Below, piece after piece: positions 1 to 64,000 of a stretch of DNA of 64,000 nucleotides. Where the stretch lies: contig NZ_CP139302.1 in NCBI RefSeq assembly GCF_034092375.1, forward strand, positions 1,302,001 to 1,366,000, in the 5' to 3' direction. How positions within the stretch are numbered: the stretch's first letter is position 1; every line of letters starts with the position of its first letter. Both the position numbers and the translations under genes were made by a program. The DNA is from Prochlorococcus sp. MIT 1300 (GTDB lineage: Bacteria; Cyanobacteriota; Cyanobacteriia; PCC-6307; Cyanobiaceae). The notes below the pieces were generated by a model. That model did not search any database. It had not been told where the DNA came from and worked only from the letters and a program-made list of their open reading frames with translations.

Positions 1-516
1 GTCAGCTCACTTGAGCCTCGCAAGAATCACTTGGGTTTGTTGAAAGCAATTTCTACTTTAGCTGCAAAAGAACGGTTTCCTGCAAGGCTTACATTAGTGG
101 GGTGGGGTAATGATCAGAGAACCATTAACATAGTCGAGCGTGCAGTTGAAATTGATTTACCTATTCGTTGGGAAAATAATGTCGACGATAATTCTCTAGT
201 TCAACTTTATAGATCTTCTAAATTGACAATATATCCTTCGTTAGAAGAAGGCTTTGGTTTGCCTGTTGCTGAAAGTCTATGGCAACGTAGACCATGTATA
301 TGTAGTAGAGATGGCGCCTTAGGTGAGCTAAGTGTTAAGGGAGGTTGTTTAGGGATCAATACCTCGAATTGGTACGAGATTGAAGGTGCTATTGAGCGAT
401 TTTTGCATGATGAATCTCTTCAAGTGCAATTATATAAGGAAGTTTCCTTACGTCCAACCCGCAGCTGGCATACATATTCATTGGAAATGTGTGAGTTATT
501 GGGAATCGAATTATGA
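1..516 (+). CDS. GT4 family glycosyltransferase, C-terminal part (cut by window edge)
   Basis: The frame is open from base 1, so the gene starts upstream and only the last 171 residues are visible. The piece begins with a LEPRKNH motif, which opens the donor-binding domain of GT4 glycosyltransferases. Near nt 240-275 it has EEGFGLPVAE, the E-x7-E donor-sugar phosphate motif. The protein therefore transfers a sugar from a nucleotide donor, in the cytoplasm or at the inner face of the membrane; acceptor and sugar cannot be read from the fragment. Its TGA overlaps the ATG of a tiny downstream ORF. The family call is firm, the substrate unknown. Confidence 0.85.
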   Translation, partial: VSSLEPRKNHLGLLKAISTLAAKERFPARLTLVGWGNDQRTINIVERAVEIDLPIRWENNVDDNSLVQLYRSSKLTIYPSLEEGFGLPVAESLWQRRPCICSRDGALGELSVKGGCLGINTSNWYEIEGAIERFLHDESLQVQLYKEVSLRPTRSWHTYSLEMCELLGIEL

Positions 517-602
517 AAAATAGATTTTTAAGATTATTGTTATGCTTTCTATTTTTTCTAGATCTAAAAAACCATTTCCTTAAATGCTTTTTGAATAATT
601 GA
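513..602 (+). CDS. possible 29-residue hydrophobic peptide, translationally coupled
   Basis: An ATG sharing bases with the stop of the upstream glycosyltransferase (ATGA overlap) opens a 29-codon frame. The frame ends in TGA two bases before the ATG of the next gene. The product is rich in Leu and Phe with a few Lys/Arg, like a single short membrane helix. Its exact fit between two genes hints at a coupled mini-gene. In DNA this AT-rich such a Phe/Leu-rich frame can arise by chance, no ribosome binding site is visible, and I recognise no family. Confidence 0.2.
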   Translation: MKNRFLRLLLCFLFFLDLKNHFLKCFLNN

Positions 603-604
603 TT

Positions 605-1714
605 ATGTTTAAGGAGAAATGGTACCTTTACTCTAATGATGCAGATTTTGCACTTGAGTATTTACGAAATGATATTCAATCAGCAACCTTGCTAGAAGAA
701 AAGGCATGGCTAATACATTTTTTAACTCAATTTGGTCAATTTGAAGAGGCTAAGTATTTTTTGGATCAATTCACCCCAGAAATCCTGAATTATAATTATG
801 CGCGAGCCACATTACTTAGGATACGGCAATTCTCAGGTCACCCTAACCCTTGGGAGGCAATGCTTTTGCCAGGTGAAGAACAGATATTCCAATGGCACTG
901 TGAACAAATTATGAATCAGTCAACACCTTTAGATATTTATTTAGGGGGTGGTTTAGGTGATCAACTTGAATTTATTTCTAGACTTAAACCAAGCTTGGTC
1001 GATCATGATCTTTTTCATAGATTAAACATAGTTCTTCCTCAGAAAAGTCAATTAGCCTTAGCATCATTTTTAAAGAAATTTACTCCACGTGACTTTCCTG
1101 AAATACGATTTGAGGATAATAATATAAGTTTAAATAAAGCTTGGATAAGCATGATTCCGTTTTTTGCTCTGTTAGCTAATTATAGATTATTAAAGCCACC
1201 TGAGCCAGTCTTTTCTTCTTTTAATAAGGCTCGAAATGCGAACTCTCTGCTTTTTTGCTGGAGGAGCAAAGTTGATAGAAGTGAGAAGTTATGGGCTCAT
1301 TTAAGGAGCCTACCATTCTTGGAGATATCTGCTATTTATCGTCACTTAGTTCCTTTTGCAAAACAGAATGGCATAGCTTTAATTGACATAACTAACTATC
1401 GTGAACATGAAATTCTTGAGCTTTCAGAATATTATCCCGTTTTACAGCTAAGAAATAATCAGATAAAGAGCTTTATGGATACTGTTCAATTACTTAAATC
1501 AAGTTCGGGAATTATTAGTGTAGATACTGCTCTCGTTCATTTATCCTCATGGTTTGGTTTAAAAATGTCGATCTTGTTGCATTCCTTCCCTGACGGAAGA
1601 TGGTGCACTAATAAATCATATAAGATGGAAGTTGTTCAACAGTTAGAATATAATAATTGGCATAATATAAGTATTGAAGTGATCAATCATCTTATTTCTC
1701 GCTATTTCTCTTAG
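605..1714 (+). CDS. GT9/heptosyltransferase-like protein with short helical N-terminus
   Basis: A 369-residue protein. Near residue 115 it has GGGLGDQLEFIS, the counterpart of the SEQGLGD-QFIR motif in TPR-linked GT9-like proteins. Near residues 305-320 it has SVDTALVHL followed by a GLK turn, the donor-site signature of the heptosyltransferase (GT-B) fold. The first ~90 residues look helical but no clear TPR can be drawn. It probably transfers a sugar to a glycan or glycoprotein. I chose the ATG at 605; a TTG two codons earlier is also possible and neither has a clear Shine-Dalgarno. It converges on, and overlaps by 4 bp, the next minus-strand gene. It is a diverged relative of the proteins at 2706-3923 and 42927-44681. 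Confidence 0.65.
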   Translation: MFKEKWYLYSNDADFALEYLRNDIQSATLLEEKAWLIHFLTQFGQFEEAKYFLDQFTPEILNYNYARATLLRIRQFSGHPNPWEAMLLPGEEQIFQWHCEQIMNQSTPLDIYLGGGLGDQLEFISRLKPSLVDHDLFHRLNIVLPQKSQLALASFLKKFTPRDFPEIRFEDNNISLNKAWISMIPFFALLANYRLLKPPEPVFSSFNKARNANSLLFCWRSKVDRSEKLWAHLRSLPFLEISAIYRHLVPFAKQNGIALIDITNYREHEILELSEYYPVLQLRNNQIKSFMDTVQLLKSSSGIISVDTALVHLSSWFGLKMSILLHSFPDGRWCTNKSYKMEVVQQLEYNNWHNISIEVINHLISRYFS

Positions 1715-2709
1715 TAGTAAGGATTGCTTTTATTATCTTTGAGAATGTTCAGCCAGCATTCAATTGTATGATTACGATTCTGCTTGGTTTGACTTAATTC
1801 TTGGAGAGCTTTACCTTCTCGTTCTCTGATATATGGATCGAGAAGAGATTGTATATGTTTAATCCAGTCTTCGGTATTTTTGCAAAGCCTGCCTTCCCAT
1901 TGCCATCTTTCACATAGCTCTCTATAGGATATTGCTTCTGAGGCGATCCATGGAATACCTAAACTGCTGAACTCGAGAAGTTTGAGTTCACTTTTGAATT
2001 CATTGAACATACTTTTAGAAATTGGTGCAAAACCAATATCACCATTGATAGTATTGAGATAATCTTTATGTGGAAGAATAGGGAATGTTTCGATATTATT
2101 AGAGTTGATACCAATGACATCGGCAAAGCTCAGCATTTGATCTGAATGACCGATGTGAAGCCACTTTATTTCAATGGATTCTCTCGCTAGCCACTCAGCG
2201 ACTGGTCTCAAAATAGCCAGATCATTCGGCCTAGTCCATGGGGCGCCAGTCCAACAGATTGTTAGTTTCTTTTCATCTAAATTATTTCGTCTAACCCTCG
2301 CTTTTGGGGCGCTATTTCTTATAAGTATTATTCTTTTATCATGGAACATAGTATGAAGTAATTCCTTTAGTGAGTTTGTGCTGCAGGTGATGATATTGCA
2401 ATTCCTTAATGTGTTGGTTAAGCCTATAAGACGTCGTTTATCCCACCCAGGTGCTTGCCATAAACAGTCATCTATATCGCTTATTATTTGTACTTTTTTG
2501 CTCCTTAACCATTGCAAAATTTCACTCATATCGCCCCAAGCTATTGCGTACCGGTATAGAATAAGAATATCGCCATCAGAGAGTTCCAATATTTCTTTTG
2601 GATTCGTTGTTATCTTTATAGGGAGCTTCAAATCTTCCGTATATTGTCCAAATCGGATCCAAAAGCTATGCCAAGGATTGATTGAGTCTGTTAGGGCTAT
2701 TATTTTCAT
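1711..2709 (-). CDS. GT4-like glycosyltransferase (GT-B fold)
   Basis: A 332-residue protein in the GT-B glycosyltransferase style. The N-terminal half carries an ISDIDDCLW segment (about residues 76-84). A WTGAPW segment near 152-157 starts the donor-binding half. A C-terminal SELKLLEFSSLGIPWIAS-like stretch (around 240-260) resembles the Lys/Glu donor-binding helix of GT4 enzymes. It is the last gene of a four-gene minus-strand operon (5670 to 1711) and its ATG overlaps the preceding stop (ATGA). The sugar and acceptor are not predictable. The canonical E-x7-E is not clean, so the family assignment is by overall pattern. Confidence 0.6.
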   Translation of the reverse strand: MKIIALTDSINPWHSFWIRFGQYTEDLKLPIKITTNPKEILELSDGDILILYRYAIAWGDMSEILQWLRSKKVQIISDIDDCLWQAPGWDKRRLIGLTNTLRNCNIITCSTNSLKELLHTMFHDKRIILIRNSAPKARVRRNNLDEKKLTICWTGAPWTRPNDLAILRPVAEWLARESIEIKWLHIGHSDQMLSFADVIGINSNNIETFPILPHKDYLNTINGDIGFAPISKSMFNEFKSELKLLEFSSLGIPWIASEAISYRELCERWQWEGRLCKNTEDWIKHIQSLLDPYIREREGKALQELSQTKQNRNHTIECWLNILKDNKSNPYY

Positions 2710-3923
2710 TTTATTGTAGAGAATTCTTTTAATCTTTCAGCGATTCTATTAATTACTGAATTCCAGTCTCCATTAGAAGGCTGCCGAAATAGTTCCATAT
2801 TTTGGTACCAAGGTGTATTAGTTGTTTGAATGCCCCATCTCCATTCTGGAATCCATCGCAAAGCTAGCCATGTTGGAACGCCTAATGCTCCCGCCAAATG
2901 AACTACTCCACTATCAGCACTAATTAATAGGTCACAGTTGGCTAAAACACCCGCTGTGTCTCTGAAATCAAGGGTGACATTGAATTCTTTCTGCCCCTTT
3001 ACGAAAGGAAAACTAGAGTTTGGATCGATTTGCTGAAGACCAGAGCCCTTTTGGATCGCAATAAATTCAACATTTTTTATTCCAGAAAGTGGCAGCAAAT
3101 TGTGGAATGACATTGATCGACCTTTGCAATAAAGGCTTCTCTCATGCTTGAGGTTACCTTGCCAGTGAATAGCAACTAAAAGGTGACCTTTCTTCCTTTT
3201 GAGTTTTTGCTTCCATTCCTTAACTTTTGCATCTTTTACTGTTAAATATCCCTGAGCCTTTTGAATAGATTTTTTTGTCAAATTAAGCCTATTTGGCAAA
3301 CTTAGCAAGGGACACCAAAGTGTTCCTTTGGTCAATCTATCGGGCTTGATCTCGTGTAGAACAGTTGTGAGATTTGAGCCTTCCTTGAGTAATCTCGCTA
3401 AAGCTTTTTGGCAGAATATGGTTATATTTAAACCTTTCTCTTTTAGTTGAATTGCTAGTCTTATAAATTGTAATGTATCACCAAAACCTTGTTCTGATAC
3501 TAGGATTAGTTGCTTGCATGGCCTTGGGTCATTGAATCCTTGCCACGCAGGCCCGAGAGCATTGATAAAGTAACTATTGTCATGTTTAGGTTGGGATAAT
3601 CTATTTTCATAACATTTCCAGCCTTCCTCGAACCTCCCAATAAGTAGTAAATCATGGCTAAGATTTTGAAGTATTTCTTTTTGAGGACAGTTGGCTAGAG
3701 TTAGTGAGTATTGGTATGCTCTGATTGCACTATGTATACGATACTGTTGATGAAGAGCAATCCCAAGGTTGAACCATGCAATTGGTTCGTTAGGTATACC
3801 TTCTATTCCCTTTGCTATAAACCTTTTAGCTAGAAGAGGATCTTCTTCTAATAAACTACCACCACGATTCACCCATTCTCTACCTTCCCATAAAATAGCC
3901 TTATCGATTTTATTTATAGCCAT
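2706..3923 (-). CDS. TPR protein with C-terminal GT9/heptosyltransferase-like domain
   Basis: A 405-residue two-part protein. Residues about 45-110 form TPR-like helix pairs (AWFNLGIALHQQ, then GRFEEGWKCYENRL). From about 138 onward a glycosyltransferase-like GT-B region carries SEQGFGDT (143-150) and, near 335-360, SADSGVVHLAGALG. This architecture recurs at 42927-44681. The TPR part presumably binds a protein or glycan partner while the GT9-like half transfers the sugar. The product is most likely cytoplasmic, as no signal peptide or membrane segment is seen. It sits in an operon with overlapping ends on both sides: 10 bp with the upstream gene and ATGA with the downstream one. Confidence 0.75.
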   Translation of the reverse strand: MAINKIDKAILWEGREWVNRGGSLLEEDPLLAKRFIAKGIEGIPNEPIAWFNLGIALHQQYRIHSAIRAYQYSLTLANCPQKEILQNLSHDLLLIGRFEEGWKCYENRLSQPKHDNSYFINALGPAWQGFNDPRPCKQLILVSEQGFGDTLQFIRLAIQLKEKGLNITIFCQKALARLLKEGSNLTTVLHEIKPDRLTKGTLWCPLLSLPNRLNLTKKSIQKAQGYLTVKDAKVKEWKQKLKRKKGHLLVAIHWQGNLKHERSLYCKGRSMSFHNLLPLSGIKNVEFIAIQKGSGLQQIDPNSSFPFVKGQKEFNVTLDFRDTAGVLANCDLLISADSGVVHLAGALGVPTWLALRWIPEWRWGIQTTNTPWYQNMELFRQPSNGDWNSVINRIAERLKEFSTIK

Positions 3924-4807
3924 GTTTTAGAGTATATGGTAACCGCTTGTTTTTGTGCTTCATCCATTTTAGAAACAACATCTAGTGCGGCTGTTCTTCC
4001 CTCATTTGCAATAGAATAGCAAAGAAAAGTATTTTCTTTGCACCACTCTAATTTTTCTTTTAGATCACTTAAGTCTGGAGCGATTGGTATATAATGTATC
4101 CAAGGTTTGATATATTTATGATACCATTGTTGACGCTTACTTCTAACTCTTAAGATGCAGCAACCACTTAGAAGTTTCCATAGAAGACCCCAGGAGTTCA
4201 CATTCCCATCGATATCGATTTGCCATTTATGTAATGACAAGTTGAACGGATGAACTCCAGCAGCAAACATATTTTTCTCTTTTAATTCATTCTCAATGCT
4301 CAATTTTTCTTCTTGGTTATAAACCTGTACTACTGATATCAGGCGAGCATCTAAGAGGCCAGGGAATTTTTTGCTTAATTTGCATAATTTATATCGAGGA
4401 AGAGAATCAATATTATTTTTGCTAACGTTTTTTATGCCAGTGCTTGATCCCCTCCATATTGCCAATGGAATTCTCAGCTGCCAATCGGGAAGCTCCTTTA
4501 ATTGAGTACGAATACTTTCGAAACCTCTTGTCATAAGTGCATAAGGGTCTGGAATCAATGGTCCTTTCCCATCATCAATAAGAGGAGCATCAAATCTAAA
4601 GCAAATTTCTCTCGGACTTTGGTCATGTATCTGTACGGCAAAACTTATATCTTTATAACCTAATTTGTTGAACCAGATTGCCGCATTTTCAGAGAAATTT
4701 ATTAGAGCATCTAATCTTTGCTCCATTCCATCCCTAGTCATATTGGGCCTGTTTATTTTTAAAACACATCCATTAGTTGCTTCGACGTGGAGTAGGTCTT
4801 CTTTCAT
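3914..4807 (-). CDS. GT90 (CAP10)-like glycosyltransferase
   Basis: A 297-residue protein resembling the GT90/CAP10 family, which includes xylosyl- and glucosyltransferases (Cryptococcus CAP10, POGLUT) and bacterial LPS-modifying homologs. Diagnostic pieces are PLAIWRGSSTG in the first half, IDIDGNVNSWGLLWKLLSG (near 197-215) and WYHKYIKPWIHYIP. These match the family's Arg/Gly donor loop, D-x-D-G-N stretch and KPWxHYIP motif. I chose the ATG at 4807 because it overlaps the upstream stop as ATGA; an upstream ATG at 4828 or TTG at 4834 is possible. The neighbours are other surface-glycan transferases. The sugar donor is not readable. Confidence 0.75.
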   Translation of the reverse strand: MKEDLLHVEATNGCVLKINRPNMTRDGMEQRLDALINFSENAAIWFNKLGYKDISFAVQIHDQSPREICFRFDAPLIDDGKGPLIPDPYALMTRGFESIRTQLKELPDWQLRIPLAIWRGSSTGIKNVSKNNIDSLPRYKLCKLSKKFPGLLDARLISVVQVYNQEEKLSIENELKEKNMFAAGVHPFNLSLHKWQIDIDGNVNSWGLLWKLLSGCCILRVRSKRQQWYHKYIKPWIHYIPIAPDLSDLKEKLEWCKENTFLCYSIANEGRTAALDVVSKMDEAQKQAVTIYSKTWL

Positions 4808-5670
4808 GGCTTTGGAACATCTTTCCATAAACAATCGTTATGTCTGACTTGAAAGAATCGAGCTTGCTCAGGTCTAGTCTTCATCATTTTGAATATTGGC
4901 AGGAATATTCCTGTGCATGCCATTTCCATTTTCCCTGCCCAATGGTAATCAATTTGCCATTTACGGCTGTGCCAGTAATTGTGTGCTATTACAGATTGCT
5001 CCTGTGTAAGGAAAAAGCAGCCGGAATGAGGATTCACAACTCTTCGAAAACTTTTAGGTGTGTTTAGCCAATCAATTATCAATTCTTCCTCAGTTGCCCA
5101 AAATAGATCTGGACGTTTTTCTATTGGCTCTCCTGCTAGTACAACATCTCCTATCCCGCTTAGTCGTTCACACCGGTGTGGCATAAAAACATATTCATTC
5201 CCAGCTTTAAGAACCAAATGCTTTATCTTTTCTGGTAGTTCTCTGTCATCAATGCTGATATCATCTTCTAAATAAATCACTAGATCAATCTCTTTATCTA
5301 TTGCAGCTTGCTCCAATAGTGATCGGGTAACTGCTAAGGGAAGGTCAGTAGGGTCTTTGATTTTGTGTCTTATAACTTCCATCTCTTTTGCGAGTCCTTG
5401 CTCTATAAGGAGTTCTTCAAAAAGACTCCATGGTTCAACGATGTGTAGTTGAAGATTGACTTCATGGCCGCTTGCGCTTTGCTCCAGAGTGAACCATCGA
5501 TTGTTTTCGTATCGGTGTACCCATTGCGTGTCTCTAAGCCGGTCCAGATTGCCAAGAGATGCCTCTTGTAATGCTTTTTTCTTTAAAGCACGCTTTTCTG
5601 AATTCTCGGATGAGAGTCGGGAGCCCTCTTGAGGGCGGAATACATGAGGGATTCCGATCAGAATACGCAC
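4804..5670 (-). CDS. unrecognised EDD-motif family, possible GT-A glycosyltransferase
   Basis: A 288-residue protein of a family I do not recognise by name. It has two clear relatives in this window, at 5706-6647 and 54668-55558. Shared features are an N-terminal MRIL.I.H strand, YLEDD at 133-137 in the position of a GT-A metal-binding motif, NPHSGCFFLT near 213-222 and, here and at 54668, a conserved tail (FLPIFKMMK, RPEQARFFQVRH). No signal peptide or membrane segment is seen. A GT-A-like sugar transferase is an inference from the acidic motif and from being embedded among glycosyltransferases. The start is GTG. It is the first gene of the minus operon and lies back-to-back with the next plus-strand gene across 35 bp. 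Confidence 0.5.
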   Translation of the reverse strand: MRILIGIPHVFRPQEGSRLSSENSEKRALKKKALQEASLGNLDRLRDTQWVHRYENNRWFTLEQSASGHEVNLQLHIVEPWSLFEELLIEQGLAKEMEVIRHKIKDPTDLPLAVTRSLLEQAAIDKEIDLVIYLEDDISIDDRELPEKIKHLVLKAGNEYVFMPHRCERLSGIGDVVLAGEPIEKRPDLFWATEEELIIDWLNTPKSFRRVVNPHSGCFFLTQEQSVIAHNYWHSRKWQIDYHWAGKMEMACTGIFLPIFKMMKTRPEQARFFQVRHNDCLWKDVPKP

Positions 5671-5705
5671 GTTTTGCCCACTGAAATGGTCTTACTCTGT
5701 TCCTA

Positions 5706-6647
5706 ATGAGAATTCTCCTTGCTATCGCCCATTTTTGGGATCCTAACGGTGATGGTAAGCATCAGTCGTTGAGGCCCAATCCTTTTCCTCGCCTTGAGGC
5801 CTTAAAGCATCAGTTGTTGTGCTTAAGACGACAGGGCGAGCATCAGTCACAACTTCATGTGGCTGACCGAATGGTATATCCAGCCAACCAGGCCTTGCGC
5901 CATGAAATCGATATATGTTTGGTTACGGATGGGGAGCACACAGTTATTGAGCAATTAGAACCGCTTTATCGCGGACTATTTGAAGAAGTTGTTACAGAAC
6001 CTCCTGTCGGCTTGGAACTTGGTTTTGAGGCTCAAGCATACTTAGGGTCTCAAGTTGATAAAAAATATGATTTTTACGGGTACATGGAAGATGATTTGTT
6101 GATACATGATCCTCTTTTTTTTCAAAAATTAGTTTGGTTTCAGAATTTCATGGGTCAAGAAGCACTCCTACTGCCTCAGCGGGTAGAGCTTGCTCAAGGC
6201 CCACATTTCGTTGATCGCTTTTATATTGATGGGCCGTTACCTGAGGATCACGTCAAGCCATTAGTAGATCTTGACGGCCCTTTAGTGATGGTTGCTGCTC
6301 CAGGAGGCGATGTACCATTTGAACCGCCTAGGAATCCGCACGCAGGTTGTTTCTTCTTAAGTCATTCTCAGTTGCGTCATTGGATGGAGCAACCACATTG
6401 GTTGGATCGAGATAGTAGCTTTATTTCCCCGTTAGAAAGTGCTGCAACATTAGGCATTTCGAGAAGCTTTAATTTATATAAGCCTTCATTAAGCCATGCA
6501 AGTTGGTTAGAAATTCAGCATTGGGGAACTAGTTTTCATAGTTTGATCGCTGCACCTCAGCCAGAAGTTGAAGAGGAATTGGAAGATGTAATAGAACCTG
6601 AAGGTGAGGTTGGTCAAGACTCACTGGCAGAGCTTCATGCAACCTGA
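5706..6647 (+). CDS. unrecognised EDD-motif family, second paralog
   Basis: A 313-residue paralog of the genes at 4804-5670 and 54668-55558. It shares the MRILLAIAHF start, GYMEDDLLIHDP (EDD at 128-130) and NPHAGCFFLS near 215. It has a distinct C-terminal tail rich in Glu (about 285-305). It lacks the family's usual RFFxxRH ending and instead has LEIQHWG, so it is the most diverged of the three. Function is unknown; a GT-A glycosyltransferase is the best guess from the acidic motif and context. Its end overlaps the start of the exostosin-like gene downstream, so the two are probably cotranslated. It shares a very short divergent promoter region with the preceding paralog. Confidence 0.5.
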   Translation: MRILLAIAHFWDPNGDGKHQSLRPNPFPRLEALKHQLLCLRRQGEHQSQLHVADRMVYPANQALRHEIDICLVTDGEHTVIEQLEPLYRGLFEEVVTEPPVGLELGFEAQAYLGSQVDKKYDFYGYMEDDLLIHDPLFFQKLVWFQNFMGQEALLLPQRVELAQGPHFVDRFYIDGPLPEDHVKPLVDLDGPLVMVAAPGGDVPFEPPRNPHAGCFFLSHSQLRHWMEQPHWLDRDSSFISPLESAATLGISRSFNLYKPSLSHASWLEIQHWGTSFHSLIAAPQPEVEEELEDVIEPEGEVGQDSLAELHAT

Positions 6648-7566
6648 ATTCAATAGAGTGCAATTCATTTGGGGTTGCCTTCCGGAAAGGCAGTTTGAGA
6701 GTTATTGGTTGAGTCAGATTCTTTTCCCTTTAAATATAACCTCTATTCAGGCATCCTCTGGCTTGAACCCTGAGGAATTGCTCCCGCATGTACCAAAAGT
6801 TCTAATTGAATCAGGCTTGCTTTTTTTAGAGCGTCAGGTGGCTATTTCTCGGTTGGAACGATTGCAAATAGAACGATCTCAGAGAATTGACTTGCTTGTT
6901 CAGAATGGTCCTTTTATTGTTCTCCATATTAGTGATGAAGAGGGTTTTGACGGGGACACACTCTATACAATGCTTCCTAAAGATGTACCCGTATGGAGAA
7001 ATTTTCCTTATCCGAGATTTGCTCAAACTGACCAAATTTCTAGTTTTCCTATAGGCCCTAGGCGAGAATTTTTTGGCTTTCAACCTTTCGTATTAGCAGC
7101 AGATCGAATGTATCCATGGACATTTATGGGGACTTTGTGGATGTCCGGCAGTCGAACACGTGCCGTTTCGTTATTTTTGCGATCTTTACCTAATGGTCAA
7201 TATTTTGGGGGGAAACAATTTGGCATTGGGTTGCCATTAGATATTTACAAGCGATATTTGATGTCAAGTGTTTTTGCTCTTTGTCCAGAGGGAGACCGTC
7301 ATTTAGATACTTTTAGACTCTATGAAAGTTTGCAGATGGGTTGCATTCCTTTAGTGGTCGATCGTTTTGAGCAGGCCAAGTCCATTCTTGGTGATAGTTT
7401 CCCTATTGAGTTCTTTGAAGACTGGGAAGATGCATTGAGTTTTGCGATGCTTGCTTTGGAATCTCCTGTTCGCATTAACGAAATGCAGAAAATGTGTCAG
7501 TCATGGTGGATTAATTTTAAGGCTGATTTATCTATTCAGATTAAACACAGTTTATTTAGAGAATAG
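6637..7566 (+). CDS. exostosin-like (GT47-type) glycosyltransferase
   Basis: A protein of about 309 residues whose C-terminal half matches the exostosin/GT47 pattern. SSVFALCPEGDRHLDTFRLYES is followed directly by QMGCIPLVV, corresponding to the family's F.LCP.G....S.R..E....GCIPV. motif. Exostosin-type enzymes add glycosyl residues to surface polysaccharides. The ATG at 6637 overlaps the previous stop by 11 bp and is preferred to an upstream GTG at 6604, which would lie deep in the preceding gene. No membrane anchor is visible, so it probably works in the cytoplasm. A 147-bp AT-rich stretch follows before the next gene, with no clear terminator. Confidence 0.65.
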   Translation: MQPEFNRVQFIWGCLPERQFESYWLSQILFPLNITSIQASSGLNPEELLPHVPKVLIESGLLFLERQVAISRLERLQIERSQRIDLLVQNGPFIVLHISDEEGFDGDTLYTMLPKDVPVWRNFPYPRFAQTDQISSFPIGPRREFFGFQPFVLAADRMYPWTFMGTLWMSGSRTRAVSLFLRSLPNGQYFGGKQFGIGLPLDIYKRYLMSSVFALCPEGDRHLDTFRLYESLQMGCIPLVVDRFEQAKSILGDSFPIEFFEDWEDALSFAMLALESPVRINEMQKMCQSWWINFKADLSIQIKHSLFRE

Positions 7567-7713
7567 TTTGGATGAGATATATCCCCTAATTATTATTTTC
7601 GCTTTTATTTTTGTTTAATTTTCTTTGGCTTACCAAATTGTTCCCTATCTAGCTATTAGAGTTTTGTATAGTCCCAAGGCTTTAAAAACCTTCTTCTTAC
7701 CCTTTCATTAGTC

Positions 7714-8919
7714 GTGCGTATATTGATAATTCATCAGAATTTTCCTGGGCAGTTTAGGCAGTTAGCCCCATATCTGCAGCAATGTGGTCACGAGGTTGTC
7801 GCGATTTGTGCTCATGAACGTTCTACGGGGATTAATTGCCGAACTCTTCGTTATAAAGAGCCTTCTAAGCATGACGGTCTACCCCTGAGTTCTGAGCTTG
7901 CACATGATTCTTTTCAACGCGCTTCAGAGGTTGCCAAGCTTTGTGGTCAATTAGATGCAGAGGGATGGCGCCCTGAGCGAATTTGTGCCCACTCAGGCTG
8001 GGGGGAAACTCTTGCGATTCGAGAAGTTTGGGATGATGTGCCGCAAATCCTTTGGCCTGAGCTTTGGGTTTCTCCTGAACATGGCGGTCATGGCTTCGAC
8101 CCCCAAAAGGCTCCGCCTGGATTGGAATTACGATTAGATCAGGTTGGGCGAAATAGTCTTACAAGGGCAGCATTGGATCAAGCAGTTTCCTGGGTTTTGC
8201 CAACGCAGCATCAAGCTAATAGCTTTCCTAATGAGTTTAGAGACTCAAGGATGCATGTGATTCATGAGGGCATTGATACGAAGTTAGCTTGTCCGAATCC
8301 AGATATTAATTTTACAGTTAGAGGTATTCAGATAAATAGAAGTATTCCAACAATTACATTTATAAATAGAAGTTTAGAGCGTTTAAGAGGGTTTGATACA
8401 TTCATGAGATCTTTACCTGCCATTCAGCGATCATATCCAAAAGTCAGGATATTAATTGTTGGTGATGATCAAAAAGGTTATGGCACTTTGCATGAAACTG
8501 GACGACCATTGAGAGAGGTCATGCTTGAAGAACTTGCGGGTAAGATTGATTTGGAAAGAATACATTTTCTAGGTCGCATTCCATATTTGCAATTCCTTGC
8601 AATTCTTCAGGCAAGTTGGGTGCACATCTATCTTAGTTATCCATTCGTTTTGGGTTGGAGTTGCTTAGAGGCAATGTCTTGTGGTTGTTGTATTGTAGGG
8701 AGTAAAAATATGCCTGTTGAAGAGGTAATTCATAACGGCATTGAGGGATTATTAGTCCCAATTACATCACCTGATGACGTTGCCCGTGCGGTCATAAAAA
8801 TGCTTGGTGACGCACGGATTAGAGATGAATTAGGGCGTAATGCAAGGAAAAATGTTCTGAACTTGGATCAGTCAATACTTCTTCCTAAAACGTTAGAACT
8901 AATACAAAATAGCTTTTAG
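7714..8919 (+). CDS. GT4 family glycosyltransferase, paralog of 34409-35644
   Basis: A 401-residue GT4-type protein. Its N-terminus (IHQNFPGQFRQLAPYL) and middle (MHVIHEGIDT near 185-195, RSLERLRGFDTFM) match the other GT4 at 34409-35644 over the full length, so the two are paralogs. The donor-binding domain follows from about residue 210, with LIVGDDQKGYG and FLGRIPY. At the usual E-x7-E site both paralogs read PFVL.WS.LEAM: the second Glu is kept but the first acidic residue is replaced. The start is GTG. It is probably a cytoplasmic sugar transferase in cell-surface glycan assembly. Confidence 0.8.
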   Translation: MRILIIHQNFPGQFRQLAPYLQQCGHEVVAICAHERSTGINCRTLRYKEPSKHDGLPLSSELAHDSFQRASEVAKLCGQLDAEGWRPERICAHSGWGETLAIREVWDDVPQILWPELWVSPEHGGHGFDPQKAPPGLELRLDQVGRNSLTRAALDQAVSWVLPTQHQANSFPNEFRDSRMHVIHEGIDTKLACPNPDINFTVRGIQINRSIPTITFINRSLERLRGFDTFMRSLPAIQRSYPKVRILIVGDDQKGYGTLHETGRPLREVMLEELAGKIDLERIHFLGRIPYLQFLAILQASWVHIYLSYPFVLGWSCLEAMSCGCCIVGSKNMPVEEVIHNGIEGLLVPITSPDDVARAVIKMLGDARIRDELGRNARKNVLNLDQSILLPKTLELIQNSF

Positions 8920-8931
8920 GAGGAGTTAATT

Positions 8932-9735
8932 TCACCAGATACAAATTCTGTTACCGTAACCCTGAGGACTTGTTTTTGGTTTCCAGTAAGAGTTTAAATA
9001 ATCTCTGCCTAGACCTAACTTTAAGAAAGGATTGAGTGTAGTTCCAATATCAATAAAACTAAGCCAAGGAAAATGTTTAAATCCTTCGTGGATTAATATC
9101 TTGGCTGCAGCAGAAGCTCCTATTAAGACAAGACTACCAGGCTTTGCTAATGAGCATTCATGAAGGAATTTTTCTCGAAATGGATCAATTTTTTGCAAAA
9201 CTCCATTAGGGACTGGAACCCATTTAACTGAAGGACATGTTGAAAATAGTGTGATATCTGCATGCTCGTTAATCGCTATTAAAACGTCTCTATCAAGTAT
9301 TAAAGGTAATGATGTTTCTATAAAGCCTTTATAGTTGTGATTGACTAATAAGTTTGCCCAGGATTGAATAGAGTTAGTTTCTCTTCTTATTTGCGCTACC
9401 TTATTTGGGTCACAACAACATGGACAAGGCAAACCAATAATATAATTCTTCATTCTACATTTTAAAGCATTGTGTAGACCCTTAGCAATTTGATGATCAG
9501 TATTTGGATTAAATGTTTTATGGTCCCAAGATGCAAATTTCTGCAGATTAACTTTTTTCCCAGCTATTTTTGCACCATCTGCAGCTAAATCAATTCCTAA
9601 ACCATCCATCATAAATAATTCTCCGTCAGATATCCTATTGAATGCAAAAGGAACTTTCAGTTCAATAAGGCGATTAAGTTCACGCAAGTGAGCTTGAAAA
9701 TTTTTATATTCAAACTTTTCTTTTATATCTGGCAC
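8932..9735 (-). CDS. GT-D-fold (DUF1792-like) glycosyltransferase-related protein
   Basis: A 267-residue protein. The segment FNRISDGELFMMDG (about 32-45) resembles the RxGDGE motif of GT-D fold glycosyltransferases (DUF1792 type, first described in streptococcal serine-rich-repeat protein glycosylation). The C-terminal part (LVLIGASAAAKILIHEG, then FIDIGTTLNPF) matches the GA.A..L...G...DIG stretch of that family. A CPCCC cluster near residues 104-109 could bind metal and is unusual. It is a monocistronic gene converging on the GT4 gene with a 12-bp gap. Its promoter would share the 45-bp divergent region holding an inverted repeat at 9749-9768. Confidence 0.45.
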   Translation of the reverse strand: MPDIKEKFEYKNFQAHLRELNRLIELKVPFAFNRISDGELFMMDGLGIDLAADGAKIAGKKVNLQKFASWDHKTFNPNTDHQIAKGLHNALKCRMKNYIIGLPCPCCCDPNKVAQIRRETNSIQSWANLLVNHNYKGFIETSLPLILDRDVLIAINEHADITLFSTCPSVKWVPVPNGVLQKIDPFREKFLHECSLAKPGSLVLIGASAAAKILIHEGFKHFPWLSFIDIGTTLNPFLKLGLGRDYLNSYWKPKTSPQGYGNRICIW

Positions 9736-9748
9736 TCTGGGTTTGCTA

Positions 9749-9768
9749 TATGCTAAAACAATAGCATA
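9749..9768. promoter_or_regulatory. perfect inverted repeat in a divergent promoter gap
   Basis: TATGCTA and TAGCATA form perfect 7-bp arms separated by 6 bp (AAACAA). They sit in the 45-bp space between the divergent genes starting at 9735 (minus) and 9781 (plus). The dyad is the right size for a dimeric repressor operator or a small cruciform. It could also be a weak transcript hairpin. No regulator is encoded nearby, so its role is only inferred from position. Confidence 0.3.
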
Positions 9769-9780
9769 ACAAAAAGATTG

Positions 9781-10338
9781 ATGTCTTATTTCAGTGATGT
9801 CGAATTGAAAGGATTTGGATTTAAAAGCTTAGGGAATGATGTGCGTATTAGCACTAAGGCAAGTGTTTATGACTGTAGCAAGATAAGCATTGAGGATCAT
9901 GTTCGAATTGATGATTTCTGCCTTTTGTCAGGGGCTCTAAAGATTGGTCGCTTTACACATCTAGCACCTTATTGCATGCTTGCAGGAGGATTGAAAGGTA
10001 TTTGTATAGGGTCATATGTAACCTTGGCTTATGGGGTAAAGATCTTTAGTGAAACGGATGATTATTCAGGTGCTTCCGCGGTTGGATCTTTAATGCCAGA
10101 AAATTTAAAGAAGGTTAGAAGAAAAACCACTGAAATAGGTTCTATTTCTTTGCTTGGAACCAATTCTATTGTTTTGCCAGGTTGTCACCTAGGAGAGGGA
10201 GTTGCTTTAGGAGCAGCCACAGTAGTGACAAAGGAGTTAGATCCATGGTGGATTTATATTGGATCCCCAGCAAAAGCTTATAAACCTAGGGAGCAAAAGG
10301 TAAAGAAATTAGTTAGAGAAATAATTGAGGCAAAATAG
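9781..10338 (+). CDS. hexapeptide-repeat sugar acyltransferase (probable N-acetyltransferase)
   Basis: A 185-residue left-handed beta-helix acyltransferase. Imperfect [LIV]-G-x4 hexapeptides run from about residue 15 to 155 (IGRFTHLAPYC, ICIGSYVTLAYGV, LGTNSIVLPG, LGEGVALGAATVVTKEL). They end in WIYIGSPAKAYKPR, the family's typical closing turn. It presumably uses acetyl-CoA. The gene directly downstream, 3 bp away, encodes an RffA-type aminotransferase that makes a 4-amino-4,6-dideoxy sugar, so N-acetylation of that amino sugar is the likely reaction. I took the ATG at 9781; a TTG one codon upstream is also in frame. Confidence 0.75.
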   Translation: MSYFSDVELKGFGFKSLGNDVRISTKASVYDCSKISIEDHVRIDDFCLLSGALKIGRFTHLAPYCMLAGGLKGICIGSYVTLAYGVKIFSETDDYSGASAVGSLMPENLKKVRRKTTEIGSISLLGTNSIVLPGCHLGEGVALGAATVVTKELDPWWIYIGSPAKAYKPREQKVKKLVREIIEAK

Positions 10339-10340
10339 TA

Positions 10341-11474
10341 ATGATTCCTTTTAATAAGCCTTACTTATCTGGAAATGAACTTGAATATATTAGAAAAGCT
10401 GCCACATTGGGTCAATTATCTGGTGATGGGCATTTCACCAAACTTTCTAAAAAATGGTTAGATGATTACTACAGTCCAGCAAAAACTTTATTAACACACT
10501 CTTGCACAGGAGCACTAGAAATAGCTGCTTTGCTTTTGGAACTTGAGCCAGGCGATGAAATTATTTTACCTTCGTATACTTTTGTTAGCTCTGCAAATGC
10601 TTTTGTTTTACGTGGAGCCACCCCTGTTTTTGTAGATGTTGATCCAGTTAATTTCTGTATAGATGTCCATCAAGTTAGGAAAGCTATTACAAGTAAAACG
10701 AAGGCAATTCTTTGTGTTCATTATGCAGGTTTATCATGTGATATGACTACATTAGTGAATCTATCAAAAGAATTTTCTATACCTTTAATTGAAGATGCGG
10801 CTCAGGCTTTTGGTTCTACCTATAAAGGTAGAAAATTAGGGACATTTGGAGATTTAGCAACATTTAGTTTTCATGAAACTAAGAATATTATTTCAGGAGA
10901 AGGTGGTTGCTTATTAGTAAATAATCAAAAGTATTATAATAGAGCAGAGATAATTCGAGAGAAAGGCACTAATCGATCTAGTTTTTTTAGAGGTCAGACT
11001 GACAAGTATACTTGGATTGATTTAGGCTCTAGTTTTTTGCCTGGTGAACTGATTTCTGCTTTTTTACTTGCACAACTTGAGTCCAGCTCTCAAATCCTTA
11101 ATATGAGACTAAATTTATGGAATTCTTATTATAAAATGCTTCAATCTCTTCAGGAGAAAGATAAAATCAAATTACCCTTTATTTCGGGTGAAATATCACA
11201 TAATGCACATATGTTTTTTGTGTTGTGTTCGAATTTAATTGAACGACAAGCATTGATAAAATATTTGCGAGACCAGGGCATTCAGGCTGTATTTCATTAT
11301 GTCCCTTTACACTCCTCGCCAGCAGGTCAAAGATTTGGCAGAATCTCTGGCAAATTGCAAAATACAATAAAAGCCTCTGACTGTCTTCTTAGACTTCCTT
11401 TATTCCCTAACTTAAGCTCTGAGCAAGTACTTTATATATGTTCTGCAATCGAGTCTTTTTATACATGCATTTAA
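10341..11474 (+). CDS. rffA: dTDP-4-keto-6-deoxyhexose 4-aminotransferase (RffA/WecE type)
   Basis: A 377-residue PLP aminotransferase of the DegT/DnrJ/EryC1 (sugar aminotransferase) family. EDAAQA (151-156) holds the Asp that contacts the pyridine nitrogen. SFHETKNI (177-183) holds the Schiff-base Lys181, and a GEGG turn follows. The stretch EKGTNRSSFFRGQ, DKYTWIDLGSSFLP is the signature of RffA/WecE, which converts dTDP-4-keto-6-deoxy-D-glucose to dTDP-4-amino-4,6-dideoxy-D-galactose using glutamate. The adjacent acyltransferase would give the N-acyl sugar. RmlA and canonical RmlB for the substrate are not in this operon. It ends 2 bp from the convergent gene at 11476. Confidence 0.88.
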   Translation: MIPFNKPYLSGNELEYIRKAATLGQLSGDGHFTKLSKKWLDDYYSPAKTLLTHSCTGALEIAALLLELEPGDEIILPSYTFVSSANAFVLRGATPVFVDVDPVNFCIDVHQVRKAITSKTKAILCVHYAGLSCDMTTLVNLSKEFSIPLIEDAAQAFGSTYKGRKLGTFGDLATFSFHETKNIISGEGGCLLVNNQKYYNRAEIIREKGTNRSSFFRGQTDKYTWIDLGSSFLPGELISAFLLAQLESSSQILNMRLNLWNSYYKMLQSLQEKDKIKLPFISGEISHNAHMFFVLCSNLIERQALIKYLRDQGIQAVFHYVPLHSSPAGQRFGRISGKLQNTIKASDCLLRLPLFPNLSSEQVLYICSAIESFYTCI

Positions 11475-11475
11475 A

Positions 11476-12957
11476 TTAGGGGTTTTTAATCAGTTTGAAG
11501 CCACGTTGAATAAGCCTTCGAAAAGGTTGATCCATCATAGAACCTTTTCCTGAAATAGATATAGCTTCTGAGCCAGAGCCTTCCTCTAGAGCTTGAATGC
11601 TTCCCCACAGAGCTTTGTCATTAAGAGGATGTGGTGGAACCATTGTTGGTATTCCTTTTTGCTGCAATGCATATGAAAAGTGCATATCTTCACCACAAAA
11701 ATCTATACCTGCAACATCTTCTTTGTAACGCCAATATGTTTTCAACCAGTTGGTTTTAAAAAACCAACTATGTCCTACTATATCCACTTGCTTAGCGTTC
11801 TCAATTGGAAGCGGCCACCCATAACGAATATGATCCATATAGGATGTAGAAGACTGGTAGATAAGTCCAACAGTTCCATATAAAGCTTCTACTTTGGACA
11901 TTTCCCAACAACAGTTTTCTATCCATCTGTTACCTGGAACTGTATCATCATCAAAAACTACTGTGTATTCAGTAAGGTTGTTTAGAGAGTAAGAAAATCT
12001 TGCCCATACCCCTAAATTCTCATCTGAAATAACAAATTTAGCAAGTGGCATCCTCCGCTTAATCTTTTCAATCTCATTTTTATCCTTATAACTATTGACC
12101 CAAATAATTATCTTTGAAATAGGGTAACTTTGCTGAAGTAATGCATCATAGATTTTCACTGCACATTCAGGTCTCCTATACAGATTAATGACCGCCGTGA
12201 CTTTATGCTTCCACAAAACACTAGATGACAAATGAGCCATGCCACCTGAACCGCCTAATGTAACTGACGAATCCATGACCTTTAGCTCCTTCTCTACCTT
12301 TTTCTCGTTTTCGTCGAATAAAATATGATCACCAATAGAAATTACAATATTCCATGGCATTAATGAATATAAATGTGCAGCAATTAAATCCCGCTCATCT
12401 TTTTCTATAATAGGATCTATAATTATAAATGATCTTTGTGAGGTCTTTAAATCTTGTACCAATCTATTTTTACCTAGGCTTATGAATTGGCTAATTGAAT
12501 CTTTGTTTAGGATTCTATGAAACTTAAACTTATCAATATTATCCATACTTAAGGTACCTATCTGATCTAGTAACATCAGATCCCAAATTGGATTAGATAC
12601 TTTAATCTTTGCCTCCTTAGAGATGAATGCAATATTTACTTTAAATTTAGTTTTATACTGATTAATAGTCTTTATTAGTCCACCGCAGTCGTAGAGAAGA
12701 GAAGAAACACCACTAGCTGAGAATAACTGACTTTTACCCTCTACTAATTGATAAGCGTCTTTAAGACTCACTAGATGATAGTGAGTCTTATTAAATGCAT
12801 GCCAGAAATCAGGAGAATTTTGGTAGTCAGGGTAGCGGTCATCTAATTGGTTCTCGGAATATAAATTTCCCTCGGTTATTAAACATCCTTCACCTAGTAA
12901 GCTATTAGAAGAAAGCTCTTCTAATTTCTGCTGAATAGAATAGATGTTTTTTTCCAC
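11476..12957 (-). CDS. GT2-like (GT-A) glycosyltransferase with long novel N-terminal region
   Basis: A 493-residue protein. The C-terminal half (about 250-450) is a GT-A transferase: KVTAVINLYRRPE begins the first strand, YTVVFDDDTVPGNRW carries the acidic metal-binding motif, and GEDMHFSYALQQKG is the acceptor-side ED-motif region. The first ~245 residues contain no motif I recognise. They read as alpha/beta sequence, including FIIIDPIIEKDERDL, so they could be a second diverged transferase-like or regulatory domain. It is the last gene of a three-gene minus operon and probably acts on surface glycan. The N-terminal domain is worth structural prediction. Confidence 0.65.
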   Translation of the reverse strand: MEKNIYSIQQKLEELSSNSLLGEGCLITEGNLYSENQLDDRYPDYQNSPDFWHAFNKTHYHLVSLKDAYQLVEGKSQLFSASGVSSLLYDCGGLIKTINQYKTKFKVNIAFISKEAKIKVSNPIWDLMLLDQIGTLSMDNIDKFKFHRILNKDSISQFISLGKNRLVQDLKTSQRSFIIIDPIIEKDERDLIAAHLYSLMPWNIVISIGDHILFDENEKKVEKELKVMDSSVTLGGSGGMAHLSSSVLWKHKVTAVINLYRRPECAVKIYDALLQQSYPISKIIIWVNSYKDKNEIEKIKRRMPLAKFVISDENLGVWARFSYSLNNLTEYTVVFDDDTVPGNRWIENCCWEMSKVEALYGTVGLIYQSSTSYMDHIRYGWPLPIENAKQVDIVGHSWFFKTNWLKTYWRYKEDVAGIDFCGEDMHFSYALQQKGIPTMVPPHPLNDKALWGSIQALEEGSGSEAISISGKGSMMDQPFRRLIQRGFKLIKNP

Positions 12958-12964
12958 GTACCCT

Positions 12965-13945
12965 CTATACTTGTATAGGTGTATGCTTTGAATTCCAACA
13001 TTCTGATTTCATGATTCTATAATATAAATTATTTCTTGTAAAGAGCTTACTCTTTTGCAAGGCGCTAAGTCTCATATCATCGTATTTTTCCCAATTGCTG
13101 AGCACTTCCCCAATCTTTTTTTCCATATCCTCCATTGATTCAAAATATATGAAATCTTTACCTTCTTCATAGAAGTCTTCAACCAGATTCCAATTATCTT
13201 TTTCAACTAGATTCAATGTTCCTAGAGCGGCCGCCTCATTAAATCGCGATTTAAACTGAGGTACATAACCATTATTTAAATCATTAAATGCCTGATTCTC
13301 TTCCCATCGAGGCCTCCGTTTAATATTTTCAATGGCCTCAGTACCAACGGGATAAGAATTAAAGCATATGGAGATTTTACAGTTACTTATTACTTTATAT
13401 TTATCTACCGGTGATAAGTTTATGTTCGTCGCCATCGGCAACGCTAACCCTGTTAATTGATTTATACCCTTGGTCATTGTTATGTATCTGTAGTTAAACT
13501 GTTTGAATATTTCTAGCATATGGAGATATTTAACGTTATGAATTCCACCATGATATATGACATCATAATCCTTTTTAGCTAATGGATTTACTCCATTAGG
13601 AATAGAAACAGGATAGAAAATATATTTATAACGATTACTTCCTTCTAGTTTATTCATCCAATGACAACTAAAAGGGCAGATACCATATATTTCGTCAAAG
13701 ACACCATTAGCATCATGTATAAAATTATCACTACTATACTCTGTAGGCATAGTCACATTTAAGTACTTAATTTTTCTAAAGCAAGACCTGACCTTTGCTT
13801 TGCTTAGCCCTTTTTCTAAAATACGATATCCATAGAAAAGTACCTCTTCACAATATTCTTGGTTGTCTTTTGCAAACTCCTCTAAGTCCAAGTCATATAA
13901 ATTTGTTCCAGGTATCTCTGAATTTAAATAACTGATTACTTTCAT
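12965..13945 (-). CDS. GT4-like glycosyltransferase (glycosyl transferases group 1 type)
   Basis: A 326-residue protein of the short GT-B type (PF13524-like). The C-terminal part contains PQFKSRFNEAAALGTLNLVEKDN, followed by FIYFESMEDMEKKI. This is the donor-binding helix with conserved Lys/Arg and Glu, then the conserved F/Y-x-s-x-e-el..ki region. The N-terminal half has short Rossmann-like strands (DVIYHGGIHN). It lies 7 bp upstream of the GT2-like gene, and its start overlaps the end of the gene at 13942 (ATGA), so the three are cotranslated. Substrate unknown. Confidence 0.6.
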   Translation of the reverse strand: MKVISYLNSEIPGTNLYDLDLEEFAKDNQEYCEEVLFYGYRILEKGLSKAKVRSCFRKIKYLNVTMPTEYSSDNFIHDANGVFDEIYGICPFSCHWMNKLEGSNRYKYIFYPVSIPNGVNPLAKKDYDVIYHGGIHNVKYLHMLEIFKQFNYRYITMTKGINQLTGLALPMATNINLSPVDKYKVISNCKISICFNSYPVGTEAIENIKRRPRWEENQAFNDLNNGYVPQFKSRFNEAAALGTLNLVEKDNWNLVEDFYEEGKDFIYFESMEDMEKKIGEVLSNWEKYDDMRLSALQKSKLFTRNNLYYRIMKSECWNSKHTPIQV

Positions 13946-14706
13946 AGATACACACCTCGTGCATTTGGATTTATTCCATACTTGATGAATATTTCATCCA
14001 GCTCTTTCTTGTATTCTGATATGTTCCATTTGCCACCTACTATTGCTGTACAGATATGTGGAGTAATTGAAGAATCATAATGATACATACCTCGCTTTTC
14101 TTCATTATCATAAAACAACAAGCCTTGAAATCCCATATCTCTACAGATTTGACTTCCCAAAACCTCCTGCTGCAACCCCCCTTTTCTAGCTATTTCAGAA
14201 TCTATGCTCATAGAGTAGATATCTAAGAGCCTAGCTCTGTTCCAAATTGAGACCTGTTGTGTAAAAAGAGTATCAGAGTCTGACTCTATTTCAAATAAAT
14301 ACTTATGATTGGTTGCCCTAATTTTTTCAGGTCCTCTGACTAGCTTTACAAAATCCCATTTGTTATTATCATCCCTAATTAAATTATGGATATAATTAAA
14401 TTCATTTTTTCTTGGTACCCCAGATGGAATACAGTCCTCATTCGCTATTAAAACAGTCTCTTCCTTTATTTTTTTAAGGCAAAATAAGTACTGCAGGTTG
14501 TACGATAACTCTTGAGGGTATATTAGATAATTCAAGTGTACGCCCCATTTTTCTTTTATCTCAACCAAGGCTTTACTCTCCTTGCTTGTTAAAAGATAGA
14601 TTCTGTCAAACAATCTATCCCAAGCAAACCTTTTGAGTTCGCCAAAGAAAGGCTCCCAAACATCCTCTGAACTACTGTGACTATTCACTATTAAAGCAAT
14701 ACTCAT
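13942..14706 (-). CDS. hypothetical GT-A-like protein of glycan operon
   Basis: A 254-residue protein I cannot place firmly. It starts with a hydrophobic strand (MSIALIVNSHSS). It has RIYLLTSKESKAL and then TVLIANEDCIPSG around residue 90-100, where an acidic NEDC motif stands in for the D-x-D of a GT-A glycosyltransferase. This resembles proteins annotated as glycosyltransferase-like in LPS clusters, but I see no decisive motif. I took the ATG at 14706; an upstream in-frame ATG at 14724 would add six poorly fitting residues. It is the first gene of the three-gene minus operon, with its promoter in the 14707-14869 divergent gap. Confidence 0.4.
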   Translation of the reverse strand: MSIALIVNSHSSSEDVWEPFFGELKRFAWDRLFDRIYLLTSKESKALVEIKEKWGVHLNYLIYPQELSYNLQYLFCLKKIKEETVLIANEDCIPSGVPRKNEFNYIHNLIRDDNNKWDFVKLVRGPEKIRATNHKYLFEIESDSDTLFTQQVSIWNRARLLDIYSMSIDSEIARKGGLQQEVLGSQICRDMGFQGLLFYDNEEKRGMYHYDSSITPHICTAIVGGKWNISEYKKELDEIFIKYGINPNARGVYL

Positions 14707-14825
14707 CTCATCACACAAAAGCAATCAAATTCTAGAGATAGAAACTAGGAATGTCCACTTGCTTCTCTTGCTAATTTAATATCAGTTATTAGTCTATAGC
14801 CTTTAGCTTTTGTATTCAATTTACT

Positions 14826-14854
14826 TTGACCTTTGTCTTCATATGTGCTAAAAT
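14826..14854 (+). promoter_or_regulatory. sigma-70-type promoter for the GDP-heptose operon
   Basis: TTGACC at 14826-14831 and TAAAAT at 14849-14854 are separated by exactly 17 bp, a near-consensus primary-sigma promoter. Transcription would begin near 14861, leaving a leader of only about 9 bases before the ATG at 14870. No Shine-Dalgarno fits there, so the first message may be nearly leaderless. It would drive the six-gene operon 14870-20923. Confidence 0.6.
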
Positions 14855-14869
14855 TACAAAAAAAGTTAA

Positions 14870-16078
14870 ATGAAAATAGCTTGCCGTATATGTGGCTCGC
14901 ATAATCTTGAGCCTTGTATTGATCTAGGTGACCAGCCCTGGTGTAATAACTTTCTTACATCAGAACAAATAGGCACAGAGCCTTCCTATCCTTTAAGAGT
15001 TGTTTATTGCCATGATTGCCATACTTCACAGCTTGATTTTACTGTTAAAAAGGAAATCATGTTTGGAGATCATACCTATCTATCAGGTGTCACCAAGTCT
15101 TTGTCAAATCATTTCCTATCAATAGCCAAAATTACCCTTGATAATTTTTTTGAAGGTAGCAATAGATCTTTAATAAACGTTTTAGATATTGGGTCAAATG
15201 ATGGTACACAGCTGAAGCATTATAAAAACTCTGGTTGTAATGTTTTAGGTGTTGAGTCTTCAAAAACCACAGCGACCATCGCCTCTCAAGCAGGAATCAA
15301 TACCCTAAATGAGTTTTTTAATGAGCAAGTAGCATTGAGAATATCTGAAAAGCAAAATATTATCAATGCTTCAGGTGTTTTCTTCCATCTTGAAGAACTT
15401 CATTCTGTGACTAGAGGTATCAAACACTTGCTTGATAAGGATGGAGTATTTGTAGTTCAGTTTTTATATATGAAATCTATTGTAGAAAATAATGCATTTG
15501 ATCAAATTTACCATGAACACCTACTTTATTACACTTTATCTACAATTACAAAACTATTGTCAATACATGAGCTTTCTATAGAAGATGCGTTTTTAGCCCC
15601 AATTCATGGAGGCTCAATGATATGTTTTGTTAGGCATACAGATCGATGTAAGCCTACTAAACGATATAAAGAGCTTTTAGCGCAGGAGGAAATTAGTCAA
15701 ATCAATACCTTTTCATCATATTTATCTTTTTCCAGACGTATTGAAGAATTTAAGATTCGTGATATGGATTACCTCTATCAAGCCAAAAAGTTAGGCAAAA
15801 CCATTTATGGTTTCGGCGCACCAGTTAAAGGCAATACTCTTTTAAATTACTTTGGCATAGGTAAGGATGTTTTAGATTATTTAGTGGAAAAAAATGAATT
15901 AAGGGATGGACTATTTAGTCCAGGCATGCATATACCTATAAAACTTGAAAAGGATTTAACCCAACTTCCAGATATATATTATGTTTTAGCATGGAATTTT
16001 CGCGACGAGATATTAGCCAATAATCAAGAATTGATTGATAATGGAGTAGAGTTTTATTTCCCAGTCAATCCAGCTTGA
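14870..16078 (+). CDS. sugar C-methyltransferase (TylC3/NovU-like)
   Basis: A 402-residue three-domain enzyme. Residues 1-60 form a zinc-binding head with C5-x2-C8 and C47-x2-C50. Residues about 100-200 are a class I SAM domain with VLDIGSNDGTQL (motif I), and a HLEEL stretch follows. The C-terminal 150 residues match the Methyltransf_14 domain, with YGFGAPVKGNTLLNYFG. This architecture belongs to deoxysugar C-methyltransferases (TylC3, NovU, TcaB9), which add a branch methyl to a keto-sugar nucleotide using an enolate intermediate. Leading the GDP-heptose operon, it could C-methylate a keto-heptose or another keto-sugar. The sugar substrate is inferred from context only. Confidence 0.8.
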   Translation: MKIACRICGSHNLEPCIDLGDQPWCNNFLTSEQIGTEPSYPLRVVYCHDCHTSQLDFTVKKEIMFGDHTYLSGVTKSLSNHFLSIAKITLDNFFEGSNRSLINVLDIGSNDGTQLKHYKNSGCNVLGVESSKTTATIASQAGINTLNEFFNEQVALRISEKQNIINASGVFFHLEELHSVTRGIKHLLDKDGVFVVQFLYMKSIVENNAFDQIYHEHLLYYTLSTITKLLSIHELSIEDAFLAPIHGGSMICFVRHTDRCKPTKRYKELLAQEEISQINTFSSYLSFSRRIEEFKIRDMDYLYQAKKLGKTIYGFGAPVKGNTLLNYFGIGKDVLDYLVEKNELRDGLFSPGMHIPIKLEKDLTQLPDIYYVLAWNFRDEILANNQELIDNGVEFYFPVNPA

Positions 16079-16081
16079 ACC

Positions 16082-16990
16082 ATGAGGGTATTCGTAACTG
16101 GTTCGAGAGGCTTCTTGGGTCGTCATCTAGTACCTTTTTTACAAAGTCAAGCTATTGAGGTTGATAATCCATCGCGTAAAGAACTGGATCTTATGGATTT
16201 TGACGCTTTACAGTCTTATTCGCAGAAAAAATATGATCGTATATATCACCTTGCTGCATGGACACAGGCTGGAGATTTTTGTTTACGTTACCCTGGTGAT
16301 CAGTGGGTTAATAATCAAATCCTGAACACAAATGTACTTAAATGGTGGTCAGAGTTACAACCTCAGGCAAGACTAATTTTTATGGGCACTAGTTGCTCAT
16401 ATTCTCCTGAACTTCCTCTTGTAGAATCCAACTATATGAAAGGTCAACCAATAGATAGCCTCTATACTTATGCAATGACCAAAAGAATGCTTTTAGTAGG
16501 TGCTCAGTCCTTAAGTAAGCAGTATGATCTAACTTATAATTGTTTTATACCATCAACTCTATATGGAGGAAACTACCATTCTGATGGACGACAAATGCAT
16601 TTTATATTTGATTTAATTCGAAAGATTGTATCAGCATCAAAAACTGGATCCAAAGCTGTTCTATGGGGAGATGGGAATCAGAGGAGGGAACTTGTTCACG
16701 TCAAGGATTTCGTGAGCATTATGGAGTTTCTTATACCCAAGTTAAATAATGATCTTATAAACATAGGAGCTGGTATAGACTATTCAATAAAAGAATTTGC
16801 AAATACCATATGTGAGTTGACAAAAACTACTACTAAGGTTGTTGAATATGACAAAACCAAATATGTTGGAGCAAAATCCAAATGTTTAAATATCGACAAG
16901 TTGCAATACATTTACCCACAGTTGGAGTATCTTCCATTGCGCACAGGCCTTAACGACTCAATAGCCTGGTACCTCACTACTCAGGACTAA
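16082..16990 (+). CDS. SDR-family nucleotide-sugar epimerase/dehydratase
   Basis: A 302-residue extended SDR. GSRGFLG (7-13) is the NAD(P)-binding Gly-rich loop. GTSCSYSPE holds the catalytic Ser/Thr region, and YAMTK (Y-x3-K) is the catalytic pair. RRELVHVKDFV near 200 is the substrate-binding stretch typical of GDP-fucose synthase-like and epimerase enzymes. With the C-methyltransferase 3 bp upstream and HddA 4 bp downstream, it probably reduces or epimerises a GDP-heptose-derived keto sugar, in the way GMER-type enzymes act. The exact reaction is not readable. Confidence 0.75.
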   Translation: MRVFVTGSRGFLGRHLVPFLQSQAIEVDNPSRKELDLMDFDALQSYSQKKYDRIYHLAAWTQAGDFCLRYPGDQWVNNQILNTNVLKWWSELQPQARLIFMGTSCSYSPELPLVESNYMKGQPIDSLYTYAMTKRMLLVGAQSLSKQYDLTYNCFIPSTLYGGNYHSDGRQMHFIFDLIRKIVSASKTGSKAVLWGDGNQRRELVHVKDFVSIMEFLIPKLNNDLINIGAGIDYSIKEFANTICELTKTTTKVVEYDKTKYVGAKSKCLNIDKLQYIYPQLEYLPLRTGLNDSIAWYLTTQD

Positions 16991-16994
16991 GATT

Positions 16995-17990
16995 TTGTTG
17001 GTTGTTACAAAAACGCCTCTGAGAATAAGCTTTTTAGGAGGAGGTACAGATTATAAGTCTTATTTTCATCGAAAACCAGGTGCAGTTCTTGGCATGTCAA
17101 TTGATAAGTATATATTTATTGCTTCAGTAGATATGGATGGAATACAAGACTATAGATACCGCGTCTCATATTCCAAGATTGAACAAGTAAATTCCAAAGA
17201 ACAAATTGAACATCCTGTTATCAAAGCAGTTTTAAGTGAACGTTCTATTAACGAGAATCTTGATATAAGCATTATTTCCGATATGCCAGCCAATTCTGGA
17301 TTGGGCAGCTCCTCAGCGTTTACTGTAGGCCTCTTGCGTATGCTTAATGCAAGATATGAGGTAAGAGCTACTAAGTTAGATCTAGCCTTAGAGGCTATTT
17401 ATGTAGAGAAAGAACTGCTTAATGAGAATGTAGGTATTCAAGACCAGCTACACTGTTCATTTGGTGGTATAAATAGGTTCGATTTCTTTCAAGATGATAT
17501 TAAGGTTTCTCCTGTTGTTATGAGAGGAGAATGTCAGTCAACATTACTTGATTCCCTATTCCTTGTTTATACAGGTATTAAGCGACATGCTTCACAAGTT
17601 CTAGATAATCAAATCCAGAAAACAATAGATGGATCAAATGATAAATACCTTGAGGAGATGTACAAAATGGTAGCTGAAGGCTCCGAAATTCTTTCAAATC
17701 CTGATCCTACTTCTCTTCTTGTCGATTTTGCTAATCTACTTTCCAAAGGTTGGCATTTAAAGAAGCAACTCAGCAAATCCATCAGTGACCCACAAATAGA
17801 TCAACTCTATGAAAGATGTCTTTCTGCTGGAGCTTTAGGAGCAAAACTATGTGGAGCTGGTGCTGGTGGTTTTTTACTTTGTATAGTGCCAGAGCAAAAT
17901 CGACTGAACTTTCTTTCTGATTTAGCTGACACCTCAGTAGTGAAGATATCTATGGATACTGAAGGTTCACAAGTCATGTTAAGAGGTTAA
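16995..17990 (+). CDS. hddA: D-glycero-alpha-D-manno-heptose-7-phosphate kinase
   Basis: A 331-residue GHMP-family kinase. TPLRISFLGGGTDY (7-20) is the N-terminal motif characteristic of HddA. PANSGLGSSSAF (98-109) is the ATP-binding motif 2, and GAKLCGAGAGGFLL near 288-301 is motif 3. HddA phosphorylates C1 of D-glycero-D-manno-heptose 7-phosphate to give the alpha-1,7-bisphosphate used by GmhB. The start is TTG at 16995, 4 bp after the previous stop; the conserved TKTPLRISF start supports it. It is cytoplasmic. The neighbours gmhB, gmhA and hddC complete the pathway, making this call strong. Confidence 0.93.
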   Translation: MLVVTKTPLRISFLGGGTDYKSYFHRKPGAVLGMSIDKYIFIASVDMDGIQDYRYRVSYSKIEQVNSKEQIEHPVIKAVLSERSINENLDISIISDMPANSGLGSSSAFTVGLLRMLNARYEVRATKLDLALEAIYVEKELLNENVGIQDQLHCSFGGINRFDFFQDDIKVSPVVMRGECQSTLLDSLFLVYTGIKRHASQVLDNQIQKTIDGSNDKYLEEMYKMVAEGSEILSNPDPTSLLVDFANLLSKGWHLKKQLSKSISDPQIDQLYERCLSAGALGAKLCGAGAGGFLLCIVPEQNRLNFLSDLADTSVVKISMDTEGSQVMLRG

Positions 17991-18646
17991 TGAAACCCAC
18001 ATATTTGTCTGATAAAGGAGTGCATATCCTTAACTATTCTTCTGAGGTCAAGACTAGACCCACACACAAGGCATTATTTTTAGATAGAGATGGTGTGATA
18101 ATCGAAGATTGCCACTATATTTCCAGATCAGAGGATGTATGTCTTATTAACGGAGTTAGCCAACTTATTCTGCGAGCACAAGAGCTTAACTACGCAGTAA
18201 TAGTTGTTACTAATCAGGCTGGAATTGGCAAGGGAATATTTTCTTGGAATGATTATCTAGAAGTTAATAATAGGATGATGCACCTCTTGGAGAAAAATAT
18301 TCACATTCAACCAATTCATCTCGTTTTAGCCTGTCCCTTTCACCCTGAAGCAAATCAGAAGTGTTTTTCTCATCCCAATCATCCAATGAGAAAGCCCAAC
18401 CCAGGGATGTCCTTATTAGCTTCAGAAATATTGAATCTTGATTTACAACAATCTATTATAATAGGTGATAAAGAGTGTGATATTCAAGCGGGAATTAGAG
18501 CGAGGATGAAACTAGCAGTTCACGTTTTGACAGGCCATGGAGCTGAACATCGAAATAAGGTTACTCAACTTAACTCTGATTCTACTAAGATAGAATTAGT
18601 AAGTTCTATAGGAGATCCTATGGTGCTCAATTGGCTAGAACTTTAG
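17990..18646 (+). CDS. gmhB: D-glycero-D-manno-heptose-1,7-bisphosphate 7-phosphatase
   Basis: A 218-residue HAD-superfamily phosphatase of the HisB/GmhB type. LFLDRDGVI (29-37) holds the nucleophile and acid/base Asp residues (D32, D34). VTNQAGIGKG is motif II. CPFHPEANQKC followed by FSHPNHPMRKPNPGM replaces the Cys/His zinc loop of GmhB, with His ligands partly in place of Cys. GDKECDIQAG is motif IV. It removes the 7-phosphate to give heptose 1-phosphate. About 20 residues precede the usual GmhB start, so a later initiation is possible. It overlaps hddA by one base (TAATG). Confidence 0.9.
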   Translation: MKPTYLSDKGVHILNYSSEVKTRPTHKALFLDRDGVIIEDCHYISRSEDVCLINGVSQLILRAQELNYAVIVVTNQAGIGKGIFSWNDYLEVNNRMMHLLEKNIHIQPIHLVLACPFHPEANQKCFSHPNHPMRKPNPGMSLLASEILNLDLQQSIIIGDKECDIQAGIRARMKLAVHVLTGHGAEHRNKVTQLNSDSTKIELVSSIGDPMVLNWLEL

Positions 18647-18653
18647 AAAACCT

Positions 18654-19229
18654 ATGATGATTAACCATTATCTAGAGTATTTAACTGGTTTTCAAGAGGC
18701 TTTGACTCTTATGAAAACGAAAGAATATTCTGGATCAATCATTGAAGTAGCAGAACTCATAATAGACACTGTTAAGGAACGTAGGCCCATACTCATTTGC
18801 GGCAACGGGGGGTCTGCAGCAGACGCAAGTCACATAGCAGCCGAACTTGTATGCCGTTTTGAGAGTAATCGTGAACCCCTGAAGGCTATTTCATTAACCA
18901 CTGACACCTCATTACTTACAGCAATAGGAAATGACTTAGGTTATGAGAGAGTTTTCAGTAGGCAGGTTGAGGCTCTTGGAGAGGCAGGTGGTTTATTGTG
19001 GGTGATTTCGACAAGTGGGAAATCTCCCAATATTAAGTTAGCTATAAAGGCTGCTAAGGCTATAGGTATGAAGGTTTTACTTATGACAGGTAATAATGTT
19101 CCTCTAGAATTAGAATGCGATTACGTAATAAATGCACCTTCCCAACGAACAGCATATATTCAGGAATTACATAGACTTGTTTATCATTTTATTTGCTTAG
19201 AGGTCGAGAGGAGCCTCCCTATCAGCTAA
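18654..19229 (+). CDS. gmhA: phosphoheptose isomerase
   Basis: A 191-residue SIS-domain protein. CGNGGSAADASHIAAEL (about 45-61) is the phosphosugar-binding loop of GmhA. TSGKSPNI near 120-127 is the second SIS loop. The C-terminal helix has YIQELHRLVYHFICLEVE, which carries the catalytic His region. GmhA converts sedoheptulose 7-phosphate to D-glycero-D-manno-heptose 7-phosphate, the first step of the heptose pathway. It lies between gmhB and an SDR gene on the same strand. A paralog lies at 29406-30023 in the opposing operon. Confidence 0.93.
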   Translation: MMINHYLEYLTGFQEALTLMKTKEYSGSIIEVAELIIDTVKERRPILICGNGGSAADASHIAAELVCRFESNREPLKAISLTTDTSLLTAIGNDLGYERVFSRQVEALGEAGGLLWVISTSGKSPNIKLAIKAAKAIGMKVLLMTGNNVPLELECDYVINAPSQRTAYIQELHRLVYHFICLEVERSLPIS

Positions 19230-19253
19230 GATCTATTTACTTGAGAAAAATTT

Positions 19254-20186
19254 ATGAAGATACTAGTGACTGGTGGAGCTGGCTATTTAGGTTCTGTTTT
19301 GGTACCAGCCTTGCTGGAATCTGGCCATGCAGTTACGGTAATAGACAATTTTATGTACAAACAAAATAGTCTAGCAACTCTTTGTACTAATAAAAACTTT
19401 AATGTAATTAATGCTGATGTGAGAAATACTTCTACATTGAAATCACTTTACACTAGCCATGATGTAATCATACCTTTAGCAGCCTTAGTAGGAGCCCCAA
19501 TTTGCTCCAAAAATCCTGTAGGTGCAACGACTATTAATAAAGATGCTGTCCTTAAAATATTTGAGGTTTTAAGTAAAAATCAGATCGTACTTATGCCTAC
19601 AACAAATAGTGCTTATGGTACCGGAGATGAAAACAATTTCTGTACAGAGGAATCTCCTTTAAGGCCAATCTCTCAGTATGCTATAGACAAAGTTAATGTA
19701 GAAACCAAGCTTATGATGCTTCCTAATGCCATTAGTTTTAGGTTGGCGACAGTTTTCGGAATGGCGCCAAGAATGAGGATAGATTTGTTGGTCAATGATT
19801 TTACATATAGAGCGTTTAATGACCGAGCTCTTGTTTTGTTCGAGTCCCATTTCAAAAGAAACTATATTCATGTACGTGACGTAGCGAGAGTTTTTATACA
19901 TGCACTAAAGAATATAGATATTATGAGAGGGAATATTTATAACGTTGGTCTATCATCAGCCAACTTATCTAAACGAGAGTTGGCTGACAGAATCAAACTT
20001 CAGTTGCCTGAAACAGTTATTGTTGAACAGGCCATAGGCAGAGATCCTGACCAGCGAAACTATATTGTGTCCAATGAAAAGATTGAATCTACAGGTTTTA
20101 GTCCTAAATATGATATTGATTCTGGTATAGGCGAGTTAATTAAAGGTTATTCTATGATTAACAATTCAGTTTATTCTAATATATGA
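19254..20186 (+). CDS. SDR-family sugar-nucleotide epimerase/dehydratase
   Basis: A 310-residue extended SDR. VTGGAGYLGS (5-14) is the cofactor loop, PTTNSAYG and QYAIDK give the Ser/Thr and Tyr-x3-Lys catalytic set, and RNYIHVRDVARVF is the usual C-terminal substrate-domain motif. The sequence style (LVGAPIC near 80) is that of SDRs often found beside hddA/gmhA genes. It presumably acts on GDP-heptose or a keto derivative. It starts 24 bp after gmhA and overlaps hddC by 4 bp (ATGA), so it is part of the same operon. The reaction is inferred from neighbours. Confidence 0.75.
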   Translation: MKILVTGGAGYLGSVLVPALLESGHAVTVIDNFMYKQNSLATLCTNKNFNVINADVRNTSTLKSLYTSHDVIIPLAALVGAPICSKNPVGATTINKDAVLKIFEVLSKNQIVLMPTTNSAYGTGDENNFCTEESPLRPISQYAIDKVNVETKLMMLPNAISFRLATVFGMAPRMRIDLLVNDFTYRAFNDRALVLFESHFKRNYIHVRDVARVFIHALKNIDIMRGNIYNVGLSSANLSKRELADRIKLQLPETVIVEQAIGRDPDQRNYIVSNEKIESTGFSPKYDIDSGIGELIKGYSMINNSVYSNI

Positions 20187-20923
20187 ATATACAAAGAGAT
20201 GTCATAATCCTCTGCGGAGGATTGGGAACTCGTTTAAACTCAATCTCATTTGGAAAACAGAAATGTATTTTACAAGTGGATGGAAAGCCATTTTTAACTC
20301 ATATACTTGATTGGCTTGCCGATCAGAACTTGTTTAAGAGGGTGTTCTTGGCGACAGGTCATGGCTCTTCAGAAATTATTGATATTTTTGAATATAGTTA
20401 TAAAGGTATAACTCTAATTTATTGCAAAGAAGATGAACCTTTAGGGACTGGAGGAGCTGTGCTAAATCTTGTCAATAAATATCCACTCACACAAAAATTC
20501 TATTTAGTCAATGGAGACACATTTTCCCCTTTTCAGATCCAGCTTTTAGAGCAACCTTTTAAAAATAAAGGTTGCTCAGCAGTTTTGCACTCAGTGGTTG
20601 TGGAAGATGCTAGACGCTATGGAAGTTTGGAAATCTCGACACTTGGAAAAATCCAAAAATTTAAGGAAAAGTCAGTGCAAGCAACTCAAACAATTACAAC
20701 TATCAACGCGGGAACCTATCTTTTTGATCAATCTATATTCAAGGAGTATTGTGAAATTAAATCTACATCAAAATTCTCTCTAGAATCTAATATACTAAGT
20801 CAATTAGCAGCAGATGATAAGTTATATACAGTAACTACCAACTCAGAGTTCATTGATATAGGTATACCAGAGGATTATGAAAGATCCCATGGTTTTATTT
20901 CTAACTATTTACAGAAATCTTGA
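20183..20923 (+). CDS. hddC: D-glycero-alpha-D-manno-heptose 1-phosphate guanylyltransferase
   Basis: A 246-residue nucleotidyltransferase of the NTP_transferase family. IILCGGLGTRL (8-18) is the nucleotide-binding loop. GKQKCILQVDGKPFL replaces the usual PKPM region, and LVNGDTF carries the metal-binding Asp. HddC uses GTP to form GDP-D-glycero-alpha-D-manno-heptose from the 1-phosphate made by HddA and GmhB. That assignment rests on the complete gene set upstream; by sequence alone other sugar-1-phosphate nucleotidyltransferases are possible. It is the last gene of the operon and ends 13 bp from the convergent gene at 20937. Confidence 0.85.
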   Translation: MNIQRDVIILCGGLGTRLNSISFGKQKCILQVDGKPFLTHILDWLADQNLFKRVFLATGHGSSEIIDIFEYSYKGITLIYCKEDEPLGTGGAVLNLVNKYPLTQKFYLVNGDTFSPFQIQLLEQPFKNKGCSAVLHSVVVEDARRYGSLEISTLGKIQKFKEKSVQATQTITTINAGTYLFDQSIFKEYCEIKSTSKFSLESNILSQLAADDKLYTVTTNSEFIDIGIPEDYERSHGFISNYLQKS

Positions 20924-20936
20924 TAAGAAAAATTTT

Positions 20937-21878
20937 TTAGAATTGAACATTGCTTCCCCAAGAGTAATATTCAGTTTGCTTTAAGTAATCATTGATAGTA
21001 TTAGACCATAGAACTTCGCTAGCATTTTCTTTTTGAAGGAGTTTAGATATTATTGTAACCCATTTAATTCTGTATAAGGATACGAATATTTTTAGATTGC
21101 TACCATCGAATTGAATGTTCATTGCATTACTGGCAATTTTAATCATTTGATGAACATCTTTTTGTTTGATAATCTGGTTGGGCTGGAGTATGCAATCCGC
21201 TAATAATTTATATGGATCATCCCAACCCGCATATTCAAAATCTATATAATTTAATCCATCAGAAGTTCTCAACATATTATGTATGCCTATATCTGATGGA
21301 GATAAGATCCTGATATCATTTATGAAGCAATTACTTGTGATCAAACCTATAGCATTTAGTTGATTAATCAGTCCATTCACTATACCTTCGCATTTTTTGT
21401 ATGACTTCATTATTAAATATTTTTTGCAATCTATTAATCTAGTTTCAATCAAGTCTAAATGCTCCTTATACGTATTACATGATTCCGATGCAGCATTTAC
21501 TGGTATTTTATCTGGGTTCTCTAAATTCTGTATGCTTTTTATAAAGCCAAAAAACTCAGACCAGTCACTACAGCTTAGTTTAAGTGGCCTAGTTCCGTCT
21601 ATCCAACTAAACAAAGCCCAATTTTCTTTTGTATTCCAGCTAAGGGGTTTTGGAACTTTATATATCCCATTGTATCTGATTAATCTAAGTACATTGACTT
21701 CGGTAGTTAGCCGGGGCCTTTGATCATCTCCCTTGTTTGGATATACCTTAAAAGCATAATCTTTACCTTCGGTCTTAACATGATAAACATTGCTATTATT
21801 GCCATTTCCTACCGCTTCTATTTTATAATCATAGAATCCCATATTCTCTAGGGCATGACTAATATCTCTATTCATCAA
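20937..21878 (-). CDS. aminoglycoside/choline kinase-like phosphotransferase
   Basis: A 313-residue protein of the APH/choline-kinase fold. VGNGNNSNVYHV (about 24-35) is the Gly-rich ATP loop, and YAFKVYP has the ATP-binding Lys. SPSDIGIHNML matches the Brenner catalytic loop (Asp and Asn kept, the usual His replaced by Ser). YIDFEYAGWDDPYKLLAD holds the metal-binding Asp and the family's DP motif. It likely phosphorylates a small hydroxylated substrate such as a sugar or amino alcohol. As the last gene of the 13-gene minus operon, it may make or decorate a phosphorylated sugar. Substrate unknown. Confidence 0.7.
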   Translation of the reverse strand: MMNRDISHALENMGFYDYKIEAVGNGNNSNVYHVKTEGKDYAFKVYPNKGDDQRPRLTTEVNVLRLIRYNGIYKVPKPLSWNTKENWALFSWIDGTRPLKLSCSDWSEFFGFIKSIQNLENPDKIPVNAASESCNTYKEHLDLIETRLIDCKKYLIMKSYKKCEGIVNGLINQLNAIGLITSNCFINDIRILSPSDIGIHNMLRTSDGLNYIDFEYAGWDDPYKLLADCILQPNQIIKQKDVHQMIKIASNAMNIQFDGSNLKIFVSLYRIKWVTIISKLLQKENASEVLWSNTINDYLKQTEYYSWGSNVQF

Positions 21879-21882
21879 TTAA

Positions 21883-22476
21883 TCAGATCCAATCCTTTAG
21901 TTCCTTCCAGTCTGTCATTTGACAATATCTATCTGAACTTTTCTTTTGTAATGGATTAAAGTGTATTCGTTTTATATAAGCTGGTATTGACTCTAGAACT
22001 TGTGATAAATCATCTATAAAATGTGTGCATTTAACACCCACTATCCTTTTTACTTTCTTTTCCATTGTTGGTTCAAAGTATACATCAGATCTTGTTATTA
22101 GACCATCTGCCTCATCAAAGAAATCGTTACCTTCCAGCCACCTTGTGGCAGCCTTGTGTAAATCATACTTAGGGCCTTTATAGGGAAACTTTGTTTTGTG
22201 ACTTATAATAAACAACTGGAAGCCTTGCGACTTGGCATATTTAAGAGCACATTTTACAGTATTTGAACAAACCATATTAGCCAACTGAGAGCCGTAGACT
22301 TCCCCTTGCAAGCTCGTAAAATCATCCTCTAAGCCTTTTTGGATAAGGTGTGATCTAATATCTACTTTTGTTGGCGCTACCTCTTCCGTAATTAACTTTT
22401 TACTCAGTGCTAAATCATAAAATACTTGATCATAACTAACAAGAGTATTGTCAAAATCTAATCCTAGCCTCTTCAT
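21883..22476 (-). CDS. HAD-superfamily hydrolase
   Basis: A 197-residue HAD protein. LGLDFDNTLVSYD (4-16) has the DxDxT nucleophile motif. LFIISHKTKF is the motif II Ser/Thr region, and THFIDDLSQVLE near 152-163 gives the acidic motif IV. The cap between residues 17 and 85 is helical (C1 type). It is probably a phosphatase for a sugar phosphate made by the operon, a role matching GmhB in the neighbouring pathway, although it is not a GmhB homolog by sequence. It is joined to the transketolase C-half gene by an ATGA overlap. Confidence 0.7.
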   Translation of the reverse strand: MKRLGLDFDNTLVSYDQVFYDLALSKKLITEEVAPTKVDIRSHLIQKGLEDDFTSLQGEVYGSQLANMVCSNTVKCALKYAKSQGFQLFIISHKTKFPYKGPKYDLHKAATRWLEGNDFFDEADGLITRSDVYFEPTMEKKVKRIVGVKCTHFIDDLSQVLESIPAYIKRIHFNPLQKKSSDRYCQMTDWKELKDWI

Positions 22477-23393
22477 ATATCCATGATCTTATTGATAATC
22501 CCATTGTAGTCAATTTTGGCTAATTGTCTTGTATAGCTTTGGTCGCCTAGTTCATGGATAAATTCACTTTCACACCCAATCCTATATAGAGAGATATTGT
22601 TGGTATTGTTTGTCTCTAATAGCCATTCTAAAACTGTTGTAGCTAATCCACCGCTTTTATAATGTTCTTCAAGAACAACCCATTTATGGAAACCATTATC
22701 AATAAGATTGTTGAGAAAAAGTTCATCTAATGGCCTAACACTTCCCATCGTCGAAACACCTACATTTAGACCAGTTTCTCTAAGACTGTCGGAAGCAATT
22801 AATGCTTCATTAACAATAGGTCCTATTGAAAGTATCATCACTTCTTCACCACTCCTGACAATATTCGCTTTACCAATGCCAAGATTGTTTGACTCATTAT
22901 GTATATTTGGCTCACCCTTTTTTCCAATTCTAATATATGTGGGTCCTCCTAACTCAATTGCTTCTCGAAATTGTACTTTCAGTTGCGCACTATCCGCTGG
23001 AGCAAGTATTCTTATTCCCGGTAACGCTTTGATTATTGCTATATCCTCTAAGGAATGATGCGTGGCACCTAGTTCAGCATAGGAAAGTCCAGATCCAGTG
23101 CCTACAATTACAACAGATGCTTGATGATAAGCAACACCTATCTTTATTTGTTCCAAGCATCTAGTTGTAGTAAACGGCGTAATTGTATAAATCACAGGCT
23201 TTAGACCTGTAAGAGCCATGCCACTTGCCAAACTCATCATATTCGCTTCTGCAATGCCACAGTTGATAAACCTGTTTGGAGCAATTTCTTTAAAGCTATC
23301 AAACATCCTATTGCCAATATCACCAGATAGGAGAACAATATCTTCTCTGACTTTTGCAAGATTAGTAATTTCTTGAGCGAAAGCGTTTCTCAT
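22473..23393 (-). CDS. transketolase-like protein, C-terminal (Pyr + C) subunit
   Basis: A 306-residue protein equal to the second half of transketolase. FINCGIAEANMM (42-53) contains the Glu (E49) that activates thiamine diphosphate. The pyrimidine-binding domain runs to about 160 and the C-terminal transketolase domain from about 180 (VMILSIGPIVNEA). Together with the gene 2 bp upstream it should form an alpha2beta2 split transketolase. Split forms act in pentose metabolism in some archaea and bacteria, and related pairs make two-carbon branched or extended sugars in secondary metabolism. Its place inside a sugar-nucleotide operon argues for a dedicated glycan role and not central metabolism. 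Confidence 0.85.
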   Translation of the reverse strand: MRNAFAQEITNLAKVREDIVLLSGDIGNRMFDSFKEIAPNRFINCGIAEANMMSLASGMALTGLKPVIYTITPFTTTRCLEQIKIGVAYHQASVVIVGTGSGLSYAELGATHHSLEDIAIIKALPGIRILAPADSAQLKVQFREAIELGGPTYIRIGKKGEPNIHNESNNLGIGKANIVRSGEEVMILSIGPIVNEALIASDSLRETGLNVGVSTMGSVRPLDELFLNNLIDNGFHKWVVLEEHYKSGGLATTVLEWLLETNNTNNISLYRIGCESEFIHELGDQSYTRQLAKIDYNGIINKIMDI

Positions 23394-23395
23394 TT

Positions 23396-24238
23396 TTAGG
23401 ATAACTCCTTTAATGCTAGTTCTAATTCTTCAGTATTTGGAGTTCTGTAATGCCAATTATTGTCATCTTCCATGAATGATATTCCTTTACCCTTTATTGT
23501 ATGAGCAATGATCACACTTGGTTTTTGAGTTTCTTGTTTTGCCAGTTCAAAGCAATTTAGCAATTCACCTATATTGTGGCCGTCTACTTCTAAAGCATGC
23601 CATCCAAATGCATCCCATTTTTTTGCCAATGGATCAAGGGCCATAATGTCTTGACTTCTTCCAGTTGCTTGCCACTTGTTGAAATCTATAATTGCAGTTA
23701 ATTGAGAAGTCTTCTGTGCTGCAGCTAGTAACGCTGCTTCCCAAATACTTCCCTCATTGCATTCACCATCACTCAGCAGGGCATACGACCTAAATTTTTG
23801 ATCTGCAATTTTACTGCTTAGTGCCATTCCCAAAGCCATTGGTAAGCCATGGCCTAAAGAACCGGTCGCAGCTTCAATCCCTGGTATTAGGCCTGATTTA
23901 GGAGGGTGTTCATGAAATAAACTTCCATTCTTTCCAAATCCATTTAGTTCTTCTTTTGGGAAAAAGCCTCTTTCAGAAAGTATTTGAAGTAGTACAGGGG
24001 AAGCATGACCTTTACTTAGTAGGAATCTATCTCTACTCTTATTGTATGGATCTTTTGGATCTATATTTAATTCACTCCAATAGAGTGTTGTAAGAATCTC
24101 TATACAGGAAAGGCATGATCCTAAATGAGGTATTTTGGCTTTTGAAGATGTCCAAATAACTCTTCGCCTAATAATTGAGGCTAGTGTTCTGAGCCTTGAA
24201 ACTTTATCTGCTAAGTTACTATGTTTTATTGCGTCCAT
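23396..24238 (-). CDS. transketolase-like protein, N-terminal (thiamine diphosphate) subunit
   Basis: A 280-residue protein matching the PP domain of transketolase. KGHASP (76-81) has the substrate/TPP His. GIEAATGSLGHGLPMA (120-135) is a conserved transketolase stretch. SDGECNEG (156-163), with IIDFN ending at N187, is the metal/TPP motif, where GDG is replaced by SDG, as happens in many split forms. SVIIAHTIKGKG closes the domain. It is the partner of the gene at 22473-23393. It overlaps the upstream SDR gene by one base (TAATG), so expression is coupled to nucleotide-sugar enzymes. Confidence 0.87.
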   Translation of the reverse strand: MDAIKHSNLADKVSRLRTLASIIRRRVIWTSSKAKIPHLGSCLSCIEILTTLYWSELNIDPKDPYNKSRDRFLLSKGHASPVLLQILSERGFFPKEELNGFGKNGSLFHEHPPKSGLIPGIEAATGSLGHGLPMALGMALSSKIADQKFRSYALLSDGECNEGSIWEAALLAAAQKTSQLTAIIDFNKWQATGRSQDIMALDPLAKKWDAFGWHALEVDGHNIGELLNCFELAKQETQKPSVIIAHTIKGKGISFMEDDNNWHYRTPNTEELELALKELS

Positions 24239-25185
24239 TAATTTCCTTCAAGATTTAGATTTTTCATCCATTTAACTGTATAGCATTGATCTGTTTCTAG
24301 TAAATTTCCACTTTCGTATGCTTCACATATCTCGTCTATTGCATGTTGAATGGTTTTCTCTGGCTTGAACCCTGTATTTAAAAGTTTTGTTGAATCTTGT
24401 CGATATGAACGTGGATCATTTGATTCGGTAATAATAATTTCCGATTGTACTCGAGATGTTACTTTCTTTGCAATTTCTAATATTGATATATTTTCAAAGC
24501 CAGCGTTGTAGCATCCACTTTCTAAATGTGGATTTAAAAGAAAATGTAAATAAACATTTGCGATATCATCTATATGGATATTTGGCCTAGTTTGCATCCC
24601 TCCAAATACATTTATACGTTGATTTTTTAGTGCTTGGAAGGTCAGCATGTTTACGCTAACATCCAGTCTCATTCGTCTTGATAATCCACATACAGTTGCA
24701 GGTCGTATGCAATGAATTTGCATTTGGTCCTTATATGAAAGAAACACTCTTTCCGCGACCATCTTAGTCTTGTTATATACAGAGATAGGAATTAGGCTAA
24801 GATCTTCTGTGACTTTAGGCTCATCCTTTAATCCATACACACTTCCTGAACTAGCGAAAATGAATTGTTGAACACCTTCTCTTATAGCTTTATCCGCTAA
24901 CTGCTGGCCTGCGAGAACATTGACTTCCCAACTTAAAGTTGGGTTTAGTTCAACAGCTGGATCATTAGCAATATTTGCTAAATGTATAATTGCTTCTACT
25001 CCCTTTAGGGGGATTGAATCTACATCTCTTATATCAGCTTTTATATTCTGAAGATTTTCATGCTTCGTAAGATAGTTGCCAAACCATTCGTTGTCTACAT
25101 TAATAATTTCATGTCCCTTTTTGAGTAGGAGGGGTATGAGTACAGACCCTTTGTATCCACATCCTCCAGTTATTAGTAATTTCAT
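24238..25185 (-). CDS. SDR-family nucleotide-sugar epimerase/dehydratase
   Basis: A 315-residue extended SDR. ITGGCGYKGS (5-14) is the NAD(P) loop, although a Lys replaces the usual hydrophobic residue before the last Gly. IFASSGSVYG holds the catalytic Ser, VYNKTK provides Tyr-x3-Lys, and TRPNIHIDDIANVY is the substrate-domain motif. The ATG at 25185 overlaps the upstream stop (ATGA); a start at 25206 would add seven residues before the conserved MKLLITGG. It is likely a 4-epimerase, 4-reductase or 3,5-epimerase-type enzyme for the sugar made in this operon. Confidence 0.75.
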   Translation of the reverse strand: MKLLITGGCGYKGSVLIPLLLKKGHEIINVDNEWFGNYLTKHENLQNIKADIRDVDSIPLKGVEAIIHLANIANDPAVELNPTLSWEVNVLAGQQLADKAIREGVQQFIFASSGSVYGLKDEPKVTEDLSLIPISVYNKTKMVAERVFLSYKDQMQIHCIRPATVCGLSRRMRLDVSVNMLTFQALKNQRINVFGGMQTRPNIHIDDIANVYLHFLLNPHLESGCYNAGFENISILEIAKKVTSRVQSEIIITESNDPRSYRQDSTKLLNTGFKPEKTIQHAIDEICEAYESGNLLETDQCYTVKWMKNLNLEGN

Positions 25186-26183
25186 GACTTGTGTATATAC
25201 TCCCAAGGCTCATTAGAAAGCTGTTCAAAGTTGTTATCAATCCATGCCATAGTCTCTAGGATTCCTTGATCTAGAGATATTTTATCAGACCAATTCAGTT
25301 TACTCCTGGCAGTTTCACTATCTAATAAGTAACTTTGGTCCTTCCCCAGCCTTTCTGCTTCAACCTCTACTATTTCATTGGGTTTGACCCCAGAAATTGA
25401 GCAGATTTTGAATACCAGTTCTTTAATTGATATCTTTTTCTTAGTGGATAGATGCCAACTGCTGCCAGGCGACGCTTGAAGCATTATTTTCAAAGTCCCA
25501 TCAACAACATCTTTGATATGAATAAAAGATCTTTCGGATGAACCTCCTCCATGTAGGCGCATCTTCTTTTTACTTTTAGCGCTTAGAATTGTCTTTGGAA
25601 TGATTCGATAAAGTTGCTGGCCTGGACCATATACATTCGCTGATCTTGTAAAGACCACAGGGAATTCATAGGTTTTAAAAAAACTCATAAGATGCATATC
25701 ACATGCTGCTCTACTAACTGCGTAAGGAGTGCTTGGATTAAAATGGTTATTCTCTTTAATCCATCCATTTTCTGTGCTTCCATAAACCTCTGGAGTGGTG
25801 ACATGAACGTATTTTTGTAAGAAGGACATTTTTCTTAGTTCATCATGAAGCATCACTTGTGAGACTAAATTTGTCTGATACCAATGTTGGGGATTTGACC
25901 AACTCTCTGCGACCATACCCTGCGCCGCAAAATTCACTATAAAATTAGGTTTTACAACCTTTATTTTATCAATGAGTTCTGTTATGTCTGTATTAATATT
26001 ATATTGATCAAATGTGAATCTAGTTAAGTTATTCTTTTCCCATTTGTATGCTAAGAATGGATCGCTGGGTTCATTAGACCTGCTAACTCCCCATACTTTG
26101 TAATTTTGTTGAAGAGCATGATTAACAAAATGGCTGCCACTAAAGCTATTACTGCCAATCACCAAAATTTTATCTTGTGTCAT
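25182..26183 (-). CDS. nucleotide-sugar 4,6-dehydratase-like SDR
   Basis: A 333-residue extended SDR of the RmlB/GMD/CDP-glucose dehydratase group. VIGSNSFSG (8-16) is the cofactor loop (Ser in place of one Gly). VTTPEVYGS replaces the T-D-E-V-Y-G catalytic stretch of dTDP-glucose dehydratases, with Pro for the catalytic Asp but the Glu kept. PYAVSRAACD gives Tyr-x3-Arg instead of Tyr-x3-Lys. Both substitutions are notable. The enzyme may thus be a dehydratase with altered chemistry or an epimerase. It is encoded between the HldE-like gene and another SDR, with overlaps on both sides. Confidence 0.65.
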   Translation of the reverse strand: MTQDKILVIGSNSFSGSHFVNHALQQNYKVWGVSRSNEPSDPFLAYKWEKNNLTRFTFDQYNINTDITELIDKIKVVKPNFIVNFAAQGMVAESWSNPQHWYQTNLVSQVMLHDELRKMSFLQKYVHVTTPEVYGSTENGWIKENNHFNPSTPYAVSRAACDMHLMSFFKTYEFPVVFTRSANVYGPGQQLYRIIPKTILSAKSKKKMRLHGGGSSERSFIHIKDVVDGTLKIMLQASPGSSWHLSTKKKISIKELVFKICSISGVKPNEIVEVEAERLGKDQSYLLDSETARSKLNWSDKISLDQGILETMAWIDNNFEQLSNEPWEYIHKS

Positions 26184-27682
26184 TTTTCTAGCACTTCAAT
26201 TAAATTATTTGTTAGAACAGATTTAGCAATCGGAGTGTTTCCCATTGTTTCTACTGCAATTGATGCCATACAACATCCTATAGCAGCTGTTGCCATCATT
26301 GGCTCTCCACTCGCTAAACCTGTAGCCATTAAAGCTAGTAAGGAATCTCCTGCGCCAGCAACATCTAATGGATTTACGCACAATGCTGGAAATGCTTGTG
26401 AATCCATTTCATTAGAAGAATTTCTATCGTATGCAATAAAGCCTTCTGCGCCCAACTTCATAATTAGACGTTGACTTTCCGTTCTTCTGACTAAGTTTTT
26501 GCTAAGTATCTCTAGTCCAGTATCTTTATCTTGGAGCGCAATACGGGCCTCACGTTCATTAGGACACAATAATGAAAAGCCTTTAAATCTCATAATACTT
26601 CCAACTTGGCTACTACATTGCAAGTCTCCAAAGAGCAGTAGCTTATGCTTTTCAGCTAAAGATCTGACAGCCTCTAAGATCTTTTTAGTTACTACACCGT
26701 AGACAAAGTCTGAGATAACAATGCCGTTTACTTGAGGCGCTATTTCTTCTAGCTTATCTAAAATTTGTTGTTCTATATCTTGACTTAAGAGGTGATCTTC
26801 TAGTCTGCTAACTCTAAATAATTTTTGATTTTCAACTACATATCTTTTTTTAAAGGTAGTAGGACGACTGTTGTCTGTGACTAAGTGGTTGCCGATATTT
26901 CTTTTATTCAAATCAGCGTGTACTATTTCGGCGGTCTTGTCATTTCCTACAACTGAAATTAAATCGCACTTAGCACCAAGTGCTCTTATATGTGAGGCCA
27001 CAACTGCTGCACCTCCTATGAAGTTTTTGTGTTCGAGCTCTCTTACAACGACTACAGGTGCCTCCGCACTCATGCCAACAGCCTCGCATGCAGCATATTG
27101 ATCAATGATGGTATCCCCAAGTACAGCCAGTCTGGAATTTTGCCATGCCTCCATTGAGTTCAAGAGCTTATTCAGGTCCAGATTTTGTCTTTTACAAGCA
27201 ACTTTAAATTTCACTCGTCTATCTTTAATTAATTCTTTTTCTGATCTTGAAAGTAAATCAGTTGTAGCGTAATGTATTTCACCAGCGTGAAATTCAACTG
27301 TTTTTCCCTGACCTCTTAAAATAGAGGTTGCTTCCAATATTTCTTTATCCATAGAGTTTTCGTATTCTTTACCAAGAACAAGCAGATTGGGCATAAGTAT
27401 TTTTATCGCCTGGCTCAACTCATTATCTTGTAAAAGGATAACGGCATCCGCCATTTCAATCATGGCTAGAGCTTCAGCTCTTTCTTTTTGCTTAAATTGA
27501 TAACGTCTTTCACTTTCACCTTCCCCATCACCTATCAATGCAACAGCAAGGACATTCCCTTGGGCTTTTGCATGTTTTAAATACCGTATATGTCCAGGGT
27601 GTATAGTTGTAAAATGTCCATAGGCCAAAGTTAGATTTTCTATAGGCTTAGCGTCTTTAAGCTTGATTATTTTAGAGCTCAT
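26180..27682 (-). CDS. HldE-like bifunctional nucleotidyltransferase-kinase, domains in reversed order
   Basis: A 500-residue fusion. Residues about 15-150 are a cytidylyltransferase-like domain with GHFTTIHPGH (HxGH at 28-31). Residues about 185-500 are a PfkB/ribokinase-like domain with RLAVLGDTIIDQY, an IGGAAVVASH segment, and NPLDVAGAGDSLLA holding the catalytic Asp. In E. coli HldE the kinase comes first and the adenylyltransferase second, so here the order is inverted. By family, the kinase would phosphorylate C1 of a heptose 7-phosphate-like sugar and the other domain would form an NDP sugar. Nucleotide and sugar are inferred. It overlaps both neighbours by 4 bp. Confidence 0.82.
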   Translation of the reverse strand: MSSKIIKLKDAKPIENLTLAYGHFTTIHPGHIRYLKHAKAQGNVLAVALIGDGEGESERRYQFKQKERAEALAMIEMADAVILLQDNELSQAIKILMPNLLVLGKEYENSMDKEILEATSILRGQGKTVEFHAGEIHYATTDLLSRSEKELIKDRRVKFKVACKRQNLDLNKLLNSMEAWQNSRLAVLGDTIIDQYAACEAVGMSAEAPVVVVRELEHKNFIGGAAVVASHIRALGAKCDLISVVGNDKTAEIVHADLNKRNIGNHLVTDNSRPTTFKKRYVVENQKLFRVSRLEDHLLSQDIEQQILDKLEEIAPQVNGIVISDFVYGVVTKKILEAVRSLAEKHKLLLFGDLQCSSQVGSIMRFKGFSLLCPNEREARIALQDKDTGLEILSKNLVRRTESQRLIMKLGAEGFIAYDRNSSNEMDSQAFPALCVNPLDVAGAGDSLLALMATGLASGEPMMATAAIGCCMASIAVETMGNTPIAKSVLTNNLIEVLEK

Positions 27683-28731
27683 GTTTCTATTGTTACCCTC
27701 CCTGCTATTGAGCCATCCCTCATCTTAGCGATAGCATCATTTATGTCTTCCAGTGTGTACGACTCTCCAAGAATGCAATCTAAATTTAAAACACCTTTTT
27801 CTACCAACCTTGCTAGTTGAGGTATATCCTTGCTTGGTTGGCATTCACCCCCATGCGAGCCCACTATTGTTTTTCCAAAGTGCAAAGGGAGTGAAAATAT
27901 ATTTATCTCTTCTCCCTTTTTTGGAACACCTACTAGAATTATTCTGCCATTAGAGTGAGTGAGTTTATAGCCCATTTCAATTATTTTGGGGATACCTGTA
28001 TTGTCAACAAAGACATCTAATGCTTGGCCATTTAGTAATTTACTAATCGCCTCTTCCGGGTTCTCACTATTGCTGTTAATTACATATGTTGCACCAACCT
28101 TTTTGGCTAATTTAAGTTTATTGTTATAGATGTCTACAGCAATAATTGGCCATGCAGAACGTAATTTTGCGGCTTGTATGATATTTAACCCTATTCCCCC
28201 AGCGCCAAATACTACAATTGACTCTCCTATTTGTATCTTAGCATTGTTTTGTATTACTCCAAAACCAGTAGTTACTGCACATCCAAATAGTGCAGCGATA
28301 CTAGGTTTGATATTTTTATCTATTTTAGTACATCTATTTTCACTGATTATTGCATGAGAATTAAAGGTTGTTATCCACCCTGCATTAACTTTATTCCCCT
28401 TCCATAGATAATTAGGTGGAGGGGCTTCCATTCCCAGGCCTTTTTTCCAGTGTAAAACCACCTTGTCCCCTACTTGAATATGTTTTACACCAGCACCAAT
28501 TTCAAGAACAGTAGCGCAACCTTCATGGCCTAGTAGGTGCGGGAGGTATGGATCTGGTCCCTTGACTCCACTTATTTCCCCCAGCTGAGAACCACATATT
28601 CCACTTACGTGAATTTTTACTAATACTTGACCAGGCAGCAGTTTGTCAGGCAATAAAAGGGTATCGACAACTAATGGTTCATTTTGTGAGACCAGAATAG
28701 CGGCCTTAAACGATTTAATGCCAGACTTCAT
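27679..28731 (-). CDS. zinc-type medium-chain dehydrogenase (MDR)
   Basis: A 350-residue MDR. C46 (GICGSQ) and H69-E70 (LLGHEG) give the catalytic zinc set. VVFGAGGIGLNIIQAA is the Rossmann NAD(P) loop. The usual four-Cys structural zinc loop is absent: the corresponding stretch (GLGMEAPPPNYLWKG) has no Cys. The start at 28731 is preferred because of the AGAGG Shine-Dalgarno just upstream and the conserved SFKAAILV beginning. An in-frame ATG at 28923 would add 64 residues read antisense-style through the methyltransferase gene. It probably oxidises or reduces a sugar or polyol in the operon's pathway. Confidence 0.8.
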   Translation of the reverse strand: MKSGIKSFKAAILVSQNEPLVVDTLLLPDKLLPGQVLVKIHVSGICGSQLGEISGVKGPDPYLPHLLGHEGCATVLEIGAGVKHIQVGDKVVLHWKKGLGMEAPPPNYLWKGNKVNAGWITTFNSHAIISENRCTKIDKNIKPSIAALFGCAVTTGFGVIQNNAKIQIGESIVVFGAGGIGLNIIQAAKLRSAWPIIAVDIYNNKLKLAKKVGATYVINSNSENPEEAISKLLNGQALDVFVDNTGIPKIIEMGYKLTHSNGRIILVGVPKKGEEINIFSLPLHFGKTIVGSHGGECQPSKDIPQLARLVEKGVLNLDCILGESYTLEDINDAIAKMRDGSIAGRVTIET

Positions 28732-28741
28732 TTGCTTGCCT

Positions 28742-29413
28742 CTACTCAAAATAAATGAATGAGTGGTCTCCTGTATAGCCAGTATTTTCGAACCACCAAA
28801 GCCATTCTTTAGGTGTATGAAATGCTTCACATGTAAGTTGCCAATATAATAGGTTGGCTTTTTCTTTTTCATTCCTATAGCTTTCAACACAGATATACTT
28901 GTAATTATTACCAACTCTTTCAATCTCTTTCAGGGCTTTCTCTAGTTCGTAGGAATATAGGCAATGCAGAGTATTAATTGAGATGACCAAGTCAAAATAA
29001 TTATCCTTCCAAGGAAGCTTTGTAGCATTGCCAAGTTTTATATTATCCTTCACTTCTTCTTTGGCATGCTCTATTGCATAACTGGAGATATCTAAACCAT
29101 GTACCTCTGCATCAGGAATTACCTTTAGCCAATCATAGAGCAGATAACCTTTGCCACAGCCAATATCAAGTATTTTGGGATGCTTGGGAAGTTTAAAGTA
29201 ACTAGACATTTGTCTTGCGACTTTTTCCCATCTTCCTTCAATATATTGATATCCGCCGTAGCAGATTCGGCGGTCTCCATCCCAATAATCAAATCCCCAT
29301 CTTTTAGCTAATTCGGCTGCTTTTTCTTTAGGGTAAATAGGATCATTTACTCGTCCTAAATAATCTCTATTTGTGCTTTTATGAAGCACACTCATGAAAT
29401 CAACTTCAGACAT
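28742..29413 (-). CDS. class I SAM-dependent methyltransferase
   Basis: A 223-residue methyltransferase. ILDIGCGKGYLL (near 76-87) is motif I for SAM binding. VHGLDIS carries the acidic ribose-binding residue, GNATKLPW follows, and YFDLVISINTLHCL is motif IV. No membrane segment is present, so a soluble small-molecule or sugar methyltransferase is likely. O- or N-methylation of the operon's sugar is the simple reading. The start at 29413 overlaps the upstream SIS gene by 8 bp; a second ATG at 29395 is possible. Confidence 0.75.
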   Translation of the reverse strand: MSEVDFMSVLHKSTNRDYLGRVNDPIYPKEKAAELAKRWGFDYWDGDRRICYGGYQYIEGRWEKVARQMSSYFKLPKHPKILDIGCGKGYLLYDWLKVIPDAEVHGLDISSYAIEHAKEEVKDNIKLGNATKLPWKDNYFDLVISINTLHCLYSYELEKALKEIERVGNNYKYICVESYRNEKEKANLLYWQLTCEAFHTPKEWLWWFENTGYTGDHSFIYFE

Positions 29414-30023
29414 TCAAATTCTCCAAAGCTTTCGGCTTGTTTGTGTTGAGCCATTGCATACAGAGATGACCAACAATTAGCTGGCTATCTTCAGCAATTT
29501 GCATGTCATTTATGCCAAGATGTATGGCCACACTGGCAAGATTTAGGCACTTTCCGCCATCGAATGCAACAATTGCATATGTTTTTAGACTTAATTTATT
29601 AGCAATTTCTAAAGCCTTAACTACATTAGCCGAGTTTCCACTTCCTGAGAGGACAATCAAAAGATCTTTAGGATTACCTTTGACCTCTATTTGATTTGCG
29701 TAGATATTTTCATAGCCTGTGTCATTGGCTAAACATGTTATTAATCCTGTATTAGCGGATAAGGCTTCTACCTTTAAGCCAGAAATTTTTGGTGCAGGTC
29801 CACAGGCTCCGATGCCGTAGTGCAGATCATTCGCCATGTGTATTGCATTAGCTGCACTTCCTCCATTACCGCAGATAAAGACATTGCGGCCTTCAACCCA
29901 TGTGGCTAAAAGATCATGTGAAAGATTCTCTATTCCTTTAATTACATTTTCACTAAAGCAACCTACTAATTGCTTTAAATAAAAACTTGTAGAGTCTTTA
30001 AAATTCGAGGAAGAGTTATTCAT
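29406..30023 (-). CDS. SIS-domain phosphosugar isomerase, GmhA-like
   Basis: A 205-residue SIS protein similar in plan to GmhA. CGNGGSAANAIHMANDL (about 50-66) is the phosphosugar loop. LSGSGNSANVVKAL near 120-133 is the second SIS loop, and a C-terminal QLIVGHLCMQWL helix follows. It is a distant paralog of gmhA at 18654-19229. It most likely isomerises a ketose phosphate (sedoheptulose 7-phosphate or a related transketolase product) to the aldose. It shares TAATG with the upstream nucleotidyltransferase gene, so expression is coupled. Confidence 0.8.
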   Translation of the reverse strand: MNNSSSNFKDSTSFYLKQLVGCFSENVIKGIENLSHDLLATWVEGRNVFICGNGGSAANAIHMANDLHYGIGACGPAPKISGLKVEALSANTGLITCLANDTGYENIYANQIEVKGNPKDLLIVLSGSGNSANVVKALEIANKLSLKTYAIVAFDGGKCLNLASVAIHLGINDMQIAEDSQLIVGHLCMQWLNTNKPKALENLNV

Positions 30024-30763
30024 TAATTATCTCCCAAAGATTGTGAGAAAAGTTTTTGTGCCTCCTGCAGTGACTCAGATGTCCCTATATCTAAATACGG
30101 GGCAGTGGTATGCCATGTTTGTATTCTACCTTTCAGCTGAGGAATTATTTCCATACTGAAATCTTCTACACCAGTCGGAAGCTTCGCCAGCCAATCTAGA
30201 AAGGGTTTGTCAAATAGGTAGATTGCCCCGTTGGCACAATTCCCTGGTGGATTAGGAACTTTCTCATGAAACTCTTGCATGACACCATTGGAGTCAGTTA
30301 CCACAATGCCGCAATTTCTAGGACTTGAGGTTTTAAATGTAAGCATAGTTAGTAAGCACTCCTTAGGCTTCTTGCTATGTGCTTTTATTAGATTCCCCAG
30401 ATTTGCTGATGTGATGTTGTCTGCATGGATTAAGAGGCCTGTTGAGTTTTCAAAGAAGTCTCGATTAGCAAGCATTGTTCCTGCTGTACCGAGTAACGTT
30501 GTTTCATGTACTGTTTTCAAAGACATGGATGATTGGGGCCAGTCTTGAATAAAACTGTTCACCTGCTCAGAAAGATAGTGGGTGTTTACTAGGCAAGATT
30601 CACAACCGAGTGCTTCTAGGTTTAAAAGCCACCGTTGAAGTAAGGGTGTATGACCTATTTTGACTAGGCATTTAGGTGTGCTTAATGTAAGAGGCCTTAA
30701 TCTTGTGCCATACCCAGCAGCCAACAAAAGAGCTCTTAATCTAATCTTATTAGTATTTTTCAC
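30023..30763 (-). CDS. sugar-1-phosphate nucleotidyltransferase (HddC/RmlA/MurU-like)
   Basis: A 246-residue NTP transferase. LLLAAGYGTRLRPLT (near 11-25) is the nucleotide loop and TPKCLVKIGHTPLL carries the conserved P-K-[PC]-L. LIHADNI has the metal-binding Asp. It resembles HddC and MurU in length and lacks an allosteric C-terminal domain. The start is GTG, overlapping the previous stop as TAGTG. Working with the SIS isomerase and the HldE-like kinase, it could form the NDP sugar. Two nucleotidyltransferase activities in one operon (this and the HldE-like N-domain) suggest either two products or one inactive domain. Confidence 0.78.
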   Translation of the reverse strand: MKNTNKIRLRALLLAAGYGTRLRPLTLSTPKCLVKIGHTPLLQRWLLNLEALGCESCLVNTHYLSEQVNSFIQDWPQSSMSLKTVHETTLLGTAGTMLANRDFFENSTGLLIHADNITSANLGNLIKAHSKKPKECLLTMLTFKTSSPRNCGIVVTDSNGVMQEFHEKVPNPPGNCANGAIYLFDKPFLDWLAKLPTGVEDFSMEIIPQLKGRIQTWHTTAPYLDIGTSESLQEAQKLFSQSLGDN

Positions 30764-31980
30764 TAGAATTCTATTTTTTCAAGGATTAGATCTGCTAGGG
30801 CAAAACTTGCTGTGAAGGCAGGAGAAATGCAGTTCATAATGTGTGTACTGTTTCTGCCTGATAAGCAAATGAAATCATCTTCTAGCCTATGCGATTTTTG
30901 ATTAAATAACTGTGAACGTATACCAACCTTTTTGCTTATTTGAATGTGATTATACTCTATTTTGGGAATTAATTCTTGAGCAGATTTGATTAGAAAATGT
31001 GGAATGGAAAGAAATGATTGTTCATGTACATACTTGCGAAAACCACCTCTATTGTTGATATATTGATTGGATAAAAGCGCAAGGTTTTGTATCGCCGACC
31101 AAGGCTCTATGCCTTCCAGTCCATAATAATTTTCTCGCCCCAATGCTGGTGTAGCAGTTGGTCCAATACTTATTTTTGGTTTAAGATCTGCGCTTGGAGT
31201 GAAATGGACTCCTAAGAATGGAACATTGAGATCTGGTACTGGATATAAATTGCATTTGGGCTGTATAGAACATTGCTCTTTGATTTCCCAGTAAAGGCCT
31301 TTGAATGGTAATAACCGATAATTTAAGCCTACCTCAAATTTATGAGCCACCTTGTCAGCTTGAAGACCGCTACAATTTATAAGGTGTGAATAGTGTAATT
31401 TTGTACCATCATTGAGTATGACTTGTTGTTCGTTTGGAATTGGGTTCCAATTTGTTTGACCTTTTATAAATTTTACTCCTTTCTTTCGCAACTCTGACTC
31501 TAGAGATTGAACTACAAGTATTGGTTTGACGACACATGTATTTGGACTCCATAGCGCTCTGCCAGTAGCAGTTCTTGCTTCAGGGAGGTGAGAATAAAGT
31601 TGTTTTTCATCCCATATCTCTATCGTGGCTCCATTAGCAACACCTCGAGTTGCAAGAACATCTAGTTGGTCATCAAGATGCTCCTTTTGAGGAACAATGA
31701 CTTTGCCACATTTGTTGATTGGCAGGCCTCTGTCTTCGACCCATCGCCGCAATCTTTTGGCTCCTTCGACACATACCTTGGCTTTAATTGTTCCTGGCTG
31801 ATAGTAAAGTCCAGCGTGCAAGACGCCGCTATTCCTGCCAGAGCTATGTAGTCCTATGTCTAACTCTTTTTCAACTATTATTATGCTCTTAGTAATTTTT
31901 TTTTCTAGCAATTGATTGGCTAATGATAGCCCTACCATGCCACCTCCGATTATAATTACATCTCCAATATTTTCTTTCAT
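30763..31980 (-). CDS. LhgO-like FAD-dependent oxidoreductase
   Basis: A 405-residue FAD enzyme of the DAO superfamily. IIIGGGMVGLSLANQLL (9-25) is the dinucleotide-binding motif (GxGxxG at 12-17). SSGRNSGVLHAGLYYQPGTIKAK is the signature stretch of L-2-hydroxyglutarate oxidase (LhgO). A C-terminal GRNSTHIMNCISPAFTASFAL segment is the usual FAD-closing part. In a sugar operon the substrate may be a hydroxy acid or a sugar acid, not necessarily 2-hydroxyglutarate. The ATG at 31980 overlaps the GT4 stop (ATGA); an upstream start at 32019 would read into that gene. Confidence 0.78.
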   Translation of the reverse strand: MKENIGDVIIIGGGMVGLSLANQLLEKKITKSIIIVEKELDIGLHSSGRNSGVLHAGLYYQPGTIKAKVCVEGAKRLRRWVEDRGLPINKCGKVIVPQKEHLDDQLDVLATRGVANGATIEIWDEKQLYSHLPEARTATGRALWSPNTCVVKPILVVQSLESELRKKGVKFIKGQTNWNPIPNEQQVILNDGTKLHYSHLINCSGLQADKVAHKFEVGLNYRLLPFKGLYWEIKEQCSIQPKCNLYPVPDLNVPFLGVHFTPSADLKPKISIGPTATPALGRENYYGLEGIEPWSAIQNLALLSNQYINNRGGFRKYVHEQSFLSIPHFLIKSAQELIPKIEYNHIQISKKVGIRSQLFNQKSHRLEDDFICLSGRNSTHIMNCISPAFTASFALADLILEKIEF

Positions 31981-33173
31981 GATGAATAGCTGGAGAAGAT
32001 AGATTGTAGCTGAAGACAACTATTCTTAACGCTAAAAAATTCATTAACTTGAAGTTTTCCTGCTTGGCTTACCTTCTCTAATAACTTTGGATCTTGAATC
32101 AGCATTTTAAGTTTATTGGCTAAATCTCTTGAATCGCCTGGGTTGAAAATCAACCCTGTCTTGCCATCTTCGACTAGTTCTGAGGCTCCTCCAACACCCG
32201 ATGTTATTAGGAGAAGACCGCTTGCTTGCATCTCAGCCCCTACTATTCCAAAAGCTTCTGGGTAAATGGAGGGGAAGATGCCGACTCTATGGAGTATGAG
32301 CATTCTCGCGAGTTGTTCTCGATTTAGGTTTCCCGTAAAAATCACTATATCTTCTAACCCTGCTTTTCTTAGTAAGCCCTCCAGCGCTTCACGATAGCCA
32401 CTCTGGAAAGAAGCTCCTGCAATCATCCCGTTGACGTAAACCCCACTTTCTTTCAAGCCTATTAGGGCTTCAACAACTGTGTGGGCGCCTTTGCTGCCCA
32501 TAAGTAAACCTGCAAAGCAGACGCTTAACGGGTTGGTAGATGTTCCTAATTGAGCTTGCTTGCCTTGAGAAAAGGTGTTAATTGGTGGCAAATTTCTTCT
32601 TAAAGACTCTTCGCCAAATAACTCAACTCTTGCTCCTGGATAGATTACAGGTTCATTACTAATTGGAAACCCCTCTCTGATCATTGAACTCTTTACTGCT
32701 TGACTTGCACATACCATCTTGTAGTTTTTTTCAGTTGGGTAACTATGTATTGGGTAAGGTGCTGAGATAAAGCCTATATGATGCACAATGGGTAGTTTGG
32801 TTTTTATTAATACTGAAAGAATTTCTGGTCCAATTAAATCTAGATTTCCAAGCAGGATCCCGTCGAATTTTTGTTCTCTAATAATTTCTTTTAGCTTCTC
32901 ATTGTTCCATTGATTTATTGAATTTATTTTATTTGCATCCTTTAAAAAGTTAAGCCCGTTTTCGAAAGTGCCTTTTAGAATGAGTTTTCGTTCGATTATT
33001 TCCCCGCTTGGGCTAGGTCCTTGTGGGCCCAAGTAGGCCGCATCGGAACTTGCCACTACTATTTGATAGCCAAGTCGCATCAAGCCCCACGCAAAGTCAG
33101 CCATACATCGCCCGTACCCACCAAGTTCTTGTGGTGGGTAGAGGTTGGTAACGATCAGAATCCTTTTAGCCAT
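31977..33173 (-). CDS. GT4 family glycosyltransferase
   Basis: A 398-residue GT4 protein. ILIVTNLYPPQELGGYGR (4-21) is the N-terminal acceptor-domain start with the conserved Gly-Gly. CFAGLLMGSKGAHTVVEAL (near 228-246) opens the donor domain, and PEAFGIVGAEMQASGLLL is the E-x7-E region. It is the first gene of the 13-gene minus operon, so it is the best candidate for the transferase that uses the operon's special sugar. The start ATG (33173) is back-to-back with the plus-strand gene at 33182, only 8 bp apart, so the promoter lies inside that gene or close to it. Confidence 0.85.
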   Translation of the reverse strand: MAKRILIVTNLYPPQELGGYGRCMADFAWGLMRLGYQIVVASSDAAYLGPQGPSPSGEIIERKLILKGTFENGLNFLKDANKINSINQWNNEKLKEIIREQKFDGILLGNLDLIGPEILSVLIKTKLPIVHHIGFISAPYPIHSYPTEKNYKMVCASQAVKSSMIREGFPISNEPVIYPGARVELFGEESLRRNLPPINTFSQGKQAQLGTSTNPLSVCFAGLLMGSKGAHTVVEALIGLKESGVYVNGMIAGASFQSGYREALEGLLRKAGLEDIVIFTGNLNREQLARMLILHRVGIFPSIYPEAFGIVGAEMQASGLLLITSGVGGASELVEDGKTGLIFNPGDSRDLANKLKMLIQDPKLLEKVSQAGKLQVNEFFSVKNSCLQLQSIFSSYSS

Positions 33174-33181
33174 AGTGTTTG

Positions 33182-33484
33182 ATGGACCGCTTCCCTTTAA
33201 AGCAACGTTTGAAACATCGTTTGATTAAGAGCAGATGGGAGAGATGGCTTTTCCCAGCTCTTTGCGCAGTGCCTTACACCGCGTCGTTGATTTGGCTAGT
33301 TCAGCGTGGTCAGCTTTGGGTTGCTCAGATCATGCTGACACCTATTTTGATGGGGGCAGCGCTTATTGGTATCACTTGGCTTTTGGCTCATGCGGAGTTT
33401 CGGATGAGCACTAGTATCTCTGTAGAATCTTTCTCAAAAGTCATACGTAAATGGTTGCGCTCCCTACTAAATCCTGGTCCTTAG
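33182..33484 (+). CDS. small membrane protein, unknown function
   Basis: A 100-residue protein with a basic N-terminus (KQRLKHRLIKSRWERW). Two hydrophobic segments follow (about residues 24-42 and 50-69), predicting a two-helix inner-membrane protein with its charged ends in the cytoplasm. No family is recognised. It overlaps the next gene by 34 bp in another frame, and both precede the paired GT4 gene and the repeat protein. It may be an accessory of the surface-layer system. I used the ATG at 33182; a TTG one codon earlier is also in frame. Confidence 0.5.
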   Translation: MDRFPLKQRLKHRLIKSRWERWLFPALCAVPYTASLIWLVQRGQLWVAQIMLTPILMGAALIGITWLLAHAEFRMSTSISVESFSKVIRKWLRSLLNPGP

Positions 33485-34398
33485 GAAGTTCTTTGGCAGA
33501 AGGGAATAGAGATGCTTTGGCAAAGTTTTGGTTGGCTGCACCAGTAGATCAGCTACAAACACTATGGTCGTCTGAATTTGGTCAAGCTTCAATGGCCTTA
33601 ATTGGCCAACTGACCCCAGATAGTTCATTTACTCCTGAGCAGGTTGCGATTCGAGAAAGCATTAATGAGCGACTAAGAGCCGAAGGCCTGCAGCAGCCAT
33701 GTGCCCCACAACTTCTTTTGGCAGCCTTTCTTTATTCACCCCCAGGTTTGATGACTATTGCCAATCCAGAGCAGAATCTTCCTGCTTGGCTGGCTGCAGA
33801 ATATAAAAAAATTTATGAGGGTTCTTCAAGCGCAACAGAACCAGTACAACCCGATACGGTTTCTAGGCCAGTCCAGGCAGAGAATGTTCCTGCTTCGAAT
33901 GCCCCTCAATCAGCTTTGCCTGATTTTGGTCCCTTCCCTAGTTCGTTGCAGGAATTAGTTGGTAATAGGGTTCAGCTAAATAGAATCTTGGGACTTTCCA
34001 ACTTGTATTACATAGATCCTGAAGATCAGGAAATTCTCGGTGAGCTTCGACAGCTGCGCTCTCAGTTGGTGGACTTAATTCTTCAAGCACCAGAACCAAC
34101 ACTAGAGCAAATTTGGGCCAGTGATTTTGGCGATCGTTTTTGGGCCATGGTTCGCTCTGGGGTTCAGAAAGAAACTTTGGCTGATCAAGATGAGCGCTAT
34201 AAAGCTTTGGCAGTTCAGAAACTTGATCCAAATGCGGGAGGAGGTTTTGGTAAACCTGGAGCAATCAATGCCTTTTTGGTATCAATGCTTTATTACTTGC
34301 CGGGCACTATGAAAGTTGATGATGCTCAAAGCAAGTTGCCTAATTGGCTTTTTCCACATTATGAACAATTATTTGCTGCAGCTATTACTTCCAAATAA
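33451..34398 (+). CDS. internally duplicated protein of unknown function
   Basis: A 315-residue soluble protein I do not recognise. It contains two copies of a roughly 100-residue unit, at about 30-123 and 210-310. Both copies run Leu/Trp-x-S/D-FG, then a helical stretch, then A.....YSPPG-M or YYLPG-M, then LP-x-WL and an aromatic Y....Y/F. The linker (about 125-165) is rich in Pro, Ser, Ala and Gln. A separate conserved-looking stretch near 180-195 reads GLSNLYYIDPEDQE. No membrane segment or signal peptide is seen. It lies directly upstream of a GT4 and the repeat protein, so an accessory role in their assembly is a guess. Confidence 0.55.
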   Translation: MVALPTKSWSLGSSLAEGNRDALAKFWLAAPVDQLQTLWSSEFGQASMALIGQLTPDSSFTPEQVAIRESINERLRAEGLQQPCAPQLLLAAFLYSPPGLMTIANPEQNLPAWLAAEYKKIYEGSSSATEPVQPDTVSRPVQAENVPASNAPQSALPDFGPFPSSLQELVGNRVQLNRILGLSNLYYIDPEDQEILGELRQLRSQLVDLILQAPEPTLEQIWASDFGDRFWAMVRSGVQKETLADQDERYKALAVQKLDPNAGGGFGKPGAINAFLVSMLYYLPGTMKVDDAQSKLPNWLFPHYEQLFAAAITSK

Positions 34399-34408
34399 AT
34401 AGCCCTAA

Positions 34409-35644
34409 GTGCGCATTTTGATTAGTCATCCCAATCATCCTGCACAGTTCAGGAGGTTGGCACCTTATCTTGCAGATCAGGGGCATGAGTTGATTTTTTT
34501 GTATGAGCGAAATGAGTGGAATGCACCTAAAAACCTTAACTATCGCCTGATTCATTATTCCCCTCATCGTTCAGGAGGTGGGCCATACATTCATCCTTAT
34601 CTGCGCAGATTGGAAAGTGCAGTTTTGCAAGGGCAAGCAGTTTTTAGGGTTTGCGAGCAATTACGTAGAGAGGGCTGGGTGCCTGATGTGGTAATCAATC
34701 ATGTTGGTTTTGGTAATGGACTTTATTTGTCAGATGTTTTCCCTCAATCCCGAAGAATTGGTCTATTTGAGTGGTATTACAACGCCGACGATAGTGATGT
34801 TGACTTTTTAAATAAAGGAGCAGTCTCTGGTGATAGGCGGATGCGCTTGAGAGGCTGGAATGCACAGACACTATTGGAACTGGCTGCAGTTGATTGTGCT
34901 GTTACTCCGACTGTTTGGCAGCAGCAGCAGTTCCCTGAGTTTTTGCGAAATCGTTTTCATGTAATTCATGAAGGCATTGATGTTGAGGCGATGGCTCGAC
35001 TAAAGCCTCTGAAGGGACTAAGACCATTTGGCTTGCCAAATGACAAAAAAATAGAAGTAGTGACCTACCTCAGTAGAGGGTTCGAGACTTATCGAGGCTT
35101 TCCGCAGGCCATGGAGGCTATGGCTTTAGTGCAAAAACAACGTCCCAATGTTCATCTGGTTTTAGCTGGGTCGGATGAAGTTGCATATGGCCCTGGTCGT
35201 TCAGATGGAAGGACTTGGCGTCAATGGGCAACAGAAGAATTGCCTCTTGATCCTGAGCGCACTCATTGGGTAGGGATTCTGCAGGAGCCTGAATATCATC
35301 AATTGCTTGCCTGTAGCCAGGTCCATTTGTATCTCACTGTTCCTTTTGTGTTGAGTTGGAGTTTGTTAGAAGCAATGGCTGCTGGTTGTTCATTAGTCGC
35401 TAGTGCGACACCACCTGTGATGGAGGTTCTTGAGAATGGTAAAAACGGATTGTTAGTAGATTTTTGGGATTCTCATGCTCAGGCAGCTGCTATTCAACGG
35501 TTGCTTGATGATGCTTTTCTCAGTGAAACCTTGGCTAATCAGGCACAAAATACTGTTTCAAGGTATACATCTCAGAACGGTTTGAGGGCATGGGAGACCC
35601 TCCTAGTGTGTGAGGACACAAACGAAACCGCCACGCATCCTTGA
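34409..35644 (+). CDS. GT4 family glycosyltransferase, paralog of 7714-8919
   Basis: A 411-residue GT4 protein paralogous to the one at 7714-8919: SHPNHPAQFRRLAPYL at the start, FHVIHEGIDV in the middle and GRSDGRTWRQW in the donor domain. YLSRGFETYRGFPQAMEAM opens the donor half. At the E-x7-E position it reads PFVLSWSLLEAMAAG, so the first acidic residue is missing as in its paralog. The start is GTG, 10 bp after the duplicated-domain gene. It lies directly upstream of the repeat-protein gene and may glycosylate that protein or a related glycan. Confidence 0.8.
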   Translation: MRILISHPNHPAQFRRLAPYLADQGHELIFLYERNEWNAPKNLNYRLIHYSPHRSGGGPYIHPYLRRLESAVLQGQAVFRVCEQLRREGWVPDVVINHVGFGNGLYLSDVFPQSRRIGLFEWYYNADDSDVDFLNKGAVSGDRRMRLRGWNAQTLLELAAVDCAVTPTVWQQQQFPEFLRNRFHVIHEGIDVEAMARLKPLKGLRPFGLPNDKKIEVVTYLSRGFETYRGFPQAMEAMALVQKQRPNVHLVLAGSDEVAYGPGRSDGRTWRQWATEELPLDPERTHWVGILQEPEYHQLLACSQVHLYLTVPFVLSWSLLEAMAAGCSLVASATPPVMEVLENGKNGLLVDFWDSHAQAAAIQRLLDDAFLSETLANQAQNTVSRYTSQNGLRAWETLLVCEDTNETATHP

Positions 35645-35717
35645 TAGGACGTACTTAATCGCGTATCGTCGGTCGGCGTCTAACTCTTTTATTGATTAGT
35701 ACGCACACGCCGCCCCC

Positions 35718-35756
35718 TTGGTGGGTGCGGTAGTGAGGACACGACCCACCCACCAA
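35718..35756 (+). promoter_or_regulatory. leader hairpin ahead of the repeat-protein gene
   Basis: TTGGTGGGT (35718-35726) and ACCCACCAA (35748-35756) form a perfect 9-bp GC-rich stem around a 21-base loop. It ends 22 bases before the ATG of the surface-repeat protein. No T-run follows, so it is not a terminator. It may stabilise the leader of an abundant message or respond to a factor. No Shine-Dalgarno is obvious between the hairpin and the ATG. Confidence 0.45.
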
Positions 35757-35778
35757 ACAGCGAACTGATTCACAACTA

Positions 35779-38523
35779 ATGGCCTACAACTCAATTACCG
35801 GGACCGACACTGCTAACACCCTCGTTCTCGGGAGCAGCACTAGTGATTCGGTAACAGCACTAGCAGGAAACGACACCATTCTTGGTGCAGGAGGCGACGA
35901 CATCGTCTCTGGCGGAGGAGGTAAAGACAGCCTTGGCCTCACTGAAAACTTCAGTGGCGGTTCTGTCCTAGGTGGCAGCGGTGCTGACAACTTTGCAGTA
36001 ACTGCCTCCTTCAACAGCTCCACCATGGATGGTGAGTCTGGAAACGACACACTTTCCTTAACTGCAACTCCTTCTGCAGCAGTCCTTTATGGAGGTGCTG
36101 GTGCCGACTCTCTATATGTCGCCACTACCATTAACGAAGCCACCATTAAGGGCGGTAGCGGTTCAGTAACAAGTACCGATGGAAATGACACCATCTATAT
36201 CGGTGGTACTGCTACTGCCTCAAACATCCATGGAAATGGCGGTAAAGACACCATTGAAATCAATGGACCTCTAATTACAGGAAGTGATGCAGCTGGTGGT
36301 GCTGGAGCTGACCAGATAACAGTTCTTGGATCAGTTTCTGGTTCAACAGTTACTGGCAACAAGGGCTCTGACACCCTTCACATCACTGGCAACGTTTTAG
36401 GAACTTCTGTTTACGGTGGTGGTCCTCTTGATACCACTGACGACTCTGCAGATAGCATCCTTATTACAGGTTCTGCCTCTTCAGCCTTCCTTCAAGGTAA
36501 TGCTGGTTCTGACACTCTTTATGTCACCTCAAGCGTTGTTGATGATTCTTCCGTAAAAGGCGGTAAGGATGCCGACTACATAACCATTGGTGGAACACTT
36601 TCCAAATCTGATCTTTCCGGTAACAAGGGTGCTGACACTCTTGCAATTGGAGTTGTTAATAGCGGCACTGTTTACGGTGGCTCAGTTACAGAAACAACAG
36701 TTGATAGCGCTGACTCAATTTGGATAAGTGGATCTGCAAGCGCAGCTACTATCCAAGGTAACGCTGGTGCTGACACTCTCGAACTTGACTCCACATTCAT
36801 CAAATCAACCCTTAAAGGTGGTGCTGACGCTGACCAAATCAATATTGATGGCTCAATCAGCATCTCACTAGTTGCAGGTAACAAGGGCTCTGACACCATT
36901 CTTTCCGGTGCTGGCGGCACACTTAAGCAGGCAACTGTTTGGGGTGGTAATTCAGCGGGTGACCTAACTGGAGATGATTCAATTTCCCTTGGTTACTCAA
37001 CCCTTGATGCATCTACTGTTTATGGCGGTGCCGGTGCTGACACCTTGGTGATTGGTGATGGTGAAGCTAATACCTTCGCTTACAGCGACATCAAAGCATT
37101 CGCTGGTAAGGACTCATTGGTTATCAAAGGTGCCTTTGATGAAACGAACCTGGATGCAGGCGCAGGTAATGACACCTTCTACATCAGCTCTAGTGGTGGA
37201 TCTATTAATAGCGACGCCAGCTATACCGCTGGTGCCGGTGCTGACTACGTAAGTTCCTCCAACATCTGGGGCGGTACTGTTTACGGCGATTCTTCAGCTG
37301 ATGACACAGCAGGAGGTGCTGACTCCTTAATGCTTGGCACACTCAGCAAAGTTGCTGTTTACGCAGCAGCAGGTGCTGACTCCCTAAGCGTGAGTTCTGC
37401 TACAGGTGCTTCTATCTACGGCGGTACAGGTGCTGACACCTTCAACCTTGTAAATGATGCAGCTGGAAGTAGTTATGTAGAGACTGGAGCTGGTAATAAC
37501 CAACTCTTCGCAGCAGCTAGCTTTGTTTCCTCAACTGTGATTGGTGGAGCAGGTAATGACACCCTGACCTTCAACGCCATTAAGACAGCCACTGTTACTG
37601 GTGGAGCAGGAGCTGACTCTCTATATGCTTCTGGTGCTATCGCAGGCGGCTCTATAGAGGGTGGAACTGGTGCTGACACCCTTTGGATCGCAGGTGCAGT
37701 TAGCGGATCAGCCGAGATTTCCGCGAGTTCTGACACCAAGACTCTTGTTTCCTTCGGAAGCACAATTGCATCCAGTACTGTCCTCGGAGGAGATGGAGCT
37801 GACTCAGTTATCTTCCAGGGAACACACTCTGCTACTACCGTTCTTGGTGGTGCCGGCGCTGACTCACTTCAATTCGTAGGAAATGTTTCTGGAGCATCAA
37901 TTGTTTCTGGAACTGGGTCTGACAGCCTCTACTTCTCAGCCGTTACCGCTACCAAGATCACCAGTGGATCTGATTCAGCTGGTTGGGTATCAGTAGGTGG
38001 AAACGTTATTAACGGAACCGTCACAGGCGGCTCTGGTAACGACACCTTGAACTTCGCCGGTTACGCCACTAAGGCTGACATCGATGGAGCTGCCGGTAAT
38101 GACTCCATCTATCTTGCAGGCGAGGTTGTTTCCTCAACTGTTATTGGTGGAGCCGGTAATGACACCCTTACATTTGGTCATGCAAGCCCAGTTACTGGAG
38201 CTTCAATCATCGGTGGAGACGGAGCTGACTCTGTTACATTCACCCTTGGAATGACTCAAATCAGTTCCAGTACCTACTACTTCGGTTATAACTCTGGCGC
38301 TGACACCTTCACCTTCGGAGGCAACCTTGGTAGAAGTAACGGAGGAATCGTCTTCGGCTACTCTGATAGCTACTCAGGTTCTACTGCTGCTTCTTACAAC
38401 GCAACTGATAACAAGTCCACCTACACAGTTGGAGGAACAACAGTCCTTACAATTGCTGGACAGTCAACTAACGTTCAGATGGTTTCAGTCACACAAGGAA
38501 CAATCGATACCCTTGGTGGCTGA
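35779..38523 (+). CDS. large RTX-like repeat protein, probable secreted surface-layer protein
   Basis: A 914-residue protein rich in Gly, Ala, Ser, Thr and Asp, with no Cys. It is built of many units of about 20 residues carrying a GGxGADxL or GGxGNDTL core (for example GGAGADSLQFVGNVSGASIV). The core is the RTX nonapeptide, but it recurs about every 20 residues and not every 9, suggesting a longer beta-solenoid coil with calcium sites at each turn. There is no N-terminal signal peptide, and the C-terminus (TLGG) is exposed, as in type I substrates. The rotamase/ABC/HlyD genes at 44.7-49.7 kb are the likely exporter. Codons are unlike its neighbours, with many C-ending triplets, as in a highly expressed gene. 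By function it is compared with the SwmA-type S-layer glycoprotein of marine Synechococcus. Confidence 0.75.
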   Translation: MAYNSITGTDTANTLVLGSSTSDSVTALAGNDTILGAGGDDIVSGGGGKDSLGLTENFSGGSVLGGSGADNFAVTASFNSSTMDGESGNDTLSLTATPSAAVLYGGAGADSLYVATTINEATIKGGSGSVTSTDGNDTIYIGGTATASNIHGNGGKDTIEINGPLITGSDAAGGAGADQITVLGSVSGSTVTGNKGSDTLHITGNVLGTSVYGGGPLDTTDDSADSILITGSASSAFLQGNAGSDTLYVTSSVVDDSSVKGGKDADYITIGGTLSKSDLSGNKGADTLAIGVVNSGTVYGGSVTETTVDSADSIWISGSASAATIQGNAGADTLELDSTFIKSTLKGGADADQINIDGSISISLVAGNKGSDTILSGAGGTLKQATVWGGNSAGDLTGDDSISLGYSTLDASTVYGGAGADTLVIGDGEANTFAYSDIKAFAGKDSLVIKGAFDETNLDAGAGNDTFYISSSGGSINSDASYTAGAGADYVSSSNIWGGTVYGDSSADDTAGGADSLMLGTLSKVAVYAAAGADSLSVSSATGASIYGGTGADTFNLVNDAAGSSYVETGAGNNQLFAAASFVSSTVIGGAGNDTLTFNAIKTATVTGGAGADSLYASGAIAGGSIEGGTGADTLWIAGAVSGSAEISASSDTKTLVSFGSTIASSTVLGGDGADSVIFQGTHSATTVLGGAGADSLQFVGNVSGASIVSGTGSDSLYFSAVTATKITSGSDSAGWVSVGGNVINGTVTGGSGNDTLNFAGYATKADIDGAAGNDSIYLAGEVVSSTVIGGAGNDTLTFGHASPVTGASIIGGDGADSVTFTLGMTQISSSTYYFGYNSGADTFTFGGNLGRSNGGIVFGYSDSYSGSTAASYNATDNKSTYTVGGTTVLTIAGQSTNVQMVSVTQGTIDTLGG
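35850..38340 (+). repeat. degenerate ~60-bp coding repeats of the surface protein
   Basis: The DNA repeats with a unit of about 60 bp. Blocks such as GGTGCTGGTGCTGAC and GGTAACAAGGGCTCTGACAC recur throughout, in register with the protein's 20-residue units. The copies are imperfect, and several places have units of 19, 21 or 22 codons, so the array has diverged by substitution and small codon-sized indels. It is an expandable array in which recombination could change protein length between strains. Confidence 0.7.
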
Positions 38524-38547
38524 TCGGATCTCTACTTGTTATCAAAA

Positions 38548-38572
38548 GGGCGGCTTTGCCGCCCTTTTTTTT
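38548..38572 (+). terminator. strong Rho-independent terminator
   Basis: GGGCGGC (38548-38554) and GCCGCCC (38558-38564) form a perfect 7-bp GC stem with a TTT loop, followed by eight T. It lies 25 bp after the repeat-protein stop. It isolates that gene as a single transcript from the GT41 gene that starts at 38587. Confidence 0.95.
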
Positions 38573-38586
38573 GTCTTTAATAATTG

Positions 38587-40740
38587 ATGTCAGCTTCATT
38601 TCACAGACTTGAAAAGCTCTTGTTTGGCTGGCCTGATGAGCTTCCCAAGCAACTTCCAACTACTGATCTGGCGGTAGATGCCTCTTGCTATCTAAGACGT
38701 CAGGATTGGACAAGCTCAGAAGCAATTCTCTTATCTGGATTAGCGTTGGACCCGGATGATTTGGAATTGTTTTGGCTCCTTATTTTTTTGCGTCTTTCTG
38801 AATCGAGATATCTTTCCATACCTGATTTACTCAAATCAGTAGAACAGTATGAGCAGCATCAGCATGTACCGTTTTGGTACTTGAAGGTTCAATTTAGACT
38901 TACCAACAGAAGTAACTTAGATCTAGACAAGCTTTATCCTTTGATTGAAAAACAAACGAATAGTGAGTTACTGCGACAGCTCTCGTTAATCGCTATTGCA
39001 TTACGTTTATGTGATTTTAAGAAAGTTGAGTTTTTGGTTACACATTTTTCTGGACCTAATTGCCTGGAGTTCTTGCGACTCAAGGCACGCTTTCTGGAAA
39101 TGGTTGGCAATGGGAAAGAATCACTGTCAATCGTTTCCAAAGCCCTGAACCGTTTCCCAACTCATCGCGGTTTGGCTCGTCAAACTTCAATTCACGCAAT
39201 AAATGCTAAGGATTCAAAGGCAGTAATTCCTGCTTTGCGGGTAGGTGTGTCACACCATGGAGAAGTCCCTTCATTTTTAACCCAAATTGTCCAAGTAAAG
39301 TTGATGCAACGCCAGCCTTCCTTGGGCAGAAGAGCTGCTTTAGTTGATAGTACCTGGTCTTCAATTGACTCCCATCAGATTAATGTTGCCAACCATGTAA
39401 GTACATATGAACATTGTGGCAATGTTGAATGGTTCCCATGGCTTTTACCATCTCTGCGGGACCCTTGGTTTAAGGAAGACTTTGATATTGGATTACTTAC
39501 AAATTTAAATCTTCAATACGCGAGCATAGAGTCACCAATTGCTTCTGAATTAGCCACATCTTTTTGTAACCGATTAGCGTCACTTCCTCTTATTGCCGCT
39601 CAGCTTGCTCAAGCCCCTCAAGCTCAGGCAGCTACTTTGCCTAAGAAAATAGCTTGGGTTAGTGGGGATATTGCATATCATCCTGTTTCACGCTTTCTAC
39701 ACAGCTTTCTTAGATATGCGCATACTGTTGGTTCACAAGAACATGTAATTGTCTGTACTGAAGATCACTTAGAGCATTCTCTTGCTTCTCACTTTGAGGC
39801 ATTAAAGGGTGTTGATGTACTTGATTTAGCTCCTATCCCTAAGCAGAATCGTGTTCCATTTGTTCGGGAACATAATATTGATATTGCGGTTGACCTTTCA
39901 GGCTGGACCGGAGGTTGTTTTCAGCCTGGATTCTTAGCAAGAATGGCACCTTTGCAAATTAATTACTTAGGATATTTTGCGTCGACAGGTAATCCTTCGA
40001 CTGATTATTGGCTAGGCGATGAGAATCTTTTTCCTAACCCTATGAGCGAATGGCATACAGAGAAGTTGCATCGGCTTGATAGGTGTTTTCTGGCTTGGGA
40101 ACCTTCGCAAATTTTTCCTGAGTCACAAGTTGATGTAACTGAAGCACCCAAAGGAGGCATACGTTTTGGCAGTTTTAATCACAATCGCAAGCTTTCTGAT
40201 GCAACTTTAGCGTTATGGGGTCAAATTCTTGAATCGATACCTGATTCGCGGCTTGTTTTAAAAGCAAATGTTCAAACAGATCAAGGTACACAAGAATTGT
40301 TGCGACGCAGAATGATTAGACAGGGCTTGGACCCTCAAAAGGTTATTTGGCTACCTCTGGCGGATAGTAGTCACGATCATTTGGCTCAATACGCAAATAT
40401 AGATGTTGCGCTTGATTGTTTCCCCAACGGAGGATGTACCACTACTTGTGAGGCCTTATGGATGGGAGTCCCAGTAATTACTCTTACAGGTAATACTTAC
40501 GTAAGCCGAATGAGTACAGCAGTTTTAAAAGGAGCTGATTTGGGTGAATGGTGTGTTAACTCCAAACAGGAATATTTGAACATGGCCATAGCTCAGGCAC
40601 AGCAGTTGAATGTATTGCGCCTTGATAGGGACAAATGGCGCAATCATATTAAGAATAATCCAATAGGAGATGCTCATTCTTTGATGGCATCCTTGCTTTC
40701 ATCATTTAACTATCTTTATAGTTCTATATCTTCTATATGA
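38587..40740 (+). CDS. GT41 (SPINDLY/OGT-like) protein with N-terminal helical repeats
   Basis: A 717-residue protein. The first ~350 residues are helical and TPR-like but degenerate. Residues about 355-700 match the O-GlcNAc transferase catalytic region: KIAWVSGDIAYHPVSRFLHSFL, INYLGYFASTGNPSTDYWLGD, RFGSFNHNRKLSD, and CFPNGGCTTTCEALWMGVPVITLTG. In this family the LGYFASTG stretch and the final GCTTTCEAL stretch hold the UDP-sugar site, and the enzyme glycosylates Ser/Thr in the cytoplasm. Being next to the Ser/Thr-rich repeat protein, it is a candidate O-glycosyltransferase for that protein. It starts just after the strong terminator. Confidence 0.8.
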   Translation: MSASFHRLEKLLFGWPDELPKQLPTTDLAVDASCYLRRQDWTSSEAILLSGLALDPDDLELFWLLIFLRLSESRYLSIPDLLKSVEQYEQHQHVPFWYLKVQFRLTNRSNLDLDKLYPLIEKQTNSELLRQLSLIAIALRLCDFKKVEFLVTHFSGPNCLEFLRLKARFLEMVGNGKESLSIVSKALNRFPTHRGLARQTSIHAINAKDSKAVIPALRVGVSHHGEVPSFLTQIVQVKLMQRQPSLGRRAALVDSTWSSIDSHQINVANHVSTYEHCGNVEWFPWLLPSLRDPWFKEDFDIGLLTNLNLQYASIESPIASELATSFCNRLASLPLIAAQLAQAPQAQAATLPKKIAWVSGDIAYHPVSRFLHSFLRYAHTVGSQEHVIVCTEDHLEHSLASHFEALKGVDVLDLAPIPKQNRVPFVREHNIDIAVDLSGWTGGCFQPGFLARMAPLQINYLGYFASTGNPSTDYWLGDENLFPNPMSEWHTEKLHRLDRCFLAWEPSQIFPESQVDVTEAPKGGIRFGSFNHNRKLSDATLALWGQILESIPDSRLVLKANVQTDQGTQELLRRRMIRQGLDPQKVIWLPLADSSHDHLAQYANIDVALDCFPNGGCTTTCEALWMGVPVITLTGNTYVSRMSTAVLKGADLGEWCVNSKQEYLNMAIAQAQQLNVLRLDRDKWRNHIKNNPIGDAHSLMASLLSSFNYLYSSISSI

Positions 40741-42928
40741 CTATTTCTTTGCTTACATGCCTTTTGGTCAATGAGTAGTAAATTTCTTCTAGTTCGTTTG
40801 TAAGGCGCTTGGCATCTGATAACGGTGATTGATGAAGTATTTCTCTTACTTTCTGTCTTTCTTTAAGATTTCTCGGGCCTTGTTTGGATAATTTGATCGC
40901 TTTTTTAATCAATTCTGATTCACTTTGACATACCCATTCTTTGAAACCTCCATTCATAAGAATACTGGCAGAAAGTCTACCTACCATGCCTTCTCCTGCA
41001 ATCGTTAGAACTGGCACGCCCATCATTAAAGCTTCGCAAGTTGTGGTTGCTCCTCCATATGGTAGAGGGTCTAGAGCTACATCAACTTGCTGATAAAGGC
41101 TGACATGGTTTAGCCACCCTTCCACCCAGGGCAGTATTACTAATCTTTCATTTGCAAGCCCATTGTCTTCAAAAAGATCTCTTATCCTATCTTGCTCAGC
41201 TTCTTCTACGAAACTGATACTTTTCAGGACAAGCTGTGCTTCTGGGGTTGCTTCTAATACCTTGCAGAATAAGTCTATAGTCTCCTGAGTTAATTTCCTT
41301 GAGTGATTAAAGCACCCAAATTGAAAGTATTTATTTGCAACTCTTTCTCTTAATTTTGGCTCTACTTCAGGCTTGAACGCCATGTACCCTCCACTAACCT
41401 TAAGGAGGTTTTGCTGCTTATCAATACCCTGTAACCCATCAAATAAATCTTGATCTCCTATCCAGCCATCAATTGATTGGAGATATGTAGGTGCATAAAA
41501 ACCTAGATAGCTAAGTTGAATTGGTGCTGGGCGATGAATACAAATACCTATTCTGCTATTACCAGTAAATCCACCTAGCTCAACTAAAATATCTAATTTT
41601 AGATCAGAGATCAGACGTGCTATCTCAAGGTCTGTTCCAAACCTAATATTAAGCCAGTGGTTACATTTATTTTTTATTTTTGTGCTTAACTCGTCTTCTT
41701 TCACTGTGCAATTTAGTCCCCATACTTCTACACGTCTCCGATCATGACTCTCTATTATTGGTAATATAAAACGTCCGACAGGATGGTTTGCGAAGTCTGC
41801 TGATAAATATCCAACTTTTAAAGCACGCTTGTTTGGATCCTCATGAATTACGTCTCCCCAAAGATCTCCTACCCCCTCTTTTTTCTTTCTCCCTTCCCAT
41901 AAAAGTGACATCTTTTGTCGCTCTGTTGAACTAATGAGGTGATATCCAGCACCTAAGAATTGCAAATTCATTAAATAGGTGTCTGTAAGTTGTTCAATTG
42001 GCCCTGCCGATCTTTGAAGAAGTTCCATAGCTTGTTTATGCTTGCCCATTTCCGCCAAGCTTTGACCAAGTGATTGTTCAAGATCCGCATGACCAGGATT
42101 CCAACGGAGCCCTTGCTTTAAAACCCAAGTGCACCTTCCCATGATTTTCATGCTTCTCAGGCAAGCTGCTCGGTTGAGCCAATTAATGGGATTATCTGGT
42201 TGGTTAATACATAAACTGGTTAGTAAAGCTTCGGCTTCTTCAAATTTTTGTTGTTTAATAAGTAATCCTGCTTTTGCACCTTGGACAAGATTATTAGTAG
42301 CAATTTGATTGGGCAGTGTTCTTATAAGATTTTGTGCTGTTAAGAAGTCTCCTTTTTCTTGTAAGACGGTGATTCTATTTGCGTAGCTTCTTGGATCTTC
42401 AGGGTCTAGTTTTGTAGCTCTTTCAAAAGCAGATAATGCTGCGGACCAATCTTGTTGTTGATGACAAATAAGACCTAAGTCTAGCCAAACTCCCAATCTA
42501 TTTTGATCGTTTTGAATTAGCTGTTCTAAGACTTGTCTGGCTTCGTTTATGTGCTTAAGACAGCGGAGATTTTTTGCTTGGGCAAGTCTCAGGTCAATAT
42601 TGCCAGGATGGGATTGAATGCCTTGGTCTATCCACCCTTTGGCTTCAATGTGGTCTTCTAGTTCGAAAAGAGCATTTATTCCGTTTAATCTTAAAGAGAC
42701 TTCCTGAGGGAATATTTTGAGATAGTGGTGGTAGTGTGCTCTGGCTTCTTTTAGGCGTCCTTGGCTTCTGAGCAGAGCTCCTAAGTTAATCGCGTCACGA
42801 CAATCTATTTTGGCTTCTATAGAGCCTTTTGTAAGTAATTGTCGGTAAAGCTCTTCTGCATTGCCAAGTAGACCTTGGTGGTGCGCTAACCAGGCTTTTT
42901 GGCGTAGATCGGATTCTTTACTCGACAT
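40733..42928 (-). CDS. TPR-GT41 (SPINDLY/OGT-like) glycosyltransferase, second paralog
   Basis: A 731-residue protein. Residues about 10-330 contain clear TPRs (AINLGALLRSQGRLKEARAHY, VWLDLGLICHQQQDWSAALSAFERA, LEQSLGQSLAEMGKHKQAMELL). Residues about 370-715 are the GT41 catalytic region: VGYLSADFANHPVGRFILP, LSYLGFYAPTYLQSIDGWIGD, QFGCFNHSRKLTQ, and DPLPYGGATTTCEALMMGVPVLTIAG. The family O-glycosylates Ser/Thr of cytoplasmic proteins from UDP-sugar donors. It converges on the other GT41 gene (8-bp overlap), and its start codon overlaps that of the divergent gene at 42927. Confidence 0.85.
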   Translation of the reverse strand: MSSKESDLRQKAWLAHHQGLLGNAEELYRQLLTKGSIEAKIDCRDAINLGALLRSQGRLKEARAHYHHYLKIFPQEVSLRLNGINALFELEDHIEAKGWIDQGIQSHPGNIDLRLAQAKNLRCLKHINEARQVLEQLIQNDQNRLGVWLDLGLICHQQQDWSAALSAFERATKLDPEDPRSYANRITVLQEKGDFLTAQNLIRTLPNQIATNNLVQGAKAGLLIKQQKFEEAEALLTSLCINQPDNPINWLNRAACLRSMKIMGRCTWVLKQGLRWNPGHADLEQSLGQSLAEMGKHKQAMELLQRSAGPIEQLTDTYLMNLQFLGAGYHLISSTERQKMSLLWEGRKKKEGVGDLWGDVIHEDPNKRALKVGYLSADFANHPVGRFILPIIESHDRRRVEVWGLNCTVKEDELSTKIKNKCNHWLNIRFGTDLEIARLISDLKLDILVELGGFTGNSRIGICIHRPAPIQLSYLGFYAPTYLQSIDGWIGDQDLFDGLQGIDKQQNLLKVSGGYMAFKPEVEPKLRERVANKYFQFGCFNHSRKLTQETIDLFCKVLEATPEAQLVLKSISFVEEAEQDRIRDLFEDNGLANERLVILPWVEGWLNHVSLYQQVDVALDPLPYGGATTTCEALMMGVPVLTIAGEGMVGRLSASILMNGGFKEWVCQSESELIKKAIKLSKQGPRNLKERQKVREILHQSPLSDAKRLTNELEEIYYSLTKRHVSKEIVI

Positions 42929-44681
42929 GCTCTCTGATCTGCAGGATCAATCTTATGAAAATGCCTACCAATTAATGGAGGTAGGAGCCTCTGTACCTAT
43001 TAAAGAGTTGGAAGGAGTCATTCAGAAGGCTGAAAAGGCTCATTTGGCTACAAAAGATAATCTTTGGTTATTGCCATGGGGTTTGGCTTTGTGGCGGCAA
43101 AAGTTATTCGTTGAGGCATTGGCTGTTTTAGATAAAGGTAATGATCAGATTTTATTTAATACTGATTTTCAAATTTTACGTGGCATGGTTGCCCGAAAAC
43201 TCCCTGATGGTTATCAAATTGCACTAGCTTCTTATAGGACAGGGATCTTATTGGATCCAGAAAGATCAGATTCTTATTATAATTTCGGGAATATGCTCAT
43301 GGATGATGAGCCAGAGGTTGCGGAGCGTATATTCAATTTTAGCGTTCAATATGATCCTCAAGCAGCGCAATCATGGCACAATTTAGGAATTACACTTAAT
43401 CATCAGTCTAGGTATGAAGAGGCTTTGAATGTTTTTCGTCTAAGTTTGAGATTAGACCCTATGGTTGCTGATACATGGTGTAATCTTGGCCTGGCATATT
43501 TTGGCTTAGAAGATTTTGAAAGTGCAGAGTCTAGTTTTGAACATGCTATATCGCTAGATGCAACCCATGGAGCTAGTCATATTAATATGGGTAATGTTCT
43601 GATTAGTGTCCTAAAACCTGATCAGGCGCTAACTTTTTTAGAAAAGGGTGTTGAACTTGAATCCAGCTCAGCCAATTCCTTGTGGAATCTTTCTCTTTGT
43701 TATTTACTCTTAGGTCAATATAAACAAGGATGGGACTATTATGAATCTAGATTTGCAACTAAAACTTTTGAGGACCTTATTCGGCCTAGTTTGGGAGCCC
43801 AGCCAAAAAACCTTTTAGAATGTCCTAAGATTGGTGAAGATGAGGAGCTTCTTGTTTGGAGTGAACAAGGATTAGGCGATGCAATTCAATTTTCCAGATA
43901 TTTAAATCTCTTAGATGCTTTGAAGATAAACTATAAATTTATGACAAGACCAGCTTTGGTAAAGCTTTTTAGTCAATGGTTTGGTTTGGGAGAGCGTGTT
44001 ATTAAGCAACCCAATAAAACTAATAAAGAGGATTTGAGATGTCAGATACCACTTCTGAGTTTGCCAAAACTTTTTGGAACTGAATTGAGTACCATTCCTT
44101 CTTCAACTCCTTATTTAAAACAACCCGAAGGCCCTATAGACGAGTCTCTGCTTATCACTCCTCATCCGGCAGGACTGTCAGTTGGGATTGTTTGGGCATC
44201 TAATCCAGATAACAAAGCTATGTATCGCAACAAAAGTATGCCCTTGGAACTATTTATGCCTCGCTTAATAGATTTGTTGGATCTAGAATTAATTAATCTT
44301 CATTGCTTGCAGTTTGGTGAGGATGCAAAACAGTTAGATCCTTTTCGTAACCATCCTCGAATTACTGATTGGTCTAAAACCCTGAAAGACTTTTCTGAGA
44401 CAGCTCATATTATTAACCAATTAGATTTAGTCATTTCTGTTGATACAGCAGTGGCTCACTTGTCAGGTGCGTTAAATCGTCCTACATGGTTACTATTGCC
44501 GCACAATGCTGATTTTCGTTGGTTGAAAGACAGGCTAGATTCTCCATGGTATCCAACAATGCGTTTATTTCGTCAAAAGGAACATGGTGATTGGCCTGGA
44601 CTTATCAATGATCTGAAAACTGCAATGGACAATCTTTTCTTGCTTGATATTGATGGTTTGTCGAACGCTAAACTTAGATAA
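42927..44681 (+). CDS. TPR protein with C-terminal GT9-like domain
   Basis: A 584-residue protein with the same plan as the gene at 2706-3923. The N-terminal ~270 residues are TPRs (SDSYYNFGNML, AQSWHNLGITLNHQSRYEEALNVF, ADTWCNLGLAYFGLEDFESAESSF). The rest is a GT-B-like region with VWSEQGLGDAIQFSRYL and, near its end, SVDTAVAHLSGALNRPTWLLLP. The last feature is the family's donor-site signature. The ATG at 42927 shares two bases with the start of the divergent GT41 gene. A longer frame from TTG at 42861 would run into that gene, and I reject it. It is followed, with a TAATG overlap, by the rotamase gene. Confidence 0.8.
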   Translation: MLSDLQDQSYENAYQLMEVGASVPIKELEGVIQKAEKAHLATKDNLWLLPWGLALWRQKLFVEALAVLDKGNDQILFNTDFQILRGMVARKLPDGYQIALASYRTGILLDPERSDSYYNFGNMLMDDEPEVAERIFNFSVQYDPQAAQSWHNLGITLNHQSRYEEALNVFRLSLRLDPMVADTWCNLGLAYFGLEDFESAESSFEHAISLDATHGASHINMGNVLISVLKPDQALTFLEKGVELESSSANSLWNLSLCYLLLGQYKQGWDYYESRFATKTFEDLIRPSLGAQPKNLLECPKIGEDEELLVWSEQGLGDAIQFSRYLNLLDALKINYKFMTRPALVKLFSQWFGLGERVIKQPNKTNKEDLRCQIPLLSLPKLFGTELSTIPSSTPYLKQPEGPIDESLLITPHPAGLSVGIVWASNPDNKAMYRNKSMPLELFMPRLIDLLDLELINLHCLQFGEDAKQLDPFRNHPRITDWSKTLKDFSETAHIINQLDLVISVDTAVAHLSGALNRPTWLLLPHNADFRWLKDRLDSPWYPTMRLFRQKEHGDWPGLINDLKTAMDNLFLLDIDGLSNAKLR

Positions 44682-45406
44682 TGTTGATTTTACGCTCTCT
44701 GGAACTCGAAGACAAAGATGTCGTAAGTCTTGTTCGGCGTCATGAGTTAGTGCCCAAGTTGTTGCGACATAAACTAGAGGAACAAATTGTAGAGCTTGTT
44801 CCTATTGCTGATGAGTATATTTTTGAGAGACGGCAAGAAATGCTCGGAGAGCAGGATGAAGCTCAGTACTTAATTAGTCGTGGGTGGACGACTAATGATT
44901 TTGAATTTCATATTCGTAGAGCTGAAGCTATGAAACTTTTCTCTGAGCATCAATTTGGCCCTGCCCTTGAAGAATTATTTCTGACTAGTAGTGCAGAACG
45001 GGATACCATTATTTATTCCCTATTACGTGTTAAAGACGCTTTTCTGGCTAGAGAGCTGTGGATTAGATTAGAGGAAAATGAAATAACCTTTGCTGAGGCT
45101 GCAGCGACTTACGGAGAGGGTCCAGAAGCATCTTCTAAGGGAGTTATTGGACCTTTGCCTATAGGTAGATTGTTGCCCTCTCAGCTTGGCGAAATGCTTA
45201 GGCGATTGCAGCCTGGAGAAATTGCCCCGCCTCAACAGTTAGGAGAATGGGTTGTCCTGCTGCGACTGGAAAAACTCACATCAGCACGTTTTGATGAAGA
45301 GATGAGAGAGCAACTCTTGAATGAGCAACTGGAGGAGTTTCTGGCTAAACGCGTTGAACAGTTATTAGACGGTGAGCAGGTTGATCCACTGCATTACGAT
45401 CCTTAA
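44681..45406 (+). CDS. parvulin-like peptidyl-prolyl isomerase of a type I secretion locus
   Basis: A 241-residue soluble protein with the plan of SurA/parvulin-like rotamases. A helical chaperone-like region (about 1-120) is followed by a PPIC-type domain (about 125-210). It reads LRVKDAFLARELWIRLEENEITFAEAAATYGEG, a GVIGPLPIGRLLP stretch, and a C-terminal helix rich in Glu. Such proteins commonly precede HlyB/HlyD genes in cyanobacteria and probably fold or hold the substrate before export. It overlaps the previous gene by one base (TAATG) and is followed by the ABC gene with a 2-bp gap. No signal peptide is visible, so it should be cytoplasmic. Confidence 0.75.
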   Translation: MLILRSLELEDKDVVSLVRRHELVPKLLRHKLEEQIVELVPIADEYIFERRQEMLGEQDEAQYLISRGWTTNDFEFHIRRAEAMKLFSEHQFGPALEELFLTSSAERDTIIYSLLRVKDAFLARELWIRLEENEITFAEAAATYGEGPEASSKGVIGPLPIGRLLPSQLGEMLRRLQPGEIAPPQQLGEWVVLLRLEKLTSARFDEEMREQLLNEQLEEFLAKRVEQLLDGEQVDPLHYDP

Positions 45407-45408
45407 TT

Positions 45409-48400
45409 ATGACGAGTACATCTGCAACATCTTTAGTTGATCTTTTAGGTCGTTTTAAAGCTTTTCAGGATGTAGATCCTGATCAACTTGCTTGGATTGC
45501 TGAAAGAGCCAGGCCTTTTCATTGCAGCGTCGGACAGGAACTTCTTGTACAGGATCGTTTGCCTGAGTATTGCTATGCAATTGTTGAAGGGCGAGGGCGA
45601 GTCCTTCATAGAGACCCAGGTTTGAGGAGGCCCGTCACTCTGGCCTATGCGCAACCAGGGGATTTAGTCGGTTGGGCAGGCTTGGCATGTAGACAGCCTT
45701 GTGAATGGATTTCTGCTCTTAGTCCACTCAAGTTAATAGGCATTCCCGCTGAAGACTTTCTTGAACTTGAACGCACTAGTTCAGCATTTGCTAATTGGAT
45801 TGATAATAATAATTCCCCTTCGGAGTTGATGGCTGCCTTGGCACCGGCTTTGCGGCGCAGGCCTATGGCGGACCCTCCAGAGAGGGATGTGTTGGCAAGT
45901 TTGCTGCCTGGTTTACAAGTTATTCCTGCTAGGGAAAAACGCTCTCTCCCTCAAGATGGTGCAATTTGGCTTTGGCATGGACAGCCAAAGAGTATTTCTG
46001 TTCCTATTGGTAGTCCTGTAGATGAGGAGTTATTGCAGACTATTCCACAAGGAGAACCTTTGCGATTGGTCAGAATTGACGCTGACCTATGGGAGAAGAA
46101 TTTAAACCCGCCCCTTAAAGGCCCAGAGGATTCTGATGAGGGCATTACTGTTCAAGATCTTTGGGATGAAAATCGATATGCAGACCTTTTGGCTCCTGAC
46201 CCTTCTGGGCAGTTGGTAACTGAATCCCAGGAGAATGAACTAAATGAGTTTCAAAAACCTACCCAACATAAGGGTCGCAAGATCCCTGTAGTTACAGCAA
46301 CAGGCTCTTTAGGACATGTCATGGCCAGTCTGGAAATGTTGGCCAAGTACTACAACGTTCCATTTCGTAGCGATGTGATTGAAAGGTGTGCAAGATCCGA
46401 GATTGGTAATGGTGCTGCAACCTTGGAGCAAATGGGAAACCTTTCAACTTTGATGGGTTTCACAGGGACTATTGCTGATTTGCCTGACGTGCAATTACCT
46501 AGAGCAACTTTTCCATGCTTTGTAATTGCTTTAGGGCAACCAGCCATGTTGCACGATATAGCTCAAGGAGAGGTCAAAGCAGTATTACCAGAATATGGTC
46601 GAGTAACTCTTACTCTTGATCAAATAACTTCTGATCAAGGAGGGGCTCGTGTATTGATGCTTAGCCCAGGTCGTGATACTCAGAGACGTAAATTAGGCCT
46701 GGGATGGTTTATACCAGAATTAAAGAAGTATCGTAGAAGTTTGATTGAAGTTGTTGTTGCATCATTAGTTCTTCAGATACTCAACTTGGCTCAGCCGTTG
46801 GTAATGCAGCAAATTTTTGATAAAGTTATAGGGCAGCAGAATACTGATACTTTATATACACTTGGACTCATATTATTAGGCGTTAGCTTGTTCCAAGGGG
46901 TTATTTCTGCTGTTAGAACCTATTTATTTTCCGACACCACTAATCGAATAGATATTGCATTGGGTGCAGAAGTTATTCAGCATTTATTTAGGTTACCTTT
47001 AAGGTATTTTGATAGACGGCCAGTAGGTGAGCTTCAAACTAGATTTGCAGAGCTAGGAAACATTCGAAACTTTCTTACTGGAAGCCTTTTAACACTTGCA
47101 TTGGATTCGATTTTCTCTGTTATCTACATAGCAGTAATGGTTGTCTACTCAGGTGTATTAACAGCAGTTACTCTAGGAGTAGTACCTTTATTTCTTGGAC
47201 TTACTTATGTTGCTTCTCCCGCTATTCGCGCACAATTACGCAAGGCGGCTGAGAAAAATGCTGCTACTCAAAGTTTTTTGGTTGAATCTCTTAATGGTGT
47301 GCAAACAATAAAAGCTCAGAATGCAGAAAATACTGTGAGATGGCGTTGGCAACAAAGATATTCATCTTTTATGAGTGAAGCATTTAGGTCTTTACTTATA
47401 GGTGTATCTACTGGAACTATCGGTGGCTTTCTTAGTTCATTAACTGGGCTTTTAACATTATGGGTTGGGGCATATTTGGTTATTAAGGGTGATTTAACTA
47501 TTGGACAACTTATCGCCTTCAGGATCATTTCAGGGTATGTAGTTGGTCCTTTAATTAATCTGGCAACCAGTTGGCAAACTTTCCAAGGTGTTGCTTTATC
47601 TATAGAGCGTCTTAGTGATGTTGTGGATGCAGCCCCTGAAGGCTCTGACCAAGAAGCTGATCAATTACCTTTGCCTCCTGTCGCTGGAGAAGTAACCTTC
47701 CAAGATGTTGATTTTCGTTTTGGTGAGGGAGCACCATTAGTTGTTAAAAATGTTAGTTTTGGAGTAAAAGCGGGCTCTTTTGTTGGAATTGTTGGGAGAA
47801 GTGGCAGTGGAAAAAGTACAATTATGAAACTTTTACCTCGTCTTTATGAACCTGATAGTGGCAGAATTCTGATAGATGGTTATGACATTAATAAACTACA
47901 GCTAGGATCTGTTCGCCGCCAGATAGGGATAGTTCCTCAAGATAGTCTTCTCTTTGATGGATCAATTAGAGACAATATTTCCTTAATTAAGCCTGACGCT
48001 ACAAGTGATGAGATTATGGCTGCTGCAAGGGTAGCTTGTGCTCATGAATTTATTATGGAGCTACCAAATGGTTACGGCACTCGTGTAGGAGAACGAGGAA
48101 GTTCTCTCTCCGGTGGCCAACGGCAACGAATTGCTATTGCCCGTTCAGTCTTGCAGCGTCCAACCTTATTGATATTAGATGAAGCTACAAGTGCTCTTGA
48201 TTACATTACAGAGAGACAGGTTTGTCTTAATCTAAAGAAGGAGTTTGAAGGATCAACGGTCTTTTTCATAACCCATCGGCTTGGTACTATTCGGAGTGCA
48301 GATCAGATTTTGATGTTGGATCAGGGCTCACTAGTTGAATCTGGAACTCATAATGAGCTATTAGAATTACAGGGTCGTTATTTTGCCCTCTATTCTCAGC

Positions 48401-48420
48401 AGGAGGCAGATCTTGACTAA
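45409..48420 (+). CDS. type I secretion ABC transporter with cNMP-binding and C39-like domains
   Basis: A 1003-residue HlyB-type exporter. Residues 1-150 form a cyclic-nucleotide-binding-like fold (YCYAIVEGRGRVL, GDLVGWAGL). Residues about 285-415 are a C39-peptidase-like domain without the catalytic Cys (TATGSLGHVMASLEML in its place), as in HlyB, so it is likely a substrate-docking domain. Six membrane helices lie between about 435 and 720. The ATPase follows, with GRSGSGKST (Walker A, about 797), LSGGQRQRIA (about 900) and LLILDEATS (Walker B). It energises export in the inner membrane. It works with the HlyD-like protein encoded downstream, with the repeat protein as the likely cargo. Confidence 0.92.
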   Translation: MTSTSATSLVDLLGRFKAFQDVDPDQLAWIAERARPFHCSVGQELLVQDRLPEYCYAIVEGRGRVLHRDPGLRRPVTLAYAQPGDLVGWAGLACRQPCEWISALSPLKLIGIPAEDFLELERTSSAFANWIDNNNSPSELMAALAPALRRRPMADPPERDVLASLLPGLQVIPAREKRSLPQDGAIWLWHGQPKSISVPIGSPVDEELLQTIPQGEPLRLVRIDADLWEKNLNPPLKGPEDSDEGITVQDLWDENRYADLLAPDPSGQLVTESQENELNEFQKPTQHKGRKIPVVTATGSLGHVMASLEMLAKYYNVPFRSDVIERCARSEIGNGAATLEQMGNLSTLMGFTGTIADLPDVQLPRATFPCFVIALGQPAMLHDIAQGEVKAVLPEYGRVTLTLDQITSDQGGARVLMLSPGRDTQRRKLGLGWFIPELKKYRRSLIEVVVASLVLQILNLAQPLVMQQIFDKVIGQQNTDTLYTLGLILLGVSLFQGVISAVRTYLFSDTTNRIDIALGAEVIQHLFRLPLRYFDRRPVGELQTRFAELGNIRNFLTGSLLTLALDSIFSVIYIAVMVVYSGVLTAVTLGVVPLFLGLTYVASPAIRAQLRKAAEKNAATQSFLVESLNGVQTIKAQNAENTVRWRWQQRYSSFMSEAFRSLLIGVSTGTIGGFLSSLTGLLTLWVGAYLVIKGDLTIGQLIAFRIISGYVVGPLINLATSWQTFQGVALSIERLSDVVDAAPEGSDQEADQLPLPPVAGEVTFQDVDFRFGEGAPLVVKNVSFGVKAGSFVGIVGRSGSGKSTIMKLLPRLYEPDSGRILIDGYDINKLQLGSVRRQIGIVPQDSLLFDGSIRDNISLIKPDATSDEIMAAARVACAHEFIMELPNGYGTRVGERGSSLSGGQRQRIAIARSVLQRPTLLILDEATSALDYITERQVCLNLKKEFEGSTVFFITHRLGTIRSADQILMLDQGSLVESGTHNELLELQGRYFALYSQQEADLD

Positions 48421-49708
48421 TAACGAATCTGGTGAAAATAATCAAGAAACTCAAGATAGTGGCATGCAGAAGGAAGTCACTTCTGATCAGCCAGTGGTGG
48501 ATTTATGGGAGGGTAGTTCTTCAGTTGTTAGACAAGGTAGACACTGGTCAAGTGCATTAATCTGGACAGGAGTAGTCCTTCTAGGCTCAACAGTTATTTG
48601 GGCTTTTAATGCAAAAATAGATCAGACAATAACTGTTAGAGGTAGGTTGGTTCCATCTGGAAGAGTTCGAGATGTTGAGTCGCCAAGCTCAGGTGTGGTT
48701 AGTGATGTTTTTGTGTCTGAAGGGGATCAAGTCATTGCAGGGCAAGCTCTTTTTAGTGTTGAAGCAAAAGGACTTGATAGTCGACGACGGGCAATCATTA
48801 AAACCTTAAAACTATTATCTCTTCAGGCAGAGGCGCTTGCGTTGGTTCTTTCTAGTGATGGTGATCCCGATAAGTTTGCATCTACTCCTGAATTGCCTTC
48901 GGTAGAAGACCCAGTTCTTATGAATCAACTTGTTATTGCTGCACAACAATCACAGCAGATTCGATCTCAGCTAGAACAGATTGCAATTCGCCTTGAAAGT
49001 AGAAAGCAGACTTTGGAATTGCAAAAAGATATTGGAAAGAACCTTGAGCCTTTATATAAGGCAGGAGGGATGGCTCGAAATGAATATCTGACTCGTTTAA
49101 ATCAGATTCAGGAAACACGCGCACAAGTATCGACTTTAGAAGAAGAGAAATCTAGGATAGTCGGCCAAACAGCCACACAATTAAATCAAATTAATAGACA
49201 GATGATTGGTCTTAAAGCAGAGCTTGTAGCGCTACGAGAAACAATCTCATACCGTACAGTTAAAGCCCCAACATCAGGACGAGTATTTAATTCTAGAGTT
49301 AAGCCTTATGCGGTTATTTCAGACTCTGAAATAGCAATGAAGATTGTTCCCGATAAAAGGTTGGAAGCAACTGTAGGAATAGTTGATTCTGATATCGGTT
49401 TTGTGAAAGTAGGAATGCCAGTTTCGGTTGCAGTTGACTCTTTTCCGTCTGGTGAGTTTGGATATATAGATGGTCAAATTACTAGCCTTGCATTGGATGC
49501 CGTTCCGCCTGATGCAGAGAGTGCTAGATTCACTTTCCCAGCAAGCATTAGCCTAAATCAACAGACTGTTTTATATGGGGATAAAAAATTAAATCTACAA
49601 AGTGGAATGGCTGTTTCTGCAAATATAAAGTTACGGAAAAGACCAGTGATTACTATATTAACAGATTTATTTACTAAGCAAATGGATGGAGTAAAAACAT
49701 TCCGTTAA
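48413..49708 (+). CDS. HlyD-family membrane fusion protein
   Basis: A 431-residue fusion protein. One inner-membrane helix lies at about residues 47-66 (LIWTGVVLLGSTVIWAF). A lipoyl half follows (GRVRDVESPSSGVVSDVFVSEGDQVIAGQALF), then a long coiled-coil hairpin (about 125-255) with heptad-like Leu/Gln, and the second lipoyl half (TVKAPTSGRVF). The last ~120 residues are beta-barrel and membrane-proximal. I chose the TTG at 48413, which has AGGAGG 6 bp upstream and overlaps the transporter's stop; an upstream TTG at 48383 has no such site. It links the ABC exporter to an outer-membrane TolC-like channel, which is not in this window. Confidence 0.9.
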   Translation: MTNNESGENNQETQDSGMQKEVTSDQPVVDLWEGSSSVVRQGRHWSSALIWTGVVLLGSTVIWAFNAKIDQTITVRGRLVPSGRVRDVESPSSGVVSDVFVSEGDQVIAGQALFSVEAKGLDSRRRAIIKTLKLLSLQAEALALVLSSDGDPDKFASTPELPSVEDPVLMNQLVIAAQQSQQIRSQLEQIAIRLESRKQTLELQKDIGKNLEPLYKAGGMARNEYLTRLNQIQETRAQVSTLEEEKSRIVGQTATQLNQINRQMIGLKAELVALRETISYRTVKAPTSGRVFNSRVKPYAVISDSEIAMKIVPDKRLEATVGIVDSDIGFVKVGMPVSVAVDSFPSGEFGYIDGQITSLALDAVPPDAESARFTFPASISLNQQTVLYGDKKLNLQSGMAVSANIKLRKRPVITILTDLFTKQMDGVKTFR

Positions 49709-49759
49709 GACTAAGAAATCGTTCTTTGGCAAAATATTTTCTGCGTAAATTCTAATTTT

Positions 49760-50902
49760 TTATCTTTTCTTTAGAACTTTGTTGTATATTTTTTCAGTTG
49801 CATCTGTTGTTCTTTCCCAATTAAACTCTTCTAGAATTCTTCTTTTTAGGGTTACTGGTCTGTGATGAGTTTTTCCAGCATTCCAGGCATTTTGTACGGC
49901 TGTACTTATTGAATTTGGGTCCGCAGGATCGCACCACCAGGTTTCTTGGCGCAAATATTCGAGCTCATGTCCAAAATTACTTCCAACAACCGGTGTCCCT
50001 GTTAAAGCTGCTTCAAGTGTTACTAGTCCGCAAGTTTCCATCCAGCTAGGTAACACGTGAACTGATGCAGCAGCAAAAGCGGAAGCTAAAAGTGGTTGTG
50101 AAATATGATCGATAATCTTAAGTTGATCGCCATAAATCTTTTTACATAGTTCACTATAAGCAGGCCAATTATTGCTGCTGCCAATTAGTACTAATGGAAG
50201 ATTCGTATGGCGTAATGCCCAACAAAGCATTGCTTGATTCTTTGCAGGTTCTATTCTTCCTCCTTGAACTATAAATGGACCTTTGATACCAAAACTTTCG
50301 CGAAATGGATTTGGATCAGCGTCTAGGAAAAGGCTGGGATCTACTCCATATGGAGCTACTTCAAAGCAATCACCACACCAATTAAGTTCGTTTTGAACGG
50401 CTTTTAATTCCAACCAACTGTTAGTTAATAACCCATCAACTTGCTTGAGGAGGGCGCCTACTTCCTCCATCCAGCTCAGATCACAAGTTCCTTGACCTTG
50501 AGCATCAATAGTGCCGTTGGGTAATTGAACTGTCAGTTTGCGGCCTTTGAGCATTTCGAGGCTTTTGAGACCAATCTCTTCACCTTGCTCAACTAGTTGC
50601 TGGATTACTGCCAAGGTTCCTCTGCTTCCCCATAAGGCCTTGGGTATTGAGATCCATATAGGAGATACAACGGTGGGGATTTTTGCTTTTAGGCATGTTC
50701 TCATTTGTTGAATAAATGAGTGCTGCACTCTGCAGTTAAAAATGTGGACTAAGTCGTATCCCTCAACCTCAGGAGTGTCACTGTTAACCAAATCGACTTC
50801 ATGTCCTCTATTGATTAGACGCTTTGAGGTCTCTCGCATTTGGACTCCATCACCCCCACCCCAGTTGTTTGCACTTCCATGATTTACAAGCAAAATTTTC
50901 AT
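49760..50902 (-). CDS. GT4 family glycosyltransferase
   Basis: A 380-residue GT4 protein. NHGSANNWGGGDGVQMRE (7-24) is the N-terminal Gly-rich acceptor loop. IVQGGRIEPAKNQAML (near 210-225) opens the donor domain, and METCGLVTLEAALTGTPVVGS is the E-x7-E region. It is a monocistronic minus-strand gene after the HlyD gene, with a 51-bp gap holding no obvious terminator. Its ATG faces the next plus gene, 58 bp away. Likely a cytoplasmic transferase for surface glycan; sugar unknown. Confidence 0.85.
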   Translation of the reverse strand: MKILLVNHGSANNWGGGDGVQMRETSKRLINRGHEVDLVNSDTPEVEGYDLVHIFNCRVQHSFIQQMRTCLKAKIPTVVSPIWISIPKALWGSRGTLAVIQQLVEQGEEIGLKSLEMLKGRKLTVQLPNGTIDAQGQGTCDLSWMEEVGALLKQVDGLLTNSWLELKAVQNELNWCGDCFEVAPYGVDPSLFLDADPNPFRESFGIKGPFIVQGGRIEPAKNQAMLCWALRHTNLPLVLIGSSNNWPAYSELCKKIYGDQLKIIDHISQPLLASAFAAASVHVLPSWMETCGLVTLEAALTGTPVVGSNFGHELEYLRQETWWCDPADPNSISTAVQNAWNAGKTHHRPVTLKRRILEEFNWERTTDATEKIYNKVLKKR

Positions 50903-50960
50903 AATTTCAAGCTATCTGAAGGTTTTCCTGTCAAGATCCTGGCTGGTGATTAATCAAGAT

Positions 50961-51782
50961 ATGGTGCGAGCGATAGTTACTCTCGCAGTTGGGGAGAATT
51001 GTTATCGCCCTTGGTATAACCATTTGCGGAAGGGATGGCTGCAATGGTGCTCTAACCATGGTTATGAACTGGTTGTTTTTGACAATTTTTTAGACATAAG
51101 CCTTAGGGCAAAAAATCGTTCTCCTGCTTGGCAGAAATTACTTGCCATGTCTTCTCCTGAGATTGCTTCGTTTGAGCAAGTCCTATGGCTTGATGCTGAT
51201 GTAATGGTAGGTGCACATGCTCCGGACCCTTTGCTTGGAGTGCCATTGAGCAAGGTTGGCATGGCTAGGGATGTGGGTTCACCTCTAGCGCATGAACCAG
51301 ATTGGTTTCGGCGAACATGGTCAACAATTCTATTGCGATCACTAGGTTTAAATCATCTGTCAGTTATGAATGAGATGTTTAGCTACTTAGATTTATGGGG
51401 GTTTGATGCTAGAAGACGGCCACTTTGGAATAGCGGCGTAATTGCTTTTAGTCCTAAGCATCATGGAGCTTTATTTAGGCACATTTATGAAACCTGGTCT
51501 GATGGTGGTCCAGGGGCTCTCCATGAGATGGTCCCTTTAAACCTTGAATTAACTCAACGCAGTTTGTTGCATGAAATTGATCCAAGATTCAATCTTTTGT
51601 TTGGTGTTCACCATGCTGTTTGGGATGTTAATCCTTTAGCTGTTCAACGTCTTCATGGACTTGGAGAGGAGTTAGTTGACTTTGAATCTTTTGCAGTCGC
51701 TCTAGCACAGAGAAGCTTTTTTCTTCATTTTGCTGGCGCGCATCGTCGTATGGAAAGGTTGCTTTCAAGTGGATGTCTATAG
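50961..51782 (+). CDS. GT-A glycosyltransferase of the GT34/GT8-like type
   Basis: A 273-residue protein. VTLAVGENCYRPWYNHLRKG starts the fold, LWLDADVMV (about residues 75-83) is the D-x-D metal motif, and WNSGVIAFSPKHH is the acceptor-binding stretch. This set resembles the galactosyl/mannosyl transferases of the GMA12/MNN10 (GT34) and GT8 groups. I took the ATG at 50961; a GTG at 50946 would add five residues. It acts in the cytoplasm on nucleotide sugar. The first gene of a plus operon, it is followed by a GT9 gene 56 bp away. Confidence 0.7.
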   Translation: MVRAIVTLAVGENCYRPWYNHLRKGWLQWCSNHGYELVVFDNFLDISLRAKNRSPAWQKLLAMSSPEIASFEQVLWLDADVMVGAHAPDPLLGVPLSKVGMARDVGSPLAHEPDWFRRTWSTILLRSLGLNHLSVMNEMFSYLDLWGFDARRRPLWNSGVIAFSPKHHGALFRHIYETWSDGGPGALHEMVPLNLELTQRSLLHEIDPRFNLLFGVHHAVWDVNPLAVQRLHGLGEELVDFESFAVALAQRSFFLHFAGAHRRMERLLSSGCL

Positions 51783-51838
51783 GGCAAATGTGCTAACTCG
51801 CCATGAAATGGGCCAATATGACTGCATTGTGAATTGAC

Positions 51839-52984
51839 ATGATTTCGATGCAACGCTATTCCGGCGAGCATCTAGGGGCGGCTCCTCACATTGTTGTGCT
51901 GGGTTCATGCAAAGTGGGAAATTTTGTTGTGAGTACTCCTGTTTTGCAAGGGATAAAGCAACGCTTTCAAGATGCCATTATTGGTTTTATTGGTAGTGAT
52001 GTAACTGCTGATTTTGAGGAGTCTTACTCATTGATTGATTGGCGTGTGAGTTGGGATAACCCTTCGTTTGAGGCAGGTTTGAAATTACAGCAATTGATTT
52101 TTGAAAAGATTCGTAGTTATGGGGATGTTCAGCTGGCATTAAATTTGGATGGGTTTAATTTTGTCACTTGCAGTTTGGTTCCTTGGTTAAGACCTCGCTA
52201 TGTGGCCGGAGGTAGTCTCACAGAGAATTTACGTCGCTCTTTGCCATGGGGATCATTGCCTCAACAGCGATTTTTGGATGATCCAGATTGGTCTACTAAG
52301 GAATTTGTGGAGCGGTATAAAGGAATTTTTTCAAGTAACTATATAGCTGAATTATTTTGCCAGCTTGCTTTTGTAGCTGATCAAGTTGATTCATCCCAAA
52401 TTCAATTACCAACTGAAGAGGTTTTATTTCAAGTCCCTGATGTCCTAATTCACTGCACCACTGCTCGCTCCGCAAAAGTTTGGCCATTTGAGTTTTGGCG
52501 GATAGTTATTGATTATTTGAACGCTCAGAGCTTCTCCGTAGGACTTGTGGGTAGTGCACCTGCCGCTCAAATAGAGTCCTACAACTCTGGTTCTGGAGAG
52601 GATTGGTTGTTAGAAGTTACTGATTTAATAGATCTACGAGGTCAGACGAGCCTTATTCAATTGGCTGGCGCTTGTAAAAGAGCAAAAGCAGTTATCAGTG
52701 TTGATGCTGGACCACTGCATATTGCAGGAGCGACTGGAGTACCGACTTTGGCTGTTGTTGGGAATGATGTTGAGGAAATTGGTGCTAGTCCTTTGAGTTT
52801 GTGGCTGCCACGCTGTCAATCAGTTCAAAGAACAGTTGCTTTATTTACTTGCTCAGTTTGTGCTGAGAATCGCTTCCGAAATGATGATTGCCTGGTTGAA
52901 GGTCATCCTTGTATGGCAAGTGTTGCGCCTCAGCAAGTGATTGATTGGTTGAATGGGGTCTTAGCTGTAACCTCTGGTCGTTAG
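51839..52984 (+). CDS. GT9 heptosyltransferase-like protein
   Basis: A 381-residue protein with the GT9 plan. VVLGSCKVGNFVVSTPVLQGIKQRFQD (20-46) is the N-terminal Lys/Gly motif that positions the acceptor. HCTTARSAKVWPFEFW is the donor-side Lys/Trp motif. LAGACKRAKAVISVDAGPLHIAGATGVPT (about 275-303) is the signature D-x-G-P-x-H-x-A. GT9 enzymes use ADP-heptose or related donors for LPS core. Heptose nucleotides are made elsewhere in this window, so this is a plausible user. A Cys-rich stretch near 336-357 (CSVCAENRF, then DDCLVEGHPC) is unusual. Confidence 0.85.
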   Translation: MISMQRYSGEHLGAAPHIVVLGSCKVGNFVVSTPVLQGIKQRFQDAIIGFIGSDVTADFEESYSLIDWRVSWDNPSFEAGLKLQQLIFEKIRSYGDVQLALNLDGFNFVTCSLVPWLRPRYVAGGSLTENLRRSLPWGSLPQQRFLDDPDWSTKEFVERYKGIFSSNYIAELFCQLAFVADQVDSSQIQLPTEEVLFQVPDVLIHCTTARSAKVWPFEFWRIVIDYLNAQSFSVGLVGSAPAAQIESYNSGSGEDWLLEVTDLIDLRGQTSLIQLAGACKRAKAVISVDAGPLHIAGATGVPTLAVVGNDVEEIGASPLSLWLPRCQSVQRTVALFTCSVCAENRFRNDDCLVEGHPCMASVAPQQVIDWLNGVLAVTSGR

Positions 52985-52994
52985 CTATTGGCCA

Positions 52995-54764
52995 TTGAAT
53001 AAATCTAAGTGGTCCCCGTTACTTTCTTTGATAGTTGTAGTGTTCGACATGCGCCGAGAGGCCCCTAGGACATTAAAAACACTTACTAGTGCTTATCAGG
53101 GAGTTTCTTCTGAGCTCTATGAAGTAATAGTTGTTGAAAATGCCTCTTCGGAACCGCTAGGCAATGATGCTGTAGAGGCAATTGACCCCTCTTTTCGGTA
53201 TATATATTTTGATAGTCAATATCCTTCTCCAGCAGCTGCCATTAATGAAGCAGTCAGAGAGTCCCGTGGACATGCTATTGGGATCCTTATCGATGGCGCA
53301 AGAATGCTGTCACCAGGATTTGTTAAATATTCTTTGAGGGCTTTAAGGGCTTATCACCGTCCATTGGTTAGTACTCTTGGCTGTCACTTGGGGGCAAAAC
53401 CACAACAAGAGTCTGTTAATGAAGGGTATAATCAAAAAGTAGAAGACACTCTTCTGGAAAGTGTTGATTGGGAGAATGATGGCTATAAACTATATGATAT
53501 TTCGTCCTTGGCAGGTTCTTCAAAATATGGAATATTTGCCCCTTTGGCAGAAAGTAATGCTGTTGTATTGACTCGTCAAAGTTATGATGAGTTGGGTGGT
53601 TATGAGGAGAAATTTATTAGTCCAGGAGGAGGACTTGTCAATCTAGATTTCTATCAACGTGCCCAAAATTTACCAGGAATTCAACTAGTAACTTTGCTTG
53701 GAGAAGCAAGTTTTCACCAGTTCCATGGAGGAGTTACGACACGGCCTGTAGACAATTGGTCAGTTATGGCTGAAGAATATTTATTGATTCGTGGTAAGTC
53801 CTTTGATCCGTACCCAACACCTTGGCTGAATAGTGATTATTTAGGGAATGCCCATGAATCTGTATTGCCTTGGTTTAAATATGCATTAGACCAACGAAAT
53901 GATTTGCTTTCATTAATGTCTAGCAATCCATATAAGGATCAATCAAAAAGTGATCAGAGGAATGATCTTGATTTTCCTCAAAGTGTAGTAGCTGTTTTGG
54001 GGATGCATCGAAGTGGTACAAGCCTGTTAACAGGCACTTTGCAAGAAGCGGGCTTAGTACTTGGAGATGTTGTGACACAAGCTCCGCATAATCGTAAAGG
54101 CAATAGAGAGGCATTATCTATAAGAACACTCCATGAGGACCTTATGAAACAAGCAGGTGGTGATTGGGATTCACCTCCTGAAAATATCAATTGGGACCCT
54201 ATCCATGTCTTATTACGTGATTTGATCATTAATAGCTTTGATAAGGAAACTTGTTGGGGCTTTAAGGATCCTCGTAGTCTCTTTTGCTTGGAAGGATGGC
54301 TTGATGCTTTACCAGAGTTGCAGTGCGTTGGAATTTTTAGACATCCAGAGGAGGTTGCGCTTTCCTTGAATGCACGTAATCAAATGTCATTGGAAGAAGG
54401 TATTTTGCTGTGGACTTTATATAATAAAAAACTTCTTTATTGGCACGAGAAACTTAACTTCCCTTTGATTTACTTTGGAGAAGAGCCAGATCACTTTCGC
54501 ATGCAAGCTGTTGAGGTAATTGGGGAACTTTCTTTACCTAGGCAGTTGAAAATGGAAGAGTTGAGATTTTATGAGCCTAATCTTCGGAACCAAACTGTTG
54601 GAACTTATAGACTTGAACCGGAAGCAAAAAATATTTACGACACCCTTTTAGGTAGAAGTATTCTTTCTCAGAAGGAAATTAAATCAGAACTTACTCCGCC
54701 TGAAGATTCAAAGGGGTGGCGTTCCCAAAGCCTATCTTGGTGGCGAACCATTAGAAATCTATAA
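52995..54764 (+). CDS. GT2-like glycosyltransferase fused to a sulfotransferase-like domain
   Basis: A 589-residue protein in two halves. Residues about 8-260 are GT2-like: LSLIVVVFDMRR, EVIVVENASS and ILIDGARM, with a D-G-A in place of the usual D-x-D, then a GGGLVNLDFYQRA acceptor region. Residues about 328-540 look like a P-loop sulfotransferase: VLGMHRSGTSLLTG (331-344) matches the 5'-PAPS loop and FRHPEEVALSLNARN the 3'-phosphate site. Fusing sugar transfer to sulfation in one chain is uncommon. The start is TTG 10 bp after the GT9 stop. Its last 97 bp overlap, in antisense, the gene ending at 54668. Confidence 0.7.
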   Translation: MNKSKWSPLLSLIVVVFDMRREAPRTLKTLTSAYQGVSSELYEVIVVENASSEPLGNDAVEAIDPSFRYIYFDSQYPSPAAAINEAVRESRGHAIGILIDGARMLSPGFVKYSLRALRAYHRPLVSTLGCHLGAKPQQESVNEGYNQKVEDTLLESVDWENDGYKLYDISSLAGSSKYGIFAPLAESNAVVLTRQSYDELGGYEEKFISPGGGLVNLDFYQRAQNLPGIQLVTLLGEASFHQFHGGVTTRPVDNWSVMAEEYLLIRGKSFDPYPTPWLNSDYLGNAHESVLPWFKYALDQRNDLLSLMSSNPYKDQSKSDQRNDLDFPQSVVAVLGMHRSGTSLLTGTLQEAGLVLGDVVTQAPHNRKGNREALSIRTLHEDLMKQAGGDWDSPPENINWDPIHVLLRDLIINSFDKETCWGFKDPRSLFCLEGWLDALPELQCVGIFRHPEEVALSLNARNQMSLEEGILLWTLYNKKLLYWHEKLNFPLIYFGEEPDHFRMQAVEVIGELSLPRQLKMEELRFYEPNLRNQTVGTYRLEPEAKNIYDTLLGRSILSQKEIKSELTPPEDSKGWRSQSLSWWRTIRNL

Positions 54765-55558
54765 TGCTCAGGAATAGGCTTCATCACTTTAAAAATAGGT
54801 AGTAATAGTCCACTTCCTGCCTGCTCTAACGGTCCTGATAATTCAAAATCTGGTGTCCAATTATGGGCTTCCCAGTAAGCGAGTGCCTTGCTGGCTTGGG
54901 TCTTAGTCAAGAAATAACACCCTGAATGCGGATTGGTCGCACGATAAAACTTTCGTTCCCCTAAGGGCCATGGAATATTTATTAATTCACCTGTATCCCA
55001 GAACAAGTCTGGGCGACCTCCATCTGGATCACCAGAAAGAATTACATCACCTTTGCCAGGAATATTTTCACATCGATGAGGGATGAATACATGACTCCCA
55101 TCAGAGCACTTTTCAAAGTAAAGTATCTTCGAAAAGAATTCTGGATCTTCTATTAAGATGTCATCCTCCATATAGCCAAGTAGATCGTAATGAGGCGCTT
55201 GTTCAAGTAGATGCCTTGAAGCAATTAAAGGTATTTGTTGGTAGTCAGTGCAATTGGGCTCATATAGATGAATAGATATATTTGTTTCTAGTTCTGAAGC
55301 TAATGTTGCTTTTGAGGGAGTGAATACTTCAACTCTTATGTCTACTCCTAGATTTGTTGATAATTCCCTAGTAACAATTGATTTGCCCAAACCTAGTGAT
55401 GCGTGTATCCAATGCCTTTTGCTATGGCGATCTATATTGCCAACTGTGGCTGAATGAAGAGCTTTAGTTTTTAGGCCTCTCTTGAGTTCATTTTGGGACG
55501 AATATAGAGAACCTTTGAGAGGTGCAAAGACATGTGGGATTGTGAGAAGTACTTTCAT
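54668..55558 (-). CDS. unrecognised EDD-motif family, third paralog
   Basis: A 296-residue paralog of 4804-5670 and 5706-6647: MKVLLTIPHVF start, GYMEDDILIEDP (EDD at 131-133), NPHSGCYFLT and PIFKVMKPIPEHYRFLMVRHQDRLW. Function unknown; a GT-A glycosyltransferase is the leading guess. Its last ~20 residues (after LWERH) extend past the family's usual end and overlap the 3' end of the convergent GT2-sulfotransferase gene by 97 bp. It is preceded 4 bp upstream by the sulfotransferase gene at 55563 on the same strand, so the two are probably co-transcribed. Confidence 0.5.
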   Translation of the reverse strand: MKVLLTIPHVFAPLKGSLYSSQNELKRGLKTKALHSATVGNIDRHSKRHWIHASLGLGKSIVTRELSTNLGVDIRVEVFTPSKATLASELETNISIHLYEPNCTDYQQIPLIASRHLLEQAPHYDLLGYMEDDILIEDPEFFSKILYFEKCSDGSHVFIPHRCENIPGKGDVILSGDPDGGRPDLFWDTGELINIPWPLGERKFYRATNPHSGCYFLTKTQASKALAYWEAHNWTPDFELSGPLEQAGSGLLLPIFKVMKPIPEHYRFLMVRHQDRLWERHPFESSGGVSSDLISF

Positions 55559-55562
55559 TTGA

Positions 55563-56321
55563 TTAGCTTATTTTTAACCAATCGCTGCAATCCCAGCCAA
55601 GTAGAATTTCTAACTGACGGATCTCTGCTTTGTAGAGGCGAGCCAGGGTTTTTCGTGCTTCTAAAGGCATCAAATGTATATATTCTAAACTATTTGAGTT
55701 TAATTCACCAGGAAACTCTATTGCATCTACTTTAAGATGTTTGCAAATTTTCATTAGGGTTGTTTGAGGATTATTTAAAAGTTCTTCTTGCCGTAGAATT
55801 AAAGTCTGTTCCCTAGGGAAAAATCGCCACAATCTTTTTATCTGTGAGCTATAAAACCCTCTAGATAGATAAGAGTAAACACGATGTTGCAATGGCAAAG
55901 CTTCTCTGCAACGCTTTTCTTCTTGTTCTAGGGATATATTAAATGGCATATTATCTCGCCCTCTTTTATATTCCATATTCCAATGTGAGTAGGCCCTTGT
56001 AATGGGATTGCGAAGAATTGAAATGATTTTCATATCAGGGTTATATCTCCATATCCGTTCAGGAGCCTTTTCCCAGAAAAGGCTTACTGGTGTGGCTTCA
56101 CCACAAAGTGTGCTGTATGATGAATTTGGGAAATGATGATTAATTTCATAGTCAATCTGCTTTATAGATTCTCTTGTCCAATCTCTATTTTCATTATCAA
56201 AGAGATGTAGCTCCTTGTCTTTGGGCAAGCAAAGTGAGGGATGAATTTTGAGATAGTTATACAGCGCTGTAGTACCACTTTTTTGGGCCCCGTTGATAAG
56301 AAAACGTAAAAGTTGGCTCAT
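55563..56321 (-). CDS. PAPS-dependent sulfotransferase
   Basis: A 252-residue protein of the sulfotransferase family. INGAQKSGTTAL (9-20) is the 5'-PAPS loop. RNPITRAYSHW (104-114) is the 3'-phosphate-binding motif, which in this family also fixes the substrate. GEATP (74-78) is typical of heparan-sulfate N-sulfotransferase-like members, and the protein ends with a conserved LLGW stretch near the C-terminus. It transfers sulfate from PAPS to a glycan hydroxyl or amine in the cytoplasm. It is the first gene of a two-gene minus operon. The neighbouring sulfotransferase-like genes suggest a sulfated surface glycan. Confidence 0.88.
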   Translation of the reverse strand: MSQLLRFLINGAQKSGTTALYNYLKIHPSLCLPKDKELHLFDNENRDWTRESIKQIDYEINHHFPNSSYSTLCGEATPVSLFWEKAPERIWRYNPDMKIISILRNPITRAYSHWNMEYKRGRDNMPFNISLEQEEKRCREALPLQHRVYSYLSRGFYSSQIKRLWRFFPREQTLILRQEELLNNPQTTLMKICKHLKVDAIEFPGELNSNSLEYIHLMPLEARKTLARLYKAEIRQLEILLGWDCSDWLKIS

Positions 56322-56444
56322 GATTTTTGTTTAATAATTTGCCCTGTCCTTTGTCTTGTAGGCATGATCAAGATGGCTCCTGGTTTTGACCAACAATTTA
56401 TGCGAGGGGAAGTTATGTGTTTGATCTTTGAATTCTAAAAGTTT

Positions 56445-57521
56445 GTGCCAAAAGAAGCTTCTGCTCCCTTTAGGCTGAAAGAGATTGATGTCAGAGGCTC
56501 TTTGTTCGTAACTGGTTGCCATCGCTCGGGCACATCTCTATTGGCTTCCTTGCTGAAGGATGCCATGGATGCAAGAAACTCAATTGGTATTGAGGATTTA
56601 ACGACAAAGCTTGATAACCCACGAGGTTTTTTTGAATCACAACGCTTGGTGGAAACTAATGATAAGTTGCTCAGAATGATTTCCTGTTCTTGGGATCACC
56701 CTCCTTTGTTGACCCCTATATGGGGATCTAAAGAATTTATTGATACTTTCGAGTCTTGGCGTGAAGAATTCCATGATCATGCATTGAATAAAGATTGGAT
56801 AGATAAAGACCCTCGTTTGTGCATTACATATAATGCTTATTTGCATATTTTGTTGAAGCGTATTCCAATCATAGGGATAGTGCGAAAGCCTTTGGAAGTT
56901 GCCACTTCACTTTATGCAAGGAATGGTCTATCTATAGAAGCAGGATTATCTATTTGGTATCTTTATAATTATCATCTAGCTTCTTCATTGCATCCGGAAG
57001 ATACTGTCGTCTTCTATGAGGATTTGTTGGATCTGAATAATAATTTAAAGGCTGAAAGTATTTTTAGGCAACTAATAAATTGTTTTGATAGAAATGGATA
57101 TAGATTATTTAGTGAGAGTACCTGGGAGGAGGCAATTGCTAAAAGACTTTCTCCAAATCTTAATAGAGCATCTAAATCAATATCTATTAACATGACTAAT
57201 TGCTCAGATAAAGCATTGATTGAGCAATGTGAATTGGTTTATAGTTTATTGAGAAAAGAAGGTAATTCTACTATGGTTTTTCAAGAAGCATTTGATGCTT
57301 TGCCAAGGTGTGTTTTAAATATTCTTCATCGCCATAACATAGTTGAACACCCTATCCCATGTAGAACTGATATAGATCAAAATTTCTTGGTTCGAGAATT
57401 AGAAAGTAAGAAGAAAGAGCTTCTACGCCTTGAAGATGAAAATGAGGCTATAAAAGCTTCGAGCAGTTGGAAGATGACCGCACCATTTAGAAGTATCAAG
57501 AACCTTTTGAGTAAATTCTAA
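56445..57521 (+). CDS. sulfotransferase-like protein with C-terminal coiled coil
   Basis: A 358-residue P-loop protein. VTGCHRSGTSLL (22-33) is the PAPS-loop-like motif, and IVRKPLEVATSLYAR (near 143-157) is the 3'-phosphate-site counterpart. A C-terminal segment (about 318-340) is a short charged coiled coil, followed by SSSWKMTAPFRSI. This last motif is found at the ends of many glycan-biosynthesis proteins of cyanobacteria and others. The start is GTG. It resembles the C-terminal half of the fusion at 52995-54764. It shares TAATG with the GT4 gene downstream. Sulfation of glycan is inferred; substrate unknown. Confidence 0.7.
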   Translation: MPKEASAPFRLKEIDVRGSLFVTGCHRSGTSLLASLLKDAMDARNSIGIEDLTTKLDNPRGFFESQRLVETNDKLLRMISCSWDHPPLLTPIWGSKEFIDTFESWREEFHDHALNKDWIDKDPRLCITYNAYLHILLKRIPIIGIVRKPLEVATSLYARNGLSIEAGLSIWYLYNYHLASSLHPEDTVVFYEDLLDLNNNLKAESIFRQLINCFDRNGYRLFSESTWEEAIAKRLSPNLNRASKSISINMTNCSDKALIEQCELVYSLLRKEGNSTMVFQEAFDALPRCVLNILHRHNIVEHPIPCRTDIDQNFLVRELESKKKELLRLEDENEAIKASSSWKMTAPFRSIKNLLSKF

Positions 57522-58624
57522 TGGATCAATTGGTGAGGGAATGGCCGCCTGGTTTTGGTGGAGTTGAAAGAGTTGCTCATCGCATTGCTTTGGAGCTTAA
57601 AGGGAAAGTATTTACTCTGAGGCCAGCAAAGCAATCACCAGAACCATTGGCTGTTGATTATGCACGCAGTTTCTTGTTGTCTATTTCAATGGGGAAGATT
57701 ATTATTCCCTTCCCTTCAAAAGATTTGATGGGTTTATTGATTAGTCAAAAACCGCTTTTAGGCCATTTGCCCTGTCCAACAGTCTTGTTGATTTGCTTAG
57801 TTTCAAGACTTATAAATCCTAACCGCTATATAGCCTTCTATTGGCATGCATTTTTGCATAAAAGACCAGGTTTACTGGGGTTGTTTGAGGATATATATCA
57901 ACGTATAGCACTGAAAATTATAAGATTTTTTCCTGTTATTTGTACTTCTCCAATTTTGTCCAAGGCCTTACAGGATGAAGGAATACCTGCGAGACAGATT
58001 AATTATTTGCCGTGTGCGATATCACCTGAAGCTGAGTATCAATTAAGCTTAATCTGCCAAGAAAGAAGTAGGTTTGGATATTCGCCCACTGGCACATTAA
58101 TTGTAATTGGTAGATTAGATAGTTATAAGCGTGTTGATTGGTTGATTAGGGTCCTCTCAGAAATTCCAGCTGCAAAAAAACTGATCGTTGTAGGTGATGG
58201 GCCCGACCGCTTAAGACTTGAAGAGTTGGCTAGAAAATTTAAATCACCTGGTCAGTTGGTTAGTTTTTATGGTCGTGTAGATGAAAAACTAAAATACAAA
58301 CTTCTTGCAAATGCAGATGCTTTGCTGCTTCCCGCAAACAACTGTAATGAGGCTTTCGGGATTGTTCAACTTGAGGCTATGGCATCTGGGATTCCTGCAT
58401 TTGCTTTTGATCTTCCCCGTTCAGGAATGTATTGGGTCAGCCAATTGGCAGGTTCACCCTGGAGTGGTCAGCTAAAGGATTTCACTGGTACTTTAGAGAA
58501 ACTACTTCTTGATGATGAACTTTATAAGAAACTATCTCTCCGAGCTAGAGATAGATATGACTATGAATTTTCGAATCAAATATGGAGATATCGTTTGACT
58601 GAAATCAGGAAAGGGAGTGTTTGA
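57521..58624 (+). CDS. GT4 family glycosyltransferase
   Basis: A 367-residue GT4 protein. GFGGVERVAHRIALEL (11-26) is the Gly-Gly-Val acceptor loop. LIVIGRLDSYKRVDWLI (near 188-204) is the donor-domain start with Arg and Lys. EAFGIVQLEAMASGIPAF is the E-x7-E region, with a NNCNEAFG lead-in. It overlaps the upstream sulfotransferase-like gene by one base and precedes another GT4 gene, 1 bp away. It probably adds a sugar to the polysaccharide exported by the Wzt/Wzm pair downstream. Confidence 0.87.
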   Translation: MDQLVREWPPGFGGVERVAHRIALELKGKVFTLRPAKQSPEPLAVDYARSFLLSISMGKIIIPFPSKDLMGLLISQKPLLGHLPCPTVLLICLVSRLINPNRYIAFYWHAFLHKRPGLLGLFEDIYQRIALKIIRFFPVICTSPILSKALQDEGIPARQINYLPCAISPEAEYQLSLICQERSRFGYSPTGTLIVIGRLDSYKRVDWLIRVLSEIPAAKKLIVVGDGPDRLRLEELARKFKSPGQLVSFYGRVDEKLKYKLLANADALLLPANNCNEAFGIVQLEAMASGIPAFAFDLPRSGMYWVSQLAGSPWSGQLKDFTGTLEKLLLDDELYKKLSLRARDRYDYEFSNQIWRYRLTEIRKGSV

Positions 58625-58625
58625 G

Positions 58626-59945
58626 ATGTCTGTTTATTTTCAAGGTACAAAAGATGATGAAGCATTAGCCAGCATTGAAATTTTACAGAAATGGAGGGAT
58701 TCTGGAATTGCAGCTGCTACTAAACAACTTCGATTAATTCAGGAAACTCAACCCAAATTTACTTCTTGTCCTCTTTATAAGGAACTTGAGCTCAGGTTGA
58801 GTGGGAAACCTGGTCCGCGAGTTTTGGTTGATGGAGTTTGGTTTTGTAGAGCTTATGGAGGAATTACAAGGGTATGGGATCAAATACTGAGTTGTTGGTC
58901 TTTAGAAGGCATGGTTTCTGATGCGGCACCAGTTTGTGTAATTGAGCGTGGTAATCATCGCTTCAACATTGATTCGTTCCAAAAAGTGAATGGGAAGTTT
59001 GCAGACCCTTTAGATTCCAGGGCCGTTTTGGAGTTGGCTACAGAAAATGCATTCTTCGTGTCTGATTGGAATGCTGATGTTTTTGTATCTAGTTGGATAA
59101 GTACTTCGGGTCCTAAGTCCCCTAGCTGTAGTGAAATTGCGCTCGTGCATGATTGCTTGCCAGAACGTTTTCAAGCGCCTCCCCTTTTAAAGAATTTGCG
59201 TAATAGATGGCTTAGAGGTGCTAGTGCTCATCTCGCTGTTTCTGCGGCTACAGCTGATGATTTAGAAAAATTGCTTGGTAAGTATTCCGGCTCGATCCCC
59301 TGGTGCCATTTAGCACCTACTCCAACGTTTGCTAATTCTGCAGTATTTGCAGAAGAAAATGAAACCTGGAGGATTTTGAAGCGTCATTCAGGCATTGCTG
59401 CACCCTATGTCCTTCTCCCTGCAACAAGTGCAATAGGTTCCTATAAAAACCCTGAACTTTTGTTAGAGGCCCTTAGTGCACCTGGGCTCGAACAAATCCA
59501 ATTAATTGTGTCTGGAATTGGAGCTGAAATTCGACAAAAGGAATTTGAGGATTTTGCACCTGCCTTAAAAGGGCGGATTCTGGCTGCCGGATTTACAGAC
59601 TCTGAACTTTCTTTGGTTTATCAAAACGCGTTGGCAGTGATCATTCCCAGTCGAATAGAGGGATTTGGATTACCGGTAATAGAGGCATTGGCTTCTAAGG
59701 CTCTTGTCTTAGTAGCAGATTCTCGTGGGTTGGTCGAGGCGGGGGGTAAAGCTTGTCTTCGCTTTTCTGCTGATAAACCAAAGGAGTTAGTGCAGTTGCT
59801 GCAGCTAATTCTTGATCGAGAGACTTGGCGTGGATTTGATCAGGTTTTGATTCGTCGTCGGAATCAGCGGTTGTCAGGTCTTAGTTCGGATTTGCTTGGA
59901 TTATGTTTGCTTGCGGCTATACGTTCGTTGGCCTCTGGGAGATAG
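58626..59945 (+). CDS. GT4 family glycosyltransferase
   Basis: A 439-residue GT4 protein. After a 65-residue N-terminal extension, RVLVDGVWFCRAYGGITRVWDQIL begins the acceptor domain. IALVHDCLPERFQ has the usual His/Asp of the family. LLPATSAIGSYKNPELLLEAL starts the donor domain, and PSRIEGFGLPVIEALASKALVLVA carries the E-x7-E motif. I took the ATG at 58626, one base after the previous stop; a GTG at 58617 would overlap. Followed by a 163-bp gap, then the exporter genes. Confidence 0.87.
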   Translation: MSVYFQGTKDDEALASIEILQKWRDSGIAAATKQLRLIQETQPKFTSCPLYKELELRLSGKPGPRVLVDGVWFCRAYGGITRVWDQILSCWSLEGMVSDAAPVCVIERGNHRFNIDSFQKVNGKFADPLDSRAVLELATENAFFVSDWNADVFVSSWISTSGPKSPSCSEIALVHDCLPERFQAPPLLKNLRNRWLRGASAHLAVSAATADDLEKLLGKYSGSIPWCHLAPTPTFANSAVFAEENETWRILKRHSGIAAPYVLLPATSAIGSYKNPELLLEALSAPGLEQIQLIVSGIGAEIRQKEFEDFAPALKGRILAAGFTDSELSLVYQNALAVIIPSRIEGFGLPVIEALASKALVLVADSRGLVEAGGKACLRFSADKPKELVQLLQLILDRETWRGFDQVLIRRRNQRLSGLSSDLLGLCLLAAIRSLASGR

Positions 59946-60004
59946 CGATTTTTTTAAAGCTATGCAAGATCTTGCCTCTTTTATGTTTTTGTTGGTGATT
60001 TTCA

Positions 60005-60010
60005 TATAAT
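60005..60010 (+). promoter_or_regulatory. candidate -10 box for the polysaccharide exporter genes
   Basis: A perfect TATAAT lies at 60005-60010 in the 163-bp gap before the ABC exporter genes. Seventeen bases upstream is TATGTT, a weak -35. This would give a leader of about 90 bases. Without mapping, the site is only a candidate. Confidence 0.35.
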
Positions 60011-60108
60011 TATGCTCCTGAGAGGCTTCTTTCTATTTGCTTTGCCTAAGGCCGCTTTGATTTAATTCCTTTGCTTAGCCTTAATCAAGTCATGCGCGAA
60101 CAGATCTT

Positions 60109-60960
60109 TTGATAACCACCCTCCCAATTGATTCCGATCCATCCGAGCAAGATCATTCTGCTAGTGGAAAGGATCGACCACAGCAGAAACAACACTTTGG
60201 TGGTTTAGATCCATCTAAGGTCGTGATTACTTTGGAAAACGTAGGCCTTGATATTCCTGTATTTACTACTGAAACACGAACTTTGAAATCCACTTTGATT
60301 CGCTCAGTTACGGGTGGAAAGTTAAGTCGTAGGCGGGGTGGTGCAGTCATTACTGCATTGCAAGGTGTTAGCTGTAGTGTGTGTGAAGGTGAGCGAGTAG
60401 CTCTAATTGGTCATAACGGCGCTGGGAAGACTACTTTTTTGCGTTTGATTTCTGGAATTTATAAGAATACTTCTGGTTTTTTTGAGTCTCGTGTTCCCGT
60501 TTATCCAATGCTTCATAAGAGCTTTATTACCAGTCCAGAATTAAGTGGAATGCAAGCCATTAAGGCGCATTACCTTATGGTTCATGGGAATTTAGGAGGC
60601 TTTGAGGCCTTCAGTGAAGATGTAGTTGGATTCTCAGGTTTGGGTGATTTCATTCACTTGCCCGTAAAGACATATAGCCAAGGGATGGCTACTCGTCTTC
60701 TTTTTGCAGTTCTTACAGCATGTCGGCACGAATGTTTAGCCCTGGACGAAGGTTTAGGTGCAGGCGATACCAGCTTTTTTGAACGTGCTCAGTTGCGTTT
60801 ACATGATTTTTTAAGAACAACAGGAACAGTTTTTTTGGCATCTCATTCAGAGTCATTGCTAAAACGTTTTTGTAGCCGGGGTTTGGTCTTTGAAGAGGGA
60901 ACAATTGTTTTCGATGGGCCTCTTGAAGAGTCTTTGAGCTTTTACCACAAAAATTCTTGA
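60109..60960 (+). CDS. wzt: ABC polysaccharide exporter, ATP-binding subunit (Wzt/KpsT type)
   Basis: A 283-residue ATPase of the teichoic acid/O-antigen exporter class. GHNGAGKTT (about 100-108) is Walker A. TYSQGMATRLLFAVLT, near 187, is the signature region with S-Q-G in place of LSGGQ. LALDEGLGAGD (about 208-218) is Walker B. A Ser/Asp/Gln-rich N-terminal stretch of about 35 residues precedes the ABC fold. The C-terminal carbohydrate-binding extension found in O9a-type Wzt is missing. The start is TTG; no ATG is in frame nearby. With the permease gene it exports a lipid-linked polysaccharide across the inner membrane. Confidence 0.87.
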   Translation: MITTLPIDSDPSEQDHSASGKDRPQQKQHFGGLDPSKVVITLENVGLDIPVFTTETRTLKSTLIRSVTGGKLSRRRGGAVITALQGVSCSVCEGERVALIGHNGAGKTTFLRLISGIYKNTSGFFESRVPVYPMLHKSFITSPELSGMQAIKAHYLMVHGNLGGFEAFSEDVVGFSGLGDFIHLPVKTYSQGMATRLLFAVLTACRHECLALDEGLGAGDTSFFERAQLRLHDFLRTTGTVFLASHSESLLKRFCSRGLVFEEGTIVFDGPLEESLSFYHKNS

Positions 60961-61766
60961 CTATTTCACCCCGGGTAAATGTCAGATCAGTCCGCCATAC
61001 CTTGAAAGAGGCTTGGGCAATGCGTCGTGTTTGGTGGTTTACGGCAACGGCACGAACTAAGGCAAGATTTGTTCGAACAGTATTTGGAAGCTTCTGGTTG
61101 GGATTATCTAATCTTTTTTCTATAGCAGCTCTAGCAGTTGTATATGGTGCTGTATTTAAGGTAGATGATTTTAATGAGTATGTTGTTTATTTAGGAATTG
61201 GTCTGGTCGTTTGGAATACAATTGCTGCAGCCATCGCATCTGCACCAAATCTCTTCGAACATAATCAAGTTCATATTCACAATACAAGTTTGAATCCTGT
61301 CTTTTACACGCTTGAGGAATGGTCTTTTCAGATCCAGACATTTTTCCAGTCTTTTTTACTTGTTATTCTCGCGCTTAGCTTTTTTCAGAATAATTTGTTC
61401 CTAAACCTTCTGATTAATGGTTGGTTGCCATTGGTTAATTTGTTTCTATTCCTCTATTGGTTCCCTTTGTTAATATGTCTTTTAGGGGCTAGATATAGGG
61501 ATCTCTACCAGTTAGTTCCTATAGTGCTTCAATTGGTTTTCCTTCTTTCTCCAATATTGTATAAAAAAGATAATCTTGGCTCTCTAGTTTGGACGGCAAA
61601 TTACAATCCTCTATATCGCATTCTTGATCAAGTGCGCCATAGTTTAATGGCCAATCAGCTTAATATTCCTGTGGCAGTCTTGTTACTTGCTTCTAATATT
61701 TTCTGCATTTGGCTTGCTTTGAGCTTGCTAAATAGGGAAAGAAGAAATTTGCCTTTTTTGATTTAG
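60957..61766 (+). CDS. wzm: ABC polysaccharide exporter, permease subunit (Wzm type)
   Basis: A 269-residue ABC-2 type permease with about six hydrophobic helices, after a basic N-terminal amphipathic segment (MRRVWWFTATARTKARF). Conserved features are the FGSFWLGLSNLF start of helix 1, the LLSPILYKKDN stretch and NYNPLYRILDQVR near residue 210-225, typical of Wzm/TagG. The TTG start overlaps the Wzt stop (TTGA), so the two subunits are coupled. It forms the inner-membrane channel for the glycan assembled by the adjacent transferases. It ends 19 bp from the convergent GT4 gene. Confidence 0.9.
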   Translation: MTISPRVNVRSVRHTLKEAWAMRRVWWFTATARTKARFVRTVFGSFWLGLSNLFSIAALAVVYGAVFKVDDFNEYVVYLGIGLVVWNTIAAAIASAPNLFEHNQVHIHNTSLNPVFYTLEEWSFQIQTFFQSFLLVILALSFFQNNLFLNLLINGWLPLVNLFLFLYWFPLLICLLGARYRDLYQLVPIVLQLVFLLSPILYKKDNLGSLVWTANYNPLYRILDQVRHSLMANQLNIPVAVLLLASNIFCIWLALSLLNRERRNLPFLI

Positions 61767-61785
61767 AAATCAAAGTTGCATGTTT

Positions 61786-63294
61786 TTAGTTGATTAGCTT
61801 TTTTAGGTCTTCCTGAAACTTTTGTTCAAAGAAACATACTTTTTCTGCATATCTGCATATTCGTTTTTCCCTTTCTTTTTCTGGAGAGTGATTGTTAGAG
61901 GATAACCCCACTACTGATTCAATTGCTGTAGCCCATTCACGTGTATTTACTGTGTCGATAGAATGCACATATCTTTCAAAGTCTAGGATCGATTGTATCT
62001 CATTATGGGAATCGCAGCTGCTAACAATTGCTGGCATTCCAAGGCATGCTGCATCTAGAACAGGAATACCGAAACCCTCAACCAAGGAGGGACTTACCAA
62101 AGCCATTGCATTTAGGTAAAGATCTAATTTTGTGCTTTCATCAATGTAACCAGTCAGTAGAATCCCCTTTTCATTTTTAACAATTTCCTTTACAGCTTTA
62201 CTGTAGGAATCTTGTTTTAATTTACCAGTGACACATAACCTGATACCTTCCTTGCTTACGTTAGATTCTACGTAAGCCTTTACGAGGAAAAGCAGGTTTT
62301 TTCTCGCTTCCACAGAAGAGTTAAATAATAAATATTTAAATGGTGTTAGTTGTCCTTGATCTCTAAGTAGGTAGCTAACAGGTTTCAGATCAGCTATAAC
62401 CTTTGAATCGGATGTTAACCATTTAGGGAAATTCAGAGAGGGGGGCTGTACAAGTACTTCTTCTCTAGCCTCTCTTGGGATTTGTGTCTTTATTCTTTGG
62501 TTCGAAAAAGTTGGAAGATCTATTTGGTTACGAAATTTGTATGCAGTAGAAGAGGAGACATATATTCTTCTTGAAGAAAGGCAGGCTTGAAGTCTTCTGC
62601 CAAACTGTAGTCCATTGTCGTCGTGTTGATCATATTCAAGTGGTATGACATCATGAATTGTTTGAATAAATACTGGTACATTGAATGGTTTTAAGCTTAG
62701 TGGACAAGTGGTTATAAAAATATCAAACCCATCTAAATCTATGGATACTTTTGTATGATTTCGTAGAAGTGTAGCTATTAGGCTGGCTTTATAGATATTT
62801 CTGGCACATAATAAACCATCTACATTTTTGAGATAACCAAGTCTTTCATTTCTCAGGTTGGGATTGTCAAATAGATTGTTGATGAGGATTTTATTGATCT
62901 TTCGCTTGGGATATCTTCTTGGCCTGCGTATCCATTCAATAATTAATTCCATTAACTCAGGAATTTTAGATAATTTCTGAGCGAATGGTATTTTCCCTCT
63001 AAATAAGACCCTTCTGTCTTTTGATCCAGTGCTGAGTTGACTTAGGACCTTGGAACTATGGATGACTTCTTGGGTGATTTTTGGGAGTCGGTTTAGGCCT
63101 GAACTTTTTTTAGGTGGATCAAATTGTGTTAGTAGCCAGACTTCAGCACCAGCATTGCGTAAAAGCGAAATGAGTGCTTTGGAGTACGTTGCGATGCCTC
63201 TATGTTCGCTTTGCTCTAGGTCGAGAGCGGTCACCAAGACCCTTTTGCCTTTCAGAAAGAGTTGCTGTTCAGACAAAAGACTTGACGACTCCAT
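61786..63294 (-). CDS. large GT4 family glycosyltransferase
   Basis: A 502-residue GT4 protein. HRGIATYSKALISLL (31-45) is the acceptor loop with the family's Arg-Gly-Ile. QTIHDVIPLEY gives the typical HD-x-P motif, FNSSVEARKNLLFLVKAYV starts the donor domain with R-K-N, and PSLVEGFGIPVLDAACLGMPAIVSS carries E-x7-[ED]. It is longer than most GT4 proteins because of an extra region between about 60 and 160. The ATG at 63294 lies 156 bp from the next minus gene. That gap shows only a weak 24-codon ORF. Confidence 0.87.
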   Translation of the reverse strand: MESSSLLSEQQLFLKGKRVLVTALDLEQSEHRGIATYSKALISLLRNAGAEVWLLTQFDPPKKSSGLNRLPKITQEVIHSSKVLSQLSTGSKDRRVLFRGKIPFAQKLSKIPELMELIIEWIRRPRRYPKRKINKILINNLFDNPNLRNERLGYLKNVDGLLCARNIYKASLIATLLRNHTKVSIDLDGFDIFITTCPLSLKPFNVPVFIQTIHDVIPLEYDQHDDNGLQFGRRLQACLSSRRIYVSSSTAYKFRNQIDLPTFSNQRIKTQIPREAREEVLVQPPSLNFPKWLTSDSKVIADLKPVSYLLRDQGQLTPFKYLLFNSSVEARKNLLFLVKAYVESNVSKEGIRLCVTGKLKQDSYSKAVKEIVKNEKGILLTGYIDESTKLDLYLNAMALVSPSLVEGFGIPVLDAACLGMPAIVSSCDSHNEIQSILDFERYVHSIDTVNTREWATAIESVVGLSSNNHSPEKEREKRICRYAEKVCFFEQKFQEDLKKLIN

Positions 63295-63450
63295 GGAGGC
63301 AGGTTCGGCGACTTCACCTTAACTCTGCATCCCTCTTTCGGTTGCGCCCTTTTGAGCCATTCTTGTTTGGGGCAGGATTCTCAGGCATTAGAATATATTT
63401 TGTTGGTTCTTTCAATGGATAAATTGATCTAAATTTATAAGTAGGCAGGC

Positions 63451-64000
63451 TTACTGCTCCTCTCGTTGCAGATTTATTCTTTCTTTTAACCGTGTAATTT
63501 CTTGGTCTTGCTTGATGCGATGTAATTGAAGAGAATGAGTTTGATTTTTCCAGTACTTTAGATCTTTTTCGAGCTTACTATCACCTCTAATAATAGATAA
63601 TAATGCTTCACTTTCCTTCTGAGAAGCATTCATTTCATCTTTTAGTTCTTCAATGCTTATTTGCTCTAGAAATTTTCTTCGCCTGTTGCGCATTCTAACT
63701 AGGTCTTCTGAATTGTTGCCGGCTAAATTTTTCTTTTGTCTGGTGCTGGAATATTCGTGAATTGCACTTGCCTTCGCTGAATAATAGGCCTTGAGGGTAA
63801 GCTTTTCACGAATATCTAAACACAGTTCGACGTCTTCGCCGCATCTAATATATTTCTCGTTGAATTTTAATTGAAGGAAATGTATCCGTCGTATGAACAT
63901 TAAGGCCCCTGTTATTGCAGGCATGGCTATGTTTTTATTGATTATTGATTGGTCTTTTGCAGGTAAAATATGTTCAAGCTGATGGTAGGCGGAGCTTTTG
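63451..64000 (-). CDS. GT2-like glycosyltransferase, C-terminal part (cut by window edge)
   Basis: The frame stays open to base 64000, so only the C-terminal 182 residues are visible. AMPAITGALMFIRRIHFLQLK and CGEDVELCLDIREKL (ED motif) match the acceptor-binding part of GT2 glycosyltransferases (rhamnosyltransferase-like), followed by an AIHEYSSTR stretch. The last ~70 residues are a charged coiled coil with Leu/Ile heptads (KDEMNASQKESEALL, then SLQLHRIKQDQEITRLKERI). This may tether the enzyme to a partner complex. It precedes the GT4 gene at 63294 on the same strand. Confidence 0.75.
   Translation of the reverse strand, partial: KSSAYHQLEHILPAKDQSIINKNIAMPAITGALMFIRRIHFLQLKFNEKYIRCGEDVELCLDIREKLTLKAYYSAKASAIHEYSSTRQKKNLAGNNSEDLVRMRNRRRKFLEQISIEELKDEMNASQKESEALLSIIRGDSKLEKDLKYWKNQTHSLQLHRIKQDQEITRLKERINLQREEQ

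Follow-up and report, generated by a model that had tools for sequence, protein, structure and literature searches.

A split-transketolase operon in a Prochlorococcus glycan island and the proposed late addition of a glycoloyl unit to an activated surface sugar

Described systems for adding two carbons to a sugar

ThDP enzymes of the E1 type add two-carbon branches to keto-sugars, and split transketolases have been proposed in the same context for miharamycin and amipurimycin (PMC12247030, PMC4425429). In both pathways the split transketolase is accompanied by a dedicated oxidoreductase, as in the operon described here, and hydroxyacetyl transfer to a keto-sugar was proposed (PMC12247030). A 2025 review listed 13 putative ketone-accepting transketolases, all from Streptomycetes and none characterised in vitro (PMC12247030). 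Among the pyruvate-dehydrogenase-E1-like enzymes (alphaKADH2), AviB1/AviB2 of avilamycin, Pau11/Pau12 of paulomycin and those of aldgamycin and kibdelomycin are ThDP enzymes placing two carbons onto a keto-sugar. Similarly, YerE forms the two-carbon branch of yersiniose on an activated 4-keto-sugar, in LPS, but it is a decarboxylase-family ThDP enzyme and belongs to another superfamily than the operon transketolase.

A second point of comparison is the GDP-heptose pathway of Campylobacter jejuni, with which the locus has the GmhA/GmhB/kinase/nucleotidyltransferase logic in common as well as dehydrogenases resembling Cj1427, an enzyme that converts 2-oxoglutarate to L-2-hydroxyglutarate (PMC10680097). 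The operon encodes a fused HldE-like enzyme, whereas the C. jejuni pathway uses HddA and HddC. To our knowledge, the Cj1427 pathway has neither a ThDP enzyme nor an LhgO or an MDR.

The operon lies in a stretch of 64,000 nucleotides of Prochlorococcus sp. MIT 1300 (NZ_CP139302.1, positions 1,302,001 to 1,366,000), hereafter the window. Compared by description, the miharamycin and amipurimycin genes form Streptomyces antibiotic clusters, whereas the operon type occurs in polysaccharide islands of many phyla, together with SIS, HldE, LhgO, MT and MDR genes. No description of this gene set was found in the open literature on transketolases with heptose, on branched sugars and on Prochlorococcus islands, in which just the ThDP review and the papers on paulomycin bore directly on the subject; late two-carbon addition by an altered transketolase has so far been proposed only for the two Streptomyces antibiotics, and the gene set is widespread and apparently uncharacterised.

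The operon, its genes and their conservation

Thirteen ORFs, all on the minus strand, occupy 20937-33173 in the ORF listing of the window, and their 12 junctions measure -4, -1, -1, -8, +10, -4, -4, -4, -1, +2, -4 and +4 bp, the largest gap thus being 10 bp. This is the tightly packed operon that a sequence-only reading had described, and its family calls agree with Pfam and NCBIfam (Transketolase_N, Transket_pyr with Transketolase_C, SIS_2, CTP_transf_like with PfkB, NTP_transferase, two extended SDRs, a Zn-MDR, a class I methyltransferase, a DAO/LhgO-like protein, APH and GT4). The features are as follows.

16995..20923, plus strand: GDP-heptose-type set of five genes (HddA, GmhB, GmhA, Cj1427-like SDR, HddC)
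20937..21878, minus strand: APH, aminoglycoside-phosphotransferase-like small-molecule kinase (PF01636, 2.4e-9)
21883..22476, minus strand: HAD-type phosphatase (DxDNT and DD motifs, conserved among homologues)
22473..23393, minus strand: TKC, C-terminal half of the split transketolase, with altered phosphate site (PF02779, PF02780)
23396..24238, minus strand: TKN, N-terminal ThDP-binding half of the split transketolase (PF00456, 1.4e-36)
24238..25185, minus strand: SDR1, Cj1427-like sugar-nucleotide dehydrogenase (PDB match 6vo6/6vo8, 1.4e-35)
25182..26183, minus strand: SDR2, RmlB-like SDR with TPE for TDE (PF16363/PF01370)
26180..27682, minus strand: HldE-like fusion of an N-terminal nucleotidyltransferase and a C-terminal PfkB kinase (PF01467, PF00294)
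27679..28731, minus strand: MDR, zinc-type dehydrogenase (PF00107, PF08240)
28742..29413, minus strand: MT, class I SAM methyltransferase and module marker (58% identity to that of a distant cyanobacterium)
29406..30023, minus strand: SIS, GmhA-like isomerase (PF13580)
30023..30763, minus strand: NTP, sugar-1-phosphate nucleotidyltransferase (PF00483, 3.2e-33)
30763..31980, minus strand: LhgO-like FAD oxidase (NF008726, 273.9 bits; PF01266)
31977..33173, minus strand: GT4 glycosyltransferase (PF00534)

The LhgO gene probably starts at the internal ATG at 31980 and the MDR gene at that at 28731, the upstream TTGs being less likely. Promoter and terminator scans returned sites no more numerous than in shuffles. 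The HAD protein has no Pfam or NCBIfam match and was identified by its DxDNT and later DD motifs, also present in homologues; APH homologues retain an SPSD(x)4N...DFE motif, and SDR2 reads TTPEVYG in place of the TDE dehydratase motif, with TPE also found in relatives.

The enzymes of the sugar core resemble known heptose enzymes at some distance. SIS aligns with GmhA structures and scores 102.6 bits against the gmhA equivalog TIGR00441 (cut-off 209), and is hence GmhA-like only. The HldE-like protein falls below both HldE cut-offs (200.8 bits against 345 for TIGR02198, 60.4 against 181.5 for TIGR02199), and its nucleotidyltransferase (residues 19-115) precedes its kinase (184-483), the reverse of E. 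coli HldE, in which the kinase comes first. The Campylobacter-type GDP-heptose set is convergent with the operon, its last, HddC-like gene ending 14 bp from the operon end, and besides the one that it carries no GmhB homologue was detected in the genome. This GmhB was rejected as the operon's own orthologue, being about 45% identical to the copy in locus L015 as against mostly about 60-70% for the other operon genes; GmhB has been lost from this operon, and the plus-strand copy may serve instead. Together, the GmhA-, HldE- and GmhB-like genes and the Cj1427-like SDR make a heptose-type backbone plausible.

A dedicated pathway had been proposed, to be abandoned if its genes were not conserved together in relatives, and a genome search for linkage of the families had been suggested. 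Such linkage was found: the transketolase-containing operon is present in 8 picocyanobacterial genomes with nearly unchanged gene order, and TKN/TKC adjoin the same MT in at least 9 bacterial phyla and in archaea. MT homologues are spread across phyla, TKN lies near MT in 26 of 33 loci over 9 kb, and a split transketolase pair was seen in 1 of 42 control loci with a weak MT match. The operon's own GT4 was likewise borne out, as a 49-50% homologue stands beside GmhB at the operon head in two relatives (L139, L143). A variable polysaccharide island of the ordinary kind, in which adjacent genes serve several separate sugars, would agree with the many glycosyltransferase-like genes and the second sugar set of this glycan island, and with the gene shuffling typical of such islands. 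Already disfavoured, this explanation is highly improbable given that the 8 genomes share the set in almost unchanged order, and given that the linkage of TK, HAD, APH, MT, MDR and SDR1 extends across phyla and is near-absent from control loci.

In the plasmid search, one plasmid was found to bear MT plus a transketolase and radical-SAM set. TKN matches also occur among records labelled phage. Streptomyces loci with a TKN match near a weak methyltransferase match were discarded, as they encode long single-ORF transketolases.

An altered transketolase and its exchange with an E1-type enzyme

The nearest solved relatives of both operon halves are those of the split transketolase of Carboxydothermus hydrogenoformans (6yak for TKN, 1.3e-74; 6yaj for TKC), which retains the phosphate-binding residues, whereas the operon enzyme is without them. 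The ThDP and Mg sites and the catalytic His and Glu of pentose-phosphate transketolase are retained, and of its phosphate residues (human R318, S345, H416, R474) the window keeps only R318: at the human positions, TKC shows H416 replaced by G, D424 by L, S345 by R and R474 by K, the catalytic E366 being kept. Of the 42 island TKCs, 41 have Gly at the equivalent of H416 and 37 have Lys at that of R474, and the catalytic Glu is present in all 40 that cover its position. Among the controls, 2 reference transketolases and the 9 plasmid-borne split transketolases chosen as residue control for the island TKCs, position 416 is H, S, L or N and never G. As some catabolic split transketolases have also lost the phosphate His, this loss alone is no proof of a ketone acceptor.

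Seven related picocyanobacterial clusters with the SIS/HldE/NTP core carry a pyruvate-dehydrogenase-E1-alpha/beta-type ThDP enzyme in replacement of the operon-type transketolase, in 5 of the 7 directly after SDR1, that is, in the transketolase slot. One of them (L016) additionally bears a more distant transketolase pair downstream, and further E1-type genes lie elsewhere in all five E1-type-cluster genomes searched. In picocyanobacteria HAD and APH accompany the transketolase version only, HAD being present in 8 of 8 such operons and APH in 6 of 8, and both in none of the 7 E1-type clusters. Two other loci (L018, L019) have the core with neither a TKN/TKC pair nor an E1-type enzyme in the stretch read. 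The two types do not form separate groups in trees of the core genes, whose starred branches require a minimum of two changes. The E1-type enzyme fills the same slot in sister clusters, and the window itself has the transketolase type, which implies the transfer of a glycoloyl rather than an acetyl unit.

These data bear on the role that the sequence-only reading gave to the split transketolase, namely to build a heptulose or octulose phosphate that SIS would isomerise and HldE/NTP would activate. Every family needed is present in one operon, HldE lies within 10 kb of the transketolase in 26 of 39 TK loci, and all catalytic His are retained in TKN. However, the phosphate-binding residues are replaced, the SIS/HldE/NTP core is also found alongside an E1-type enzyme or, in the stretch read of L018 and L019, with neither enzyme, the TK/MT module is found without SIS or HldE (for instance in L027, L045, L057 and L058), and the host genome already encodes a full-length transketolase (L002). 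We therefore judge this early role improbable, and that part of the earlier interpretation is unsupported, whereas the dedicated conserved pathway, the activation by isomerase, kinase and nucleotidyltransferase, and the GT4 stand.

Proposed route and its significance

The position of SDR1 next to TKN means that the transketolase clusters with an enzyme predicted, by homology, to make keto-sugars. SDR1 has the RMRLDxxVN block in common with 6vo6/6vo8, which we take to be Cj1427 structures, and is a distant relative at about 126 bits, the plus-strand SDR matching 6vo6 at 1e-109. SDR1 may accordingly resemble Cj1427 in passing electrons to 2-oxoglutarate to give L-2-hydroxyglutarate, and the LhgO-like oxidase is predicted to recycle this compound. 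The latter, with a score just below the NF008726 equivalog cut-off of 299, is LhgO-like and not a member. LhgO and SDR1 occur together in 14 of 16 genomes, and at L151 LhgO adjoins a 66% homologue of the window's plus-strand Cj1427-like SDR, plus GDP-heptose genes; linkage of LhgO to the module was seen at only one non-cyanobacterial locus (L033).

From the gene content, the cross-phylum linkage, the active-site signature and the transketolase/E1 exchange, all of them computed, we infer the catalytic steps and the product. The operon rather probably encodes the whole pathway to a nucleotide-activated surface sugar, to which the ThDP enzyme adds a glycoloyl unit late. SIS, the HldE-like kinase, the GmhB phosphatase and one of the pathway's two nucleotidyltransferases (NTP or the HldE domain) would produce an NDP-sugar, probably of the heptose type, which SDR1 would oxidise to a keto-sugar with transfer of electrons to 2-oxoglutarate, LhgO re-oxidising the L-2-hydroxyglutarate left behind. 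The split transketolase, with its rebuilt phosphate pocket, would then place a glycoloyl unit onto the carbonyl made by SDR1. The acceptor is most likely a ring ketone, on which carboligation would give a tertiary alcohol and a branched sugar. MDR would set the oxidation level of an alcohol or ketone, MT would methylate the sugar and GT4 would transfer it. More speculatively, HAD may make the unphosphorylated donor and APH may re-phosphorylate what is left over. The data would agree with an octose or nonose that arises when the two carbons are added late.

Alternatively, the acceptor would be an aldehyde. MDR and the 2OG oxygenase u9 are never found at one locus (0 overlaps), one of MDR, u9 or a radical-SAM protein is present in 38 of 39 TK loci, and the three appear to replace each other. 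All are able to oxidise alcohols, their common trait being oxidation and not side-chain reduction, so that conversion of a terminal CH2OH to an aldehyde and chain extension to an unbranched higher sugar fit this trait equally well. Aldehydes are the usual transketolase acceptors. However, the exchange partner is of the E1 type, and in sugar biosynthesis such enzymes are described as introducing branches at ring ketones, and SDR1 resembles a C4 dehydrogenase; we thus consider late chain extension unlikely, and retain the ring ketone as acceptor.

Extending glycoloyl transfer to a ring ketone beyond this operon, we tentatively suggest, as a possibility that we would not yet favour outright, that a widespread family of split transketolases with a pocket of the H416G/R474K type, in bacteria and archaea, uses keto-sugar-nucleotide acceptors and makes glycoloyl-branched surface sugars, with LhgO/L-2-hydroxyglutarate electron cycling in picocyanobacteria. 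Such a family would add to the described sugar-branching enzymes a third class, able to take the place of the E1 type and be replaced by it.

Ketone-accepting transketolases are an acknowledged gap, for which these loci give dozens of candidates in many phyla, including cultured genera such as Bradyrhizobium. The residue signature, together with the E1-type enzymes that nature has placed in an equivalent scaffold, makes the question of the ketone acceptor directly testable. The proposed pathway also offers a reason for the presence of an L-2-hydroxyglutarate-oxidase-like gene in glycan islands. If it is true, branched or higher sugars for which no chemical description is known to us would be among the products of abundant marine bacteria.

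The operon and its surroundings

The host genome is a single contig of 1.855 Mb. Taken with this size, its photosystem II genes and several extra CP43-like copies suggest that the host is a low-light Prochlorococcus; six CP43-like genes lie at G000:C1 402-694 kb in addition to a psbB-/psbC-like pair, as in low-light Prochlorococcus. The features concerned are:

14870-20923, plus strand: second set of sugar genes, in convergent orientation to the operon (C-methyltransferase (Methyltransf_13/14), SDR, HddA-, GmhB-, GmhA-, Cj1427- and HddC-like genes)
20937-33173, minus strand: 13-gene operon
35779-38523, plus strand: 914-aa glycine/aspartate-rich repeat protein
38584-42928, opposite strands: two large TPR-type proteins, ends slightly overlapping
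45409-49708, plus strand: ABC exporter whose N terminus resembles a cyclic-nucleotide-binding region, and HlyD-like protein

The 13 ORFs of the operon were confirmed as tightly packed (intergenic gaps all ≤10 bp), and family searches matched the labels given to them in the sequence-only reading. Several of the proteins are relatives rather than members of the families named: scores for the GmhA, HldE and LhgO models each fall under the curated cut-off, and the RmlB-like SDR2 carries TPE where RmlB dehydratases have TDE. The second sugar set suggests a C-methylated GDP-4-keto-heptose derivative as its product. The repeat protein, exporter and HlyD-like protein look like a type I secretion set, and both TPR-type proteins look like SPINDLY/OGT-type glycosyltransferases.

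Conservation among picocyanobacteria and beyond

The predicted conserved linkage of these families holds well outside the window, both in picocyanobacterial operons and in methyltransferase/transketolase (MT/TK) loci across phyla. In a set of 151 genomes from the host's family, 18 carry the HldE-like gene, 16 the Cj1427-like SDR1, 23 the LhgO-like FAD oxidase and 15 a homologue of the transketolase N half (TKN); eight of the latter, counting the window, are close orthologues, the other seven sharing 62-69% identity with the window TKN. Neighbourhood comparison revealed a single shared operon with the usual order GmhB-LhgO-NTP-SIS-MT-MDR-HldE-SDR2-SDR1, where NTP is a nucleotidyltransferase, SIS a GmhA-like isomerase, MT a class I SAM methyltransferase and MDR a zinc-type dehydrogenase. 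Locus L143 presents all 13 genes in the window order, plus GmhB between LhgO and the glycosyltransferase GT4; GmhB is absent from this junction in the window, where LhgO and GT4 overlap.

The tail following SDR1 is TKN-TKC-HAD-APH (both transketolase halves, a phosphatase-type and a kinase-like protein) in the window, L015, L140, L141 (without recognised APH), L143, L144 (truncated at the contig end), L146 and L147. A split or fused pyruvate-dehydrogenase-E1-type ThDP enzyme immediately follows SDR1 in L139, L142, L145, L016 (with a distant TK pair downstream) and L017, and an E1-type pair lies elsewhere within the cluster in L148 and L149. HAD occurs in 8/8 TK-type versus 0/7 E1-type clusters, and APH in 6/8 versus 0/7. 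Both types are intermixed on core-gene trees, the starred branches forcing at least two changes.

Scanning with MT retrieved loci labelled, with many MAGs and possible binning errors, as Chloroflexota (SAR202, Anaerolineales), Marinimicrobia, Pseudomonadota, Verrucomicrobiota (Akkermansia), Elusimicrobia, Desulfobacterota/Geobacteraceae, Lachnospiraceae, Actinomycetota and Cyanobacteria, as well as the archaeal Methanoregula and Nanoarchaeota. In loci above 9 kb, MT is close to TKN and TKC (26/33 each), SDR1 and MDR (18/33 each), and HAD and HldE (16/33 each), and the split pair occurs in 1/42 control loci with weak methyltransferase similarity only; these loci are kin by descent and transfer, so that such counts are not independent trials. 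Of 39 TK loci, counting those from the host's own family, 21 contain MDR, 13 a protein family termed u9 and 6 a radical SAM protein; MDR and u9 never co-occur (0/39), and at least one of the three is found in 38. Therefore, the variable part of the module is the redox enzyme; MT and the ThDP enzyme are its constants.

The u9 members include:

L031:3199-3996
L015:12264-13079
further loci

The two members first tried gave no Pfam match at 1e-5, and PhyH and 2OG-FeII_Oxy profile matches are weak. The predicted fold is Fe(II)/2-oxoglutarate-oxygenase-like with moderate confidence (pLDDT 82), and top Foldseek matches of the model include ThoJ, SnoN, PtlH and HygX. In the module, u9 occupies the place of the MDR gene as a predicted Fe/2OG-oxygenase-like protein.

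The transketolase active site

Island TK residues were numbered on human transketolase through alignment and given the functional roles usual for the family. TKN retains the catalytic His and Mg-binding residues; the window TKC retains R318 and E366 and shows H416 to G, D424 to L, S345 to R and R474 to K. Position 416 is Gly in 41/42 island TKCs, the lone exception being the second, canonical-looking TK of a Solidesulfovibrio plasmid (L159), and position 474 is Lys in 37/42. In the non-island comparison set, residue 416 is H, S, L or N and residue 474 is mostly R; this set comprises human TK, the split TK of Carboxydothermus and nine split TKs from plasmids, several of which adjoin sugar-transport or sugar-kinase genes. 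Since S, L or N also occur there, loss of the phosphate-His is not exclusive to islands; the Gly/Lys combination is seen in islands only, among the sequences compared. The pocket change argues against ordinary pentose-phosphate substrates; alone, it does not identify the acceptor.

In L159, a glycan cluster of S. carbinolicus plasmid pDCAR1 with two TK C halves, the Gly/Lys TKC adjoins MT and a radical SAM protein, and the other has canonical residues. Phage-collection records (OR849068.1, MT837313.1 and others), labelled Listeria phage or human-gut bacteriophage and possibly host DNA, contain transketolase N halves with 41-46% identity to TKN.

A candidate sugar-branching route

The closest solved structures to SDR1 are 6vo6/6vo8, which we take to be those of Cj1427. 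The latter dehydrogenase requires 2-oxoglutarate and forms L-2-hydroxyglutarate (PMC10680097), which would give the LhgO-like oxidase its task: SDR1 would perform a Cj1427-like oxidation with the same conversion, and the oxidase would consume the product. LhgO is also present in 14/16 SDR1 genomes. In L151 (G293), it belongs to a GDP-heptose cluster that lacks SDR1 but has a Cj1427-like SDR gene, 66% homologous to the plus-strand one of the window, along with HddA, GmhB and HddC; this LhgO-like gene is in two pieces (68%, 52%), possibly through a frameshift.

The ThDP step would come after SDR1 oxidation, because the slot following SDR1 can be filled by either kind of ThDP enzyme, transketolase or E1-type. 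The latter are described as attaching acetyl branches to keto-sugars, e.g. in aldgamycin and paulomycin (PMC4425429, PMC12247030), and for miharamycin and amipurimycin split transketolases are the proposed hydroxyacetyl-transferring enzymes (PMC12247030). The main late-acting rival is chain extension by TK at an aldehyde. MDR may reduce the side-chain ketone, after the paulomycose proposal, or act in oxidation, as suggested by the oxygenase or radical-SAM proteins standing in for it elsewhere. Speculatively, HAD might provide an unphosphorylated ketose donor and APH re-phosphorylate the leftover aldose, which would explain why both accompany transketolase in picocyanobacteria.

The sequence-only reading had proposed a dedicated higher-sugar nucleotide pathway with TK building ketose phosphates. 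The dedicated pathway is supported, but not the early placement of TK, which most likely acts late, on an activated sugar, rather than early on sugar phosphates. The nearest known kind for the operon is ThDP-dependent sugar branching.
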